Origin: a bacterium
GTDB lineage: Bacteria > Actinomycetota > Acidimicrobiia > Acidimicrobiales > CATQHL01
NCBI GenBank assembly: GCA_026708055.1
Contig: JAPOVS010000019.1
Coordinates: 64,532-128,531 of the forward strand
DNA: 64,000 nucleotides
Reading direction: 5' to 3'
The position numbers and the translations under genes are program-made. Of this stretch, positions 1 through 64,000 are shown one piece after another (within the stretch, counting starts at the first letter, position 1; every line of letters starts with the position of its first letter). The notes beneath the pieces were generated by a model. That model searched no databases, was not told where the DNA came from, and saw only the letters and a list, made by a program, of their open reading frames with translations.

Positions 1-2
1 TC

Positions 3-656
3 CACAAGGAGTACGCCTACTCGGGCGACTCCATCTCGATGTACACCCACTGCGGCACCCACATCGACACGCTCAACCACATGGGGTATTACGAGACGTT
101 CTGGAACGGCTGGACCCAGGACGAGCACCTCGGTTCCATGGTCTGGACCAAGGGCGGCACCGACCGCTTCCCGCCGATCATCGCCCGGGGCGTGCTGTTG
201 GACGTGGCCGCCATGCACGGGGTGGACATCCTCGAGCCCCACTACGAGGTCGATTCGAAGGACCTGCAGGAGACCGCCCGCAAGCAGGGTGTGGAGTTGC
301 GCAAGGGCGACGTGGTGCTGCTGCGCACCGGGCGCATGAACATGTGGCCCTCGATGGACTACCTGTCGGCCTCGCCGGGGATCAACGTCGACGGCGCCCG
401 CTGGCTCTGCGAGGAGGCCGGGGCGATGTGCATCGCCGGCGACAACATCGGCCTCGAGCCCCAGCCCTACTACGGCCAGTACGCCCCGGTGCACTGCTAC
501 ATGTTCGCCACCGCTGGCGCTCAGATCATCGAGGTCTGCAACATGCAGGAGATCGCCGCGGAGCAGGTCTACGAGTTCGCGTTCCTGGGCTTCCCGATGC
601 GGATCCGCGGCGCCACCGGCGCCCCCATGCCGTCGGTCGCCGTCCCGCTGCGCTGA
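3..656 (+). CDS. Cyclase-family (kynurenine formamidase-like) metal-dependent hydrolase, 5' partial
   Basis: The reading frame is open to the left edge, so the start is outside the window; codons begin at base 3. The visible part carries the family metal-binding motif HCGTHIDTLNH (H-x-G-T-H-x-D), followed by a conserved 'KGDVVLLRTG' segment typical of the cyclase/kynurenine formamidase superfamily. Members hydrolyse amide or ring C-N/C-O bonds using a divalent metal. It ends 4 nt before the VOC gene and heads a run of seven co-directional, nearly gapless genes that looks like a catabolic operon. The substrate is unknown; with an amidase and a deaminase in the same run, a nitrogen-containing compound is a reasonable inference. 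Confidence 0.85.
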   Translation, partial: HKEYAYSGDSISMYTHCGTHIDTLNHMGYYETFWNGWTQDEHLGSMVWTKGGTDRFPPIIARGVLLDVAAMHGVDILEPHYEVDSKDLQETARKQGVELRKGDVVLLRTGRMNMWPSMDYLSASPGINVDGARWLCEEAGAMCIAGDNIGLEPQPYYGQYAPVHCYMFATAGAQIIEVCNMQEIAAEQVYEFAFLGFPMRIRGATGAPMPSVAVPLR

Positions 657-660
657 GGCC

Positions 661-1146
661 ATGCTCAAACTCAAGCGCCTCGACAACATGGACATCGTCG
701 TGAACGACTTCGCGACGATGGTCGACTTCTACCGGAACGTGCTGGGCCTGCCGCTGCACCCGCACGGCTACGAGCCCACCAAGGGCTGGGCCATGTTCAT
801 GTGCGGCGACGTGGACCTGGTGCTGCTCTCGGTGCCCGACGCCGACCGCGGCGAGCGCCAACGCACGGCCAACTACAACGAGGACCCGGCCGGGGTGCAC
901 TCCTTCGCCGCGGAGGTGGACGACATCGACGAGGCCATCGCCGCACTCGACGAGCACGGCATCACGTGGGCGGGCGAAACGAACATCTACGGCGCCGGCG
1001 CGTTCCTCGAGGAGATTCCCGGCGACGACTTCGACGGGATCTGGTACCGGTTCCGCTCCTTCTACGACCCCGAGGGAAACGTGATGCACATCTGCGAGGT
1101 GCATCCCCCCGCGGGGTTCGACCGCACCGCCGCCGGGAGGTCGTGA
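661..1146 (+). CDS. VOC (glyoxalase/dioxygenase-fold) protein
   Basis: A 161-residue protein with one vicinal-oxygen-chelate module pair: an N-terminal 'DFATMVDFYRNVLGL' signature (begins near residue 17) and a C-terminal 'DPEGNVMHICEV' strand typical of glyoxalase-like proteins. VOC proteins use a metal for isomerisation, epimerisation or ring cleavage. It starts 4 nt after the cyclase-family gene and ends 1 nt before the deacetylase gene, so it is almost certainly co-transcribed. Specific substrate not recognisable. Confidence 0.85.
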   Translation: MLKLKRLDNMDIVVNDFATMVDFYRNVLGLPLHPHGYEPTKGWAMFMCGDVDLVLLSVPDADRGERQRTANYNEDPAGVHSFAAEVDDIDEAIAALDEHGITWAGETNIYGAGAFLEEIPGDDFDGIWYRFRSFYDPEGNVMHICEVHPPAGFDRTAAGRS

Positions 1147-1147
1147 C

Positions 1148-2068
1148 ATGGGCGGGCTGCCGCGCCTGACCTTCTGCCTCACGGTCGGGATGGATGCCCT
1201 GTCGCTGTGGATCACCTCGTTCCGCAGCACCAACGCCAGCATGATCTCCCGAGGCGAGATGGAGATCCCCGGCACCCACCGGGTGCTGGAACTCCTCGAC
1301 CGCTACGAGATCCGCTCGACGTTCCTGGTGCCGGGACACACGGCGCTGGCCTATCCGGACCTCATCAGGGAGATCGTGGACCGGGGCCACGAACTCGCCT
1401 ACCACGGCTGGATGCACGAGGACGCCCGAGACTTCGACGTGGCCGGCCAGCGCCTCATCATCGAACGTGGACTGGAGGCACTCGACCTGGTCGCCGGTGT
1501 GCGCCCCCGTGGCCACGTGTCCCCGGCCTGGAACATGAGCGAGCACACCATCGCGCTCATCGAGGAGTTCGGCTTCGACTTCGACGGGAGCCGCATGTCG
1601 ACCGACATGATGCCGGTCTACGTGCGCAAGGGGGACCGCTGGCTCACCGACGGCGCCTACCAGTTCGGCGAGCTGACCGACATCGTGGGCATCCCGGTGG
1701 CCTGGCCGATGGACGACGTGCCGATCTTCGAGTTCGTGTGGGGGCAGATCCCCGGCCTGGCGCCCCCGTCGGTGGCCGAGGAGATGTGGACCGGCGAGTT
1801 CGACTACGCCTACGACCACTGCCCCGGCGGCGTCTACAACCTCACGATCCACCCGCAGGTCATCGGGCGCGGCTCGCGGCTGCGGATGCTCGAGCGGGTG
1901 GTGAGCCGGGCCGCTGAGCACTCCGACGTTGTCTTCTCGCGCCAGTCCGAGTACGTGGACGCCTGGCGCGCCCTCAACCCACGGGAGCAGTGGCGGGCGC
2001 AGAACCCCGAACTCGCCGGTGACGGCTCGATCAGGGCGCTCCCGTCCATGGCCGACACCCAGGAGTGA
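1148..2068 (+). CDS. Polysaccharide deacetylase (NodB/PuuE-type) family protein
   Basis: 306 residues with a NodB-homology fold. 'HELAYHGWMHED' supplies the metal-site histidines and 'STFLVPGHTA' matches the PuuE/peptidoglycan deacetylase branch. The first motif is divergent ('TVGMDALSLW' in place of the usual T-F-D-D). PuuE-like members act on small amides such as allantoin rather than sugars, which would suit the neighbouring amidase and deaminase; that is inference. Its TGA overlaps the GTG of the next gene by 4 nt. Confidence 0.8.
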   Translation: MGGLPRLTFCLTVGMDALSLWITSFRSTNASMISRGEMEIPGTHRVLELLDRYEIRSTFLVPGHTALAYPDLIREIVDRGHELAYHGWMHEDARDFDVAGQRLIIERGLEALDLVAGVRPRGHVSPAWNMSEHTIALIEEFGFDFDGSRMSTDMMPVYVRKGDRWLTDGAYQFGELTDIVGIPVAWPMDDVPIFEFVWGQIPGLAPPSVAEEMWTGEFDYAYDHCPGGVYNLTIHPQVIGRGSRLRMLERVVSRAAEHSDVVFSRQSEYVDAWRALNPREQWRAQNPELAGDGSIRALPSMADTQE

Positions 2069-2895
2069 GCGCGGCGACCACCCGCCGAGTCCTCGTCACC
2101 GGCGGGACCGGCGCCATCGGGGGCGCCGTCGTCGAGCGGCTCCGAGCCGAAGGCGCCGAGCTGGCGTTCAGCGGGCGGAACCTGACCCGCGGTACGGAGT
2201 TGGCCGGCCGCACGGGTGCGACGTTCGTTCCGGGCGACGTCAGGGAGTCCGGCGCGGTTTCTGCGATCGTCGCTGAGGCGCTCGGGGTGCTCGGCGGCCT
2301 CGACGGGTTGGTGCTGGCCACCGGGGTTCTCCACCGGTCGCCGCTGTCGGAGACGACCGACGCCGCCTGGGACGCACTGATCGAGACGAACGTCGTCGCC
2401 CCCGTCCTGTTCGCCCGCGCCTGCCTGGATGCCCTCAGCGACGGTGGCGGCGCGATTGTTGCGATCGCCTCGGGTGTTGCCGACTGGCCCGAAGCCGAAC
2501 TCGGCGCGTACTCGGTGTCCAAGCGGGCGCTGCTGTGGATGACGCGGATGCTCGCCGTGGAGGGGGCGAGCCGCGGCGTCAGGGCCAACGCCGTCTGTCC
2601 TGGTCACACGGCCGTCGGCATGAGTTCGGTCGTGAACGGCGCGGATCCGCTGGAGCGCCCGCCGCCGGTGCCCCCCTCGGGTGGCCACGCGACCGCGGCC
2701 GAGGCTGCCGAGGGGGTCGGCCTGCCGCCGCCGACGCAGGGCCTGCCGCCGACGGGGCGTTGTGCCACCGCGGCCGAGGTCGCCGAGGCGGTGGCGTACC
2801 TGCTGTCCGACGCCGCCGCGGGCAGCACCGGTGCGGCGCTGTCGGTGGACGGGGGGATGCTGGCCGCGCTGCGCGCGGCGCGGGTGCGGCAATGA
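2065..2895 (+). CDS. Short-chain dehydrogenase/reductase (first of a pair)
   Basis: 276 residues from a GTG overlapping the upstream stop as GTGA. Rossmann motif 'TGGTGAIGG', the active-site tyrosine in 'YSVSKRALLWM', and 'GAALSVDGGM' near the end are SDR hallmarks. Between the active site and the last strand lies an unusual proline/glycine-rich insert around residues 190-232, in which the segment ATAAEAAE recurs as ATAAEVAE 75 bp later; ordinary SDRs lack it. It reads in frame, so the protein is presumably still made. It is adjacent to a second SDR of similar length, perhaps a tandem duplication or a two-step oxidation pair. Confidence 0.88.
   Translation: MSAATTRRVLVTGGTGAIGGAVVERLRAEGAELAFSGRNLTRGTELAGRTGATFVPGDVRESGAVSAIVAEALGVLGGLDGLVLATGVLHRSPLSETTDAAWDALIETNVVAPVLFARACLDALSDGGGAIVAIASGVADWPEAELGAYSVSKRALLWMTRMLAVEGASRGVRANAVCPGHTAVGMSSVVNGADPLERPPPVPPSGGHATAAEAAEGVGLPPPTQGLPPTGRCATAAEVAEAVAYLLSDAAAGSTGAALSVDGGMLAALRAARVRQ
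2686..2785 (+). repeat. In-frame imperfect duplication, 75-bp period, inside the SDR gene
   Basis: A roughly 25-bp segment at 2686 (containing GACCGCGGCCGAGG) reappears at 2761 (CCACCGCGGCCGAGG), exactly 75 bp later and in the same frame. The DNA between is GC-rich and encodes Gly/Pro-rich filler. Similar 72- or 75-bp units occur in hsdM, hsdR and the S9 peptidase of this window. Confidence 0.65.
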
Positions 2896-3662
2896 GCAGC
2901 GAGCTGCGCGGGCGGACCGCGCTCGTCACGGGCGGCACGTCGGGCATCGGCCGGGCTGTCGTCGAGCACCTCGCCGAGACGGGGATGCGAGTGGCCTTCT
3001 GCGGCCGAGACGCCGGTCGCGGCGCCGCAGTCGCCGCCGCGACAGGGGCCTCGTTCGTTCGCACCGACGCCGCGGATCGTGATGACTCCGACCGGGGCGT
3101 ACAGCAGGCCCTTTCGTCCCTCGGCGGGGAACTCGACCTGTTCGTGGCGTGCGCCGCGATGATCTTCGCCGCGCCGCTGGCCGACACACCCGAGCACGTC
3201 TTCCGTGAAGTCGTCGAGGTGAACCTCACGGCCACTTTCCGGTACTCCCGCGCCTGCTTCGAGATGATGCGCAGGCAGGGACGCGGCGTCATCGTCCATG
3301 TCGTCTCCGACGCCGCGCTCCGCGGGATCCATCACATACCCGCCTACTCCGTCACGAAGGCCGGCGTCCTGGCGCTTTCGGAGACGCTCGCCGCCGAGGC
3401 CGCGCCGCACGGTGTCCGGGTGAACGCCATCTGTCCCGGCGCGGTCTTCCCCGGCATGCAGACGACACCTGCGGGCTACGAGCACCACGCCGAGGACGCC
3501 TCGACGTGGGGGCCCGCGCCGTCGGGTCGTCACGGGACGGGCAGGGACGTGAGCGGTGCCGTCCTCTGGCTTGCGAGCGACGCGGCCGCGCACGTCAGCG
3601 GCGCGACCCTCCGCCTCGACGGAGCCGCCGGCGTGGCCACACGGGGCGTCTCCCGTGCCTGA
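2892..3662 (+). CDS. Short-chain dehydrogenase/reductase (second of a pair)
   Basis: 256 residues from the ATG at 2892, which overlaps the previous stop as ATGA; longer upstream frames only shadow the first SDR. 'TGGTSGIGR' is the NAD(P)-binding loop, 'YSVTKAGVLAL' the active-site Tyr/Lys, and 'VNAICPGAV' the usual strand after it. Likely oxidises or reduces an intermediate of the same pathway as its neighbours; cofactor and substrate are not determinable. The amidase gene starts inside its last codons. Confidence 0.88.
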   Translation: MSSELRGRTALVTGGTSGIGRAVVEHLAETGMRVAFCGRDAGRGAAVAAATGASFVRTDAADRDDSDRGVQQALSSLGGELDLFVACAAMIFAAPLADTPEHVFREVVEVNLTATFRYSRACFEMMRRQGRGVIVHVVSDAALRGIHHIPAYSVTKAGVLALSETLAAEAAPHGVRVNAICPGAVFPGMQTTPAGYEHHAEDASTWGPAPSGRHGTGRDVSGAVLWLASDAAAHVSGATLRLDGAAGVATRGVSRA

Positions 3663-5004
3663 ATCGGCCGTCGACCGGCTCGCAGTGGCGCTGGCTCGCC
3701 TGGAGGAGACCGAGCCACTGGTCCACGCATACGTCCACGTGGACCGCGCCGGGGCTGTCGCAGCGGCGCGGCTGGTCGACGACGGCGAGGTCAGCGGACC
3801 GCTGGCCGGTCAGCCGTTCGCGGTGAAAGAGGTGATCTCGGTCGCCGGCCTGCCCGCGGCCGGGGGGTCGCGGGCGTTCGCCGCGCACGTCGCGGACTTC
3901 GACGCGACCGTGGTGGAGCGGCTGCGCCGCGCGGGAGCGGTCCTCCTCGGCACGCAGGTGTCCCACGAACTCACCTGCGGGCTCGACGAGCCCCCCACGC
4001 GCAACCCCTGGGCGCTGGACGGCTACCCGGGCGGATCCAGCGCCGGCGGTGGCGCTTCGGTGGCCGTGGGTTCGGCGGCGTTCACCCTCGGCACCGACGC
4101 GGCAGGGTCGGTCCGCATCCCCGCGGCGATGACCGGCGTCGTCGGCCTCAAGCCCTCTGCCGGCCTCGTCAGCAACCACGGAATCGTCCGCCACGCCACG
4201 GCGCCGTCGATCGACAACGTGGGGATCTTCGCCCGGTCCACCACAGAGGTTTCTGAGGTCCTCGAGGTGATCGCCGGAGCGGACCCCGCCGACGCCGCGA
4301 CCTGCTGGGAATCGGGCGACGCCGGAGTTGCCGCAGCGGCCGGAGTGCCGGGAAGCCTCGACGGCCGGCGACTCGGCACCCTCGGCGACAGCACGCGCGC
4401 CGCGCTCGACGCGAGGACACCGCCCGAGAGCGACGTGTGGGACGCCTTCGAGTCGGCGTGTGATGTCTTTGGGCGCCTGGGAGCGGTGCTGGTGCCGGTG
4501 GAGATCCCGGCGTTCGAGGCGGCGCCCGATGCGATCTCCACCTTCTTCGCCACCGAACTGGTCGCCGCCCACCGACACCTCTTGGAGGGTCGCGCCGCTG
4601 GTTATCACCCTGGCGTTCTCGAGATGCTCGTGGGGGCGCTGTCGATCCCGGTGAGCCAGGTCGCCGAGGCGGTCGAGTTCCGCGGCGGGTTGCGAGGCGA
4701 GGTTCTGGGGGCATTCGCCGATGCCCGCCTCGATGCGCTGGTCACGCCCACGACGCCCCGGGTGGCGATGCCGCTGGCTTCCTTCGATCCCGCCACCGAA
4801 CTGGGGACTCTCATTCCCTACACGTGCCCGTTCAACCTGACGGGCCAGCCCGCGGTGAGCGTGCCGTGCGGTTTCTCGGCCTCGGGGCTGCCCATCGGAT
4901 TGCAGTTCGTCGGCGCGCCGTTCGAGGATTCTGCTGTACTGGCCGTCGCGGCGGCCTACGAGTCGGCCACCAGGTGGTACGAGCACCAACCGGAGGTTCC
5001 CTGA
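3655..5004 (+). CDS. Amidase signature family hydrolase
   Basis: 449 residues from the GTG at 3655, chosen because it overlaps the preceding stop by 8 nt in the operon pattern; an upstream start would add residues that shadow the SDR. The full Ser-cisSer-Lys triad is visible: Lys58 in 'FAVKE', Ser128/129 in 'GGSSAGGGAS' and nucleophile Ser152 in 'DAAGSVRIPA'. Hydrolyses a carbon-nitrogen amide bond, releasing ammonia or an amine. The final 'GLPIGLQFVG' block is also typical. The protein is complete and not closely related to the amidase remnant near 38.9 kb. Confidence 0.9.
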   Translation: MPESAVDRLAVALARLEETEPLVHAYVHVDRAGAVAAARLVDDGEVSGPLAGQPFAVKEVISVAGLPAAGGSRAFAAHVADFDATVVERLRRAGAVLLGTQVSHELTCGLDEPPTRNPWALDGYPGGSSAGGGASVAVGSAAFTLGTDAAGSVRIPAAMTGVVGLKPSAGLVSNHGIVRHATAPSIDNVGIFARSTTEVSEVLEVIAGADPADAATCWESGDAGVAAAAGVPGSLDGRRLGTLGDSTRAALDARTPPESDVWDAFESACDVFGRLGAVLVPVEIPAFEAAPDAISTFFATELVAAHRHLLEGRAAGYHPGVLEMLVGALSIPVSQVAEAVEFRGGLRGEVLGAFADARLDALVTPTTPRVAMPLASFDPATELGTLIPYTCPFNLTGQPAVSVPCGFSASGLPIGLQFVGAPFEDSAVLAVAAAYESATRWYEHQPEVP

Positions 5005-5504
5005 TGTCCGCAGCGATCGAGCACCTGAACGAGACGGACGAACGCCTGCTGCGCAGGTCGATAGCACTCTCGGCGCAGGCGGTGGCGAGAGGGAACCTGC
5101 CGTTCGGAGCGTTGTTCGCAGACACGGACGGCAACATCCTGCTCGAGGCCGAGACGACGGGCAGCACGGGCGGCAACATCCTCTACCACGCCGAGACCAA
5201 CCTGATGCACGAGGCAATGAGTGCCTTGACGGCCGAGGAGCGAGCCTCCGGCACCCTCTACTCGAGCTGCGAACCGTGTCCCATGTGCGCCGGCACCATC
5301 TACTGGGGCGGCGTCAGGCGGGTCGTTTTCGGACTCGGTGAGCGAGAGTTGGCCGAGATCGCCAAGGCGCAAACGACGACGCCGGTCGCTGTCTTCGGCG
5401 GTTGCCGGCTGATCCTGGAGCGCGGCGCCGTCGAGATCCAGGTGCTCGGACCCCACCTCCAAGCAGAGGCGGCTGCTCCGCACGAGGGGATCTGGGTCGA
5501 CTGA
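5004..5504 (+). CDS. Nucleoside/base deaminase (cytidine-deaminase fold)
   Basis: 166 residues; the ATG at 5004 overlaps the amidase stop (TGATG). It has the zinc-site motifs of the CMP/dCMP deaminase fold: His62 and Glu64 in 'HAETN', and Cys92/Cys95 in 'PCPMC'. This layout is shared by guanine deaminase, cytosine deaminase and TadA-like enzymes. As the last gene of the cassette it would remove an amino group as ammonia, consistent with breakdown of an N-heterocycle or related amine; that pathway role is inference. Confidence 0.88.
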   Translation: MSAAIEHLNETDERLLRRSIALSAQAVARGNLPFGALFADTDGNILLEAETTGSTGGNILYHAETNLMHEAMSALTAEERASGTLYSSCEPCPMCAGTIYWGGVRRVVFGLGERELAEIAKAQTTTPVAVFGGCRLILERGAVEIQVLGPHLQAEAAAPHEGIWVD

Positions 5505-5537
5505 GCGGAGCCCCTTCCGGCGGCCTGCCCGCCGTGC

Positions 5538-7679
5538 TCAGACGACGGTGACGTCGATGGTGTGCCAGCCGGTGGCACCGTCGGGTGCCGGTGGGCGGAT
5601 CTCCGAGGTCTGGGTGTATCCCGTTCCGTCGGTGGCGCGGCAGCGGATCTGGTAGCTGCCGGGGCGGGCGTCCCAGGCGTACACCCACTGGCGCCAGGAG
5701 TTGACCGACATGTTGTTGCTCAAGTCGGCGTTGACCCACGGCCCGTTGCCGACCTGCACCTGGACCCCTTCGACGCTCTTCGTCGGCGCCCAGGCCACGC
5801 CGGCGACGGCCACCCTGCCGGCCCGGACCCGTGCGCTGTTGCGGGGCACGTCGATGCGGGACTGCGTCTTGATGGGGCCGCGCTTGGCCCAACCCCGCGG
5901 CACCCAGTACGAGTCGAATCCCTCCCAGGTGGTGAGCCGGATCTCCTCCAGCCACTTGGTGGCCGACACGTAGCCGTAGAGGCCGGCGATCACCAGCCGG
6001 ACCGGGAACCCGTGCTCGCGGGGCAGCGGCTCGCCGTTCATGGCGACCGCCACGAGCGCCACGCGGCCGTCGAAGGCGTACTCGGTGGGGAAGCCGGAGT
6101 TCCAGTTGTCCACCGAGCGACCCACGATCTGGGTGGCGCCCCGCTGGACACCGGCTCGGTTCAGCACGTCGGCCAGGGGCACGCCTCGCCACACCGCGTT
6201 GTCCACGAGATTCCCGCCGACCCGGTTGGAGACACAACTCAGGGTGACCGGGGTCTCCACGAGTCCCATGTCGATGAGTTCGGCGAAACTCATCGTGTAC
6301 GGTCGGTCGACCATGCCGGAGATGGAAAGCTCCCAACCGTTCACATCCACCGACGGCACCACGATGGCGGTGTCGATGCGGTAGAAGTCCGAATTCGGCG
6401 TGACGATGGGCGAGATGCCGGTCACGGTGTTGTCGTAGTAGCCCGCCCGGTTCCGCTGAGGCGCCGGTGCCCGGGTTGTGGGTGGCGGAGGCGGTGGTGC
6501 CGCCTGGGTCGTGGGCGCCACCGCTTCGGTGGTCGTCGGGGCGCTCCGCTCGCCCGGATCGATGATCGGTTGGGCGCCTGCGCCGGGTTCGGGGGCTTGG
6601 GTAGTGCCGGGGGCGGCCCCCTCAGCGGTCGTGGCTGCGGCTTGCGTTGTCGGGACCGAACCGTCCCCGGTGTCGGCGGGAGCCGGAGCGGCCACCTCGG
6701 TCCCGTCGACTGCGGTCGTAGTCGGGCTGGTCTCGGCGGGCGCGGCGGTCGTCGGGCTCGTGCCGGCAGCGTCCTCGACGACGGTGGATGATCCGTCGGC
6801 CGCGGGCGCGATGGTGTCCCCGCCGGGCCCGCTGGTCGGCTTGGTGGTGCCGGCGTCCGCCGGTACCGGGGCGGGACCATTTCCCGCCGTGGTAGGCGTC
6901 GTGCCGCCTGCGAGCGTGGTGGTCGGAGTGCCGGCCCCGCCGACGTCGGTTCGTACCTCCGCGGTGTCCAGCAGATCCGCCACGCTGGCCCGGCCCGCCT
7001 CCACGTCGCCGCGGCGGCCGGCCAGGTAGCGACCCACGCCGCTGGCCGCCAGGGCACCCACTGCGGTGGCACCGGCGGCGGTGAGGAACCAGCGCCTACC
7101 GGTCTCGTTCAGGTACGGGTGGGGCTGGCGGGGCTTGACGTCGTCAGCGGCGACCGGCGAGATCGGCGAGATCAGGCGCAGCATTCCCCACAGCGCTCCG
7201 CCCCCGATCACGACCGCCAGGGCGGCAGTCAGCACAGCCATCGGTGTCGAGGCGGTCGCGTTGACGTTGGCGGCCAGGCCTCCCAGGGTTCCGAAGGCGG
7301 CGAAGACGACGAAGATCACCCAGCGATGGCGCCGCGCCGCGATGCCGGTGAGCACCCCCAGCACGAGCGTTGCCGCCAGCACGCCGTAGAACAGCAGCGG
7401 CTTCTGGGCCGACCCGAAGGTGTCGATGCTCCAGCGGATGACGGCCCCCGGGACGAAGCGGCTGTCCACGATGGCGTCGGAGACGCCCAGCACCAGCGAC
7501 GGCACCCGGTCGGTGATCCCCGAGATCAACTCCCCGACGGCGATCGCCGCGCCAGCGCTCAGCAGCCCTGCGAGCGCGGCCCACGGGACCGTCGAACCCG
7601 GCCGGGGCCGAAGCCGGGCCAGGCGGCTCCCCCGGTGGTCGACGGCGGCCTGTTGATCGTCGGAGAGATCAGCGGACAT
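5538..7679 (-). CDS. Membrane-anchored molybdopterin oxidoreductase (sulfite oxidase family)
   Basis: 713 residues starting at the ATG read from 7679. The N-terminal third has about five or six hydrophobic segments (roughly residues 30-210), then a long Thr/Pro/Ala-rich linker (about residues 240-420) and a C-terminal sulfite-oxidase-type catalytic domain. Cys482 in 'TLSCVSNRVGG' is the expected molybdenum ligand, and 'VRLVIAGLYGYVSATKWL' is the family signature. The last 100 residues resemble the dimerisation domain. Predicted to face outside the membrane. Convergent with the deaminase gene, 33 nt apart. Electron acceptor and substrate unknown. Confidence 0.88.
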   Translation of the reverse strand: MSADLSDDQQAAVDHRGSRLARLRPRPGSTVPWAALAGLLSAGAAIAVGELISGITDRVPSLVLGVSDAIVDSRFVPGAVIRWSIDTFGSAQKPLLFYGVLAATLVLGVLTGIAARRHRWVIFVVFAAFGTLGGLAANVNATASTPMAVLTAALAVVIGGGALWGMLRLISPISPVAADDVKPRQPHPYLNETGRRWFLTAAGATAVGALAASGVGRYLAGRRGDVEAGRASVADLLDTAEVRTDVGGAGTPTTTLAGGTTPTTAGNGPAPVPADAGTTKPTSGPGGDTIAPAADGSSTVVEDAAGTSPTTAAPAETSPTTTAVDGTEVAAPAPADTGDGSVPTTQAAATTAEGAAPGTTQAPEPGAGAQPIIDPGERSAPTTTEAVAPTTQAAPPPPPPTTRAPAPQRNRAGYYDNTVTGISPIVTPNSDFYRIDTAIVVPSVDVNGWELSISGMVDRPYTMSFAELIDMGLVETPVTLSCVSNRVGGNLVDNAVWRGVPLADVLNRAGVQRGATQIVGRSVDNWNSGFPTEYAFDGRVALVAVAMNGEPLPREHGFPVRLVIAGLYGYVSATKWLEEIRLTTWEGFDSYWVPRGWAKRGPIKTQSRIDVPRNSARVRAGRVAVAGVAWAPTKSVEGVQVQVGNGPWVNADLSNNMSVNSWRQWVYAWDARPGSYQIRCRATDGTGYTQTSEIRPPAPDGATGWHTIDVTVV

Positions 7680-8041
7680 GTCCCACCTATCGCTGTGGTC
7701 GTCGTGCCTGCCTCCCAGTCTGGCAGGCAGTTGAAGCAGGAGAACTCCACCCCAGCCCGAGCGTACGCTGGTCGGGCGACGGCGGTGCCCCGCGGTGCGA
7801 CCGGGCGCTCGCTGCCTTCGTGCCGGCCGCCGGCCGCTCCGGGGAATCCGATTCCCAGGTGCCCTTCGATGCGGGCCACGGCGCCCCGCAGGTCCGTGAC
7901 CTGCTCGAGCATCTCGTCCTGGCGCTTGAAGCCGTCTCGCATCTCGCGGTGCAGGAACTTGAAGGCGGCGAACACGCCGCCGAGGCTGGTGCCGAGGATC
8001 GACGCCCAGGCGATGATGAACTCGAGTTGGCTGATCTCCAT
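7559..8041 (-). CDS. Hypothetical small membrane protein
   Basis: From the ATG read at 8041 the frame gives 160 residues. The first about 70 look real: one membrane segment ('FIIAWASILGTSLGGVFAAF') followed by a charged amphipathic helix ('FKRQDEMLEQVTDLRGAVAR'), a pattern seen in short phage-holin-like or membrane-tethered coiled-coil proteins. The remaining residues are low in structure, and the last 121 nt overlap the start of the molybdoenzyme gene in another frame, so the true end may be earlier or a frameshift may be present. No family assigned. Confidence 0.45.
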   Translation of the reverse strand: MEISQLEFIIAWASILGTSLGGVFAAFKFLHREMRDGFKRQDEMLEQVTDLRGAVARIEGHLGIGFPGAAGGRHEGSERPVAPRGTAVARPAYARAGVEFSCFNCLPDWEAGTTTTAIGGTCPLISPTINRPPSTTGGAAWPGFGPGRVRRSRGPRSQGC

Positions 8042-8245
8042 TGCGCCGCTTCCCTCCTCCGGGCTGGATCGCCCGGCTAGTCGCCTCAGGGGGAAGCCGG
8101 CTCTGATCGTACCACCGGCGACCGCCCAGCCTGGCCGGCAGAGCCGAGCGGACCCATTGCACCCCATGTGCAGATAGAGTACGCTCTTCGCAGTAAAGCG
8201 ACGCCGTGAGGGGTGTGCGTGCCTCTAGCCTACGAGGAGCAAACG

Positions 8246-9538
8246 ATGCTTCTGCGCTTCGAAGTCGGCAATCATCGCTCGATCTGTGAGCCGGTCGAGT
8301 TGTCCATGATCGCGATGGACAAGGATCGCGCCGCGGCCCGCCAGATTGAGGACTTCGACGAGCGGGTCCTGACTGTTGCTGGAATCTACGGCGCTAACGG
8401 CTCCGGCAAGACCAACCTCATCGACGCGCTCGCGTGGCTATCGCATGCGGTCGGATGGTCGTTACGAAATTGGGAGGACGAGATCCCCAGTGATCCGTTC
8501 AGCTTCGCTCTTGGGTCACCGCAGCCGTCGTACTTCGGGATAGAGCTAGTCGTCAGCGGCGTGCGGTACCGCTACGAGTTGGAGGTAGACGTGTCCCGGG
8601 TCGTATTCGAGGCGCTGTATAGCTATCCGCGGCAGCGCCGTCGCACGCTATTCGAGCGCGATGGCGACAATCTGGCGTTCAGGCGCGGCACGCGCTTCAC
8701 CGCTGGCGGACGCGAGCTGATCACGCCGACAACATTGGCCATGTCCGTCGCCAGCCGACTCACCGAGGAGATCGATGCGGTGGCCCGTTGTTTGTTCGGC
8801 ATCAACTTTGTCGGCCTCTGGCCTCGGGCGTTCATGGGTAGTGAGGCTCGACTGTTCCGAGCCAACCTCCGCTGGACACTCCGCGGCTGGGACGATTTCC
8901 TGGCCGACGTGTTTGACGACGCGTCATCCCCGAGTCACCACGATGGTGACACGCACGCGAGGAAGAGCCGCACGCAGCATCGCGATCTGGCGCTCTCAAT
9001 GCTGTTGTTCGCGGACCTGGGGGTCCAGGGAGTGGAGGTGGTGAACGAGGCTCCGGGTCGCGGCGGTCGCAGGCTGAGGCTTCTGCACGACGTTGCCGGT
9101 GACCAGCATCCTCTGGAACTCGGTGAAGAATCCGACGGGACCATCGCCTGGCTCGGCTTGATCCCCGAACTGCTTGGAGTGTTACAGAACGGTGGCCTTC
9201 TCGTGGTCGACGAACTCGACGCGAGCCTTCACCCGGTGATCTCCGGCAAGCTCGTGGAGATGTTCCAAGATCCCGCGACCAACGACCGCGGTGCTCAGAT
9301 CATCTTTACTACGCACGACACGAGCCTGCTCCGTCGCCTGAACCGCGACGAAGTCTGGATCACATCCAAGCGGCGCGACGGCAGCACAGAGCTGACAGCG
9401 CTGTCTGATTTCCGCAGTACTAGCGTCCGGCGTTCCACGAACCTCGAGCGCGGCTACCTGGAAGGTCGCTTCGGCGGAATCCCGGTAGTAGACGAGTACC
9501 GAGTCCGCGAGGCCTTGGGCGTCACGCCCCGAGACTGA
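8246..9538 (+). CDS. rloA: RloA-like AAA ATPase (abortive-infection type)
   Basis: 430 residues. The ATG at 8246 is preferred over the in-frame GTG at 8213 because GAGGAG lies 6 nt before it. SMC/OLD-like ATPase: Walker A 'GANGSGKTN' with Lys55, Walker B 'LLVVDELDASLHP' with Asp322/Glu323, and 'FTTHDTSLL' as the H-loop region. The next gene, 2 nt on, encodes an RloB protein, and this pairing is the RloA-RloB arrangement related to lactococcal AbiL. Such pairs lie in type I restriction loci and are thought to act in phage defence, the ATPase controlling its partner nuclease. Codon use is less GC-extreme than in neighbouring genes, consistent with acquisition. Confidence 0.85.
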   Translation: MLLRFEVGNHRSICEPVELSMIAMDKDRAAARQIEDFDERVLTVAGIYGANGSGKTNLIDALAWLSHAVGWSLRNWEDEIPSDPFSFALGSPQPSYFGIELVVSGVRYRYELEVDVSRVVFEALYSYPRQRRRTLFERDGDNLAFRRGTRFTAGGRELITPTTLAMSVASRLTEEIDAVARCLFGINFVGLWPRAFMGSEARLFRANLRWTLRGWDDFLADVFDDASSPSHHDGDTHARKSRTQHRDLALSMLLFADLGVQGVEVVNEAPGRGGRRLRLLHDVAGDQHPLELGEESDGTIAWLGLIPELLGVLQNGGLLVVDELDASLHPVISGKLVEMFQDPATNDRGAQIIFTTHDTSLLRRLNRDEVWITSKRRDGSTELTALSDFRSTSVRRSTNLERGYLEGRFGGIPVVDEYRVREALGVTPRD

Positions 9539-9540
9539 GC

Positions 9541-10200
9541 ATGGCAACCCGCCGACGAGGCGAAAGGCCGCTGAGGCGCCGCGCTCCGCAGCGCGATGAG
9601 CTGGCACGTTTCGTCATCTTTTGCGAGGGCACGCTGACTGAACCGCTGTATCTGGAGGCGTTTGCCTCCCTCGAGACGGTTCGCGATGTCGCGACACTGG
9701 ACATTCGTGGGATGGGATGCGATCCTCGCAGACTGGTCGAACACGCCAAAGAAGCGAAACGTCTCGAACGCCGTCAGCAGACCGGTTCTACGAGCTACTG
9801 GTGCGTGTTCGACGTGGAAGCGCCCAAGCCGCATGCCCGGCTGAGCGATGCGGTCCAGATGGCTCGCGACAACGACATCAGCGTGGCGATCTCCAATCCC
9901 TGCTTCGAATTATGGCTGTTACTCCATTACACCGACCACGACCGTTGGATCGACAACGACGACTGCCGAGGCCTCCTTCGTCAATTCGACAACTCGCAGG
10001 GAAAGCGCCTTGTCGGCGATGTCTACATGTCACTGCGACACCAAGCCATCAAGCGGGCCAAACGGCTTGCGACACTGCACGCCAGCGCTTCCCGGATGCA
10101 CCCCAAGGACAATCCGTCCTCGAGCTTGTACCGCGTCTTGGAAGCTATCGATCAATCGAACTCCAGCAATAGCGACGCTTCGGACGTTAGCGGGCAGTGA
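9541..10200 (+). CDS. rloB: RloB-family TOPRIM-like protein
   Basis: 219 residues. The N-terminal 'FVIFCEGTLTEPLYLEAF' is the diagnostic RloB motif with the acidic residue Glu29, followed by a second acidic strand 'YWCVFDVE' and the downstream 'NPCFELWLLLHY' block. These are TOPRIM-like catalytic elements, so nuclease activity is plausible. Starts 2 nt after the ATPase stop and is surely co-translated with it. Together they look like a self-contained anti-phage module sitting upstream of the type I system. The terminal Ser/Asn-rich tail is not conserved in kind. Confidence 0.87.
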   Translation: MATRRRGERPLRRRAPQRDELARFVIFCEGTLTEPLYLEAFASLETVRDVATLDIRGMGCDPRRLVEHAKEAKRLERRQQTGSTSYWCVFDVEAPKPHARLSDAVQMARDNDISVAISNPCFELWLLLHYTDHDRWIDNDDCRGLLRQFDNSQGKRLVGDVYMSLRHQAIKRAKRLATLHASASRMHPKDNPSSSLYRVLEAIDQSNSSNSDASDVSGQ

Positions 10201-10249
10201 GTCCACCGATGGAGGCGTCCAGCACAGCGGCTCAGCGCTATCGTCCGGA

Positions 10250-10939
10250 TCAAGGAGATGAGCGGCGCAGTCGCGAGCGTGGAGGAGGTGGCACCCGCCC
10301 CAGTCTCGAGACGCTGGAGCGACGTCCGAAGTGCGCCGCTCCGTCGTGTGCGGACCGCCAGTCGGCTGTGAGTTCTCCGTCTGCTGCCTTCTGCTGCAGA
10401 TGCCCGAAGCGCACTCTTCGGTCGCCGCTCTTGGCGTCCGCCTTGAACGCTGTCATGTACAGATCGGTGCCGCCCCGACTCGTGAGATCCAGTTTGAGTT
10501 GGGTCTGCTGCTCGACGGCGGTGGCTGCTTTCTGCACGGCTTCCCGGTAGTGGCCGTTGTCCCAGAGGTCCGTCGCGGCGTTCCAGACCCACGGATGCAA
10601 CTGCGATGCTGCGAGCTTTGGCCCCGGCGGGGCGAAAATATCGGCGTGCCTGGCCCGGTTCTCGAGGATGCCGATAAGGCGGACCACCCAGCGGACTCGG
10701 TTGGACCATGACCACGTGCCAGACACGAATGCGCCGTGGCTTGGTGGGGTGTGCCTCTTCGGATCGGACTCGACCTCGGCCGCGATCTGTTCGATCAGCG
10801 GTTCCAGTTCCGCGAGTCGGTCGGCGGACTCGTCCGCCGACGCGGCCTTGCTACCGCCTCGGCGGTGGATGTCCTCGTTCCGCTGGAGGTGTCCGCGGAA
10901 CTCGTGCAGCGCTTCGAGGGCGGGTTCCTCGTTGATCAT
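10250..10939 (-). CDS. TIGR02391 (Ymh-like) family protein, probably frameshifted at the C-terminus
   Basis: 229 residues from the ATG read at 10939, with a GGAGA motif just upstream. The region 'LHPWVWNAATDLWDNGHYREA' followed by 'VQKAATAVEQQTQ' matches the TIGR02391/Ymh domain found in defence islands. The family usually ends with an R-N-P-x-x-H motif and a helical tail; here the last 35 residues are Arg/Pro-rich and lack it. A different frame at about 10222-10281 reads 'ARDCAAHLLDPDD', which resembles the missing motif, so one or more frameshifts are likely. Divergent from hsdM. Function unknown. Confidence 0.65.
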   Translation of the reverse strand: MINEEPALEALHEFRGHLQRNEDIHRRGGSKAASADESADRLAELEPLIEQIAAEVESDPKRHTPPSHGAFVSGTWSWSNRVRWVVRLIGILENRARHADIFAPPGPKLAASQLHPWVWNAATDLWDNGHYREAVQKAATAVEQQTQLKLDLTSRGGTDLYMTAFKADAKSGDRRVRFGHLQQKAADGELTADWRSAHDGAAHFGRRSSVSRLGRVPPPPRSRLRRSSP

Positions 10940-11055
10940 CACATGTTCTCCGCGTTGAGTTGCCGGGCTTGCGGTCGCTGACCGCACGAGTCCAGTCTGC
11001 CGCACGCCTGTGACTGGCCTTCGGGCAGCGGTGTGCTCAGAACTAGCCTTGCGGG

Positions 11056-13584
11056 GTGCTCACTTTGGGGCAGTTGGAGCGGCATCTGTTTGCGGCGGCG
11101 GACATCTTGCGGGGGAAGATGGATGCGTCGGAGTTCAAGGAGTACATCTTCGGGGCGCTGTTCCTGAAGCGGGCGAGCGATGTGTTCGAGGAGGAGCACC
11201 GCCGGATCGTCGAGGCGCAGCTCGGGCGGGGGCGGTCGGCGGAGGAGGCGGAGCGGCGGGCGGAGGACCCGGACTCGTACTCGGAGGCGTTCTTCGTGCC
11301 GCGGGAGGCGCGGTGGACCCATCTGCGGGACGAGTTGCATCATCAGGTGGGCGATGGGCTGAACCGGGCGCTGGGGGCGCTGGAGGCGGGCAACGCGTCG
11401 CTGGAGGGGGTGCTGCAGCACATCGACTTCAACCGGCGTGTCGGCACGACGACGGTGGCTGACAGGAAGTGGCGGGATCTGATCGGTCACTTCTCGAAGT
11501 ACCGGCTGCGCAACGAGGATTTCGAGTTCCCGGACCTGCTTGGCGCCGCCTACGAGTACCTGATTCGGGACTTCGCGGACTCGGCGGGCAAGAAGGGCGG
11601 CGAGTTCTATACGCCCCGCCAGGTGGTGCGACTCATGGTGCGGCTGGTGGACCCTCGGGAGGGCATGGCGGTCTACGACCCGTGCTCGGGCTCAGGCGGC
11701 ATGTTGATCTACGCCCGCGACCATGTGGCCGACAACGGCGGCGATCCCCGCAACCTGGTCCTCGCCGGCCAGGAGACCAACGGCACGACGTGGTCGATCT
11801 CGAAGATGAACATGCTGCTGCACGGCATCCGCGACGCCGACCTCCGCAACGACGACACCCTCGGTGACCCCGGCCATGTCCGCGGCGGAGAGCTGCAGCG
11901 GTTCGATCGGGTGATCACGAATCCGCCGTTCAGCCAGAACTACGACAGGGCCTCGCTTGCCCACCCGGAGCGGTTCGTCTACGGCTACACGCCCGAGGGT
12001 GGCAAGAAGGCCGACCTGATGTTCCTCCAGCACATGCTGGCGGTCCTGAAGCGAGACGGGATCGTCGCCACGGTCATGCCCCACGGTGTGCTGTTCCGCG
12101 GCGGCGCGGAAGGGGCGATCCGCCGGCGGATCATCGAGGAGGACCTCCTCGACACCGTCATCGGGCTTGGCCCGAACCTGTTCTACGGCACCGGCATCCC
12201 CGCCGCCATCCTGATCCTGCGGGCCAAGGGCGCCAAGCCTTCCGAGCGGCGCTGCAAAGTGCTGTTCATCAATGCCGACCGCGACTACGGCGAGGGCCGC
12301 GCCCAGAACCGCCTGCGCCCCCGCGACGAGGAGAAGATCACCGCCGCCTACCGGGCCTTCGCCGACGTGGACGGCTTCGCCAGGGTCGTCACCATCGACG
12401 AGCTGGCCGAGAACGACTTCAACTGCAACATCCGCCGCTACGCCGACAACGCCCCGCCGCCCGAACCCCACGACGTGCGCGCCCACCTCCACGGCGGCGT
12501 CCCGACGCCCGAGATCGAGGCCGCCGCGGACCTGCTGGCGCGGGCCGGCCTCGACGCGGCGACCCTGTTCAAGGATCGGGGAGACGGCTACGCCGACTGG
12601 CGCCACGAGATCACCGGCACCGCCGGGCCAGACGCCGAGCACAGCGCGATCAGCCATACCACCACGACCGAACCCCCAGCGCTTCCACCGACAGCGGGGC
12701 AAGACGCCGCGCATAGCGGGGTCACTCATTGGTCGAGCGGCGAGTCGCGTTGGTCGGCGAACTCGGGCGGCGGGCGGGACGCCGCGCACCAGGCGATCAG
12801 CCGCGCCGTCGCCGGACGGGCCACCCACAGCCCCTGGCCCCACTGGTGGGCCGGCACCGTCGAGCCCATGCTCCGGGCGCTGCCCGAGAGCGGGATCCTC
12901 GTCGGGCAACGCCGCCGGCTCGTGGAGGACTTCACCGCGCGCATGGTCCCGGCCGGCGTCGACCGCTTCGCCGCCGCGGGCATGGCCGCCACCTGGTGGG
13001 AGGAGTGCTTCCACGAACTGGAGACGGCAGCCAACCGGGGCTGGACGGCGGTGATCGAAGCCTGGCTCACCACCGCCGAAGCCGGTGCGGACGACAAGGG
13101 TGCCCCCGACCTGGCCGACCAGACCGCCATCGAGCTCCTCGCCGGGGCCCAACTGGCCGAACGAGCCAGCTTTGCGTCCGAGCACGCCCGTCTCGACGCC
13201 GAGATCAAAGCCGCCGAAGCCTCCGACGATGAGGACGACGAGCCCGACGACGCTCTCAGCCCGGCCGATATCAAGAAGCTGAAATCCGAGCGCACGAAGG
13301 CCAAGAGGGCTCTCAAGGCCATCGACGCCTCGTTGCTCGCCTCAGCCCGGCAGGCCCTCGAAGCCATGCCGCCGCCTGACGCCCCCGCCCACGCCATCGG
13401 CGTGCTCCGCAACCGGTTCGAGAGCCTCGTCGCCGAGCACTTCGCCGACGTCGAGCGCAGCACCCTCGGCTGGTACGACAACCTCGTGAACAAGTACGGC
13501 ACCACCCTCGCCGACCTCGAAGCCGAACGAGACGCCACCACCGCCCGACTCGAGAAGCACCTAAAGGAGTTGGGATATGGGTGA
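11056..13584 (+). CDS. hsdM: Type I restriction-modification DNA methyltransferase subunit HsdM, with C-terminal extension
   Basis: 842 residues from a GTG, much longer than the usual 500-550. Order: N-terminal HsdM helical domain ('[20 protein letters not shown]'), then N6-adenine methyltransferase with SAM motif 'DPCSGSGGM' (Asp208) and catalytic 'NPPF' (Asn289). The extra third includes a repeated insert near residues 525-585 and an acidic/basic predicted coiled coil ('[20 protein letters not shown]') near the end. Methylates adenine in the HsdS-specified site and also forms the core of the restriction complex. Its stop overlaps the HsdS start by 8 nt. The length may reflect fusion of a helper domain. 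Confidence 0.93.
12631..12804 (+). repeat. Triple in-frame imperfect repeat (72 and 75 bp periods) inside hsdM
   Basis: A 27-bp segment beginning GACGCCG at 12631 is repeated at 12703 and again at 12778, giving the peptides [18 protein letters not shown] and DAAHQAISR. The intervals are 72 and 75 bp, both multiples of 3, and the spacers differ completely from each other. The layout is repeat-spacer-repeat-spacer-repeat, but within a coding frame. Confidence 0.75.
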
Positions 13585-14728
13585 GTGGCGGAGAGTACCA
13601 CTGGGTGACGTGGCGGATCTGAGAATGGGCCAGTCGCCCGCTGGCACCCTCGTAACGGATCTCGATCGCGGGCTGCCGTTTCTCCAAGGAAACGCCGAGT
13701 TCGGGCCCACGCATCCAGAAGCGACACTGGAGTGCGATTCGGCACCTCGGCGGTGTGCTCGGGGGGACACTCTGCTTAGTGTCCGGGCACCTGTCGGCGA
13801 TATCAACCGTTCAGATCAGGAATACGGGATCGGGAGAGGACTTGCTGCTATCAGGTTTGAAGAGGTCGAACCTGGCTTTGGTCATCATGCTCTCGTCGAG
13901 TGTTCACGAGCACTCCATCGCGTTTCACAGGGTACGACATTCTCGGCGATTGGCAGGAGTGAGTTGGAGTCCCTCGAACTCTCAGTGCCGCCGTTGGAGG
14001 AGCAGAGGCGGATCGCAGAGATCCTCGACACGATCGACGAGACCATCCAAGCTAGCGAACGTATCATCGCCAAAAGCGGGGCGGTTCGGGCCGGTCTCGC
14101 CTCCGATCTGCTCGGCGGAGGCGTCGGGGTAGCGGGTCGCTTGAATTGGAAGAAAACCACGCTGAAGGAGATCGCACTACTACAGTTCGGCAAGACACCA
14201 TCGCGCAGCGAGGCTCGATTCTGGAATCTAACAGATGGCTATCCGTGGGCGACCATTGCCGATATGCAAACCGATCCGGTCCTGAAAACCGCTGAGACAA
14301 TCTCCGAGGCTGGACGTCCGTACGCCGGGCGCTCAGTGTCTACTGGTTCGGTCCTAATGAGTTTCAAGCTCACCGTGGGTCGAGTTGCACGAGCGGGGAC
14401 TGAGTTGTTTACGAATGAAGCTATTGTTTCGGTACACGGGCTCGATGGGAGAGCTGACGATGGCTGGCTCTACCATGCCCTTCCTGGGATCGCCCGTGGT
14501 GGTGTACTCGACACGGCAGTCAAGGGACCGACCCTCAACAAGGAGAAGCTTGAGAATCTTGAGGTCTGGCTGCCGCCGTTGGAGGCACAGCGGCACATAG
14601 CGGAGATCCTCGATGCCGCCGACTACGACATCGAGGCCGACGAGATGCGGTTGGAGAAGTTGAGGCGACTGCGCTCCGGTCTCGCATCCGATCTCCTGTC
14701 TGGTCGCGTTCGTACGGTGGCGGCGTGA
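13577..14728 (+). CDS. hsdS: Type I restriction-modification specificity subunit HsdS
   Basis: 383 residues. Two target-recognition domains, each followed by the conserved helical spacer: '[20 protein letters not shown]' near residue 140 and '[19 protein letters not shown]' near residue 340. Each half ends in 'RSGLASDLL'-type sequence, so the protein has the usual two-fold internal symmetry and probably reads a bipartite target. The recognition domains have lower GC than hsdM and hsdR, as expected for a horizontally shuffled specificity gene. The start overlaps the hsdM stop by 8 nt. Confidence 0.93.
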
Positions 14729-17700
14729 CCTCGGGTCCCGAGTGGGAGTTGGTCGAGCGGCCTCTTCTTGAGCATCTGGTTCTGCTCGGATGGGAGACGC
14801 TGGTTTGGTCCGAGCGGACGCCCGCTCACAGCGTGGATCGCTCATCGGACAGGGATGTGCTGCTTGAGCAGCGGCTCCGCTCGGCGCTCCTGAGGATCAA
14901 TCCTGGTCGAGACGGCGATTCGTGGCTCGATGAGGCTCGCCTCGACTCGGTGGTTGCGGAGTTGCGGTCACCTCCGGCTGGTGCGGGACTGCTGGAAGCG
15001 AACCGGCTCTCGACCGACTTGTTGCTCGGGGGCACCACGGTCGCCGGGCTCGACGGTTGGGACGGCGGTCGGGATCGGAGCGTCGCCTACATTTGCTGGG
15101 AGGACCCCTCGGCCAACGACTTCCTTGCTGTGTCGCAGTTCACGGTGGCGACGCCAGGGCGGGCGCCGAACATCCGGCCCGACGTGACGCTGTTCGTGAA
15201 CGGCGTCCCGCTGGTGGTGATTGAGGCGAAGCCGCCCGGCAGTGACAGCGGCATCGCCGACGCTATCGACCAGTTGCGCCGCTACGCCAACCAGCGCGGC
15301 GCCGAGGCCCCGGAGGGTGCGGAGCATCTGTTCTGGACGAACCAGTTCACCGTCGCTGTCACCGGCGAGCGGGCCGAGGCGGCCACGTTCTCGGCGCTGC
15401 CCGAGCACTACTTGGCCTGGAAAGATCCCTACCCGGCGACGGTGGGGGAGGTCGCCGCGTCGCTCGGCAGGCCCGCTGACGCGCTGAGGGAGCAGGAGGT
15501 GCTGACGGCAGGGATGTTGGCACCCGAGCGGTTGTTGGACATCGTCCGTCACTTCACAGTGTTCAAGGACATCGGCTCGGGCCGCACGGCGAAGCTGGTG
15601 GGCCGCTACCAGCAGTACCGGAGTGTGCAGAAGGCTCTGCGGCGCCTGCTCACCTGCGACACCCGTGCGGTCGACGGTCATGTGGATCGCCGCGGCGGGG
15701 TGATCTGGCACACCCAGGGCTCGGGCAAGAGCCTCACGATGGTGTTCCTGGTGCGGGCGATGCGCAGCCACCCCGACCTGCGGCGGTTCAAGATCGTGCT
15801 GGTGACCGACCGCACCGACCTGGAGCGACAACTGACCGGCACCGCCGGCCTCACGGGTGAGACGGTGAGGGTGGCCCGCAGCGCAGCGGAGGTGCGGGAG
15901 TTGCTGCAGGCCGACGGCCCCGGCGTGGTGATGGCGATGATCCAGAAGTGGCGCGACGCAGCCGGCGACGGCGAGGGCACGGAGGGTCTGGGTGAGGCCG
16001 CGCGTCCGAGTCGGGGTCGGCGGCCCGGACGCGCCGGTGCCGGCGAGAGTACGGAGGGTCTGGGGGAGGGGGAGTCGTTCGGGACGCTGAACCGCTCCGA
16101 GGCCATCCTGGTGATGGTGGACGAGGCGCACCGCTCGCAGGCCTCGCTGCTGCACGCCAACCTGATGGCCGCGCTGCCGAACGCGGCGCGGATCGGGTTC
16201 ACCGGGACGCCGATCATCATGGGCGAGCGCCGCAAGACGCTGGAGATATTCGGCGACTACCTCGACCGCTACACGCTGAGGGAGTCCGAGGCAGACGGGT
16301 CGACGGTTCAGATCCTCTATGAGGGGCGCACCACCGACGCCGCCGTGCGGGGTGCCTCGCGGATGGACGAGGTGTTCTTCCGGTGGTTCGCAGGTCTCAC
16401 CGACGAGCAGCGGGAGACGCTGCAGCGGCGCTACGCCACCACCGCGGCGGTGCTGGAGGTGCCGGAGCTGATAGCGGCGAAGGCCCGCGACATCCTCCGG
16501 CACTACGTCGCCACGGTGATGCCCGACGGCTTCAAGGGCATGATCGTCGCCACGAGTCGCAAGGCGTGCCTCCGCTACCACACGGCGCTGCGGCAGGCGC
16601 GTGACGAACTGGTGGGCGAGATCGATCGGCGGCGAGATGAACTGCTCACGCCGCCTGGCCGGTCGCCGGATTCCGAGGAGATGTTCTTGCGCACGGCCGC
16701 CCGGCAGGCGGACCTGATTCGCGTCCTGGATTTCGCCCCGGTGATTTCGGGGGATCACAACGACCCGCCGGAGTACGCCCCGTGGACCGACAAGGCCCGC
16801 CAACTGGAGCGCATCGACCGGTTCCGGCTTCCGCTGGGTTCCGCCGGGGAGAACGAGAGCCCGCTGGCGCTGCTGATTGTCAAGTCGATGCTGCTCACGG
16901 GGTTCGACGTGCCGCAGGCGCAGGTGCTGTACCTGGACCGGCTGATCCAGCAGGCCGAACTGCTTCAGGCCGTCGCCCGCGTCAATCGGACCGCGCCGAA
17001 GAAGTCTTACGGGCTGACCGTCGACTACTACGGCGTGTCGTCGCAGCTCACCGAGGCCCTCGCGGTGTACACCGGTGCCGACGGCGCGATCGATCCCGAT
17101 GTGGAGGGGGCGCTGCGTCCGCTCACTGCCGAGATCGAGAAGCTCGAACCGCAGCGCCAGCGGGTCCGGCAGATCTTCGTCCAACACGGTGTCGAACGGG
17201 TCGAAACCGGCGAGGCCATCGAGGCGTGCGCGCAGCTGCTCGCCGATGAGAAGCTGCGGGCCACCTTCGACGTCGCGTTGCGCACCTTCCTCACGACCTT
17301 CGACACCGTCCTGCCCCGGCCCGAGGCGCTGGAGTTCGTCGAGGATGTGAAACTGTTCGGAGAGATCCAGGTGCGGACCCGGCGCCGCTACCGGGACACC
17401 CCCGACGGCGAATTCGATCCGCACAAGTACTCCGAGAAGGTGCGCCGGCTGATCGACGAGCACATCACCGCGCTCGACCTGAGCCGGCGGGTCCCGCCGC
17501 TGCGCATCACCGACCCCGCATTCGGGGACCACATCGCCGGGATCGTCTCGCACCGGGCGAAGGCGTCGGAGATGGAGCACGCCGCCCGCCACCACATCCG
17601 CGAACACCTCGACGAGGACCCCGCCTACTACGGCAGGCTCTCCGAGCGGATCGACGAGATCCTCCACCGGCTCGAGGAACGCTGGGAGCAGATCACCCTC

Positions 17701-18051
17701 GAACTCGGCGAGCTGATCACCGAGATCAACACCGGCCGTAGCGACGAGCAGCAAACCGGACTCGACCCGGCCACCGAACTGCCGTTCCACGGGCTCATAG
17801 CCCAGAAGGTCGCTAGCGCTGGCCCCGACACCGCCGAGCACGTCGTGGCGCTCACTCGGGATCTCGTGGCGGAGATTCGCCGGATCGTCGGCACCGTCGG
17901 CTTCTGGGACCACCCCACCCGCCAGGACGACCTCCGCAAGGCCGTCAAGCGCACACTCGACGACAGCGACCTGTTCACCTACGACAGCCTCGACGAACTC
18001 GCCGTCGAACTAGTGGCCCTGGCCCAGGCCAACCAGCACAGACTGTCATGA
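14725..18051 (+). CDS. hsdR: Type I restriction endonuclease motor subunit HsdR
   Basis: 1108 residues from a GTG overlapping the hsdS stop (GTGA). N-terminal PD-(D/E)xK nuclease: Asp153 ('RPDVTLFV'), then Glu167-x-Lys169 ('VIEAK'). Superfamily 2 helicase: Walker A 'TQGSGKSLT' (Lys335), 'VTDRTDLERQL', DEAH box starting at Asp466 ('VDEAH'), 'GFTGTP' and the last helicase motif 'QAVARVNR'. It cuts unmodified DNA after ATP-driven translocation, with HsdM and HsdS. An odd Gly/Arg-rich insert sits just before the DEAH box (about residues 416-450) and repeats host sequence 72 bp apart. All catalytic residues look intact. Confidence 0.94.
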   Translation: MTSGPEWELVERPLLEHLVLLGWETLVWSERTPAHSVDRSSDRDVLLEQRLRSALLRINPGRDGDSWLDEARLDSVVAELRSPPAGAGLLEANRLSTDLLLGGTTVAGLDGWDGGRDRSVAYICWEDPSANDFLAVSQFTVATPGRAPNIRPDVTLFVNGVPLVVIEAKPPGSDSGIADAIDQLRRYANQRGAEAPEGAEHLFWTNQFTVAVTGERAEAATFSALPEHYLAWKDPYPATVGEVAASLGRPADALREQEVLTAGMLAPERLLDIVRHFTVFKDIGSGRTAKLVGRYQQYRSVQKALRRLLTCDTRAVDGHVDRRGGVIWHTQGSGKSLTMVFLVRAMRSHPDLRRFKIVLVTDRTDLERQLTGTAGLTGETVRVARSAAEVRELLQADGPGVVMAMIQKWRDAAGDGEGTEGLGEAARPSRGRRPGRAGAGESTEGLGEGESFGTLNRSEAILVMVDEAHRSQASLLHANLMAALPNAARIGFTGTPIIMGERRKTLEIFGDYLDRYTLRESEADGSTVQILYEGRTTDAAVRGASRMDEVFFRWFAGLTDEQRETLQRRYATTAAVLEVPELIAAKARDILRHYVATVMPDGFKGMIVATSRKACLRYHTALRQARDELVGEIDRRRDELLTPPGRSPDSEEMFLRTAARQADLIRVLDFAPVISGDHNDPPEYAPWTDKARQLERIDRFRLPLGSAGENESPLALLIVKSMLLTGFDVPQAQVLYLDRLIQQAELLQAVARVNRTAPKKSYGLTVDYYGVSSQLTEALAVYTGADGAIDPDVEGALRPLTAEIEKLEPQRQRVRQIFVQHGVERVETGEAIEACAQLLADEKLRATFDVALRTFLTTFDTVLPRPEALEFVEDVKLFGEIQVRTRRRYRDTPDGEFDPHKYSEKVRRLIDEHITALDLSRRVPPLRITDPAFGDHIAGIVSHRAKASEMEHAARHHIREHLDEDPAYYGRLSERIDEILHRLEERWEQITLELGELITEINTGRSDEQQTGLDPATELPFHGLIAQKVASAGPDTAEHVVALTRDLVAEIRRIVGTVGFWDHPTRQDDLRKAVKRTLDDSDLFTYDSLDELAVELVALAQANQHRLS
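15970..16069 (+). repeat. In-frame imperfect duplication, 72-bp period, inside hsdR
   Basis: A segment of about 27 bp (GGCGAGGGCACGGAGGGTCT) at 15970 recurs at 16042 with three changes (GGCGAGAGTACGGAGGGTCT). The 45 bp between contain an inverted repeat, GCGCGTCCG then CGGACGCGC, that could form a hairpin. The insert encodes Arg/Gly-rich residues between helicase motifs. Confidence 0.75.
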
Positions 18052-18827
18052 GCCTCGCAACCGCCGACTTGGTGCACGACCGTCCGACACTGGTCGTCGG
18101 CGATCTTGTTCTGGACGTCGCGCCGCCGAGGGATCGCACGACCATCGAGATCGTCGTCGAACGCGACGCCTCGCTGGTGCTCAAGGCGCCGCCGGGGGTG
18201 AGCGTCGAACGGGCCGCACGGTTCGTGGCCGACAAGCGTCGCTGGATCTACCGCAAGCTGGCTGAGAAGGACGCCCTCATTGGCCCTCCCGTCGTCAAGC
18301 GGTTCGCCGAGGGCGAAGGGTTCGCCTACCTCGGCCGTAGCCACCGGCTCACTCTCACCGCAGCCAGCGACGCGGGCTGCGTGCGTCTGGAGCGGGGCCG
18401 CTTCCATCTGTCCGCGGGCGAGGCGGAACGAGGAGCCGCGGCGATGCGCCGGTGGTACGCCGATGTTGGGGGACAGTGGCTGCGCCGCCGCATTCGCCCC
18501 TGGGCGGCCCGCCTGGGTGACGCCGCTGTGGCCGTCGAGGTGCGCGACCTCGGCTACCGCTGGGGATCGGCCCGACCGACCGAAGGCCTCCAGCGCGTCA
18601 ACATCCACTGGGCCGCCCTGCAACTCCCGCCGGGCCTCATCGACTACGTGTTGGTCCACGAACTCGCCCACCTGCGAGAGACCAACCACACCCCCGGATT
18701 CTGGGCCACCGTCAGCCGCCTCATGCCCGGATACGAGCACCAGCGAACCGCCCTCGCCGCCGCTGGCAGGACCGTCTGGCTCGGCGTCACCGCTCCCGGC
18801 GAGCCGGTGCCGGAGTCTTCCCGATGA
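18048..18827 (+). CDS. YgjP-type (M48/SprT-like) metallopeptidase associated with the type I system
   Basis: 259 residues; the ATG overlaps the hsdR stop (ATGA), so it belongs to the restriction operon. The zinc motif is 'HELAHLRETNH', His204-Glu205-x-x-His208, preceded by 'YRWGSA' and followed by the conserved 'HTPGFWATVSRLMPGYE'. This is the DUF45/YgjP family, often encoded next to hsdR genes. It may process or regulate the restriction complex, but no role has been established that I can name. The downstream rsgA start overlaps its stop, although that gene is unrelated housekeeping. Confidence 0.88.
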   Translation: MSLATADLVHDRPTLVVGDLVLDVAPPRDRTTIEIVVERDASLVLKAPPGVSVERAARFVADKRRWIYRKLAEKDALIGPPVVKRFAEGEGFAYLGRSHRLTLTAASDAGCVRLERGRFHLSAGEAERGAAAMRRWYADVGGQWLRRRIRPWAARLGDAAVAVEVRDLGYRWGSARPTEGLQRVNIHWAALQLPPGLIDYVLVHELAHLRETNHTPGFWATVSRLMPGYEHQRTALAAAGRTVWLGVTAPGEPVPESSR

Positions 18828-20098
18828 CCGCCGACCGACCCGCTCCACCGGAGTGTCCAGCCGGGCGGACCGAAGGGGCCGCCGACCGGACAGGGGGGCA
18901 ACCGACGGGGTCGGGAGACGTGTCGACAGGCAGCGGGCAGACGCCGGCGGGGGCTCCGATGAGCCTCGAACGCTACGGCTGGGACGCCGGGTGGGAGGAG
19001 GTGCTGGCGCGGCGGCGGGCGGATTCGGCGGTGGGTGACGGGACGGCGTTGGCGGGCAGCCGGCCGGGGCGGGTCGGCACGGTCGGTCGGGGAGTCTGTG
19101 TTGTGCTGGGGGCCGACGGAGAGGTGACGGCGGCCTCCGACTCGCAGCGGTCGCAGGCCGCGGTGTCGCCCAGCGCCGGCGACTGGGTTCTGTTCAGCGA
19201 CGCCGACGGAGGCGCGCCCGGCCGAGGCGACGGCCGGGGGAGCGATGTCGCCAGCAGCGAGGACTCGGACGAGGGGGCGGTCATCGACACGGTGCTTCCG
19301 CGGCGCACCGCCATCGTTCGGCGGGACCCTGCGATCACGGTGACCAAGCAGACGCTGGCAGCAAACGTGGACGTGGTGGGGATCCTTGTCGGCCTGGACC
19401 TGCCGCCGAATGAGGCCCGGATCGAGCGGTTCCTGGTGCTTGCGGCCGACAGCGGTGCCGAGCCTGTGATCGTGCTGAGCAAGGGTGATCTGCTCGACGC
19501 GCCCGGCCGGCGGCGGGTCCACCGCGAGGTGGCATCGGTGGCGCCCGGCATCGACATCGTCGAGACGAGTGCGACCGAGGGCTGGGGACTCGAGGACCTG
19601 CGCCGAGCGATGGCGCCGCACCGGACCTTCGTGGCCCTGGGGCCGTCGGGCGTGGGGAAGTCGACCCTGCTGAACGCGCTGGTCGGCGCGCCGGTGCTGG
19701 CCGTCGCCGAGGTGCGTGACGCCGACCGCGCCGGCCGGCACACCACAGTGCGCCGCGAACTCGTGCTGATGCCCAGCGGCGGGGTGCTCATCGACACGCC
19801 CGGCCTGCGGGCGGTGAGCCTCTGGGAGGCCGACGTGGCCCTCGACGAGGTGTTCTCCGACATCGCCGGCCGCGCCGGCGATTGCCGGTTCCGGGACTGC
19901 ACCCACCGCAGCGAGCCGGGATGCGCCGTCCAGCAGGCCGTGCGCGCCGGGGAGGTGGACGCCGCCCGGCTCGAGCGCTACCAGCGGCTGTGGGACGAGT
20001 TGGCGCAACAGTCCGAGGCTCGCGCCGAGCGGCTGCGGCTGCAGTCACGCGGCCGGCGTGGCGTCAAGCGTCGCCGGAGGGTGCGCCGCCGCTCCTAG
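18824..20098 (+). CDS. rsgA: Ribosome small-subunit-dependent GTPase A
   Basis: 424 residues from the ATG overlapping the previous stop. The first 45 residues are low-complexity, so the in-frame ATG at 18959 ('MSLERYGWD') could be the true start. Circularly permuted GTPase: 'VLSKGDLLD' (G4) precedes P-loop 'GPSGVGKST' (Lys279), then 'DTPGLR' (G3). The C-terminal zinc site reads 'CRFRDCTHRSEPGC'. It assists late maturation of the 30S subunit. A Gly/Asp/Ser-rich stretch in the OB domain (about residues 125-150, 'GRGDGRGSDVASSED') is longer than usual. Confidence 0.9.
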   Translation: MTADRPAPPECPAGRTEGAADRTGGQPTGSGDVSTGSGQTPAGAPMSLERYGWDAGWEEVLARRRADSAVGDGTALAGSRPGRVGTVGRGVCVVLGADGEVTAASDSQRSQAAVSPSAGDWVLFSDADGGAPGRGDGRGSDVASSEDSDEGAVIDTVLPRRTAIVRRDPAITVTKQTLAANVDVVGILVGLDLPPNEARIERFLVLAADSGAEPVIVLSKGDLLDAPGRRRVHREVASVAPGIDIVETSATEGWGLEDLRRAMAPHRTFVALGPSGVGKSTLLNALVGAPVLAVAEVRDADRAGRHTTVRRELVLMPSGGVLIDTPGLRAVSLWEADVALDEVFSDIAGRAGDCRFRDCTHRSEPGCAVQQAVRAGEVDAARLERYQRLWDELAQQSEARAERLRLQSRGRRGVKRRRRVRRRS

Positions 20099-20137
20099 CG
20101 CACAGCCGGACAGGAGGCGATGACGGTCGGGGCGAAC

Positions 20138-20680
20138 TCAGTTGGAGCGGAGGTCGTCGGGGTAGTTCTGGAACCAGGACACCTGGTCCGGCTGGCGCGC
20201 CAGCACCGACTTCCGGAGTCCGCCGGGGTCGTCGGTGAGGACATCGCCGGGCTCGGGATCCACCACGAACCATGCGCCGGCGGCGATCTCGCCGTCGAGC
20301 TGGTTGGCGTCCCAGCCGGCGTAGCCGAAGAAGAGACGCAATCCGGGCCTGCCGGCGAGCTGCTCGGCCCCCAGGGAGAGGTCCACGCTGCCGACATCGT
20401 CGAGGATGCGCTTCCAGCCCAACTCCGAGCAGCCGGGCCACTCCCGTGCCAGGCCGATGAGGCTCTCGGGCGACACCGGTCCGCCCGAGTACAGCACCCC
20501 CGGCACGTCCTCCCAACCGGTCAGCAACTCGGAGACGACAAGCGACGAGGGCCGGTTGAGCACAATGCCGACGGCGCCCTCGGCGGTGTGCTCCAGCAGC
20601 AGCACGACGGTTTGGTCGAAGTTGCCGTCGTCGATGAGCGGCGTGGCGACCAGCAACTTGCGGGCGTGGAACTCGCTCAT
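20138..20680 (-). CDS. YqgE/AlgH family protein
   Basis: 180 residues beginning 'MSEFHARKLLVATPLIDDG' with the classic 'NFDQTVVLLLEH' and 'GIVLNRPS' blocks of the YqgE/AlgH family, and 'FFGYAGWDANQLDGEI' later. Members are conserved cytosolic proteins of unknown biochemical role, once linked to alginate regulation. Length is normal. Convergent with rsgA (39 nt apart), upstream of which no operon partner exists on the minus strand except serC 67 nt away. Confidence 0.92.
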   Translation of the reverse strand: MSEFHARKLLVATPLIDDGNFDQTVVLLLEHTAEGAVGIVLNRPSSLVVSELLTGWEDVPGVLYSGGPVSPESLIGLAREWPGCSELGWKRILDDVGSVDLSLGAEQLAGRPGLRLFFGYAGWDANQLDGEIAAGAWFVVDPEPGDVLTDDPGGLRKSVLARQPDQVSWFQNYPDDLRSN

Positions 20681-20747
20681 GGCACAGCGCGCGGACCGGC
20701 GTCCGCCGACGGCTTCAGCGGGACGTTGCCGGGGCGGGCCCAGGCGC

Positions 20748-21887
20748 CTACAACCGGGCCACGATGTGGTCGATACATGCGCAGAGCGCCGCCACGTCGT
20801 CGGGCGGGATGGCGGGGAACAGCGAGATGCGGAGTTGGTTGCGGCCGAGCGCCCGGTAGGACTCGGTGTCCACGATGCCGTTGGCCCGCAGCTCCGTGGC
20901 GATCCTTCCGGCGTCGGCGACGTCGGCGTCGATGTCGATGGTGGCCACCACGTGACTGCGCTTGGCCACGTCGGTCACGAACGATTCGGCGTAGTCGGAT
21001 GCCTCAGCCCAGTCGTAGATGGTTTCCGCCGACGCGTCGCAGCGGGCGGCGGCCCATTCCAGGCCCCCGTTGGCGCACATCCACTCCACTGTCTGCAGCG
21101 TGAGGAACACCGTCGCCAGCGCCGGCGTGTTGTAGGTCTGGTTGGCGGCGGAATTCTTCACGGCGAGCGGCAGGCTCAGCGTGGGAGGACACCAGCGCCC
21201 GCTGTCGCCGATCGCGGCGATGCGCTCCAGCGCCGACGGCGAGCAGCACGCCACCCACAGCCCGCCGTCGGCGGCGAAGCACTTCTGCGGCGAGAAGTAG
21301 TACACGTCCACCTCGGCCGGGTCCCAGCGCAGGCCGCCGGCGCCGGAGGTTGCGTCCACGGCCACCAACCCGTCTTCGGGGCCGACCCCCGCCGGTCGCC
21401 GTAGACGCATCTGCACGCCCGTGGAGGTCTCGTTGTGGGTCAGCGCGTAGACGTCCACGTCGGCGGGGACCGGGTCCGGATGGGTACCGAAGGGGGTCTC
21501 GATGATCTGCGGCGCCTCGAGGTGCGGCACGGCCTGCACGGCCCGGGCGAACTTGGCGGAGAACTCCCCGAAGGCCAGATGCTGGCTGCGGCGGCGGATC
21601 AGCCCGAAGCTCAGGCAGTCCCAGAGGCCGGTGGCGCCGCCGTTGCCGAGCACCACCTCCCAGTCCTCTGGCAGCGAGAAGAGTTCAGCGAACCCCGCCT
21701 GCAGCCGGGCGACGACGCTGCGCACGCCGGGGCGACGGTGGCTGGTGCCCAAGTAGCCGCCGGCCGTCTCGGCCAAGGCTGCCACAGCCTCGGGGGGCAC
21801 CCGCGAGGGTCCGCTGCCGAAGCGCCCGTCGCTCGGGCGAATCCCGTCGGGAAGGACGATGTTGTTCGACGAGCTGTCGCCGGTCAT
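20748..21887 (-). CDS. serC: Phosphoserine aminotransferase (Mycobacterium-type)
   Basis: 379 residues starting at the ATG read from 21887. '[14 protein letters not shown]' and '[16 protein letters not shown]' are signatures of the actinobacterial SerC group; Lys202 in SPQK is the PLP Schiff-base lysine. It transaminates 3-phosphohydroxypyruvate with glutamate in serine synthesis, the step after SerA, whose gene lies 5 kb away on the other strand. Divergent from the aspartate aminotransferase gene, with only about 31 bp between starts, so their promoters must overlap. Confidence 0.94.
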
Positions 21888-21918
21888 TTTTGCCTTGCCG
21901 GGCTGCCAGACTGCACCC

Positions 21919-23166
21919 GTGAGTTCCCTGTCATCATCCTCATCACCTCAATCGTCACCCGATTCGTCCACCTCATTTCTATCGGTCTCGCGGGCGGTGG
22001 CGGCGATCACCCCGTCGGCGACGGTCAGCACCGACTCCAAGGCCAAGGCGTTGCGGGCCGCGGGGGAGCCGGTCATCGGCTTCGGCGCCGGCGAGCCCGA
22101 CTTCCCGACGCCGCCCCACATCGTGGAGGCCGCGGTGCGCGCCTGTCGGGAGCCGCGCGACCACCGCTACAGCCCGACGCCGGGGCTCCCCGAGTTGCGC
22201 GAGGCGGTCGCCGCCAAGACGCTTCGGGACTCCGGCCTCGACGTGTCGCCGCAGCAGGTGGTCATCACTGCGGGCGGCAAGCATGCCGTCTACAACGCCC
22301 TGCTGACGTTGCTGGACTCCGGCGACGAGGTCATCCTGCCCGCCCCCTACTGGCCGACCTATCCCGAGCCGGCGGCGATGGTGGGGGCGCGGACTGTGGT
22401 GGTTCCGACCGACGTCGCAAGCGGCTACCGGGTCACCGTCGAGCAGCTCGAGGCGGCGCGCACGCCCCGAACCAAGATGCTGATCTTCGTGTCGCCGTCG
22501 AACCCCACCGGGAGCGTGTACCCGCCCGGCGAGGTCGAGGCGATCGGGGACTGGGCCGCGGCGCACGGCATATGGGTGCTGACCGACGAGATCTACGAGC
22601 ACCTCACCTACGACGGTCACCGTCACGTCTCGCTGCCCGTCGTGGCGCCCGCCGCGGCTGAGCGCTGCGTGGTGATCAACGGGGTGGCCAAGACATACGC
22701 CATGACCGGCTGGCGCGTCGGCTGGATGATCGCGCCGGCGCCCGTGGCGGCGGCCGCGTCCGCCCTGCAGTCGCACCAGATCTCCAACGTCTGCAACGTG
22801 TCGCAGCGGGCCACCTTGGCCGCCGTCTCGGGACCGCTCGACGCGGTGGCCGAGATGCGGACCCACTTCGACCGCCGCAGGCGCACCATGCACGGGATGC
22901 TGTCGCAGATCCCCGGCATCAACTGCCCGCTGCCGCAGGGCGCCTTCTACGCGTTCCCGTCGCTGGAGCAGGTGATGGAGCGGCCGATCGCCGGGCGCAA
23001 GGTGGAGTCCAGCCTCGAGCTGGCCGATCTGCTGCTGTCCGAAGCGAAGGTGGCCGTGGTGGCCGGCGAGGCGTTCGGGGCGCCCGGATGCGTCCGACTC
23101 TCCTTCGCCCTCGCCAACGCCGACCTGGCCGAGGGCGTCGGCCGCATCGTGGACTTCCTTTCCTAG
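21919..23166 (+). CDS. aspC: Aspartate/aromatic-type aminotransferase (class I)
   Basis: 415 residues from the GTG at 21919; a start farther left would run into the divergent serC start. The first 25 residues are Ser-rich and poorly conserved, the fold begins at '[19 protein letters not shown]'. Standard fold-type I features: '[11 protein letters not shown]', 'PYWPTYPE', '[10 protein letters not shown]', PLP lysine Lys258 in '[12 protein letters not shown]' and a substrate arginine in 'PGCVRLSFA'. Bacillus-type aspartate aminotransferase converting aspartate and 2-oxoglutarate. Aromatic or other amino-acid substrates cannot be excluded. Confidence 0.88.
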
Positions 23167-23275
23167 CCGGCTACCGGGCAGTGCCTCCGACCACCGCTCG
23201 CGTCGTTCCTCTCGCGGCCCGATCTGCGCCTCCAGTGAGTCACCGGGCGCACGCCGAGCCAATGCCCCCGCAGCG

Positions 23276-25522
23276 ATGAGCGCCCGGAGTCCAGGTCGCA
23301 TCGTGCCGGGCGGAGCGGCGCCGTTCGGTGCTTGGCCGTCGCCGGTCACGCCCGAGTCGCTGGCCGCCGGCAGTGTCCGGATCACCTCGCTGGTGGCCGA
23401 CGGCGGCGACCTGTGGTGGTCCGAGACGCGGCCCGCGGCGAACGGCCGGACCGTGCTGATGCGCCGCAGCGCCGACGGGTCGGTGCGGGAGATGACCCCG
23501 CCGGACGCCAACGTGCGCAGCCGCGTCCACTCCTACGGCGGCGCCGCTTGGTGGGTGGCCGACGGCGTCTGCGTGTACTCCGACGACAGCGACTTCCGGC
23601 TGCGGCGTCTCGGCGCCGACGACGGCGAGCCTGTCGCGCTCACGCCCGAGGGCGCCGACCGCTCGTCTCTCTACGCTGACGGTCGGCTCAGCGCCGACGG
23701 GCAGTGGTTCGTGTGCGTGCGGGAACGCCCCGCACGCCCCGAGAACGTCAACGAGATCGTCTCTGTGGCCCTCGACGGCAGCGGCCGGGTGGAGGTGACT
23801 GTCAGCGGTGCCGACTTCTACTCCGACCCCCGTCCCTCGCCGTGCGGGCGCCGGCTGGCCTGGTTGCAGTGGGACCACCCGAACATGCCCTGGGACGGTT
23901 GCGAGCTGCACGTGGCGCGCCTCGATGGCCCCACGGTCGCCGGGTCCCGGTGCGTCGCCGGTGGGCTCGACGAATGGATCTTCGGGCCGGCTTGGGGTGA
24001 CGGCGGGCCGAACCGGGTGAGCGACGGCTCGGGATCGTCCACGCGCGCTGCCGCCGCGCCTCATGACGTGGATCCCTCGTCGCTCACTTGGGTAAGCGAC
24101 GGTTCGGGGTGGTCCACCCTGTGGGTACTGGAGGGCGATCCGCTGGCGGCGGATGCCTCGCCGCGCATCCGGCTGGACTTGCCCGACGGCGAGATCCAGA
24201 CCGCCCCCTGGGTGTTCGGCATGAGCCGCTACGCCGTGTGGTCGGCCGCGGGGGATCGCGGGGGTCTGGCCTATGCGGTGGCCCGCCGGGGAGGCCACGA
24301 GCTGCGGCTCGTAGGCGGGCGGCCGGGCGCCGCTGGTGTCGGGGCCGCCGACGCAGGCACCGCCGAGAGCAGTGAGGACCCGGGTGATGCGAGGAGCGGC
24401 ACTGCGACCGGTGGACTTGCCGCGTCGCTGCGCCCGCGGGGTGCGCGTGACGACCCGGCTGATGTGAGACGCGGCACTGCGGCGGTCGCGGGATCCGAGG
24501 TGCCCGCCGTGGCCACCTGCCGGGCGCACACCTCTTTCGGTGCCTTGCGTGCCTGGGAGGGGGGTGTGGCCTGCGTGGCCGGCTCGCCGTCGGTGGAGAA
24601 CGAGATCCTGCACGTCACCGGCGCAGGCGCGGTGGCGGAGGCTCGAGTCGTGTACTCGCCGCCGGCACTGCGCCTCGATCCGGGCTTGACGCCGGAACCC
24701 GAGCCGGTGACGTTCCCCACGACCGGCGGCGATGTGGCGCACGGCTGGTTCTACCGCCCGGCCAACCCCGACGTCGCCGTTAGTGAGGGCGCCGGTGCGC
24801 CGCCGCTGCTGGTCATGGCCCACGGCGGCCCCACTGGGGCGGCCCGCACCGCCCTGCACCTGGGGCTGCGTTACTGGACCAGCCGGGGCATCGCCGTGGT
24901 GGACGTGGACTACCGGGGCAGCACCGGCTACGGCAGGGCGTACCGCCGCGCCCTCGACGGCGGCTGGGGCGTCACCGACGTGGCCGACTGCGTGGCGGCG
25001 GCACGGCACCTTGCCGAGCGCGGCGAGGCCGACGGTGATCGCCTGGCCATGATCGGCGCCAGCGCCGGGGGCTACGCGGTGCTGCAGGCCGTCACGGAGT
25101 ACGACGTGTTCTCCGCCGGCCTCATCCGCTACGGCGTCACCGACCTGGAGGCCCTGGCCCGCGACACCCACAAGTTCGAGAAGCACTACATGGACCGCCT
25201 CGTTGGCCCGTACCCCCAGGAGCGCGACCTCTACGTCGAGCGCTCGCCGATCCACCGGGTGGAGCGCATCTCGTGTCCCATGCTCGTCCTGCAGGGCGAC
25301 AGCGATCCCGTGGTGCCGCCGAAGCAGGCGGAGGCACTGGTGGAGGCCCTGGAGCGCAACGGGCTCCCCTACGCCTACCTTCTGTTCGAGGGCGAGGCGC
25401 ACGGCTTCCGGGGCGCCGAGGCGATCGTGGCGGCCGCCGCGGCCGAGCTCTCCTTCCTGGCGCAGATCTTCGGCTTCGAGCCAGCCGACGACGTCGCGCC
25501 CGTCGCGGTGCGCAACCTCTGA
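23276..25522 (+). CDS. S9-family prolyl oligopeptidase (acylaminoacyl-peptidase-like)
   Basis: 748 residues. N-terminal beta-propeller with WD-like strands, then an alpha/beta hydrolase. Catalytic triad visible: Ser596 in 'GASAGGYA', Asp677 in 'GDSDPVV' and His709 in 'GEAHGF'. The 'HGGPTGAARTALHLGLRYW' oxyanion region is typical. It cleaves short peptides, likely cytosolic since no signal peptide is seen. Two in-frame inserts sit in the propeller (about residues 248-280 and 367-405), each repeating a host segment 75 bp apart, making the protein longer than the usual 620-680 residues. Confidence 0.9.
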   Translation: MSARSPGRIVPGGAAPFGAWPSPVTPESLAAGSVRITSLVADGGDLWWSETRPAANGRTVLMRRSADGSVREMTPPDANVRSRVHSYGGAAWWVADGVCVYSDDSDFRLRRLGADDGEPVALTPEGADRSSLYADGRLSADGQWFVCVRERPARPENVNEIVSVALDGSGRVEVTVSGADFYSDPRPSPCGRRLAWLQWDHPNMPWDGCELHVARLDGPTVAGSRCVAGGLDEWIFGPAWGDGGPNRVSDGSGSSTRAAAAPHDVDPSSLTWVSDGSGWSTLWVLEGDPLAADASPRIRLDLPDGEIQTAPWVFGMSRYAVWSAAGDRGGLAYAVARRGGHELRLVGGRPGAAGVGAADAGTAESSEDPGDARSGTATGGLAASLRPRGARDDPADVRRGTAAVAGSEVPAVATCRAHTSFGALRAWEGGVACVAGSPSVENEILHVTGAGAVAEARVVYSPPALRLDPGLTPEPEPVTFPTTGGDVAHGWFYRPANPDVAVSEGAGAPPLLVMAHGGPTGAARTALHLGLRYWTSRGIAVVDVDYRGSTGYGRAYRRALDGGWGVTDVADCVAAARHLAERGEADGDRLAMIGASAGGYAVLQAVTEYDVFSAGLIRYGVTDLEALARDTHKFEKHYMDRLVGPYPQERDLYVERSPIHRVERISCPMLVLQGDSDPVVPPKQAEALVEALERNGLPYAYLLFEGEAHGFRGAEAIVAAAAAELSFLAQIFGFEPADDVAPVAVRNL
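24017..24115 (+). repeat. In-frame duplication, 75-bp period, in the S9 peptidase gene (insert 1)
   Basis: GTGAGCGACGGCTCGGG at 24017 recurs as GTAAGCGACGGTTCGGG at 24092, 75 bp later. The unit is also palindromic: GTGAGCGACG at 24017 is answered by its exact complement CGTCGCTCAC at about 24078-24087, with further inner matches, so the insert could fold as an imperfect hairpin. Confidence 0.75.
24374..24481 (+). repeat. In-frame duplication, 75-bp period, in the S9 peptidase gene (insert 2)
   Basis: A 33-bp stretch from 24374 (peptide EDPGDARSGTA) recurs 75 bp later at 24449 (DDPADVRRGTA). Several positions differ, so the copies are not recent. The DNA between them encodes Gly/Leu/Arg-rich residues with no similarity to insert 1. 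Confidence 0.7.
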
Positions 25523-25652
25523 GACCGGCGCCGCAGCGCCGCCTGCCGCGACGCCCGTGCTGCCACTGTGCAGAAGAGACGAGCCGGTAGGGTCGCTGCA
25601 CACCCCAGTGACCAACGATCGCCCGCGAGAATCGAGGTGCACCACCGTGAGG

Positions 25653-26945
25653 ATGAACGACATCGTACGAAAGGGTGCGCTCATTGCCGGTGTGTCGGCG
25701 GTGCTGCTGGTTGCGGCTGCCTGCGGCGACGGCGGTGGACAGCAGGTGGCGACGCAGTCGGGCGCCCCGCAGGCGCCGCTGAGCGAATCACCGCCGGAGT
25801 CGCTGGCGCCAGCCGAGTCACTGGCCACGGCGCCCGTCCCGGCGCCCGCGGCGGCCGAACCCCCGGCGGCCGAACCCCCGGCCGAACCTGCGCCTCCGCC
25901 GGCGCCGGCCTCCCCCGCCGAACCCGTCCCCCCGCCGGTCGCCGGCGCCACCGAGGCCCCGCCGCCGAGCCCTGGATCTCTGAGCGGGGCGGAGGTCGCA
26001 CGGCTCGTGGCCGCGGCGCAGGCGGCCTACGACGACATCACCTCGGTGGAGTACGAGGTGCTCCTGTCGATGGAGGTGAGCATCGAAGGGATGAAGCTGG
26101 GATCGCTGAGCGACGAGCCGTTCGCGCTGGTGCGGACCGTGGGGCCTCATACCTGGCTGAGCGTCGATCCGGCGGCCATGGGCGTGCTCGCCTTCGCGGA
26201 GGGCGGCCTGGCGCCCGGTCTTGGGGATGCACCGCCCATGGAGTTCGTCATCGACGAAACCGGCGCTTCGTATGCCAGAGTCGAGCCGTTGCTGGCGCTC
26301 GACGGGGCCGGGAGCGAGCCGACCGGCCCGCTGGCCGACGCCGTCGCCGAGGCCGGCGGGGACATCAGCGACCTGTGGATCGACGTCGCCAGCGCGTCCG
26401 GCGATGACGAGCTGGGTCTGTTCGGGGAGCTCCCGCTCGCCCCGCAGCTCGCGGAATTCCTGGAACTGGCGGAGGCCGCGACCGCCGCGGGCGCCGTGCT
26501 GGAGGCCGAGTACCTGGGGCCTGGCGAGGTGGGCGGCACCGCCGTCGAGACCTACCGGATGACCGTCGACTTGGCGGCCGCGGCCGAGCAGCTCTCCGAC
26601 TTCATCGGCGGGCTGTTGGGAGAGGACGCCGGCTCTGTCCCCGACGCCGGGGAACTGTTCGAGATGCTGCCCGGGCCTGTGCCGACCGAGATCGAGTTCG
26701 CTGCCGACGCCGACGGCGCGATCCGGAGATTGACACAGGTCGTCGACCTGAGCCAGTTGTTGCTGGGCGGCCTCGCCGCGTTCGGGGACATGGGGTCACA
26801 GGGCGCCGAAGGCGCCGCGCCCCTCGATCTGCCCGACATCGAGTACGTGCTCAGCACCGGATTCACGGTCCTGGCACTGAACGACCCGTCGCTGGCCGTC
26901 TCCCTCCCCGACCCGTCCCAGATCCTCGACGTCCCGTCCCTCTAG
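25653..26945 (+). CDS. Secreted lipoprotein, possibly LppX/LprAFG-like
   Basis: 430 residues from the ATG at 25653 (a GTG two codons earlier is also possible). Signal peptide with hydrophobic core 'ALIAGVSAVLLVAAAC' and lipobox ending at Cys25, then a Pro/Ala/Glu-rich tether of about 75 residues. The remaining domain has alternating strands such as 'SVEYEVLLSMEVSIEG' and 'LEAEYLGPGEVGGTAVETY', a layout like the LppX/LprAFG or LolA-type lipid-binding fold, but that assignment is tentative. Expected to be anchored on the outer face of the membrane. Upstream S9 peptidase ends 130 nt before it. Confidence 0.75.
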   Translation: MNDIVRKGALIAGVSAVLLVAAACGDGGGQQVATQSGAPQAPLSESPPESLAPAESLATAPVPAPAAAEPPAAEPPAEPAPPPAPASPAEPVPPPVAGATEAPPPSPGSLSGAEVARLVAAAQAAYDDITSVEYEVLLSMEVSIEGMKLGSLSDEPFALVRTVGPHTWLSVDPAAMGVLAFAEGGLAPGLGDAPPMEFVIDETGASYARVEPLLALDGAGSEPTGPLADAVAEAGGDISDLWIDVASASGDDELGLFGELPLAPQLAEFLELAEAATAAGAVLEAEYLGPGEVGGTAVETYRMTVDLAAAAEQLSDFIGGLLGEDAGSVPDAGELFEMLPGPVPTEIEFAADADGAIRRLTQVVDLSQLLLGGLAAFGDMGSQGAEGAAPLDLPDIEYVLSTGFTVLALNDPSLAVSLPDPSQILDVPSL

Positions 26946-27062
26946 CGCCCGGCGCCGGTGCTGGCCGGCGCGTGCCCCGACGCCCGGCTCTAGTGTTCGT
27001 TCGCCGGGCGGCCGGTACGCCAAGAGGCCAAGAGTCCGCACGACAGAGCGAGGTGAGCCCCC

Positions 27063-28664
27063 ATGGCACGTGTTCTGGTCGCTGAGCGCATCTCGGCGGC
27101 CGGCATCGACCTCCTGGGGGAGTCCGGCCACGAGGTTGACGTGCGCCTCGGCATGTCGCCCGCCGAGCTGGCCGAGGCCGTGCGCGGCGCACAGGCGCTG
27201 ATCATCCGCTCGGCCACGCAGGTGACCGCGGAGGTGCTGGAGGCCGGCGAGGACCTCGTCGTGGTGGGCCGTGCCGGTGTGGGCCTCGACAACGTCGACC
27301 TCGCCGCTGCCACGCAGCTGGGCGTGACGGTTGTGAACGCACCGCTGTCCAACGTGCTGTCGGCGGCCGAGCACACCGTCGCGTTGATCCTCTCCCAGGC
27401 CCGCAACATCCCCCAGGCGCACGCCGCGCTGATGGCGGGGCGCTGGGAGCGGGCGCAGTGGGAGGGCATCGAGCTGGCGGGCAAGACGCTCGGCATCATC
27501 GGGCTGGGGCGCGTCGGCCGTCTCGTGGCCGAGCGTGTGGCCGGATTCGCCATGCTCACGGTGGCGCACGATCCCTACGTGTCGGTCGAGCAGGCCCGCG
27601 AGTTGCGCATCGAGTTGGTGAGCCTCCCCGAGTTGATGGCACGCAGCGACTTCGTGACCGTGCACGTCGCCCGGACCCCCGAGACGATCGGACTCATCGG
27701 GGCGGAGCTCCTTGCAGAGGCCAAGCCGGGGATCCGGATCGTGAACGTTGCCCGTGGCGGACTCGTCGACGAGGAGGCGCTGGCGGAGGCGTTGCGCTCG
27801 GGCCGGGTGGCGGGGGCCGCGCTGGACGTCTTCGACGGCGAACCCATCGAGTCGTCGCCCCTGTTCGGCCTGCCCGGCGTGGTGGTGACGCCGCACCTGG
27901 GGGCGAGCACGGCTGAGGCGCAGCACCGGGCGGGGGTGAACATCGCCGAGCAGGTGAACGATGCCCTGGCGGGCGGCTTCGTGCCGTTCGCGGTCAACAT
28001 CGAGGCGCGGCAGGCGCCCGACATCCTGCGACCCTACCTGCCGCTCTGCGAGCACATGGGCGGGATGCTGGCCGAGATCGTCGGCGGGTTGCCCGAGGAG
28101 GTGGAGTTGGAGTTCTGGGGCCATATCGGTGATCACGATCCCTCCATTGCGCGCCTGGCTGTGCTGAAGGGTCTGCTGGCCACGGCCCGCCAGACCAACG
28201 TGACCTATGTGAACGCGCCCCTGATGGCTGGGGAGGTGGGCCTGCGGACGGTCACGCACAGCCACGTGGCGCCCCGGGACTTCCTCAACGAGGTGGTGGT
28301 GCGAGGCGGGGGGACGGAGCTGGTCGGCACGCTCCTGGGAGTGCGCGGCGACCCCTACGTGGTGAAGGTGAACGGCGTGGCGATCAACGTGCGCCCGTCC
28401 CGGCACATGGTCATGATCACCAATGAGGACAAGCCCGGCATCGTCGGGGCGGTCGGGACGATCCTCGGTGAGGCCGGCGTGAACATCGCCGACATGGTGC
28501 TCGACTGCACGGGCGGCCGCAGCTCCATTTCGCTGATCATGTTCTCAACGGACCGCCACGTACCCGAGGCCGTGGCACGGCGGTTGCGGGAGACGCCCGG
28601 CGTCCTGACGGTGACGGTGATCCGCCTGGGCACCGTCGACCAGTCAGGGCCCTCCGCGCGCTGA
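27063..28664 (+). CDS. serA: D-3-phosphoglycerate dehydrogenase
   Basis: 533 residues, the long actinobacterial form. Order: substrate-binding half, NAD domain with 'IIGLGRVGRLVAERVAGF', catalytic Arg/Glu/His region ('NVARGGLVDEEAL', 'VTPHLGASTAEAQ'), then the intervening ASB domain and a C-terminal ACT domain from about residue 455 ('HMVMITNEDKPGIVGAVG'), which usually binds serine for feedback inhibition. Catalyses the first step of serine synthesis; serC is 5 kb away. A GAGGTGAG ribosome-binding site sits about 7 nt before the ATG. Confidence 0.95.
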   Translation: MARVLVAERISAAGIDLLGESGHEVDVRLGMSPAELAEAVRGAQALIIRSATQVTAEVLEAGEDLVVVGRAGVGLDNVDLAAATQLGVTVVNAPLSNVLSAAEHTVALILSQARNIPQAHAALMAGRWERAQWEGIELAGKTLGIIGLGRVGRLVAERVAGFAMLTVAHDPYVSVEQARELRIELVSLPELMARSDFVTVHVARTPETIGLIGAELLAEAKPGIRIVNVARGGLVDEEALAEALRSGRVAGAALDVFDGEPIESSPLFGLPGVVVTPHLGASTAEAQHRAGVNIAEQVNDALAGGFVPFAVNIEARQAPDILRPYLPLCEHMGGMLAEIVGGLPEEVELEFWGHIGDHDPSIARLAVLKGLLATARQTNVTYVNAPLMAGEVGLRTVTHSHVAPRDFLNEVVVRGGGTELVGTLLGVRGDPYVVKVNGVAINVRPSRHMVMITNEDKPGIVGAVGTILGEAGVNIADMVLDCTGGRSSISLIMFSTDRHVPEAVARRLRETPGVLTVTVIRLGTVDQSGPSAR

Positions 28665-28754
28665 CTCGCGCCAGGACGCCCACGCGCCACGACAACTCGG
28701 CAGATCGGAGGGTGATACCAGTGGATCGTGCCGTCGCCTGGCACCGACCGGAGC

Positions 28755-28946
28755 TCAGGCGGTCGACGACTCCTCGGAGGCGTCACCGGCACCCCCGTCA
28801 CCCTCCAGCGGGGGCCACGGCTCGATCGAACCCGGATCCTGCTCGGCGTCGTCGCCCTCGCGCTTGTTCTTCAGCCAGCGGATGGCGGCGGCCACGACGG
28901 CGATGATCAGCGCCCACTTGATGAGCCGCTTCAGGAATCGCAACAT
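28755..28946 (-). CDS. Small membrane protein of unknown function
   Basis: 63 residues from the ATG read at 28946. One N-terminal membrane segment ('LIKWALIIAVVAAAIRWL') flanked by basic residues, followed by an acidic Asp/Glu/Gly-rich cytosolic or external tail. Similar short proteins next to serA or leuA are not something I recognise. It lies between convergent serA and the divergent leuA leader. Coding is plausible because the hydrophobic helix and charge pattern are ordered, but no family supports it. Confidence 0.55.
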   Translation of the reverse strand: MLRFLKRLIKWALIIAVVAAAIRWLKNKREGDDAEQDPGSIEPWPPLEGDGGAGDASEESSTA

Positions 28947-29006
28947 CGCCGCGGAGTATAGCGAGCACATCGTCGGTACGGCCGGCGGCGGGATCCGGCG
29001 CGAACG

Positions 29007-29035
29007 TTGACGAATCGCCAGCCTGCTGCCATGCT
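29007..29035 (+). promoter_or_regulatory. Candidate leuA promoter
   Basis: TTGACG at 29007-29012 and CATGCT at 29030-29035 are separated by 17 bp, a standard sigma-70-like arrangement. Predicted transcription would start near 29042, only about 2 nt before the leader peptide ATG, so the leader would be translated leaderless or nearly so. Sequence match only; weak -10. Confidence 0.45.
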
Positions 29036-29043
29036 GTAGGTCG

Positions 29044-29079
29044 ATGCGCAGTTTCGTTCACCTGCTGCTTCTTCGCTAG
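29044..29079 (+). CDS. Leucine leader peptide (LeuL-like)
   Basis: An 11-residue frame ATG-to-TAG reads MRSFVHLLLLR, with four consecutive leucine codons (CTG CTG CTT CTT) just before Arg and the stop. It sits upstream of leuA and is followed within 35 nt by a strong intrinsic terminator. This is the classic layout of transcription attenuation by ribosome stalling on leucyl-tRNA shortage. Leader peptides rich in leucine precede leuA in other actinobacteria. The Leu run, spacing and terminator together make chance unlikely. Confidence 0.8.
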   Translation: MRSFVHLLLLR

Positions 29080-29080
29080 G

Positions 29081-29106
29081 GCGAGCGCCCGCATACCGGC
29101 GCTCGT
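29081..29106 (+). promoter_or_regulatory. Hairpin between leader peptide and attenuator
   Basis: GCGAGCGCC (29081-29089) can pair with GGCGCTCGT (29098-29106) around an 8-nt loop, directly after the leader stop codon. In a leucine attenuator this would be the pause or competing stem. I could not identify an unambiguous antiterminator that would sequester the left arm of the terminator. Confidence 0.55.
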
Positions 29107-29111
29107 CGACC

Positions 29112-29144
29112 AACCTCCTGCCCCGGGGCAGGAGGTTTTTCTTT
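29112..29144 (+). terminator. Intrinsic terminator acting as leuA attenuator
   Basis: CCTCCTGCCCC (29114-29124) is followed immediately by its complement GGGGCAGGAGG (29125-29135), then TTTTTCTTT. AA and TT extend the stem by two pairs. It lies about 25 nt upstream of the leuA start and after a Leu-rich leader peptide, so it is best read as a regulated attenuator rather than the end of another gene. Confidence 0.85.
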
Positions 29145-29169
29145 ACCTCGATAGAGACAGGAGAAGGTC

Positions 29170-30753
29170 ATGTCGGTACAGAATCCGGACCGGGTCGTCA
29201 TCTTCGACACCACGCTGCGCGACGGCGAGCAGTCGCCCGGCATCTCCCTGGACCAGAGCGAGAAGCTCGAGATCGCCGAGCAGCTCGCCCGGCTCGGCGT
29301 GGACATCATCGAGGCCGGCTTCCCGATCGCCAGCGGGGGCGACTTCGAGGCGGTGCAGGTGATCGCCAAGGCGGTGCAGGGACCGGTCATCTGCGGCCTC
29401 TCCCGGACCGCCCACAAGGACATCGACCGCTGCTGGGAGGCCATCGAGGCGGCTGAGCGGCGGCGCATCCACGTGTTCATCGCCACGAGCGAGACCCACA
29501 TGCGCCACAAGCTCCGCATGACCCCCGAGCAGGTGAAGGCCGAAGCGGCCTCCGCGGTGGCGCGGGCAAGGAGCTACACCGACGACGTGGAGTTCTCCCC
29601 CGAGGACGCCTCGCGCAGCGACTTCGACTTCATGTGCGAGGTGCTCCAGGTGGCCGCCGACAACGGCGCCACCACGCTGAACATTCCCGACACGGTGGGC
29701 TACGGCGTCCCGGAGGAGTACGCCGAGAAGCTGCGGCGCATCCGGGAGCAGGTGAGCGGTGACTACGTGCTGTCCACGCACTGCCACAACGATCTGGGCC
29801 TGGCGGTTGCCAACTCGCTGTCGGGAGTGCTGGCGGGCGCCCGTCAGGTCGAGTGCGCCGTCAACGGCATCGGCGAGCGGGCCGGCAACGCCGCGCTCGA
29901 GGAGATCGTCATGGCGGTCAAGACCCGCGACGACTTCTTCGGCGGCCTGGAGGTGGGGATCCGCACCGAGGAGCTCCACAAGACGAGCCGGCTGGTGAGC
30001 CGCCTGACGGGCTATCCCGTCCAGTACAACAAGGCGGTCGTGGGGCGCAACGCCTTCGCCCACGAGGCGGGGATCCACCAGCACGGCGTGCTCAGCGAGC
30101 GCACCACCTACGAGATCATGGACCCGCAGGCGGTGGGCCAGGAGGGCAGCCAGATCGTGCTGGGCAAGCACTCCGGCCGCCACGCCTTCGCCGACCGCCT
30201 CCAGAGCCTGGGACTCGACATCACCGGTGACGCCCTGAACGCGGCGTTCGCGCGCTTCAAGGAACTCGCCGACCGCAAGATCGAACTCACCGACGCCGAC
30301 CTCGAGGCGATCGTGGCCGACGAGGTGGGCAGCGCGCTGGAGCACGCCTTCGAACTGCAGGTGCTCGAGTGCCACGGCGGAAGCGTCGGGACCGGCACGC
30401 CCAGCGCCACCGTCGTCGTGTCGGTGCACGGCGAGTCGCGTACCGCCCGGGAGGAGGGCAACGGCATGGTCGACGCCGCCTGCAAGGCGGTCAAGGCGGC
30501 CACCGGCGTCCACGGGCGCCTGACGGACTACAGCGTCACGTCGGTCACCGGCGGCGTGGACGCCCTGGCGGACGTGGCGCTGCGGTTCGAGTCCACCGAC
30601 GGTGTGACCGTGTCGGGCCGCGGGCTGTCGAGCGACGTGGTCGAGGCCTCGGTGCGGGCCTTCGTGAGCGCCCTCAACAAGGTGGCGCGGGTGCGGGCGT
30701 CGGGCGAGAACCCCGACGCCGTGGACCGCCCCGGCCGCCTCTTCACGGTCTAG
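29170..30753 (+). CDS. leuA: 2-isopropylmalate synthase
   Basis: 527 residues, complete. 'IFDTTLRDGEQSPG' starts the TIM-barrel with the metal/substrate aspartate, 'STHCHNDLGLAVANS' carries the metal-site histidines, and 'GRNAFAHEAGIHQHGVL' the flexible region. Residues after about 390 form the LeuA regulatory domain for leucine feedback. Condenses 2-oxoisovalerate with acetyl-CoA, first step of leucine synthesis. The 5' region has a leader peptide and terminator (29044-29144), so expression is probably controlled by leucine supply. It ends 3 nt before the giant protease gene, which converges on it. Confidence 0.96.
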   Translation: MSVQNPDRVVIFDTTLRDGEQSPGISLDQSEKLEIAEQLARLGVDIIEAGFPIASGGDFEAVQVIAKAVQGPVICGLSRTAHKDIDRCWEAIEAAERRRIHVFIATSETHMRHKLRMTPEQVKAEAASAVARARSYTDDVEFSPEDASRSDFDFMCEVLQVAADNGATTLNIPDTVGYGVPEEYAEKLRRIREQVSGDYVLSTHCHNDLGLAVANSLSGVLAGARQVECAVNGIGERAGNAALEEIVMAVKTRDDFFGGLEVGIRTEELHKTSRLVSRLTGYPVQYNKAVVGRNAFAHEAGIHQHGVLSERTTYEIMDPQAVGQEGSQIVLGKHSGRHAFADRLQSLGLDITGDALNAAFARFKELADRKIELTDADLEAIVADEVGSALEHAFELQVLECHGGSVGTGTPSATVVVSVHGESRTAREEGNGMVDAACKAVKAATGVHGRLTDYSVTSVTGGVDALADVALRFESTDGVTVSGRGLSSDVVEASVRAFVSALNKVARVRASGENPDAVDRPGRLFTV

Positions 30754-30756
30754 CGC

Positions 30757-33700
30757 CTAGTCGTCGTCGATGATGGTGCCGGTGGCGGTGCGGTCGGTGA
30801 GGGTGGCGCCGACGGGGTCGGACAGGACCAGCTGGAAGGTCTCGTCGGCCTCTCGTCTGTTGTCTGCGTTCGGTATGACGGTGATGCCGCGGCGGGTTGT
30901 GCCCGGCCTGAAGGTCAGCCGGCCCCGGGCTCCGGGGTAGTCGAGGTAGTCGTAGGCGGTGCCTTCCTGAGTCTGGTAGCCGACGGTCACCGTCCGGGTC
31001 GACGCCTCGCTGAGGACCACGACGAAGGTGATCGCTCCGGTGTCCTCGCCGGCGCGGGAGTACCGGGTGTCGATGGTGATGGCGGGCAGTCCGGCGGGCG
31101 GGGGCTGGTCGTCGTTGGTGATGGCGGTGGCGATGGGGCCGCCAACTGCGGTGACGCCGCCTGAGAGTCCCTGCCCCGACGGGGCGAGCCTGCCTGCGGC
31201 CAACGCCACCGCCACGGTGCGCTCGGCGGTGTCGTCGTTGGGCAGCGCAACCAGCACGAGCGTCGCCTGCTGCCCGCCCGCGGCGAGCACCACTGCGGGG
31301 TTCTGTGCGCTGTGGGGGCCGTCGGTGAGCAGCGTCACGTGGTCGTTGACTCCCTGGCCTTGCTTGAGCGCCAGGGTGTAGTGGCCGCCGGCGGCGGCGC
31401 CGGTCACGGCCAGGGGCGCGGTGAGGGTCTCGCCGGCAGCCAGGGCCCGGCCAGCGGTGACGGTGATCTCCCTGGTGCCGCCGTCCTCGGCGATGGCGGC
31501 ACCGGCGACGGCCGCCAGCGTGACGGTGGTGGCGTCGCCGTCGGAAACCGCCACCGTGGCCGAGCCCTGCGACGACGAGACGGTGTAGCCGCTGCCCGCG
31601 GTCACGGTCACGGTCACCGACCCGTCGGCCTCGTCAGTGCTGTCATTCGCCGTGGCCACGGTGTATGACTTGGTGCCGCTGGTGGGAACGATCACGGTCT
31701 TCGTGCCCGTCGACGCGCCGTAGTCGCCGCTCTGGGTGACCGTCACCGAGACCGGCAGCGGCGCAGCAGGAGCCGGGTTGGCAGTGACAGTGAACGCAGC
31801 GCTGCCGCCCTCGGTCACAGCCGCCCCCGCGGTCACGCCGACCTCCGGCGTCGGCGGAGGTGGAGGGGGTGGGGGAGAGGGTGGCAGATCATCGTCTGAG
31901 ACAGCCACCGACGCCGCGCCATGCGCCGCCGACACCGTGTAGCCCTGACCGGCGTCGAGAGTGACGGTGACCGACCCGTCAGCCTCATCAGCATCGTCGT
32001 CCACCGTCGACACCGTGAGCCGGGCTGTTCCGCCGGTCGGGATCACCACCGTCTTCGAGCCGGTCGACACACCGTAATCGCCCTGCTGGGTGACGGTCAC
32101 GCCCACCGACAGAGCGGCTGCGGGAGCCGGGCTGGCCGTGACCGTGAACGCAGCGCCACCGCCCTCCGTGATGCCCGCGCCCGCGGTGACGCTGATCTCG
32201 GGCGTCGGCGTCGGCGGCGGGGGCGGTGTGGGGGTTCGCGGTGTGGCGCGGCAGGCCTCGAGGCGGTCCAGTTCGGCGTACACCTTCTGCCACAGCGCGT
32301 TGGGTCCGTTGCCCTGCCAGTTCGGCTCCTGGCGGTCGGGGCGGGCCTTGAGCGCCGCCACCGTGTAGGTGTCGGTGCCCAACATGGTGTTGTAGGAGCG
32401 GGTGAACGTCTCCAACAGATCCGGGCGCCCCCCGTTCCACGGATCCCGGGTCTTGGCCAGCACCTGGGCCAGCAACGCTGTGTCCGCGGTGACGCAGGTC
32501 TGCGGCACCGGCGGCGGGTCGTCGTCATCGGAGACCGCCACCGTCGCCGAGCCCTGCGACGACGACACGCTGTAGCCCTGGCCTGTGTTCACGGTGACGG
32601 TGACCGAGCCGTCGGCCTCGTCGACGCTGTCGCCGGCGGTGGCCACGGTGTAGCTCTTGGCGCCGCTCGTGGGAACCGTCACCGTCTTGGTGCCCGTCGA
32701 CACGCCGAAATCGCCCGTCTGGGTGACGGTCAGCGACACCGACAGCGGCGACGCAGGCGCCGGGCTCGCCGTGACAGTGAACGACGCGCTGGTGCCCTCG
32801 GTGACGCCGGGTCCCGCGGTCACGCTGACCTCCGGCGTCGCCGACGGCGGGTCGTCGTCATCGGAGACCGCCACCGTCGCCGAGCCCTGCGACGACGACA
32901 CGCTGTAGCCCTGGCCTGTGTTCACGGTGACGGTGACCGAGCCGTCGGCCTCGTCGGCGCTGTCGTCTATCGTGGCGACGGTGTGGCTGACGCTGCCGCT
33001 GGTGGGGACCGTGACGGTCTTCGTGCCGGTCGTGCCGGGCGCGGCGTAGTCGCCCGTCTGGCCGACGGCGACGCTCACGGTCAGCGGTGCCGCGGGCGCG
33101 GGGTCGGCGGTCACAGCGAAAGCGGCAGAGCCGCCCTCGGTTATGCCGGTGCCTGCGGTGACGCTGATCCGGGGGGTCGGCGTCCGGCTTCGCGCGTCGT
33201 TGTCGTAGACCACGGCGCCGGCCGAGATGCGGGACCGCGAGACGGTGTAGCCGCTGTCTCGTGCCACCATGACGATGATCATGCCGTTGCGTTCGGCGAC
33301 GGCGTCGTCGTCGGTGGCGACGCTGTGCTGCGCCGAGCCGGAGACGGGGATGGTCACCTGCTGGACGCCGGCGGCGCCCGGTGCCAGGTGATCCCCGATC
33401 TGCAGCACTTGCAGCGAGACCGTCAGCGGAGACGAGGGCGCCGGGCTGGCGGTGACGGTGAAGCGGGCGTCGTCGCCCTCGGTCAAGGTGACGGCCACGG
33501 CGGTGACCCCGACCTCCGGCCCTGGCAGGTCGTCGTCGGCCACGGCCACCGTCGCCGCGCCCTGGGCGGACGAGACCTTGTAGCCGCTGCCCGCGTCCAC
33601 CGTGACGGTCACCGAGCCGTCGGGCTCTGCCACCTCGTCATCGACCGTGGCAAAGCTCTGGGCGACGCTGCCGCCGGCGGGAACCGTCACCGTCCGCGCG

Positions 33701-36700
33701 CCCGTCGACACGCCGAAGTCGCCTGTCTGCGCGACGGCCAGCGACACCGTCAGCGGCGCCGACGGGGCGGGATCGGCGGTCAACGTGAAGACCGCGCCGT
33801 CGCCCTCGGTCACGCCGGGGCCGGCGGCCACGCCGACCACCGGCGTGTCGTCGTCCGCGACGGCCACCGTCGCCGCGTCCTGGGCGGACGAGACCTTGTA
33901 GCCGCTGCCCGCGTTCACCGTGACGGTCACCGAGCCGTCGGGCTCTGCCACGTCGTCATCGACCGTGGCAAAGCTCTGGGCGACGCTGCCGCCGGCGGGA
34001 ACCGTCACCGTCCGCGCGCCCGTCGACACGCCGAAGTCGCCTGTCTGCGCGACGGCCAGCGACACCGTCAGCGGCGCCGACGGGGCGGGATCGGCGGTCA
34101 ACGTGAAGACCGCGCCGTCGCCCTCGGTCACGCCGGGGCCGGCGGCCACGCCGACCACCGGCGCATCGTCCGGCGGAGGGTCATCATCATCGGACACCGC
34201 CACCGACGCCGCACGCATATTCGAAGACACGATGTAGCCGCTGCCCGCCTTCGCAGTCACCGTGACCGACCCATCGGCCTCATCCACCCCATCATCGATC
34301 GTCGCAACCGTGTACGGCGCCGAACCGCTGGTCGGAATCGTCACCGAATGCGAACCGGTCGCCCCCGCCGCGACAAAATCGCCCTGCTGAGCGACCGTCA
34401 ACGAGACAGTGAGCGGCGCGGACGGCGCCGGAACAGCCGACACGGTATAGGAGGCGGTGCCGCCCTCCGAGACCCCCGCACCACCCACCACACTCACCAC
34501 CAGAGGGGCGTCGTTGTCCCTCACCACAACGTCGGCCGATCCCTGGGTGGCAGACACCGTGTAGGCGTGAGATCCCACCACCCTGACCTTCATCAGCCCA
34601 TCGCGCTCATCAACCTTGTCATCGTGGGTCGCCTCCCAAATCTGCATCGAACGGCTGTATGAGCCGTTCCTTGGAAGGAATTCCAACCGGCGCGAACTGA
34701 GAATCCCGGGGACCTTGTAGGAGCCTCGCCAAGTCACCGCCAATATGACCGTGAGCGGCTTTATCGGAGTGGGGGTGGAAGTGACCGTGAAGACTGCGGA
34801 GCCGCCTTCAGTCACGGCGCTGTCACTGGTGGTGATGCTGATCTCCGGAACGTCCTCACTCCGGACTGTCTTCGTCGCCGAATCCTGCGACGAAGACACC
34901 GCATATCGGAGACCCGGGGTCACCCTGACCGTCACCGACCCGTTCAGTTCGTAGACGCTGTCGTCCACCGTGGCAACCCAGAACATGGCCGAACCGCTGA
35001 TGGGAACGGTCACCGTCCGGGCGCCCAAGTCCCCCGAAGCGACATAATCGCCCGACTGCGACACCAGCAGCGAAACCGTCAGCGGCGCATCCGGAGCAGA
35101 GTCGGTGGTCAGCGTGAAAGTGGCCGCGTCGCCCTCGGTCACGGTTCCGCCGCCGGCAATGCTCACCACGGTTCTCTCATCATCCCTGTCGTCCACTGGC
35201 ACCGCAGCCGAACCCTGCCCGACAGCGATCCTGTAACCCTCGCCGTTCCACACCGCCACCCGCACCGACCCATCAGGTTCTGCGTAACCGTCGTCCACGA
35301 TGTCCACCGCGAACTGGGCCGTGCCGCCGGTCGGGACCGTCACCGAATGCGAACCCAGATCGGCCGCAGCAACGAAGTCGCCCTGTTGTGACACCAGCAA
35401 GTTGACGGTCAGCGGCGCCTTCGGAGCAGGGGCGGCGGTGATTGTGAAGGTGGCCGCTTCGCCTTCGGTAGCCGGGCCGCCCCCGGTGACGGTGACCTCG
35501 GGTACGGGATCGTCGCCGGCGATGGTGACCGTGAAGGGCGCCCCCAGCGCCAGGACACCCGAAGGCGTGGCGCCCAGACCCACCTTGAAGGTCTCGTCCG
35601 GTTCGGCCCTCCCGTCGTCGAGCACCTCGATGGCCCCGCTGCCCTGGGCCTTCCCGGCGGGAATCGTCACCGACGCCAATGAGGTGATGTCGGCTCCGGC
35701 GCCGGTCACGGTGGCCGTCCCGGCGCTGACCGAGATGGGAACCACCAGATCACTGGTGAACGTTCCACCGCTCAGCGTCGCCCCGACCGTGACCGTCTCG
35801 CCCTCGTCGGCGTCCACGTCGATGCCGGTGCCGCCGTCCACCGACAGACGCAGCCGCGGCCGCCCGTCGGTGCTCTGGCCGCTGTGTCCGTACACGGTCA
35901 GAGTGGCCGTCCGCACCTCGGCGAACTCCCCCCAAGAAGGACCGGCCGTGTTCCTGCGGGAGGGGAACTGGTCTGAGATGCGGAGCTTCCAGGTCCCCGA
36001 GGGATCCTCTCCCAGGTGCCGGGTGGAACTGAAGTTGAAGCTGCCGCTGATCCCACACGGGAGCCTGCACCCGTATCCCCCTTCCCAGGGCTCCAGCAGC
36101 AGAGACTCGGTGCCCGCGGGCGACACCAGCCTGATATCGAGATCTCGGGCGAACTCCGTCCAGAGACCCAACTCGACATCCACATGCTCAACGAAATCGA
36201 TGGAAGTGGAAAGAGTGAGCGGTATCTCGACCACCTGCCGGTCCTCGAGAATCCGATACGTCACCGACGTGGAGGCCGAGGCGGTCTGCATCGCCGGCAA
36301 CAGCGGCCACTCGAATGCCAGATCCACCGCCGCGGACGCGTCGACCAGACCGAAACCGTACTTGTGGCTGTAGTGATACCTGTGGTCGGCGTCGCTGTAC
36401 TTGGAGGCGCCGGTGCTCCAGCTGCTGTCACCGGGGTCGTTGCGGCGGGCGGTGTCCGCCAGGATCAACTTCACATCACGCCAGGTCAACTCGGCATTCA
36501 CACCGCGCATCAGCGCCACCACACCGGACACCATGGGCGCCGCCGCGCTGGTCCCCCAAAAAAACCGAGTGTACTCGGAATGACCCGTCGTAGTCAGAAT
36601 ATTCTTCGAGAGGCTACTCGAGCGGCTACTCGAGGGCGCGCAGACCCACAGATTGTCCCCTTCCGACGAGTAATCCGACGACTCCCCCGCATGGTTCACC

Positions 36701-38046
36701 GCGCAGACATTGACAATGCCGCGATGATTGCGGAACTCGGCCATTCCCACCAGGCGATACCACCCGCTTTCCTTGGAGTTCCCGGCAGCCGCCACCTGAA
36801 CCGTGCCCCGTCCCGAATACCCGTGGGTCAATCCGCTCTCCAGAGCACTGATCAGCAGACTCGGCGCCCGAATCAGACGCCCCGTGTTGAGGCCCTTTTG
36901 GCCATAACTGTGATTGGAGACCCCCACCTCTTCCTTGTGACGGGTCAGCGAATCGATCTGGTTGGCGAGCGTGTAATTGCTCAACAGGTTGTAGGGGTAG
37001 ATCGTCGCTCTCGGGGCGACGCCGCGACTGCCGAGGTCGTTGTCCGCCGCCGCCGCCACTCCAGCCACCCGGGTGCCGTGTTCGCTTCTGCCACCTCCGG
37101 TGACGCTGGGGTAGTTGGTGCCCTTGTCGGTCCTGAGGTTCGGGGCCAGGTCCTCATGGCGATGATCGATCCTGCTATCCACAATGGCGACATTGACCCC
37201 CTCCCCCCGGCTCACCCCCCACGCGTCGACCACATTGACATCGACCACGGGATCATGACCGTTCGGGCCGCGGTAGTCGGTGTCGCTGCGAAGGTGCCAC
37301 AGACACCCTGACAGACGATCGGAGAGCCACGCCCGAAAGCCTGTGCAATATCCAACTGTGGGAGAGTCCACGTCGGCGCCCGAACTGCTGTCGACGCCGA
37401 GCGGCAGGATCCAGTCGGGGCTCACACTGCGAACCGACGACTCCCCGGCCAGCGTGTCGGCGATCAGCAGCGCATCGAGGGGGGAGCCGGTGGCCACGTA
37501 GTAGCTGTCCGCCAAACCCCCCAACACCGACACCGAGCCGCCGCCCGCGTCGTGGTCCGCCAGCACCCCCCGAGCCCGGGCATCCGTCGTCCCGGGCTGG
37601 AACTGCACGATCACCCCTCCCCGCAGGGCCATCACCTGCCCGGTGTCCGTCGCCACCCACCTGGCCCCCTCGAACACCGAAGTGCCGTTCCCGTCGAAAT
37701 CGGGCAGAACCGCCTCCGCCCCCTCTTCGCCCAGCCACTCGGCAACCTCCCCCTCACCCAACGGCCGGACCGGGACACCCCGACCACCGTCATCCCAAAC
37801 CCACCAACCGTCGTCGCCGAAAATGGCCGCCGCCGACCAGACATCCTCCGCCGGCCCCAACGGATCGCCCGGCAGCTCCTCCCCACCTTCCAAACCCTCA
37901 GCCTCGTCGGGCCCGGCGTCCCCCTCGCTCGCGCCCACCGCCGCCGCGCCCGCATTCAGCAACACCGCCGCCGCCACCAGCGCAACCCCCACACCCCGCA
38001 TCCGCCGGGACAAAGAGAACGCCCAGCGGGCCACCACGCCGCTCAT
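30757..38046 (-). CDS. Giant secreted subtilisin-like protease with P-domain and Calx-beta-like repeats
   Basis: 2429 residues starting at the ATG read from 38046, just before an export signal ('GVALVAAAVLLNAGAAAVGA'). Peptidase S8 catalytic residues: Asp290 ('AIVDSRID'), His323 ('SEHGTRVAG') and Ser500 ('WGTSAAAPMVSG'). Then a proprotein-convertase P-domain ('DLDIRLVSPAGTESLLL'), a Calx-beta module, and about eleven ~105-residue repeats of the form 'V/ITEG..FTVTA.PAP..PLTV', ending with further Calx-beta modules. An unrelated two-Cys segment interrupts the repeats near 32250-32500. No sortase motif or C-terminal anchor is seen, so it is probably released or held by the repeats. Repeats with acidic loops are likely calcium-binding (inference). 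Confidence 0.88.
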   Translation of the reverse strand: MSGVVARWAFSLSRRMRGVGVALVAAAVLLNAGAAAVGASEGDAGPDEAEGLEGGEELPGDPLGPAEDVWSAAAIFGDDGWWVWDDGGRGVPVRPLGEGEVAEWLGEEGAEAVLPDFDGNGTSVFEGARWVATDTGQVMALRGGVIVQFQPGTTDARARGVLADHDAGGGSVSVLGGLADSYYVATGSPLDALLIADTLAGESSVRSVSPDWILPLGVDSSSGADVDSPTVGYCTGFRAWLSDRLSGCLWHLRSDTDYRGPNGHDPVVDVNVVDAWGVSRGEGVNVAIVDSRIDHRHEDLAPNLRTDKGTNYPSVTGGGRSEHGTRVAGVAAAADNDLGSRGVAPRATIYPYNLLSNYTLANQIDSLTRHKEEVGVSNHSYGQKGLNTGRLIRAPSLLISALESGLTHGYSGRGTVQVAAAGNSKESGWYRLVGMAEFRNHRGIVNVCAVNHAGESSDYSSEGDNLWVCAPSSSRSSSLSKNILTTTGHSEYTRFFWGTSAAAPMVSGVVALMRGVNAELTWRDVKLILADTARRNDPGDSSWSTGASKYSDADHRYHYSHKYGFGLVDASAAVDLAFEWPLLPAMQTASASTSVTYRILEDRQVVEIPLTLSTSIDFVEHVDVELGLWTEFARDLDIRLVSPAGTESLLLEPWEGGYGCRLPCGISGSFNFSSTRHLGEDPSGTWKLRISDQFPSRRNTAGPSWGEFAEVRTATLTVYGHSGQSTDGRPRLRLSVDGGTGIDVDADEGETVTVGATLSGGTFTSDLVVPISVSAGTATVTGAGADITSLASVTIPAGKAQGSGAIEVLDDGRAEPDETFKVGLGATPSGVLALGAPFTVTIAGDDPVPEVTVTGGGPATEGEAATFTITAAPAPKAPLTVNLLVSQQGDFVAAADLGSHSVTVPTGGTAQFAVDIVDDGYAEPDGSVRVAVWNGEGYRIAVGQGSAAVPVDDRDDERTVVSIAGGGTVTEGDAATFTLTTDSAPDAPLTVSLLVSQSGDYVASGDLGARTVTVPISGSAMFWVATVDDSVYELNGSVTVRVTPGLRYAVSSSQDSATKTVRSEDVPEISITTSDSAVTEGGSAVFTVTSTPTPIKPLTVILAVTWRGSYKVPGILSSRRLEFLPRNGSYSRSMQIWEATHDDKVDERDGLMKVRVVGSHAYTVSATQGSADVVVRDNDAPLVVSVVGGAGVSEGGTASYTVSAVPAPSAPLTVSLTVAQQGDFVAAGATGSHSVTIPTSGSAPYTVATIDDGVDEADGSVTVTAKAGSGYIVSSNMRAASVAVSDDDDPPPDDAPVVGVAAGPGVTEGDGAVFTLTADPAPSAPLTVSLAVAQTGDFGVSTGARTVTVPAGGSVAQSFATVDDDVAEPDGSVTVTVNAGSGYKVSSAQDAATVAVADDDTPVVGVAAGPGVTEGDGAVFTLTADPAPSAPLTVSLAVAQTGDFGVSTGARTVTVPAGGSVAQSFATVDDEVAEPDGSVTVTVDAGSGYKVSSAQGAATVAVADDDLPGPEVGVTAVAVTLTEGDDARFTVTASPAPSSPLTVSLQVLQIGDHLAPGAAGVQQVTIPVSGSAQHSVATDDDAVAERNGMIIVMVARDSGYTVSRSRISAGAVVYDNDARSRTPTPRISVTAGTGITEGGSAAFAVTADPAPAAPLTVSVAVGQTGDYAAPGTTGTKTVTVPTSGSVSHTVATIDDSADEADGSVTVTVNTGQGYSVSSSQGSATVAVSDDDDPPSATPEVSVTAGPGVTEGTSASFTVTASPAPASPLSVSLTVTQTGDFGVSTGTKTVTVPTSGAKSYTVATAGDSVDEADGSVTVTVNTGQGYSVSSSQGSATVAVSDDDDPPPVPQTCVTADTALLAQVLAKTRDPWNGGRPDLLETFTRSYNTMLGTDTYTVAALKARPDRQEPNWQGNGPNALWQKVYAELDRLEACRATPRTPTPPPPPTPTPEISVTAGAGITEGGGAAFTVTASPAPAAALSVGVTVTQQGDYGVSTGSKTVVIPTGGTARLTVSTVDDDADEADGSVTVTLDAGQGYTVSAAHGAASVAVSDDDLPPSPPPPPPPPTPEVGVTAGAAVTEGGSAAFTVTANPAPAAPLPVSVTVTQSGDYGASTGTKTVIVPTSGTKSYTVATANDSTDEADGSVTVTVTAGSGYTVSSSQGSATVAVSDGDATTVTLAAVAGAAIAEDGGTREITVTAGRALAAGETLTAPLAVTGAAAGGHYTLALKQGQGVNDHVTLLTDGPHSAQNPAVVLAAGGQQATLVLVALPNDDTAERTVAVALAAGRLAPSGQGLSGGVTAVGGPIATAITNDDQPPPAGLPAITIDTRYSRAGEDTGAITFVVVLSEASTRTVTVGYQTQEGTAYDYLDYPGARGRLTFRPGTTRRGITVIPNADNRREADETFQLVLSDPVGATLTDRTATGTIIDDD
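33533..34165 (-). repeat. Tandem pair of near-identical 318-bp units in the giant protease gene
   Basis: Two adjacent repeat modules are almost identical at DNA level with a period of 318 bp (106 codons): CGTGACGGTC at 33601 lines up with 33919, and only a handful of positions differ over the unit. The other modules of the gene are much more diverged, so this pair is a recent duplication and a site where copy number may vary. Confidence 0.85.
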
Positions 38047-38146
38047 CGGACCGTCGCTCACAGAACACACGCCGGATACCAAGTTAGTCTGCGCTTCCCC
38101 CCAAATCTTCGAGTGGTGGTTCAGAGCGCGCGCAAATAGGCGTTGA

Positions 38147-38212
38147 CCTCTCGCCGAGATCATCCAGGAGGCCGGCGTTCCGCCGGGAGTCTTCAACCTT
38201 GTCTCGGGTGAG
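38147..38212 (+). pseudogene. Remnant of an aldehyde dehydrogenase gene
   Basis: On the plus strand the sequence reads 'LAEIIQEAGVPPGVFNLVSG', which matches the ALDH-family block that lies between the NAD-binding site and the catalytic region. A stop codon sits just upstream (38144) and nothing ALDH-like follows, so this is a fragment of about 20 codons. It abuts other gene fragments. Confidence 0.6.
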
Positions 38213-38222
38213 CGCGGGACAG

Positions 38223-38783
38223 CTAGGTGTGCTCGTCGCGCAGTCGGCGTTTGAGGATCTTGCCCTGCGTGTCCTTGGGCAGAGCGTCGGTGACGTGGAC
38301 TGCCTTGGGGACCTTGTAACCCGCCAGTGAGGCGCGACAGTGATCGATGATCTCGGCGGGTTCCACCGATCGTCCGGGCCTGGGGACGACGAAGGCGGTC
38401 ACGGCCTCGGACCAGTAGTCGTCGGGCAGACCCACCACGGCCACCTCCATGAGTGCATCGTGGCCGTAGAGCGCGCGCTCCACCTCCACCGAGGACACGT
38501 TCATCCCACCCGTCTTGATCATGTCCTTCTTGCGATCCACGAAGAAGAGGTTGCCGTCGGCGTCGATGCGGACGATGTCCTCGGTGTGCAGCCAGCCGTC
38601 CCGGAACACCTCCGCGGTGCGCTCCTCGTTGTTGAGATAGCCGAGCATCACCGAGGGCGAGCGGCAGATCAGCTCGCCCACCTCGGCGTCCGCGCCTTCG
38701 TCATCGACGACGCGGATCTCCAACTGCGGCACCGGTTTGCTGATCCAGGAGGCGTCGCCGCCGGGGATCTCTTCCGCCGCCAC
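38223..38783 (-). pseudogene. C-terminal fragment of an AMP-forming acyl-CoA ligase
   Basis: 186 codons matching only the last third of an acyl-CoA synthetase (normal length about 500). It holds 'GELICRSPSVMLGYLNNEE', the hinge-region motif 'HTEDIVRIDADGNLFFVDRKK' with its conserved Asp and Arg, and the final catalytic lysine block 'PKDTQGKILKR'. The N-terminal AMP-binding P-loop half is absent: at about 38783 the homology stops and the plus strand reads as an amidase tail. The fragment is unlikely to be functional on its own. Confidence 0.8.
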
Positions 38784-39046
38784 CGCTGGGAGTCCTGGAC
38801 CCCACCACCGAGGATCTGAACGGCTACCTGACGGCCGTCTTCAACTTCATCCCGTTCACGTCTCTGGCCAACATCGCCGGCGTGCCGGCCATGTCGGTCC
38901 CGTGGGACCGCAACGCCGACAACCTGCCGGTCGGCATCCACTTCACGGCCGGCTACGGGCGTGAGGACGTCCTGTTCCGTCTGGCCGGACAGCTCGAACA
39001 GGCACACCCCTGGCCCCTCCGCAGTCCGCAGGCCGATTCCGGCTGA
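38783..39046 (+). pseudogene. C-terminal fragment of an amidase-signature gene
   Basis: From about 38783 the plus strand reads 'LDPTTEDLNGYLTAVFNF', 'FTSLANIAGVPAMSVP', 'LPVGIHFTAGYGREDVLF' and 'LAGQLEQAHPWPL' to a TGA at 39044. This is the closing ~85 residues of an amidase of the 6-aminohexanoate-cyclic-dimer-hydrolase type; the catalytic Lys/Ser/Ser part is missing. Its broken left end meets the broken left end of the acyl-CoA ligase fragment, so two 3' gene ends are joined back to back. Confidence 0.75.
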
Positions 39047-39066
39047 CGGCACCCCAGCACCAGCCC

Positions 39067-39137
39067 GTGATCCCGGCGGGGGCCTGGGTCCACCGCCCGG
39101 CACTACCCCGTCATCCCGGTGGAGGCTGGGATCCACT
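39067..39137 (+). repeat. Two copies of a REP-like intergenic repeat
   Basis: GTGATCCCGGCGGGGGCCTG at 39067 and GTCATCCCGGTGGAGGCTGG at 39110 are 43 bp apart, and each continues into a G-(G/A)-TCCAC stretch. This resembles the common scattered 'CGTCATCCCGG...GGGATCC' intergenic repeat of many genomes. It lies at the 3' end of mftF, whose last residues run into it. Confidence 0.6.
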
Positions 39138-40268
39138 CTCGGGCGCGCCGGCCGGCGCTGCCGCCGGAGTACCGGCCACTCGGGTCAATTGAGGTCGCAG
39201 TGCGGCCGCGGAGCGCGCGGCGACTGCGCCGCGCCAGACCCCGGTGCAGTATGCGGCGTCGGAGTACAGCGTCGCCAGAATCCACCTGAGCGGCCCCATG
39301 GACGGTCGGCTGGTCGCCCAGGACGCCAACGGATCCACGATCAGCGCCGCCAGTGCCAGCTTCCGGCCCCAGGACGACGCCGTTGCAGCCACGAGCAGGG
39401 GGAGCCAGGTGCGCCGGACTGCCGTTGCCGCCCGCCGGCCGGCGACGAGATGGCTTCGCACGACGGTGCGGGCACAGTCCGCGATCGATGTCTCGCTGCG
39501 CCCCGCAAGGCGTTCGTGCAACTGCCGCATGCGTCTCGCTGCGATCGACGTCGCTGCCCATGCGCCTCTCCGACCGCCGAGCACCGGGGCCAGCCAGGCG
39601 GCGAGACTCCAAGGTGCGATTTCCAGCGGGACTGCGTACCCAGGGTGGCGCGCCGCCAGGGGCGCCGCGGACGTTCCGTAGCCGTAGCGCTGGCGACCCA
39701 GCGCGGCCCACCTGGGGCGATTGCGGTGGTGCACGACGACCGACGGCTCGTAGCGCACCGTCCATCCCGCCGCGACCGCCCGCCAGATCAGGTCGACGTC
39801 CTCGCCAAGCCGGAGGTCCTCGTCGAAACCGCCGAGCGCGTCCAGAACGTCGCGGCGGAACAGCAGAGCCGCCGAGGGGACGTATCGCACTCGCCGGCGT
39901 GGGCTGACGATGCTCGGGAGGGGGCCCATGTCCAGCGGCGAGCAGTGACGCTCGAAGCGGTCCAGCGTGCTGCCGTCGGCCGCTCGGGCGCGCACACGCG
40001 GCGCGATTGCGGCGACGGCCGGGTCGGCGAAATGTGCCAGAAGCGGCGCCAACCAGCCCGGCGTCACCTCGACGTCGGCGTCGAGGAACGCCACGATCGG
40101 GGTGTCGGTCGCCCGCCAAGCTTCATTGCGGGCTGCCGCCGGTCCCCGTGCGACCTCACGCTGGATGAGGCGGGCACAGCCGCGACGAGCGACGTCCTCG
40201 ACCGCGCCCTGGCCGTCGCACCGGAGGTGTCGGTGCGCCCGGAGCCGTTCGGCGCGCTGCTCTATCAC
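39111..40268 (-). CDS. mftF: Mycofactocin glycosyltransferase MftF, N-terminally truncated
   Basis: The homologous part covers about 360 residues and begins near 40193; the frame is open farther (GTG at 40268) only because it crosses mftB antisense. Present: 'RGPAAARN', 'TPIVAFLDADVEVTPGWL', 'SPLDMGPL', 'RRVRYVPSAALLFRRDVL' and 'RLGEDVDLIWR', the MftF block order. Missing: about the first 95 residues, including the GT2 'VVxPxxN' strand and the first DD-x-S motif. MftF adds glucose units to premycofactocinol. The loss, together with the abrupt junction with mftB, suggests a deletion or assembly join. Activity is doubtful. Confidence 0.8.
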   Translation of the reverse strand: MIEQRAERLRAHRHLRCDGQGAVEDVARRGCARLIQREVARGPAAARNEAWRATDTPIVAFLDADVEVTPGWLAPLLAHFADPAVAAIAPRVRARAADGSTLDRFERHCSPLDMGPLPSIVSPRRRVRYVPSAALLFRRDVLDALGGFDEDLRLGEDVDLIWRAVAAGWTVRYEPSVVVHHRNRPRWAALGRQRYGYGTSAAPLAARHPGYAVPLEIAPWSLAAWLAPVLGGRRGAWAATSIAARRMRQLHERLAGRSETSIADCARTVVRSHLVAGRRAATAVRRTWLPLLVAATASSWGRKLALAALIVDPLASWATSRPSMGPLRWILATLYSDAAYCTGVWRGAVAARSAAALRPQLTRVAGTPAAAPAGAPESGSQPPPG

Positions 40269-40457
40269 TTCGGCTCGCGGCGCCTGTCGTTTCTGAAGGA
40301 CGCGCGGCTGCTGTCGGTGATCGAAGGCCTCGGCGACGCCCCCACGGCGCGGGCCGCATGCGCCGCCGCGGGCGTGGCTGCAGGCGCCCTCCCGGCCTTC
40401 GAGCGCGCCCTCGAGCGGCTCGTCGCCGGCGGGATGCTGCAGGAGCGCGGCTCGTGA
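40227..40457 (+). CDS. mftB: Mycofactocin peptide chaperone MftB, 5' end missing or unclear
   Basis: The core 'SVRPEPFGALLYHFGSRRL' with 'SFLKDARLLSVIEGL' and 'LERLVAGGMLQERGS' is a clear MftB match, a small RiPP-recognition protein that hands the MftA precursor to MftC. Similarity starts near 40197 ('VLDRALAVAPEV'), but no ATG, GTG or TTG is in frame there; the first is the GTG at 40227, within the conserved core. So the start has probably been lost, in the same place where mftF is cut. Stop overlaps the mftC GTG (GTGA). Confidence 0.8.
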   Translation: MSVRPEPFGALLYHFGSRRLSFLKDARLLSVIEGLGDAPTARAACAAAGVAAGALPAFERALERLVAGGMLQERGS

Positions 40458-41629
40458 GCGCGGCGATGCCGCTGGTGGAGCACTTCGCGGCCGGCCTGAA
40501 CGCGCCGATCTGCCTCACCTGGGAACTGACCTACGCCTGCATCCTGGCCTGCCGCCACTGCCTGTCCAGCTCTGGGCGGCGCGACCCGGAGGAACTCTCG
40601 ACCGACGAGGCGAAGGCGGTCATCGACGAACTCGAGCAGATGCAGGTCTTCTACGTGAACATCGGCGGCGGCGAGCCGACGATCCGCTCGGACTTCTGGG
40701 AGATCGTCGACTATGCGGCGGCCCACCACGTCGGCGTGAAGTTCTCAACCAATGGCTCGCGGATCACGGCGGACATCGCCCGCCGCATCGCCGCCGGCGA
40801 CTACCTCGACGTCGAGATCTCTCTCGACGGGGCGACCGCCGCGGTCAACGACGATGTGCGCGGCGCCGGTTCGTTCGCCACCGCCGTCGCCGCTATGGAG
40901 CGGCTGGCCGCCGCCGGCGTCGCCGGATTCAAGCTCTCGGTGGTGTGCACCCGGCGAAACCTCGGCCAACTCGACGCGTTCGAGGCGCTCGCCGACCGGT
41001 ACGGGGCGCAGCTGCGACTGACCCGGCTGCGGCCGTCGGGCAGGGGAGCCGACGTCTGGGACGAACTGCACCCCACGGCCGATCAGCAGCGAGACCTCTA
41101 TCTCTGGTTGCTGGATCACGGTGAGCAGGTGCTGACCGGCGACTCGTTCTTCCACCTGGGCGGCTACGGCGACGCACTGCCGGGACTCAACCTCTGCGGC
41201 GCCGGCCGGGTGGTGTGCCTCATCGATCCGGTGGGCGACGTCTACGCCTGCCCGTTCGCCATCCACGACGCCTTCCTGGCGGGCAATGTGCGGGATCCCA
41301 GTGGGTTCACACGGGTCTGGCGCGAGTCGGAACTGTTCCGGTCGCTGCGCGAGCCGCAATCGGCCGGCGCCTGCTCGTCCTGCTCGGCGTTCGACGTGTG
41401 CCGCGGCGGGTGCATGGCGGCCAAGTTCTTCACCGGGCTGCCGCTCGCCGGACCCGACCCGGAGTGCGTCAAGGGGCACGGGCAGGCGGCGCTCGCGGGC
41501 GTCGAGCCGGGTTCGATCCCCAGGCCCTCCGTCGATCACTCACGGGTGACGTTCTCCCGGCGCCGGCCCGACCGGGCATGCGACGAGAACCCTCTCGCGG
41601 GGTCGGACCTCGTGGCCTCGGGGGTCTGA
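40454..41629 (+). CDS. mftC: Mycofactocin radical SAM maturase MftC
   Basis: 391 residues from the GTG overlapping the mftB stop; an ATG at 40466 is also possible. The radical SAM cluster motif is Cys29-x3-Cys33-x2-Cys36 in 'YACILACRHCLSS', followed by 'GGGEPT'. A C-terminal SPASM-type domain has further Cys residues ('CSSCSAFDVCRGGC') for auxiliary iron-sulfur clusters. MftC decarboxylates and cyclises the C-terminal Val-Tyr of MftA. All expected cysteines are present, so the enzyme looks intact even though its upstream partners are damaged. The mftD ATG overlaps its stop. Confidence 0.94.
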   Translation: MSAAMPLVEHFAAGLNAPICLTWELTYACILACRHCLSSSGRRDPEELSTDEAKAVIDELEQMQVFYVNIGGGEPTIRSDFWEIVDYAAAHHVGVKFSTNGSRITADIARRIAAGDYLDVEISLDGATAAVNDDVRGAGSFATAVAAMERLAAAGVAGFKLSVVCTRRNLGQLDAFEALADRYGAQLRLTRLRPSGRGADVWDELHPTADQQRDLYLWLLDHGEQVLTGDSFFHLGGYGDALPGLNLCGAGRVVCLIDPVGDVYACPFAIHDAFLAGNVRDPSGFTRVWRESELFRSLREPQSAGACSSCSAFDVCRGGCMAAKFFTGLPLAGPDPECVKGHGQAALAGVEPGSIPRPSVDHSRVTFSRRRPDRACDENPLAGSDLVASGV

Positions 41630-42807
41630 TGGGCGGCGGATGGTTCGAGTCGGTCGCCGAGGCCCGTCGGCGCGCCGAGCGGGTGCTGCCGCCGTCGGTC
41701 GCCGCGGCGCTGCACGCCGGGTCCGAAGCGAGCATCACGCTCGCCGACAACACGGCGGCGTTCGGCGAACTGGGTTTCGCCCCGAGCGTGGCGGGCAAGG
41801 CCGGCCATCGGGACCTCTCCGTCTCCGTGATGGGCCAGGCGCTGTCGATGCCCGTTCTGATCTCACCGGTGGGCGTGCAGGCCGTGCACCCCGACGCCGA
41901 GGTGGCCGTCGCCCGAGCGGCTGCCGCCCGGGGCACGGCCATGGGGTTGAGCTCTTTCGGCGCCAAGCCGGTGGAGGAGGTCGTTGCCGCCAACCCCCAG
42001 ACGTTCTTCCAGGTCTACTGGGCGGGGTCGCGGGAGCGCATCGAACAGCGACTCGAGCGTGCCCGGGCGGCGGGTGCCGCCGGGCTCATCGTGACGCTCG
42101 ACTGGTCGTTCGTGCACAGCCGCGACCGGGGGAGTCCGTTCATCCCCCAGAAGATCGACCTGACGGCGGTCCGGAAGCTCGCGCCGGAGCTGGCGCGACG
42201 ACCCCGGTGGCTGGGCCGCTGGCTCCGGTCCGGCAGACTGCCCGGGCTCGCGGTGCCGAACATGACGATCTCCGGGGAGGAACCGCCCGGTTTCTTCGCG
42301 GCCTACGGCGAGTGGATGCAGACCCCGCCGCCGTCGTGGGAAGACCTGGCGTGGCTCCGCTCCCAGTGGGAGGGCCCGTGCATGATCAAGGGCATCGTGC
42401 GGGTCGACGACGCCAGGCGTGCCGCCGACATCGGTGCCACGACCGTCTCGGTGTCGAACCACGGCGGCAACAATCTCGACGGCACCCCGGCGACGATCCG
42501 CGTGCTCCCCGCGGTCGCCGAGGCCGTCGGCGATTCCGTCGAGGTGCTGCTCGACGGGGGCGTCCGTCGCGGCGCCGACGTGGTGAAGGCCGTGGCTCTC
42601 GGCGCCCGCGCGGTCATGATCGGCCGTGCCGCCCTGTGGGGCCTGGCCGCCGACGGTCAGGCGGGCGTCGAGAACGTGCTCGACGTCCTCCGCGACGGCA
42701 TCGATTCGGTACTCCTGGGTCTCGGCCGGGGCGCGGTCACCGAACTCGACCCGTCCGACATCGTCGTGCCCCCGGATTTCGCCGTGACGCTCGGCGCCGG
42801 CGGGTAA
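41629..42807 (+). CDS. mftD: Mycofactocin FMN-dependent dehydrogenase MftD
   Basis: 392 residues. Alpha-hydroxy-acid oxidase fold: 'LISPVGVQAVHPDAEVAVAR', Lys in 'CMIKGIV', catalytic His in 'SVSNHGGNNLDGTP' and 'LDGGVRRGADVVKA' for FMN phosphate. In mycofactocin synthesis MftD oxidatively deaminates the dicyclic intermediate to premycofactocin. 'GTPATIRVLPAVAEAVGD' is the group-specific stretch after the His. Starts at an ATG that overlaps the mftC stop (TGATG). Complete in length. Confidence 0.93.
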   Translation: MGGGWFESVAEARRRAERVLPPSVAAALHAGSEASITLADNTAAFGELGFAPSVAGKAGHRDLSVSVMGQALSMPVLISPVGVQAVHPDAEVAVARAAAARGTAMGLSSFGAKPVEEVVAANPQTFFQVYWAGSRERIEQRLERARAAGAAGLIVTLDWSFVHSRDRGSPFIPQKIDLTAVRKLAPELARRPRWLGRWLRSGRLPGLAVPNMTISGEEPPGFFAAYGEWMQTPPPSWEDLAWLRSQWEGPCMIKGIVRVDDARRAADIGATTVSVSNHGGNNLDGTPATIRVLPAVAEAVGDSVEVLLDGGVRRGADVVKAVALGARAVMIGRAALWGLAADGQAGVENVLDVLRDGIDSVLLGLGRGAVTELDPSDIVVPPDFAVTLGAGG

Positions 42808-42818
42808 GTGGCGAAGCC

Positions 42819-43595
42819 GTGCCCGTCGCGCTGATCACCGGCGCCGCCCGCGGCATCGGCGCGGCCACCGCCGAGGCCCTGGCCGCGACCGGCTGGAACC
42901 TCGTGCTCTTCGACGTCTGCCGTGACGACCCGGCGCTGGGCTATCCGCTTGCCAGCCGGGAGGAACTGGGAGCGACCGCGCAGCGCTGCGGTGGTGAGGC
43001 GATCGTGGGCGACGTGCGATCCGTGGGCGACCTCGAGCGGGCGGTCGAGTTGGCCGTCGACCGGTTCGGCGGGCTGGACGCCGCCGTCGGCGTGGCAGGC
43101 GTGTTGATCGCCGCCGGCCGTGTCTGGGAGATGCCCGATGAGCAGTGGCACACCACCCTCGACACCAACCTCACCGGCACCTTCCATCTCGCGCGGGCCG
43201 CGGTGCCGGCCATGCTCGCTCGTCCTGCTCCGCGCTCGGGCCGTTTCGTCGCGGTGTCGTCGGCGGCCGCGCTGAAGGCCACGGTTCGCCTGGCGGCCTA
43301 CAGCGCCTCGAAGGCGGGCGTCATCGGCTTTGTGCGAGGCCTCGCAGCCGATCTCGCCGACACCGGGATCACCGCCAACGCCGTCCTGCCAGGCTCAACC
43401 GACACGATGCTCCTGACCCACAGCGCCGAGGTCTACGGCATTGACGACCCCGCCCGCTTCGCCGACCACCACGTCGACCACCGGATCATCGGGCCCGAAG
43501 AGGTCGCAGCCGTCGTGGCGTGGCTCTGCTCCGAAGCCTCCGGCGCGCTCACCGGTGCCGCCGTCCCCGCCGACGGGGGAATGACCGCCCGCTAG
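42819..43595 (+). CDS. Mycofactocin-coupled SDR family oxidoreductase
   Basis: 258 residues from a GTG 11 nt after mftD. 'ITGAARGIGAATAEALAATG' then 'NLVLFDVCRDDPALGYPLAS' shows the longer loop after the second strand that marks mycofactocin-associated SDRs, which hold NAD tightly and pass electrons to mycofactocin. Active site 'YSASKAGVIGFVRGLA'. Final 'VPADGGMTAR' is a typical end. Usually such SDRs act on alcohols or sterols. It closes the plus-strand mft group; mftE is not in the place where it would be expected. Confidence 0.87.
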   Translation: MPVALITGAARGIGAATAEALAATGWNLVLFDVCRDDPALGYPLASREELGATAQRCGGEAIVGDVRSVGDLERAVELAVDRFGGLDAAVGVAGVLIAAGRVWEMPDEQWHTTLDTNLTGTFHLARAAVPAMLARPAPRSGRFVAVSSAAALKATVRLAAYSASKAGVIGFVRGLAADLADTGITANAVLPGSTDTMLLTHSAEVYGIDDPARFADHHVDHRIIGPEEVAAVVAWLCSEASGALTGAAVPADGGMTAR

Positions 43596-43648
43596 CTGTG
43601 AGCGGCGCGCGAGCGCCCGTGTGTCCCGGCAGACCAATCCCGCGTTGG

Positions 43649-46600
43649 TCAATCGTTCAGAGCGACCGCCGACTTGCGCTCGAGGGTGGCCAAGTCGTAG
43701 CTCTGCAGCAGCCAGTTCGCCCGCCGGTCGAGGCGGGAGTACGAGCCCGAGAGAGTCCAGAGATCCTCGCCGATCGTCAACGAGCGGAAGACCTCGCTCC
43801 CAGCGTCCTCACGTTGATGCTCGCTCGGGCCGACATGGCCGACGTAGGTCAAGTCGCCGGCCGGACTCACGCTGAAGACTGCGGCGCCGCGGGTTGGGGC
43901 ACGGGCGAATCTTTCCGCGACGGGTACGACCAGCAGCCGTGCTCGATCCGCCCACAGGAGGCTCTCGGGATCCGAAGCCGCCCTGCTGCTGGTACCGGGT
44001 TGCGTCCAAGTCCCGGTCTCGCGGAACTCGCCATCGACGACCGCGTAGGAGGAGACCTTGGTGGCCGCTGCCCATCTCGATCGGTCGCTCTCGACAGTGG
44101 CGAGCTGGTCGGTTCCGATCGGCTGCAGGACGATCTGGTCGTAAGAGAGTGCCGACAGCGCGCCTGCGGGCGAGGGCCTGGTGGGGTCGTGCAGATCGAC
44201 GACCCGGATCGGTTGCCAGTGGCGTCCCGTGTGGGTGAACGCCCGATCACCGGTGTATCGCACCACCGTGACCGGATCGCCATCGCCCAGGTCGTCGGAC
44301 CGTCCGATCGTCACGAAGCCGTCCCCGTCCTTCTCGAGAGCGACGATGCGCGACCCGCCGCGGTCGTCCCCCGAGCCGGACGTGCCCTCGTCCACCGCGG
44401 CGAAAAGGTGTCCGCCGCGCTCGTGCAGCGGTGACGGCCCGATCAGGTTCCCGGCGACCGGGCCGGAAGCCTCGTAGGCGGCCCGCCACCAGTGCGAGAG
44501 GGTGAACCGGTGGATCGATGTGGAGGTCGGGGAACTTGCGGCCGTGGCGTGGCCGGCGCCTCCCTCCCGAGATGGTGCCGGCCACGGCTCGGTGGCGACG
44601 TACAGGCTCTCGCCCGTGGCCAGGGCGGCGACGTCCTCACCGACGATCGCCGCCGCGGCGCCGCTCGTTATCGACCGGTTCAGATTGATCGTCAGGGCCG
44701 ACACGACACCGACGCCGGAGAACCTGCTCGGCGCGACCACGTCATCGCAGGAGAGGAGTTGTCCCTCGCTGAGACGGAGGCCGTTGCCGGCGACGAGTGA
44801 GTATCTCGGTAGCCAGTTCTCGAGTGTCGACCGTTCGATGCTCCGCTTGTTCCCGGCGGCGGCGACGCGTTCCCCGGCCGCCGTGGGCGCGTAGACGAGA
44901 CCCACATCCCTCGGAGCCGACCGGACCACGATCCGGGCCCTCCCCGCGTTGGGCCGGGCGTCCAGGAGACGCCCCTCGACATACAGGCTGCGGCCCCGTC
45001 GAAGCTGGTCGTCCACCAGGAACTCGCGCACGACGACGGCACTGCCGGAGGAGCTGGTCCCCGAGATCTGGCCCGGCCTGCCGGCTCTGTTCTCGCCGAC
45101 GACGAGCACCCGGTTGCCGAGCGTCATGAGGCGGACGGTGCGATCAAGGTCCAGGGGCAGACGGCCCACGAGGCTCGGCTCGGCGCCGGTGACGTCGACG
45201 ACGGTCAGTGTGCCGCCAACCGTCGTCACGATGCGTTGACCGTCACTGTCGATGAAGTCGCGCAGGCTGTCATCGCCCGCCACCGCCAACCGCCAAGCGT
45301 CGTCGTCGGCGCCTCCGGAACGGTCCGACGGGCGGCCGAAGCGGCCGCGGTCGAAGCCGTAGGCGCCCACGTGCCTCGCCGCCTCGATCCGGATGTGTCC
45401 CAGCAGGCCGGGGCAGTCGCTGAACCGCGTCACCGTCGCGACGGATCGCGCCTCGCCGGCATCGGGGGTTGCGACCACGGCCGGCGAGGTCGTCGCGGCC
45501 GGCGCCGCAGTGGTGCCATCGGCCGGCGTCGGCGGGCGGTCCGACTCCACCTCACCGGCGGCGGGAAGCGGGACGCGGTCGCCCCGCCGCAGCGTGCCGA
45601 TGTCGTTGCGCTGCAGCAGCGACGCCGACATCGTCCAGAGGTCCTGCCCGATCACGAGCGATCGGCGCACCGGTTCTTCCTCGCGGCCGGCCCCACTGTG
45701 GTCGACGCGGCCGAACTCCTCGAGGCCGTCCGCACGCGTCACCTTGAAGACATAGGCCCCGCCGGGCGCGTCTCCCCAGTAGGGGACGGTCACCGGCACA
45801 ACCATCATCTGGTCTCTCGCCCACCACAGGAACGAGCGGTGGTCGGCCCCGATGTCGGTGAAGGCGTCCTCCAGAGTCCAGGTGTCGATCTCGCGGGGGT
45901 CGGCGGCATCGGACACGTCGAAGAGCGAGATCTTCAATCCCCGGTCCCAGCCCCCCTCGGTGACATCCCGCCCGACGCCGACGAGCAGCCCGTCCCCGAC
46001 GAGGTGCAGGTAGCTGGAGAAGCCGGGGATCTTGAGTTCTCCGAGGACGGCGAGCCGGGTGGGGTCGCTCAGGTCGACGACGTAGAGGGGATCGACCTGC
46101 CGGAAGGTCACGACGTAGGCCCGGTCGCCGATGTAGCGGACGGCGAAGATGCGCTCGCCGCGTCCCAGGTCTCCGACCCCGCCGACGGTGACGAGTCTGT
46201 CACCCTGCTGCCCGAGGGCGACGATCCGGCTCACGGTTCCCCCGAACCGCCCTGGGGGCCCGTCGGTCGCCGCCACGAACAGGTGCCCGTGGCGCTCGTG
46301 GAGTGCGAACTGGTTCAGCAGGTGGCCCTCCACAGAGCCGGAGGCCTCGTACGCGGCGGAGCCGCCCGCGCCGAACGAGAACTTGTGGATCGACGTGGCG
46401 TACCGCGCGGCTGCACGACCGGTGATCGCGGAACCGGCGAGATCCGACGCCGACACCCAGGCGCTCGTCGCCACGTAGAGGCTCTGGAGGCTCGAGTAGA
46501 CCGTCTCCGCCACGGCGAACGTGGCCGCACCGTCATCCGGCGCCAGCGGCTGCGTGAGGTCGACGGTCAGGACCGACGCTGTGCCGAACCCGCCGAACTC

Positions 46601-47701
46601 GCCGGGCACGTGCACCCGGTCACAAGCGAGGAACGGCTCGCCCGCCTTGAACACCGAACCGTCCGCATTGACCAGCGAGTAGTCGGGCAGCCAGTCGCTG
46701 AGAGTGGTCTGCTCGACGACTTGCCGGTTGAGTTCGGCGGCGAGGGAGATTCCGTCCCGATTGAGCGGGCGGACGAATCCCGGCTCGTCGGGGAACGAGT
46801 TGATGACGATGCGTGCCGTGCCGCCGACGGAGCGTGAGGAGACGTAGCGGCCCTCGACCCGCATCGTGCGACCCCGGCGGGGCACTCCGTCGAGGAGCAC
46901 CTCGTCGATCACGACGGTCTCGGGCTGCGTCGGGCCCTGATTGCGGAGATCGGCCTCCGGCCGGATGCCCCCGACATCGTTGCGGATGGCGAGAACACGG
47001 TCGCCGTGCAGCAGCAACTCGCCGTCCGGCGTCTCGTCGAGCACGACGTGGCCCGCAACGGCGGGCTCGGCGCCGCTGACGTCCACGACGGTCAGCACGC
47101 CCCCCGAGACCGTGATGATGCGCCGGCCGTCGGTCTTGACGATGTCGGGTTCGTCCACCCCCTTCACCTGCACGTTCGTCCCCGAGAACTCGACTCTTGT
47201 CGCGCCGCCCCCATCGTCGGTGGCGATGTCCATCGGTGGACCCATGTCGTCCATGTCGTCGCCCATGTCGGACTCGAATTCGGACTCCTCGCCGGCCTCC
47301 TCGGACTCGAATTCGGCCGCGGCGACGTCTCTGGCGAACCTGCCGGCCGTGTCGTCGCCGAAGCCGTCCTCCAAGTCGTCCTCGAGGATCTCATCGAACA
47401 AGTCGTCATCGAGTGACCGCCCGTACTGGCCCCGATCGAGACCGTACGCCCCGACTCGGCTCAGCGCCTCGGATCGGATGTGATCGAGCAGGCGATCGCA
47501 GTCGTCGAAGTTTGCGAGAGCCCAATCGGGCCAGGTCTGCGAGGCCAATTTCGCCGGGGCTCGGCTGCCCGGCTCCGGCGCGGCGGTCGAAACTTCGGTG
47601 CGCCCCATGTCCACCGTACGAACGGCCGACACGTCAGCGGTGCTGGAGCAAGCCGTGGCGGCGACGATCAGGACCAGCGTGCCGGCGACGAGTCGGCTCA
47701 T
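43649..47701 (-). CDS. Double beta-propeller secreted lipoprotein
   Basis: 1350 residues from the ATG read at 47701 (AGGGGGA just upstream). Lipoprotein signal 'LVLIVAATAC' with Cys18. First half: Beta_propel (PF09826-type) domain with its hallmark 'NVQVKGVDEPDIVKTDGRRI' and acidic Asp/Glu-rich lead-in. Second half, from about residue 715, repeats the order of motifs ('IRIEAARHVGAYGFDRGRFG', 'DGQRIVTTVGGTLTVVDVTGAEP') but lacks the VDEPDIVKTD core. So it is an internal duplication whose second copy has diverged. Paralogue of the gene at 49636. Role unknown; probably on the cell surface. Confidence 0.85.
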   Translation of the reverse strand: MSRLVAGTLVLIVAATACSSTADVSAVRTVDMGRTEVSTAAPEPGSRAPAKLASQTWPDWALANFDDCDRLLDHIRSEALSRVGAYGLDRGQYGRSLDDDLFDEILEDDLEDGFGDDTAGRFARDVAAAEFESEEAGEESEFESDMGDDMDDMGPPMDIATDDGGGATRVEFSGTNVQVKGVDEPDIVKTDGRRIITVSGGVLTVVDVSGAEPAVAGHVVLDETPDGELLLHGDRVLAIRNDVGGIRPEADLRNQGPTQPETVVIDEVLLDGVPRRGRTMRVEGRYVSSRSVGGTARIVINSFPDEPGFVRPLNRDGISLAAELNRQVVEQTTLSDWLPDYSLVNADGSVFKAGEPFLACDRVHVPGEFGGFGTASVLTVDLTQPLAPDDGAATFAVAETVYSSLQSLYVATSAWVSASDLAGSAITGRAAARYATSIHKFSFGAGGSAAYEASGSVEGHLLNQFALHERHGHLFVAATDGPPGRFGGTVSRIVALGQQGDRLVTVGGVGDLGRGERIFAVRYIGDRAYVVTFRQVDPLYVVDLSDPTRLAVLGELKIPGFSSYLHLVGDGLLVGVGRDVTEGGWDRGLKISLFDVSDAADPREIDTWTLEDAFTDIGADHRSFLWWARDQMMVVPVTVPYWGDAPGGAYVFKVTRADGLEEFGRVDHSGAGREEEPVRRSLVIGQDLWTMSASLLQRNDIGTLRRGDRVPLPAAGEVESDRPPTPADGTTAAPAATTSPAVVATPDAGEARSVATVTRFSDCPGLLGHIRIEAARHVGAYGFDRGRFGRPSDRSGGADDDAWRLAVAGDDSLRDFIDSDGQRIVTTVGGTLTVVDVTGAEPSLVGRLPLDLDRTVRLMTLGNRVLVVGENRAGRPGQISGTSSSGSAVVVREFLVDDQLRRGRSLYVEGRLLDARPNAGRARIVVRSAPRDVGLVYAPTAAGERVAAAGNKRSIERSTLENWLPRYSLVAGNGLRLSEGQLLSCDDVVAPSRFSGVGVVSALTINLNRSITSGAAAAIVGEDVAALATGESLYVATEPWPAPSREGGAGHATAASSPTSTSIHRFTLSHWWRAAYEASGPVAGNLIGPSPLHERGGHLFAAVDEGTSGSGDDRGGSRIVALEKDGDGFVTIGRSDDLGDGDPVTVVRYTGDRAFTHTGRHWQPIRVVDLHDPTRPSPAGALSALSYDQIVLQPIGTDQLATVESDRSRWAAATKVSSYAVVDGEFRETGTWTQPGTSSRAASDPESLLWADRARLLVVPVAERFARAPTRGAAVFSVSPAGDLTYVGHVGPSEHQREDAGSEVFRSLTIGEDLWTLSGSYSRLDRRANWLLQSYDLATLERKSAVALND

Positions 47702-47774
47702 GCTGAGTCCCCCTTCATGCCCGCGATCAACCATCGGTTGCTGAACGGGCACCCTGACCTTCATTGCTTATCAT

Positions 47775-48479
47775 ATGGTCGTGACCACGGTCGTCTCCCG
47801 CCTGTCCCGGACGGCGGCGGTTGCCTGGGCGCGACGGCTGAACCGGCTCACCATGACCTGGAACGCCGTCGAGGGCGTGGCCGTGATCGTCGTCGGGATC
47901 CGCGCCAGTTCGATCAGCCTCATCGGCTGGGGATTCGACTCGTTCGTCGAACTGGTGGCGGGGCTCGTGCTGGCGTGGCGCCTGAGGCTCGAAAGAGGTG
48001 GCGCCGACGCCCGGCACGCCGCGGACCGGCGCGCCCAGCGTCTCATAGCGGCCTGCTTCGCCGTTCTCGCCGCCTACGTGCTGGCCGAGTCGCTGCGCGA
48101 TCTCATCTCCGGCAACGAGCCGGACGGTTCGATCCTGGGCATCGCCCTGGCGGCCCTGTCGCTGGCGGTGATGCCGATCCTGGCGCGCCTGAAGCTGCAG
48201 TTGGCGGTGGTGCTCGGATCCCAGGCGGTGCAGGCCGAGGCGGCCCAGACGACCCTGTGTGCGCTGCTCTCGGGCGCGGTGCTGATCGGGCTGGGAGCGA
48301 ACATGCTCTTCGGTTGGTGGTGGGCCGACCCGTCCGCAGGAATCTTCATCGCCGTCGCCGCCGCCTACACCGCGGCGCGTATGTGGCGGGCGGACTCGCT
48401 CGCCGACACCTGCTGCAACGTGCCCGTAACCGACCTGACCCATGACGGACCCGTCGCACCGGACAGTGGGCCGGCGTAG
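47775..48479 (+). CDS. Cation-efflux-like membrane protein
   Basis: 234 residues with five or six membrane segments ('EGVAVIVVGIRASSISLIGW', 'FVELVAGLVLAWRL', 'LIAACFAVLAAYVLAESL' and others). 'GWGFDSFVEL' and 'QTTLCALLSGAVLIGL' recall the cation diffusion facilitator transmembrane domain, but the cytosolic domain is absent. TATCAT directly abuts the ATG, so translation may really begin at the GTG at 47781 from a leaderless transcript. Divergent from the beta-propeller gene with 73 bp between starts. Confidence 0.75.
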   Translation: MVVTTVVSRLSRTAAVAWARRLNRLTMTWNAVEGVAVIVVGIRASSISLIGWGFDSFVELVAGLVLAWRLRLERGGADARHAADRRAQRLIAACFAVLAAYVLAESLRDLISGNEPDGSILGIALAALSLAVMPILARLKLQLAVVLGSQAVQAEAAQTTLCALLSGAVLIGLGANMLFGWWWADPSAGIFIAVAAAYTAARMWRADSLADTCCNVPVTDLTHDGPVAPDSGPA

Positions 48480-48527
48480 CTCCGAACGAACCTGAGCATC
48501 CCGGGCACGCCGCCCTAGAGTGCCCGG

Positions 48528-49508
48528 GTGAGCGATTCAGCGGCCGCGGCGCACGGCGGCCGAACCCTCGCCGGCCGCAGCGAACTCTCTCTGGGCATCG
48601 CCGGCACGACCCTGGCAGTCACCGCCTGGGGCGCCTCGAGCGTGATCGCCAAGATCATCGACATGGGTGCGCTGGCCCTCATCGCCTATCGATTCCTGCT
48701 CTTCGCGATCGTCATGACTGCTGTGCTGAGGGCGCGGCGAGTACCCATCACACGCTTCCACATGCGCCACTCGATCTGGGGCGGTGTGACTCTCGGGATC
48801 GATGCGGGCCTGTTCTTCACCGCCGTGAAGTTCACGACCGTCGCGAACGCCACCATCATCAACGCCCTGCAGATCATCATCGTCTCGGCGGTGTCGGCCC
48901 GCCTGTACGGGGAGCGGATGCCCCGCCGGGACATCGGTTACGCGGCGCTGGCCATGGTCGGTGTGGCCGTCGTGGCCCTCGAGTCGGCGAGCAGCGAGAA
49001 CTGGTCCCTCGGCGGCGACCTGGCCGCGATCGGCGCCCTGTTCGGGTGGTCGGCCTACTTCATCGCCACCCGTCAGGCCCGGGACAAGGTGGACGCGCAG
49101 CAGTACACCGTCTGCGTCGCCATCTACGTGGGGCTCATGAACCTGCCGCTGGCGGCCGTCTTCGGCCAGGATCTGTCGTGGCCCACCGGCGAGAGTTGGA
49201 TGTGGCTGGTGGTGATGGCGTTCGGCTCGGGCGTCCTCGGCCACACCGCCATGAACTGGTCGTTGCGGCACGTCCCCCTGTGGTTGGCATCGACGCTGAC
49301 CCTGCTCATCCCCGTGGTGGCGTCGGGGCTCGCGTGGCTGATCTTCGACGAGTCGCTGTCGGTTCTGCAAATGGTGGCCATCGCGGTGGTCGTGGCGGCA
49401 TTGACGATGATCGTCCGCAACCAGTCACGGCCCCGGATCGGCGGAGTCCCCGCCGCCGAGTCCGGCCCGGCCGCCGCCGCGGGGAGATCCGGGTCGACCG
49501 CTACGTAA
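48528..49508 (+). CDS. EamA-family (DMT) transporter
   Basis: 326 residues with about ten hydrophobic helices in two similar halves, as in EamA drug/metabolite exporters: 'SVIAKIIDMGALALIAYRFL' in the first and 'LPLAAVFGQDLSWPTGESW' to 'VASGLAWLIFDESLSVLQMV' in the second. Starts with a GTG. Substrate cannot be predicted. It is 48 nt downstream of the cation-efflux-like gene and may be co-transcribed with it. Confidence 0.9.
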   Translation: MSDSAAAAHGGRTLAGRSELSLGIAGTTLAVTAWGASSVIAKIIDMGALALIAYRFLLFAIVMTAVLRARRVPITRFHMRHSIWGGVTLGIDAGLFFTAVKFTTVANATIINALQIIIVSAVSARLYGERMPRRDIGYAALAMVGVAVVALESASSENWSLGGDLAAIGALFGWSAYFIATRQARDKVDAQQYTVCVAIYVGLMNLPLAAVFGQDLSWPTGESWMWLVVMAFGSGVLGHTAMNWSLRHVPLWLASTLTLLIPVVASGLAWLIFDESLSVLQMVAIAVVVAALTMIVRNQSRPRIGGVPAAESGPAAAAGRSGSTAT

Positions 49509-49635
49509 GGCGCATTCCCGCTCGCTCGACACGGCGAGGAGACGAGCCCGCAGTCTCCGGGTTGGGCTCGGGGCAGCGCGTCAGACTCGGCGGGCTCGCT
49601 CCGCAGCCGGCGGCGGGGACTGACGGCACCCTCGC

Positions 49636-51867
49636 TCAGCCGGGCAGCGCCAGGCGGGCCCGGCGGTCCAGCGTGTCGACGTCGTTGCTCTGCAGCAGCC
49701 CGCGCGACAGCGTCCACACGTCGTCTCCGATGATCAGCGAGCGCTCGATCCGCTCGGTGTCGTCCCGGTCCCGCGGCCAGCAGAGCTGGAAGCGGTCGTT
49801 CTCGGTCACCTCCAGGTCGATGATCTCGAGATCGATGTCCCAGTGGGCCGCCTCGGTCGCGGGCACGGTGTCGCAGCTGTAGCCGACGGGGTTGCCCACC
49901 TGCTCGGGCGTGCAGACCAACAGCAGAGGGATCTGTCGACCGTTCCGAGGCTCGAGGTCGAAGTCGTAGTAGCAGTCGGTGGAGAAGGTGTAGTCCTCGG
50001 TGCTGTGGGTGATGAGGTCCTGGTAGTCGAGGCCCCGCTCCCTGGTCACCTCGAAGACGGCGGCGCCGCTGGGAACCTCGTTGCGCCACGACCACACCGG
50101 CACGATCATGAGATTCTCCGGCGCCCACCACAGGAACGCCCGGTGGTCCCAGTCCACGCTGCTCTCGGCGTCGGCCAGACTCCACGTGTCGATCTCGACG
50201 GGCTCGGCGGGGTCGGCCACGTCGAACAGCGACGCCTTGAAGCCCATGATGCGGCCGGCCCGGTCAGTGTCCCGGCCGATGCCGACGAGCAGGCCGTCGC
50301 CGACGGGGTGCAGGTAGGCCGAGTAGCCGGGAATCTTCAACTCGCCGAGCACCTCGGGCTCGGTGGGGTCGGCCAGGTCCACCACGTACAGCGGATCGAC
50401 CTGGCGGAACGTCACCACGTAGGCGCGGTCGCCGATGTAGCGCACGGAGTAGATCCGCTCGCCGCGCCCCATGTCGCCGACGCTGCCGACGACCGCCAGC
50501 CTGTCGTCGGTCTGGGTGAGGGCGAAGATGAGGCTCTCGCTGCGGCGGTCGGCGCTCCACGGCGAGCCGTCGGTCACGGCTACGAACAGGTGCCCGCCGT
50601 GCTCGTGCAGGGAGAACTGGTTGAGCAGGTGGCCCTTCACCGAACCGGAGGCCTCGTAGACCGCAGGCCCGTCGGGGGTGAGTGAGAACTTGTGGATCGA
50701 GGTGCGGTAACGCTCGTCGAGGTCTCGTCGCCAGGTTGCGACGTCGAAGAACGGCTCCGGCACCCATGTGTTCGTCGCCACGTACAGGTTCCGGTGGCTG
50801 GCGTAGATCGTCTCGCCGGCGGCGAACGTGGAGGCGCCGTCGCCCAGCGTCAGGGGCCCCTCGAGATCGAAGGTCAGCACGGCCAGCGACCCGAAGCCGG
50901 AGAACCGCGACGGCACGTACACCCGGTCGCACGCCAGGATCCGTCCGTCCTCGGTGACCGTGCCCTCCGAGGAGACCACCCGGTAGTGCGGCAGCCAGTC
51001 ATCGAGCGTGCTCTCCGCCACGACCCGGCGGTTGGCGGCGGCGGCGACGGCTTCGCCCTTGGCGTTCCGCGGGTACACGAACGCCAGCTCGCTCGGGTGC
51101 GAGACGATGACCACCCTCGCCGTGCCGTCGATGGACCGGGAGCTGACGTAGCGGCCCTCGGTGTGCAGGCTGCGGCCCCGGCGGGGTGTCCCGTCGAGGA
51201 GGATCTCGTCGATGATCACGATGTCGCGGTCGTAGCGGCGGCTCCCGGCGTCGGCGGGCAGCGGCTCGATGGTGCCGTAGTGGTTGTTGATGACCAGCGC
51301 CCGGTCGCCGTGGAGCAGCAGTTCGCCGCCCCAGCGCTCACCGAGGAGCACCCGACCGGTGATGGCCGGCTCGTCGCCGGTGACGTCGATCACGGTGAGC
51401 GTGCCGTTGCGCACCGTGATGATGCGGCGCCCGTCGGTCTTGACGATGTCGGGTTCGTCCACGCCGGTCACCTGCACGTTCGTGCCCGAGAAGTCGTCGC
51501 CGCCGTCGACGACGGCGGGAGCGGGAGCGGCGGCGTCGTCCGCGGCGGCAGCGCTCTCGGCCACGGCGAAGTCGGCCTCGATAGCCTCCTCGTCGAAGCC
51601 TCGTCGCCCTAGGGCGGGACCGAACCGGTCGCCGTCCAGCCCGTACGGGCCCACGCGGCTCATCGCCTCGGCCCGGATGTGCGCCAGCAGGGCGTCGCAG
51701 TCGTCGAAGTTCCTCAACGTCGAGGCGAACTCTGCGTCGCCCGGCGGGCTCTCCGTCGCCGCCGCGCTGGCCGCGGCCTTGGCGGGTGTCTCCTCCCCGT
51801 TGCCGATCCCGGCGCATTCGGTCATGGGAACGGTCAGGGCCAGGATGCCGGCGATCAGTGAGCGCAT
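49636..51867 (-). CDS. Secreted beta-propeller protein (single copy), paralogue of the double form
   Basis: 743 residues; the ATG read at 51867 follows AAGGAGAACCCC, a strong ribosome-binding site. A hydrophobic signal ('LIAGILALTVPMTECAG') with Cys18 suggests a lipoprotein. 'NVQVTGVDEPDIVKTDGRRI' is the Beta_propel hallmark, followed by strands such as 'IGDRAYVVTFRQVDPLYVVD' that are nearly identical in the neighbour at 43649. Blades continue to 'LIIGDDVWTLSRGLLQ' at the end. It is one propeller where the neighbour has two. Function unknown. Confidence 0.86.
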   Translation of the reverse strand: MRSLIAGILALTVPMTECAGIGNGEETPAKAAASAAATESPPGDAEFASTLRNFDDCDALLAHIRAEAMSRVGPYGLDGDRFGPALGRRGFDEEAIEADFAVAESAAAADDAAAPAPAVVDGGDDFSGTNVQVTGVDEPDIVKTDGRRIITVRNGTLTVIDVTGDEPAITGRVLLGERWGGELLLHGDRALVINNHYGTIEPLPADAGSRRYDRDIVIIDEILLDGTPRRGRSLHTEGRYVSSRSIDGTARVVIVSHPSELAFVYPRNAKGEAVAAAANRRVVAESTLDDWLPHYRVVSSEGTVTEDGRILACDRVYVPSRFSGFGSLAVLTFDLEGPLTLGDGASTFAAGETIYASHRNLYVATNTWVPEPFFDVATWRRDLDERYRTSIHKFSLTPDGPAVYEASGSVKGHLLNQFSLHEHGGHLFVAVTDGSPWSADRRSESLIFALTQTDDRLAVVGSVGDMGRGERIYSVRYIGDRAYVVTFRQVDPLYVVDLADPTEPEVLGELKIPGYSAYLHPVGDGLLVGIGRDTDRAGRIMGFKASLFDVADPAEPVEIDTWSLADAESSVDWDHRAFLWWAPENLMIVPVWSWRNEVPSGAAVFEVTRERGLDYQDLITHSTEDYTFSTDCYYDFDLEPRNGRQIPLLLVCTPEQVGNPVGYSCDTVPATEAAHWDIDLEIIDLEVTENDRFQLCWPRDRDDTERIERSLIIGDDVWTLSRGLLQSNDVDTLDRRARLALPG

Positions 51868-51989
51868 GGGGTTCTCCTTGTCGTTCCGACGGCGGCGCTC
51901 GGAGATGGGACCGGGGCGCGCCCCGTCAGGTTCTGTGTCGTGACCGTATCGGTTCCGATCCTCTCACCGGTGTCTGACGACCGAAACAC

Positions 51990-52074
51990 CGCTCCGGTTC
52001 CCGCCCTCGCGGGAAAACTCTCGTCGCCCAGCGCGGTGGCGTGCCGCGCCGCGCTCCGGTTCCCGCCCTCGCGG
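51990..52074 (+). repeat. Direct repeat upstream of the initiator tRNA
   Basis: CGCTCCGGTTCCCGCCCTCG begins at 51990 and again at 52052, 62 bp apart, each continuing into a GCGG run and AAACTC. It lies in the 297-bp gap between the propeller gene start and the tRNA; I see no gene in that gap. Confidence 0.6.
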
Positions 52075-52164
52075 CAAACTCGCGGCCTCTCGAGTCGGGA
52101 CGCGGCGGGACGGCCGCTGCGGAGTTGCCGGCACGCCGCCGACGGCGTATCCTCGGAGGTCCGC

Positions 52165-52238
<74 letters not shown>

Positions 52239-52543
52239 CTGAGAAATCCCAGGTCAGAGCAGCTCTCCGGGCTGGAGTTTGTCGTCAGTGGGCCGAGTTC
52301 TGCCCAAGTCTCCACTGTGGGATACGGCCCAGCAGGCGCGCGTTGAGGATCCGCTGACCGGGCGCAGGTGCGCTGCATCGCCAGCGATCACGTTCGCCCC
52401 CGCCGGGACCACTGCGAAGACCAGCGTGACCTTTCTACGCAAGGCCGCTGCTGAGCCGAAGAAGTATGTGTTTATGGCGCGAGCCGATCACGTCGGGTTT
52501 GTCATGAGCAAGGGCTCGCCGGCTCGAGATCCACGGATCGAAT
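52239..52543. other. Gap of about 305 bp without a recognisable gene
   Basis: Short open frames exist on both strands but none resembles a known protein, has a good ribosome-binding site or shows clear codon structure. Because it directly follows a tRNA gene it would be a place to expect integrated DNA, but no att-like repeat of the tRNA 3' end is visible nearby. Confidence 0.5.
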
Positions 52544-53875
52544 CTATCGGGACGCTCTCGTCGGCTTGGTGGGGGTGAACTCGGCGGGCAGGTGCTTGAT
52601 GCCGTGGATGAAGGATGATGCGAGGAGGTCCGGTTCGCCGGTGGCGCGGATGTCGCCGATGCGGCTGAACAGCTCGCGGAACATCACCTTGATCTCGCGG
52701 CGGGCGAGGTGCGCGCCGAGGCAGTAGTGAGGGCCGGGCCCGCCGAAGCCGACGTGGGGGTTCGGGTCCCGCCGCACGTCGAAGGCGAGCGGGTCATCGA
52801 AAACCGACTCGTCCCGGTTGGCGCAGAGGTAGTGCATGACCACTTGGTCGCCCGCGTCGATCTTCTGGCCGTCCAGTTCGGTGTCGCACAGAGCGGTGCG
52901 GCGCATGTACGTGACCGGGCTGGCGACGCGGACGATCTCCTCGGTGGCGCTGTGGGCTGTGCCCTCGAAGTCCTCGGTCCAGATGCGGCGCTGGTCGGGG
53001 TGGTCGGTGAGGTACAGCAGGCCCCAGCTGATGGCGTTGCGGGTGGTCTCGTTGCCGGCCACCACCAGCAGGATGAAGAAGCTGGCGAGCTCGGCGCGGG
53101 TGAGCCGCTCGCCGTCCACCTCGGCGTTGACGAGAATGCTGGTCAGGTCGTCGGTGTCCACCCCCACCTTGGACTCCGCCACCTCGTCCATCAGCTGGGT
53201 CAGGGCCCCTCCGGCGGTGAGGATGGCGGTGATGAGATCCCCGAACTCGGGCACGTACTCGGGGTCGCCCCCGCCGAGGATCACGTTGGACTGGTCGAAC
53301 ACGAAGTCGTGTTGCGACGCCGGGATCCCCATCAGGTCGCAGACGATGCGCAGCGGCAGCCGGGCCGCCACGTCGGTGACGAAGTCGCATTCGCCCCGCT
53401 CGCACACCTCGTCGGTGATCAGCCGGGCCTGGCCCTGCACGGAGTCCTCGAGGCGGGCCAGCATCCGGGGCGTGAAGCCCGCCGAGACGAGCCGTCTCAG
53501 CCGGGCGTGGCGGGGGTCGTCCATGGCGATGATCGAGTTGAAGTACTCGTTGAACTCCGGCGGGAAGTCGTTGATGGTGACCCCGGACGCCGAGGAGTAG
53601 ATCTGCGGGTTGCGCGACACCTCGAGGATGGGGGCCAGCCGGGTGACGACCCAGGCGCCGGGGACTCGGATGCTCTCCAGATCGCCGTAGAACTTGAACC
53701 CCGGGAAGAAGGTGAGCGGCTGGGCGCGCAGCCCCCCGAGATCCGCTTCCACCTCGCTGCGATGCCGCTTCCAGAAGACGTTGTGGATGGGGTTCCGCGG
53801 ATCCCCTTCGGTGGCAGGCGGGGGCTTGGCGGCGGAGTCGGGCGTGGTTGCCCGCTCAGGTGTGGCGGCGGTCAT
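52544..53875 (-). CDS. Cytochrome P450
   Basis: 443 residues from the ATG read at 53875. Landmarks in order: 'DDPRHARLRRLVSAGFTPRM', the I-helix oxygen-binding block 'VVAGNETTRNAISWGL', K-helix 'EEIVRVASPV', and heme loop 'FGGPGPHYCLGAHLAR' with Cys385 as iron ligand. The 'GFGGPGPHYCLGAHLA' form is typical of actinobacterial CYP124/125/142-like enzymes that hydroxylate lipids or sterols. Needs a ferredoxin partner, not seen in the window. A duplicated 36-bp motif lies upstream. Confidence 0.93.
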   Translation of the reverse strand: MTAATPERATTPDSAAKPPPATEGDPRNPIHNVFWKRHRSEVEADLGGLRAQPLTFFPGFKFYGDLESIRVPGAWVVTRLAPILEVSRNPQIYSSASGVTINDFPPEFNEYFNSIIAMDDPRHARLRRLVSAGFTPRMLARLEDSVQGQARLITDEVCERGECDFVTDVAARLPLRIVCDLMGIPASQHDFVFDQSNVILGGGDPEYVPEFGDLITAILTAGGALTQLMDEVAESKVGVDTDDLTSILVNAEVDGERLTRAELASFFILLVVAGNETTRNAISWGLLYLTDHPDQRRIWTEDFEGTAHSATEEIVRVASPVTYMRRTALCDTELDGQKIDAGDQVVMHYLCANRDESVFDDPLAFDVRRDPNPHVGFGGPGPHYCLGAHLARREIKVMFRELFSRIGDIRATGEPDLLASSFIHGIKHLPAEFTPTKPTRASR

Positions 53876-53908
53876 AGAACCAATTCCCGGTCGATCCACT
53901 GCGTGCCG

Positions 53909-54011
53909 CGTTCCAACTGTAGTGACCGGCAGGGCGTCGAACCTCGGGGACGTGCTCGCGGCAGACGACGACGGCCGTTCCAACTGTAGTGACCGGCAGG
54001 GTGTCGAACCT
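53909..54011 (+). repeat. Duplicated 36-bp motif between P450 and ankyrin genes
   Basis: Copies at 53909-53944 and 53976-54011 start CGTTCCAACTGTAGTGACCG and differ at only one of 36 positions (period 67 bp). They fill the divergent promoter region. Each contains ACTGTA, which on the minus strand is TACAGT, a plausible -10 box for the P450 gene; the proximal one would start transcription about 33 nt before the ATG. It may be a duplicated promoter or an operator pair. Confidence 0.7.
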
Positions 54012-54039
54012 GCGAGGGCGACGAACCTACGATGGCGAG

Positions 54040-54885
54040 GTGCCCGTGGGTGCTGACGAGAGGATCCAGCCGGCCCTCCATGCGCTCCTGTCCGATGACG
54101 TCGACGGCTTGCGGGCGGCTCTGGAGGCCGACCCGGAGGTCGTGAACCTGAAGGTCGGGGACAACACGCTGCTGGAGCTGACCACTCAACCCGACGTCGG
54201 CCACTCGTCCGCGGAGATCATCGACGCGCTGATCGGTGCCGGCGCGGCGCTGGATCGGGCTCTGAACCTGGCCGGGTGCTGGAACCTCCCCGACCTGTGC
54301 GCGCAACTCCTGGCTGCCGGCGCCGATCCGGCGGCCCGCGCCGACGCCGGCCTCACGCCCCTGGAGTCGGCGGCCATGCACAGCTCCGCCGAGGCCGCCG
54401 ACGTGCTCGTGAGGCACGGGCTGCACCGGCAGACCCTGTGGCTCGCGGCGGCCAGCGGCCTGCTGCGGTGGGTGCAGGGCTGGGTCGCCGCCGACGGAAC
54501 ACTGCGGGCCGACCCGGGGCCGTACCGCCCGGACTGGGCCGCCGTCGGCCGTGCCGCCGGCGCCTCACCCCGGGACGACCCGGCCGAGATCGTCGGCGAG
54601 GCCTTCGTCTTCGCCGCCCTCAACAACCGGCACGCCGTCGTCGACTATTTCCTCCACACCGGCGTCCACGTCGACGTGTGCCCGTACCGGAACACCACCG
54701 CGCTGCACTTCGCCATCCAGTTCCGGCGCGTCGACATGGTCCGCCGGCTCCTCGACCGGGGAGCCTCGGTCACCGTCTCAGACGGCGTCTACAACTCCGA
54801 CGCCGCAGGATGGGCCAGGGCCTGCGACGACGGCAGCCAGGCGGCGACCACGATTCGCTGGCTCGTCCGCGCCGCTCATCGGTGA
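54040..54885 (+). CDS. Ankyrin-repeat protein
   Basis: 281 residues. GTG at 54040 is preferred because TACGAT (54028-54033), a TAnnnT -10 box, sits 6 nt upstream, implying a leaderless transcript; an earlier GTG at 53989 falls inside the 36-bp repeat. About five to six ankyrin-like units are visible, e.g. 'DLCAQLLAAGADPAARADAG' with 'LTPLESAAMHSSAEAADVL', and 'TTALHFAIQFRRVDMVRRLL' near the end. No signal peptide, so probably cytosolic and involved in protein binding. Partner unknown. Confidence 0.82.
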   Translation: MPVGADERIQPALHALLSDDVDGLRAALEADPEVVNLKVGDNTLLELTTQPDVGHSSAEIIDALIGAGAALDRALNLAGCWNLPDLCAQLLAAGADPAARADAGLTPLESAAMHSSAEAADVLVRHGLHRQTLWLAAASGLLRWVQGWVAADGTLRADPGPYRPDWAAVGRAAGASPRDDPAEIVGEAFVFAALNNRHAVVDYFLHTGVHVDVCPYRNTTALHFAIQFRRVDMVRRLLDRGASVTVSDGVYNSDAAGWARACDDGSQAATTIRWLVRAAHR

Positions 54886-54967
54886 GCTATCGCCGAATGC
54901 CCGGGGGGTTGCGGCACGCGGACTCATTCCCCGCCGTTCTCCCGGGCGCCGATATAGGGTCAGTGGC

Positions 54968-55897
54968 ATGGAGATGCGGAACATCGGGACCCTGCCGGTG
55001 TCTGTCGTGGGGCTGGGATGCAACAACTTCGGCATGACGATCGACGCCGAGGCCTCGCGGGCGGTGGTGGACGCGGCCCTCGAGGCCGGGATCAACTACT
55101 TCGACACCGCTGACATCTATGGAGGGGGCAAGTCGGAGGAGTTCCTGGGTGCGGCGCTGGCCGGGAACCGTGACCGTGCGGTGATCGCCAGCAAGTTCGG
55201 CCACGCCAAGTTCCTGCCGGAGGGTCAACGGGGCGGTGACCCCGCCTGGGTCCGCCGCTGCGTGGACCGCAGCCTGCGGCGGTTGGGCACCGACCGCATC
55301 GACCATTACCAGATCCACACGCCCGACCCCGAGACCCCGCAGGCCGAGACGCTTGGCGCCCTGGCGGAGTTGGTGGAGGAGGGCAAGGTCTTGGAGATCG
55401 GCTGCTCCAACTTCACCGCTGACCTCGTCGACGCCAGCGTCGATGCCGCGGCCGAGATGGGTGTGGGCAACTACGCCAGCGTCCAGAACCACTACTCGGT
55501 GCTGACTCGCGATGTCGAGGACGCCGGAGTGCTCGCCGCCTGCGGCCGCGCCGGCATGGCCGTGGTGCCCTTCTTCCCGCTGGAGTCCGGGCTGCTGACC
55601 GGCAAGTACTCCGGGGCGGCTCGACCCGACGGCGCCCGCTTGACCACGATGAAGGGCCGCACCTGGGAGCGCTTCCTGCGCGAGGAGAACCTGGCCGCGG
55701 TGGACCGGCTCATCGCTTACGCCACCGAGCGGGGCCGCAGCATCCTGGAGTTGGCTATGGGGTGGCTGGTGTCCAACCCGACGGTTGCCTCGGTCATCTG
55801 CGGCGCCACGAAGCCTTCGCAGGTGGCGGCCAACGTGGCCGCAGCCGGCTGGACGATGACCTCCGAACAGCGAGCCGAGATCGCCGCACTGGCCTAG
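54968..55897 (+). CDS. Aldo/keto reductase
   Basis: 309 residues from the ATG at 54968. 'NYFDTADIYGGGKSEEF' contains the catalytic Asp and Tyr, 'VIASKFGH' the Lys and 'DHYQIHTPD' the His of the AKR tetrad. 'EIGCSNF' and 'VASVICGATKPSQVAAN' at the C-terminus bind NADPH phosphate and are typical of the AKR11/12-like bacterial group. Reduces aldehydes or ketones; substrate unknown. TATAGG about 10 nt upstream may be a -10 box. Confidence 0.92.
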   Translation: MEMRNIGTLPVSVVGLGCNNFGMTIDAEASRAVVDAALEAGINYFDTADIYGGGKSEEFLGAALAGNRDRAVIASKFGHAKFLPEGQRGGDPAWVRRCVDRSLRRLGTDRIDHYQIHTPDPETPQAETLGALAELVEEGKVLEIGCSNFTADLVDASVDAAAEMGVGNYASVQNHYSVLTRDVEDAGVLAACGRAGMAVVPFFPLESGLLTGKYSGAARPDGARLTTMKGRTWERFLREENLAAVDRLIAYATERGRSILELAMGWLVSNPTVASVICGATKPSQVAANVAAAGWTMTSEQRAEIAALA

Positions 55898-56048
55898 CCG
55901 GAACCGCCCCCGCCGGCGGGCAACTCGAGCTCGTTTGGGATCCACCACCGGGGCGTGCGCGCGGGGGAAGCTACGGCGGTGGCCGGAGCTGCCGTCGAAA
56001 TCGGGTTGGCGGAGCAGTCTCGGCGCAGCACCGACGGGGGATGGCCGG

Positions 56049-59027
56049 GTGAGTCATGACGTGAGAGCCGTCGCAGTCGGGGGCGGGCGCCGGTCGGAGC
56101 GGCTGGTGCCTGACGGCAGGGACGCGGCGACTCTCACCACGCGGATCCAGGTGCGTAGCGCCGGCGACCCCGAGGAGCGCCGCATCCTGGACGCGGCGGC
56201 CCAGTTGGGGGTGACGGGTCTCACCGGCTGCCGGCGTTGGACGGTGTACCACCTCGAGGGACAACTCGGCTCTGCCGACGTGGCTCGGCTCTGCGCGGAC
56301 GTTCTGGTGGATCCCGTCACCGACCAGGTCGCGGTCGGCGAGCCGGCCGCGGCGGAGCGGGTGGTGGAGGTGGCGCCCATCGCGGGAGTGACCGACGGTG
56401 CCGCGCGGGAGTTGGAGCGGGCGGCCGCGGTGCTGGGACTCCCGTCGCTGCGAGCAGCCACCGCGCGCCGTTATGAACTGAGCGGCGATCTCGACGATGA
56501 CGACCTGGCTGTGCTGACGCAGCGGCTGCTGGCCAACCCGACGATCGAGCGCAGCGGCAGCGGCGAGTTGGCCCCGTCGTTCTCACCCACCTGGGAGGTC
56601 GCACCGGCGGCGCCGCCGGTGCGGGTGATCGGTTTGGATGACGGGCAACTGGCTGCCTTGAGCCGGCAGCGGATGCTGTCGCTGGACGTGACGGAGATGC
56701 GAGCCGTCCGAGACCACTTCGCGTCGTGCGGCCGCGACCCCAGCGACGCCGAGCTCGAGACCCTGGCGCAGGCCTGGTCGGAGCACTGCGTCCACAAGAC
56801 CTTCAAGGCGGAGATCCACCTCACCCGTACCCGCGCCGACGGCCACCTCGAGGTGTCGCGCCATGACGGCCTGCTCAACGCCCTGCGGCGGGCGACCGCC
56901 GAGCTCGAGGCCGGCTGGCTGCGGTCGATCTTCGTCGACAATGCCGGCATCGTCGCCTTCGACGACGAACTGGACCTCGCTGTCAAGGTCGAGACTCACA
57001 ACCACCCGTCGGCTCTGGAGCCCTTCGGCGGGGCCAATACCGGTGTCGGCGGTGTGGTGCGCGACGTCATGGGGGTCTCCGCCCGGCCCATTGCCTGTAC
57101 CGACGTGCTGTGCTTCGGCCCCGAAGATCTTGCCGAGGCCGACCTCCCCGCCGGCGTGCTGCATCCCCGCCGCATCCGCGACGGGGTCGTGGCCGGCATC
57201 GGCGACTACGGCAACAAGCTGGGCCTGCCCACGGTCAACGGTGCCGTGCTGTACGACGCCGGCTACGTGGGGAACCCGCTGGTGTTCTGCGGGGCGCTGG
57301 GACTGCTTCCCAGGGATTCGCATCCCACCACCCCCATGACCGGCGATCGGATCGTCGTCATCGGCGGCCGGACCGGCCGCGACGGCATCGGCGGTGCCAC
57401 GTTCTCCTCGGCCGGGCTGGACGCCTCTGTTGTGGACCGGGCCGGCTCGGCGGTGCAGATCGGCGATCCGATCGTCCAGAAGGGCTGCATCGAGGTGATC
57501 GAGCGGGCCCGGGATCGCGGTCTGTACAACGCCATCACCGACTGCGGCGCCGGCGGGCTGTCCTCGGCGGTGGGGGAGATGGGCGCCGAACTGGGAGCGG
57601 AGGTTGATCTGGCGACGGTTCCGCTCAAGTATCCGGGCCTGCTGCCCTGGGAGATCTGGCTGTCCGAGGCCCAGGAGCGCATGGTGCTGGCCGTGCCCGC
57701 CGAGAAGGTTGCGCCGCTGCGGGATCTCTGCACGGGCTGGGAGGTGGACTTGAGCGACATCGGCTCGTTCACCTCGTCCGGGCGGCTGGTGGTGCGCCAT
57801 GGCGCCTGCGACGTGATCGACCTGCCCATGGAGTTCCTGCACCACGGCCTGCCGCGGCGGACTCTTGTGGCGGAGCACCGCGATCCGGCCATCGGGGCGG
57901 TCACCCCCGGCTCGCCTCCCGCGATCGACAACGAGAAGCTGCTCCTGGACCTGCTGGCGCATCCCAATGTCGCCTCCCGCGAGTCGATCGTCCGCAGCTT
58001 CGACCACGAGGTCAGGGGCGGGACCGTGGTGCGCCCGTTCGCGGGCCCCGGCGCCGACGGTCCGACCGACGCGGCTGTGCTCAAGCCGCTGGGCACCTGG
58101 CACCACGACAGGGCGGTTGCTCTGGCCGTGGGCCTCACGCCCCGCATCGGGGCCCTGGATCCGTGGGCGATGGCGCTGCATGCCATCGACGAGGCGTTCC
58201 GCAACCTCGTGGCTGTCGGGGCGGACCCCGCGCAGATCGCCCTGCTGGACAACTTCAGCTGGGGTGACCCGACGAAACCCGACCGGCTCGGATCGCTGGT
58301 GCGGGCCGTGGAAGGCTGCGTCGAAGGGGTTCGCCGGTACCGCGCCCCGTTCGTCTCGGGCAAGGACAGCCTCTACAACGAGTTCGACGGCCGGGCCGTC
58401 CTCGGCACGCTGCTGATCTCCGCCGTCGGGATCGTGCCGGATCTGCACCGGGCGGCGACGAGCGCCCTGACCACCTGCGGCAGCGACCTGTGGCTGGTCG
58501 GGCGAGGTTCGGGTCACCTGGGCGGATCCCTGGCGGCTGACGTGCTGAGCCTCGGCGACGCTCGGGTCCCGCCGCCGTTGGGGGATCCGCTGCCCCGCTA
58601 CCGGGCCGTGCACGACTTGATAGCGGCCGGGCACGTGAGCGCGGCCCACGACGTGAGCGACGGCGGGATCGCGGTTGCGTTGGCGGAGATGGCCATCGGT
58701 GGTCGGCTCGGCCTTCGGGCGACCATCCCCGGTGACGCCGCCGACCCCGACGCTCGCAGCCCACTCGGGATGATCGCGGCCCTGGCCAACGAGGCGCCGG
58801 GGCAACTCGTGCTGGAAACCCCCGCCACGGCGCGGGACGCGGTGGCGGCGAGGCTGGGTGCAGTGGGGCGGCGCATCGGAACCGTGACCGGCACCGGCGA
58901 GATCGAGCTCCGCGTCGCTGCCGGCGCAGGAGGAAGATCTGCCACGCCGATCGGCACCTCGGGTCACGTGACGTTGACGGTCGAGGATGCAAGGCGCGCC
59001 TTCGGGTGCCGCTCACCGTCACCATGA
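56049..59027 (+). CDS. purL: FGAM synthase PurL with two PurS-like domains fused at the N-terminus
   Basis: 992 residues from the GTG at 56049; a TTG at 55935 is less likely. Residues ~25-95 ('TTRIQVRSAGDPEERRILDA') and ~105-175 ('GLPSLRAATARRYELSGDLD') look like two PurS-type modules. Then PurL proper: 'LAQAWSEHCVHKTFKAEI', ATP/Mg loop 'VETHNHPSALEPFGGANTGV', 'GRTGRDGIGGATFSS' and 'DCGAGGLSSAVGEMG'. Converts FGAR to FGAM using ammonia from PurQ, encoded next with a 4-nt ATGA overlap. The fusion replaces the separate purS gene. Confidence 0.9.
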   Translation: MSHDVRAVAVGGGRRSERLVPDGRDAATLTTRIQVRSAGDPEERRILDAAAQLGVTGLTGCRRWTVYHLEGQLGSADVARLCADVLVDPVTDQVAVGEPAAAERVVEVAPIAGVTDGAARELERAAAVLGLPSLRAATARRYELSGDLDDDDLAVLTQRLLANPTIERSGSGELAPSFSPTWEVAPAAPPVRVIGLDDGQLAALSRQRMLSLDVTEMRAVRDHFASCGRDPSDAELETLAQAWSEHCVHKTFKAEIHLTRTRADGHLEVSRHDGLLNALRRATAELEAGWLRSIFVDNAGIVAFDDELDLAVKVETHNHPSALEPFGGANTGVGGVVRDVMGVSARPIACTDVLCFGPEDLAEADLPAGVLHPRRIRDGVVAGIGDYGNKLGLPTVNGAVLYDAGYVGNPLVFCGALGLLPRDSHPTTPMTGDRIVVIGGRTGRDGIGGATFSSAGLDASVVDRAGSAVQIGDPIVQKGCIEVIERARDRGLYNAITDCGAGGLSSAVGEMGAELGAEVDLATVPLKYPGLLPWEIWLSEAQERMVLAVPAEKVAPLRDLCTGWEVDLSDIGSFTSSGRLVVRHGACDVIDLPMEFLHHGLPRRTLVAEHRDPAIGAVTPGSPPAIDNEKLLLDLLAHPNVASRESIVRSFDHEVRGGTVVRPFAGPGADGPTDAAVLKPLGTWHHDRAVALAVGLTPRIGALDPWAMALHAIDEAFRNLVAVGADPAQIALLDNFSWGDPTKPDRLGSLVRAVEGCVEGVRRYRAPFVSGKDSLYNEFDGRAVLGTLLISAVGIVPDLHRAATSALTTCGSDLWLVGRGSGHLGGSLAADVLSLGDARVPPPLGDPLPRYRAVHDLIAAGHVSAAHDVSDGGIAVALAEMAIGGRLGLRATIPGDAADPDARSPLGMIAALANEAPGQLVLETPATARDAVAARLGAVGRRIGTVTGTGEIELRVAAGAGGRSATPIGTSGHVTLTVEDARRAFGCRSPSP

Positions 59028-59794
59028 ACCGTCCCCCGGTCCTGATCCCCCACGCTCCGGGTACCAACCGCGACGCGGAGGCGGCCTTGGCGGTGGCGGC
59101 CGCCGGCGGTGACCCCCGGATCGTCGCCGTGAACGAGCTGAGGAAGCGGCCGGCGGCATTGTCCGACTACGGCGCCGTACTGCTGCCGGGCGGTTTCTCC
59201 TACGGCGACGCGTTGGGGGCCGGTGGGCGCCTGGCCTTGGAGCTGCGGGCCTGGTTCGGCGCCGAATTGCGCCAGGCGGCACGATCGGGAAAGCCGATCC
59301 TCGGCATCTGCAACGGCTTCCAGACCCTGGTGAAGTCGGGACTGCTCGGATCCCGCACCTTCACGCTGGCCGTCAACGCCGGTGGCCGCTTCGAATGCCG
59401 CTGGGTGACCGTCCGGATCGAACCGGGCTGCAGCTCGAGTTGGCTGGCGCCCCTGGGGGGTTCGCGCATCCGTTGCCCGGTGGCTCACGGCGAGGGGAGA
59501 CTCGCCGTGGCCGGCGCCCGGGCCGTGACCGAACTGATCGAGGCGGGGTGCGTGGCCTTCCGCTACCTGGCTTCGGGGACCGAAGGCGGTGCGGCAGCCA
59601 ACGCGGCGGGGGCCTATCCCGCCAATCCCAACGGATCGGTCGACGACATCGCCGGGATGTGCGACCCGACCGGCGCCATCGTCGGTCTGATGCCCCACCC
59701 CGAGGATCACATCGCGGACTGGCAGAGGCCCTCGGGCCCGCCGGGAGAGCGAGGCTCGGCCCTCTTCGAGGCCTTCGTGGACGCCGCTCGATGA
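59024..59794 (+). CDS. purQ: FGAM synthase glutaminase subunit PurQ
   Basis: 256 residues; the ATG at 59024 overlaps the purL stop. Class I glutamine amidotransferase: 'LLPGGFSYGDALGAG' and the nucleophile Cys96 in 'ILGICNGFQTL', with the His/Glu pair near 'GLMPHPEDHI'. Releases ammonia for PurL. Overlapping starts imply stoichiometric translation of the two. Length is normal. Confidence 0.95.
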   Translation: MNRPPVLIPHAPGTNRDAEAALAVAAAGGDPRIVAVNELRKRPAALSDYGAVLLPGGFSYGDALGAGGRLALELRAWFGAELRQAARSGKPILGICNGFQTLVKSGLLGSRTFTLAVNAGGRFECRWVTVRIEPGCSSSWLAPLGGSRIRCPVAHGEGRLAVAGARAVTELIEAGCVAFRYLASGTEGGAAANAAGAYPANPNGSVDDIAGMCDPTGAIVGLMPHPEDHIADWQRPSGPPGERGSALFEAFVDAAR

Positions 59795-60780
59795 CCGTCG
59801 CCGCCCCGAACACGCACGCCTTCGGGGGCCTTCCCGACGAGATGGCCGCCGGGTTGGGGCCGATGCGGCGGGGCAAGGTGCGCGATGTGATCGACCTGGG
59901 CGACCACCTGGCACTCGTGGCAACCGACCGGCTGTCGGCCTTCGACCAGGTGCTGGGGCTGGTGCCACAGCGCGGCCAGATCCTCAACCAACTCTCCGCG
60001 TGGTGGTTCGAGCGGCTCGCCGACATCGTTCCGCCGCACATCGTGGCCACCGTCGACCCCAACGTCTCGATCGTGGAGAAGTGCGCGCCCCTGCCCGTTG
60101 AAGTGGTGGTGCGGAGCCGGCTCACCGGCACGACCTCCACGTCGCTCTGGACCCGGTACGAGTCCGGCCGAAGGCGCATCGACGGGATCGACTTCGTCGA
60201 CGGGATGGTCAAGAACGATCCGCTGCCGTGCCCGGTCATCACCCCGACCACCAAGGCCCACAGCGGCCATGACCAGCCGCTGAGCGAGGCCGAGGTCATC
60301 TCGGGTGGCTGGGTCGGCGCCGAGCGCTGGGACCAGGTTCGCACCGTCGCGCTGGAGTTGTTCGAGAGGGGTCAGCACACGGCGGAGGCTGCCGGCCTGG
60401 TCCTCGTCGACACGAAGTACGAGTTCGGGATCGGTCCCGGCGATCGGCTGACGCTGATCGACGAGGTGCACACGCCGGACTCGTCGCGCTTCTGGCGGTT
60501 CGCCACCGTCGAGGCGCGCCGGCAGGCCGGGCTCGAACCGGAGAACCTGGACAAGGAGATCGTGCGCCGCGCCTACGCCGCCGCGGGGTATCGCGGTGAG
60601 GGTCGGCCCGAGCCACTCGGCGACACGCTGGCAGCCGAGACGGCGGCCGCCTACCGGCAGGTGTTCGAGGCGCTGACCGGGGCACCGCTCCAACCGGCCC
60701 CCTACCCGGCCGAGTCCCGAATCGCGGCCGCCGTGGCGACGTCTCCCCATGCGCGCCGGGCCGGCAACGGTGCGCGATGA
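59791..60780 (+). CDS. purC: SAICAR synthetase
   Basis: 329 residues; the ATG overlaps the purQ stop (ATGA). '[20 protein letters not shown]' carries the glycine-rich ATP loop, followed by '[11 protein letters not shown]', '[10 protein letters not shown]' and '[10 protein letters not shown]', then '[13 protein letters not shown]'. Ligates CAIR with aspartate. The longer form (about 300 or more residues) with the C-terminal extension is usual in actinobacteria and eukaryote-like PurC. Confidence 0.95.
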
Positions 60781-61376
60781 TGCCCGCGTCCATGGCTGCA
60801 GGCAGCGATCCGGGCTCAGAGCCTGACCCGCCGAGGGGCGTCCGATCGAGCGCGCGACGCGGCGCGCTGCCCGGCGCCGGGCGGGAGTCCGGCTCGGCGC
60901 TGGTGGGGGTGGTCATGGGCAGCGACTCGGACTGGGCCACGATGCGCCGCTGCGCGGAGGTGCTCGGAGACTTCGGCGTCGCCCACGAGTGCCGCGTCGT
61001 GTCCGCTCATCGCACTCCTGACCTGCTTGTGGAATATGCCGGGGGAGCCGAGGGCCGGGGGTTGCAGGTGATCGTCGCCGGTGCCGGAGGCGCCGCCCAC
61101 CTGCCGGGGATGCTGGCGGCGCAGACGATCGTGCCCGTCATCGGCGTGCCGGTTGCCGGCCGGGCGCTCAACGGCATGGACTCGCTGCTCTCGATCGTGC
61201 AGATGCCCGCCGGCGTGCCGGTGGCCACCATGGCCATCGGCGAAGCCGGCGCGGCCAACGCCGGACTCCTGGCGGTGGCCATGCTGGCCCGCCAGGATCA
61301 GGATCTGGCCGATCGGCTGACCGCCTACCGGGCCACCCGGGCCGCCCAGGTCCGCGCCGCCCAACTCGAACGGTAG
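60777..61376 (+). CDS. purE: N5-CAIR mutase
   Basis: 199 residues from the ATG overlapping the purC stop; the functional protein begins at about residue 40. '[20 protein letters not shown]', then '[13 protein letters not shown]' and '[14 protein letters not shown]' are the class I PurE hallmarks with the catalytic His. The first 40 residues (Pro/Arg/Ser-rich, Arg-heavy) are not part of the family and could be a non-conserved extension; AGCGCGC and GCGCGCT nearby form an inverted repeat. Works with PurK in bacterial AIR carboxylation. Confidence 0.93.
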
Positions 61377-61409
61377 AGGGGCGCCGGAGATGGCGGGCGG
61401 GGAGATCTC

Positions 61410-62564
61410 GTGAACGTGCTGGTGCCGCCGGCGGTGATCGGCATCGTGGGCGGCGGGCAACTGGGCCGCATGCTGGCGCAGGTGGCACAGCGCCACGGAT
61501 ACCGGGTCGCCGTGCTCACCGGCGGGGACGAGCGGACCCCCGCCGGTGCGGTCGCCGACATCGAGATCGCCGCCTCCTTCGACGACACCGCAGCCGCGCA
61601 CCGTCTCGTGGACTGCGCCGACGTCATCACCTGGGAGCTGGAGGACGTGGACCTCGGCCTGGCCGGTGTCGCAGCCGAGGCCGGGGTGCCGGTCCGGCCC
61701 CGGCACCAGGTGCTGGCCGCCGCGGCCGACCGCGCTGCTGAGAAGAGAGCCCTGCAGGCCGCCGGCGTCGCGGTGGCGCCGTACCGGGAAGCGGCCGGGC
61801 CGGCGGAATTGGTCACCGCAATCACCCACCTCGACGGGCCGCTGATCGTCAAGACCGCCCGCAGCGGCTACGACGGCAAGGGCCAGGCCCGCCTGGCCGC
61901 CGACCGGTCGGAGGTGGAGCGGACCGCGGTCGCCGCCGAGGTGTTCCGGCGCCTCGGTTCGGTCCGGCTGATCGTTGAGCAGGAGGTGCCGTTCGATCGC
62001 GAGGTGTCGGTCGTGGTGGCCCGGTCCGCGAGCGGCGCGGTCGCCGATCACGGGGTGATGGAGAACGTGCACGTCGGCGGGATCCTGGACACCACCACGG
62101 TGCCGGCGCGGCTGCCCGAGGAGGTGACCGCCGCGGCGCGTCGCATCGCCGCCCGGCTGGCACGCCACCTCGACGTGGTCGGCGTGCTGTGCGTGGAGAT
62201 GTTCGTGGTCGGCTCCGATCTCCTCGTCAACGAGGTGGCGCCGCGCCCGCACAACAGCGGCCACTGCACGATCGAGGCGGCAGCCGTCAGCCAGTTCGAG
62301 CAGCAACTCCGGGCCGTCTGCGGATTGCCGCTGGGGGACGGCGGCTGCCGGCCGGCGGCCATGGCGCAGTTGCTGGGCGACCTCTGGGCCGGCGGCGAAC
62401 CGGCGTGGTGCGAGGCCCTGTCGGACCCCGGGATCCGGCTGCATCTCTACGGCAAGCGGGACCCCCGGCCGGGCCGCAAGATGGGGCACTTCACGTGCGT
62501 CGACGCCACACCGGAACTGGCCCTGAAGCGGGTTCTGGCAGCCCGGGAACGGCTGGCCTCGTGA
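61410..62564 (+). CDS. purK: N5-carboxyaminoimidazole ribonucleotide synthase
   Basis: 384 residues from a GTG 33 nt after purE. ATP-grasp enzyme: N-terminal 'IGIVGGGQLGRMLAQVAQRH', 'LIVKTARSGYDGKGQARLA' as the ATP lid, 'VNEVAPRPHNSGHCTIEA' for Mg and substrate. It makes N5-CAIR from AIR, ATP and bicarbonate, feeding PurE. The purF start overlaps its stop by 4 nt. Confidence 0.95.
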   Translation: MNVLVPPAVIGIVGGGQLGRMLAQVAQRHGYRVAVLTGGDERTPAGAVADIEIAASFDDTAAAHRLVDCADVITWELEDVDLGLAGVAAEAGVPVRPRHQVLAAAADRAAEKRALQAAGVAVAPYREAAGPAELVTAITHLDGPLIVKTARSGYDGKGQARLAADRSEVERTAVAAEVFRRLGSVRLIVEQEVPFDREVSVVVARSASGAVADHGVMENVHVGGILDTTTVPARLPEEVTAAARRIAARLARHLDVVGVLCVEMFVVGSDLLVNEVAPRPHNSGHCTIEAAAVSQFEQQLRAVCGLPLGDGGCRPAAMAQLLGDLWAGGEPAWCEALSDPGIRLHLYGKRDPRPGRKMGHFTCVDATPELALKRVLAARERLAS

Positions 62565-63988
62565 TCGGCCCCGCCGGCGACCGGATCCGGGAGGAATGCG
62601 GCGTGGTCGGGGTGTACGCGCCCGGCCGCCACGCCGCCCGGATCGCCTTCTTCGGCCTGCACACGTTGCAGCACCGCGGCCAGGAGGCAAGCGGGATCGC
62701 CAGCTGCGACCGGGGAGCGGTCCATCTGCACCGTGGCCCGGGCCTGGTCGGGTCGGTCTTCAACGAGGACAACCTCTCGACACTCAGGGGCGAGGCCGCC
62801 ATCGGCCACAACCGCTACAGCACGACCGGGGCTTCGGCGCTGCGCAACATCCAGCCGCAGGTGATCGAGACCATCGACGGACCGCTGGCGGTGGCCCACA
62901 ACGGCAACCTGGTCAACGCGCCGCAGCTCCGGCGTGACCTACTGGAGAGCGGTGTGGGGTTGCAGACCTCCTCCGACACCGAGTTGATCGTGCAGCTGCT
63001 GGTGGTCGCCGCCGGTGGCTGGCTCAGCCGGATCCGGGCGCTCATGGCGCATCTCGAAGGCGCCTACTCCCTGACCATCCTGACCCGTGACGCCGTCTAC
63101 GGGGTGCGAGACCCGCGCGGGTTCCGCCCGCTGGTGATGGGCCGGCTCGACGACGGCTGGGTGCTGGCCTCGGAGAGTTGCGCACTGTCGGTCGTCGGGG
63201 CCACCTTTGCCGGCGAGGTGGCGCCGGGGCAGATCGTGCGGATCGACGCCGGCGGCATGACGCTCGAGCAGGGAGCGCATCCCCGGCAGCCGGCATTCTG
63301 CACCTTCGAGCAGATCTACTTCTCGCGGCCCGACACGCATCACGGCGGCTCGCTGGTCCACGCGGTGCGGCAGCGCCTCGGCGCCAGACTCGCCATCGAG
63401 GCTCCCGCCGACGTAGATCTGGTGGCACCGGTGCCCGACTCGGGGACACCGCAGGCGGTGGGATACGCCCAGCAGTCGGGGCTGCCCTACACCGACGGGC
63501 TCATCAAGAACCGCTACGTGGGCCGGACGTTCATCGAACCCACCCAGGAGCAGCGCGAGGCGGGCGTGGCCATGAAGTTCAACCCGCTGGGCGACAACGT
63601 GGCGGGCAAGCGGGTGGCGCTGGTCGACGATTCGATCGTGCGGGGGACCACGTCGGGTCCGCTCGTGCGGATGCTGCGGGACGCAGGGGCGCTCGAGGTC
63701 CACGTGCGAGTCGCCTGCCCGCCGATCACCGACCCCTGCCACATGGGAGTCGACATGGCCGCCAAGCAGGAGCTGATCGCCTCCGAGCGGTCGATTCCCG
63801 AGATTTGTGACCACATCGGCGCCGACTCGCTGGCGTTCCTGTCGCTCGAGGGCATGATGGAAGCGCTGGGAGCCGTCGACGGCTACTGCAACGCATGCTT
63901 CACCGGCGTCTACCCGTTCGAGCCTGAGATGTTCGTGCAGTTGGAACTCGGGGCCAAGGACCAGTTCGCCTCGGTCTGGGGCGACTGA
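62561..63988 (+). CDS. purF: Glutamine PRPP amidotransferase
   Basis: 475 residues from the GTG overlapping the purK stop (GTGA). A short propeptide of about 12 residues precedes Cys13 in 'REECGVVGVYA', the N-terminal glutaminase nucleophile exposed by self-cleavage in the Bacillus-type iron-sulfur enzyme. 'QHRGQEASGIAS' and 'HNRYSTTG' are glutaminase blocks; the PRPP-binding motif is 'VALVDDSIVRGTTSGP'. First committed step of purine synthesis, yet last in this operon. Near the right edge; purM would be expected next. Confidence 0.95.
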   Translation: MIGPAGDRIREECGVVGVYAPGRHAARIAFFGLHTLQHRGQEASGIASCDRGAVHLHRGPGLVGSVFNEDNLSTLRGEAAIGHNRYSTTGASALRNIQPQVIETIDGPLAVAHNGNLVNAPQLRRDLLESGVGLQTSSDTELIVQLLVVAAGGWLSRIRALMAHLEGAYSLTILTRDAVYGVRDPRGFRPLVMGRLDDGWVLASESCALSVVGATFAGEVAPGQIVRIDAGGMTLEQGAHPRQPAFCTFEQIYFSRPDTHHGGSLVHAVRQRLGARLAIEAPADVDLVAPVPDSGTPQAVGYAQQSGLPYTDGLIKNRYVGRTFIEPTQEQREAGVAMKFNPLGDNVAGKRVALVDDSIVRGTTSGPLVRMLRDAGALEVHVRVACPPITDPCHMGVDMAAKQELIASERSIPEICDHIGADSLAFLSLEGMMEALGAVDGYCNACFTGVYPFEPEMFVQLELGAKDQFASVWGD

Positions 63989-64000
63989 CGTGCGGCGGAC

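Follow-up and report, generated by a model that had tools for sequence, protein, structure and literature searches.

A mycofactocin gene cluster with an apparent recent deletion across mftF, mftA and mftB in an uncultured actinobacterial genome

Introduction

Mycofactocin is a redox cofactor, and the mftABCDEF genes of M. smegmatis provide the described system with which the locus analyzed here can be compared. MftA provides the Val-Tyr core; deletion of mftF in M. smegmatis abolishes mycofactocins, and deletion of mftE lowers them and does no more, which its authors explain by substitution of another peptidase (PMC7491314). The presence of mftC alone has served as a proxy for the pathway (PMC11778925).

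The locus lies in a window of 64,000 bases (bases 64532 to 128531 of contig 19, which is 258,952 bases long) from an uncultured actinobacterial genome, assembled as an 87-contig draft of 3.9 Mb with an estimated completeness of 96%. As judged by family models, it has in common with M. smegmatis mftB, mftC, mftD, the C-terminal part of mftF and a mycofactocin-coupled SDR dehydrogenase. It differs in having neither mftA nor a canonical mftE, in the lack of a start in both mftF and mftB, and in carrying mftF on the opposite strand.

Results

Within the window, the mftF remnant occupies positions 39111 to 40187 on the minus strand, with homology confined to 39184 to 40187. In a family-model search it scored 329 to 330 bits against TIGR03965 (cutoff, 280), matching positions 127 to 466 of 467, and its GT2 domain enters only at position 51 of PF00535; it is thus not a complete mftF. 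The first-pass annotation had recognized this truncation but underestimated it, as approximately 123 to 130 N-terminal residues are missing rather than about 95. On the plus strand, mftB (40194 to 40457) matches positions 3 to 85 of the 85 in TIGR03967, and the segment from 40200 to 40448 scores 94.6 to 98.5 bits (cutoff, 33), placing it within the family. Its start codon is absent, as had been reported; the closest in-frame ATG, GTG or TTG upstream is an ATG at 40032, inside the antisense mftF. Downstream are three intact plus-strand genes: the radical SAM maturase gene mftC (40454 to 41629; TIGR03962 positions 1 to 338 of 339, 632 bits, cutoff 265), the pre-mycofactocin synthase gene mftD (41626 to 42807; TIGR03966 positions 4 to 384 of 385, 642 bits, cutoff 470.85) and the mycofactocin-coupled SDR dehydrogenase gene (42807 to 43595, start approximate; TIGR04504 positions 2 to 259 of 260, 331 bits). 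No RNA or tRNA feature was found at the junction between mftF and mftB, the sole tRNA in the window being at 52165 to 52238.

A six-frame search of the whole assembly with TIGR03969 for mftA, which encodes the precursor with a C-terminal Val-Tyr, returned no match at an E value of 10 or below, in agreement with the earlier failure to see this gene. The identical search detected mftA in four same-genus genomes, adjoining mftF in each of the four. Intact copies elsewhere in the genome, which the first-pass annotation had named as a possible refutation, were sought for mftF and mftB as well as mftA; neither an intact mftF nor a second, intact mftB was found in the assembly.

The extent of the loss between mftF and mftB (junction J2; 40187 to 40194) was determined by comparison with contig C65 of the same-genus genome G007, in which the locus (numbered here as L039) is intact and has the order amidase, mftF (minus strand), mftA (plus strand), mftB, mftC, mftD and SDR. 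Gene order and strands are alike in the two genomes, with contiguous DNA identity of 86% from mftB to the SDR gene and 74% in mftF; G007 differs in its intact mftF, mftA and mftB start and in 656 additional bp. Window position 40187 corresponds to L039:1226 and 40194 to L039:1889, giving a net loss of approximately 656 bp that comprises the front of mftF, mftA, the start of mftB and the control region, while six window bases between these positions cannot be assigned to either side. In G007, mftA lies at L039:1686-1856 on the plus strand and ends in SIDGMCGVY, and mftB begins with an ATG at L039:1880 (ATG ACC GCC GTG CTG GAC...); homology in the window starts from the GTC at 40194, so that the first three codons (MTA, start included) and everything upstream are lost. 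The deletion of a divergent mftF/mftA-mftB control region that had been proposed from the window alone is therefore seen against an intact locus. The public contig of G007 opens with a run of 50 C residues (L039:1-50), probably an assembly or sequencing artifact.

A second junction (J1; 38771 to 38774) sits 1.4 kb to the left of J2 and joins the stubs of two further genes. One is a C-terminal remnant of an acyl-CoA ligase gene (38223 to 38771, minus strand), cut at its 5' end and corresponding to residues 505 to 686 of the 686 in the G004 open reading frame, with 90% DNA identity; the other is a C-terminal remnant of an amidase gene (38771 to 39046, plus strand), likewise cut at its 5' end and covering residues 384 to 472 of 475 with 91 to 92% identity. 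No intact copy of either gene was found in the genome, and the front of the amidase gene is missing from the whole assembly. The assertion that both neighbors of the mycofactocin genes are intact thus stands for the mftC side (mftC, mftD and SDR) and fails for the other.

The references for J1 were two same-genus genomes, G002 (contig C69) and G004 (contig C31). In both, leuA and the ligase gene lie in the same order to the left of the same amidase-mftF neighborhood, and a single contig carries the ligase and amidase genes, ordered and oriented as in the window, with the cut points approximately 19.8 kb apart. These genomes differ from the window in that this catabolic block is present, mftF-mftA-SDR is intact and mftBCD is on another contig. 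In G004 the block encodes a methylmalonyl-CoA mutase, an AstE/AspA-type hydrolase, a luciferase-like monooxygenase, parts of an ABC transporter, a zinc alcohol dehydrogenase and an aldehyde dehydrogenase (ALDH). When positions 12500 to 24999 of G004 contig C31 were compared with the whole genome by DNA search, high identity was confined to leuA and the ligase stub, and the first approximately 9.3 kb of the block beyond the ligase gene had no close match anywhere in the assembly. For the remainder of the block the comparison was limited to contig 19, apart from the amidase gene and the ALDH fragment, which were searched genome-wide.

To the left of the ligase stub, a 63-bp scrap of an ALDH gene (38150 to 38212, plus strand) shares 89% identity with G004:C31:32457-32519; it has no other specific copy in the genome, and the ALDH gene of the block survives only in this form. 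It is displaced, as in the relatives the ALDH gene adjoins the amidase gene, within the missing 19.8 kb. The left syntenic anchor is an intact leuA (29170 to 30753, plus strand; 2-isopropylmalate synthase, named from sequence), which has 97% amino acid identity to the G004 copy and is similar to that of G002. Between leuA and the ligase gene is a 7.4-kb insertion with no counterpart at that position in G002 or G004, a giant subtilase gene with P-domain and Calx-beta repeats (30757 to 38196, minus strand; PF00082, PF01483 and PF03160). The subtilase is 2,479 amino acids long, and two of its repeat units (33524 to 33823 and 33842 to 34141) are 98% identical.

Of the conserved genes in the region aligned, those interrupted at the breaks encode the ligase, the amidase and MftF, and nearly all others align over their full length. 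Approximately 11.5 kb of the window (7727 to 19255; C19:72258-83786) is absent from G004 contig C31 between adjoining syntenic blocks, and a segment of approximately 970 bp (54929 to 55899; C19:119460-120430) lies on the far side of an 11-kb block in that contig, a small transposition.

A divided locus was identified in three same-genus genomes (G002 contigs C69 and C60, G004 contigs C31 and C80, and G005 contigs C342 and C374), with mftF-mftA(-SDR) on one contig and mftB on another, joined there by mftC and mftD as far as the contig extends. The precursor gene is thereby separated from those of its chaperone and maturase, and both loci lie away from contig ends in G002 and G004. A peptide ending in CGVY is encoded on the mftB side in 23 of the 30 mftB loci read; the remaining seven include the window. 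That J2 arose by insertion of mftBCD into a mftF-mftA-SDR locus of the G004 type was considered and rejected, as G007 has the mftD-SDR order of the window contiguous with intact mftF and mftA.

As claimed previously, no mftE is seen: none in the genome exceeded the model cutoff of 172 bits, the best match being a creatininase relative on another contig (G000:C26:83469-84200; 128 bits) with homologs in G002, G003, G004, G007 and G008. This absence is not damage, as none of the same-genus genomes searched carried a canonical mftE above the cutoff, not even those whose mftA and mftF are intact; loss of mftE as part of the break was accordingly dismissed and its absence regarded as a trait of the genus. 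Two members of the order, by contrast, reach 268 to 287 bits. Most same-genus genomes carry the creatininase relative at approximately 128 to 168 bits, and one scoring 123 bits is present in G008, a member of the same family with no mftB match; the protein could be a substitute peptidase or unrelated. Given the genus-wide absence and the merely lowered mycofactocins of the M. smegmatis mftE deletion, lack of mftE is neither damage nor necessarily fatal.

All of the cut genes retain open reading frames under normal purifying constraint, with no sign of decay. The dN/dS of the mftF remnant is 0.24 to 0.33, compared to 0.21 to 0.34 between intact copies; the corresponding values are 0.13 to 0.21 and 0.13 to 0.18 for the ligase gene and 0.05 to 0.10 and 0.10 to 0.14 for the amidase gene. 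These values exclude long-dead pseudogenes, and because the cut genes evolve like intact ones, the break is either very recent or artifactual.

Discussion

The pieces are missing from the window, their order in the relatives is collinear with it, and where tested they are absent from the assembly. The first-pass annotation had offered a deletion or a chimeric assembly as the explanation, and of these we favor, with fair though not full confidence, a real, recent and complex deletion that ended mycofactocin synthesis. The ancestor would have had the G007-type order, with a catabolic block of approximately 20 kb (ligase, methylmalonyl-CoA mutase, transporters, dehydrogenases and ALDH) to its left. 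Multipoint nonhomologous joining may then have cut out this block, leaving the ligase stub, the amidase stub and the 63-bp ALDH scrap, and the same event would have taken the approximately 656 bp at mftF/mftA/mftB.

A chimeric or collapsed assembly, in which the organism's locus is intact and the contig joins pieces over unassembled sequence through a strain mixture or chimeric reads, ranks below a real rearrangement in likelihood and is, in our estimation, rather improbable. The draft state of the genome is compatible with it, two junctions and a scrap within approximately 2 kb of such a genome are suspicious, and the undiminished constraint on the remnants would fit an artifact equally well. 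However, the junctions lie in the interior of a 259-kb contig, and no repeat of at least 17 bp at the three junction zones was found within it, making repeat-mediated misassembly unlikely; a k-mer assembler would have needed real spanning reads. The missing block, where tested, is not found elsewhere in a 96%-complete assembly, and the displaced ALDH scrap demands additional junctions and is hard to obtain by a simple misjoin. Both the scrap and the failure to find the block where it was looked for thus favor a real rearrangement.

Under a real deletion, the gene content suggests that the pathway is probably dead, though its remaining enzymes look intact. With MftA absent, MftC would have no peptide to modify, and without its GT2 front MftF would be unable to glycosylate; because both are absent, mycofactocin would not be made, and mftB, mftC, mftD and the SDR gene would be leftovers that decay has not yet reached. 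For the pathway still to work, mftA would have to be unassembled or divergent elsewhere, mftB would have to be translated from an internal GTG at 40233, and another glycosyltransferase would have to replace MftF. The GTG is preceded at five bases by GGAGG, mftC, mftD and the SDR gene are intact, with mftC under constraint, and the position of mftA away from mftBCD in G002, G004 and G005 means that it need not adjoin mftB. Nevertheless, a functioning pathway seems very unlikely: a search that succeeds in four same-genus genomes finds no mftA here, the gene adjoins mftF in all four of them, and M. smegmatis makes no mycofactocin once MftF is lost (PMC7491314). Scarcely credible is a scavenging lifestyle, in which synthesis of the peptide core was given up and MftD and the coupled dehydrogenases were kept for a core or cofactor derived from the community.

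The gene cluster is a known one that bears a deletion scar, and events of this kind are ordinary; the modest interest of the locus lies in the freshness of the break and in the split locus of the sister genomes. The presence of mftC alone is no proof of cofactor synthesis. A deletion, if real, would represent a freshly broken cofactor pathway, captured before decay in a genus whose other members keep the pathway intact, and would make it possible to trace what becomes of orphaned mycofactocin-dependent enzymes.
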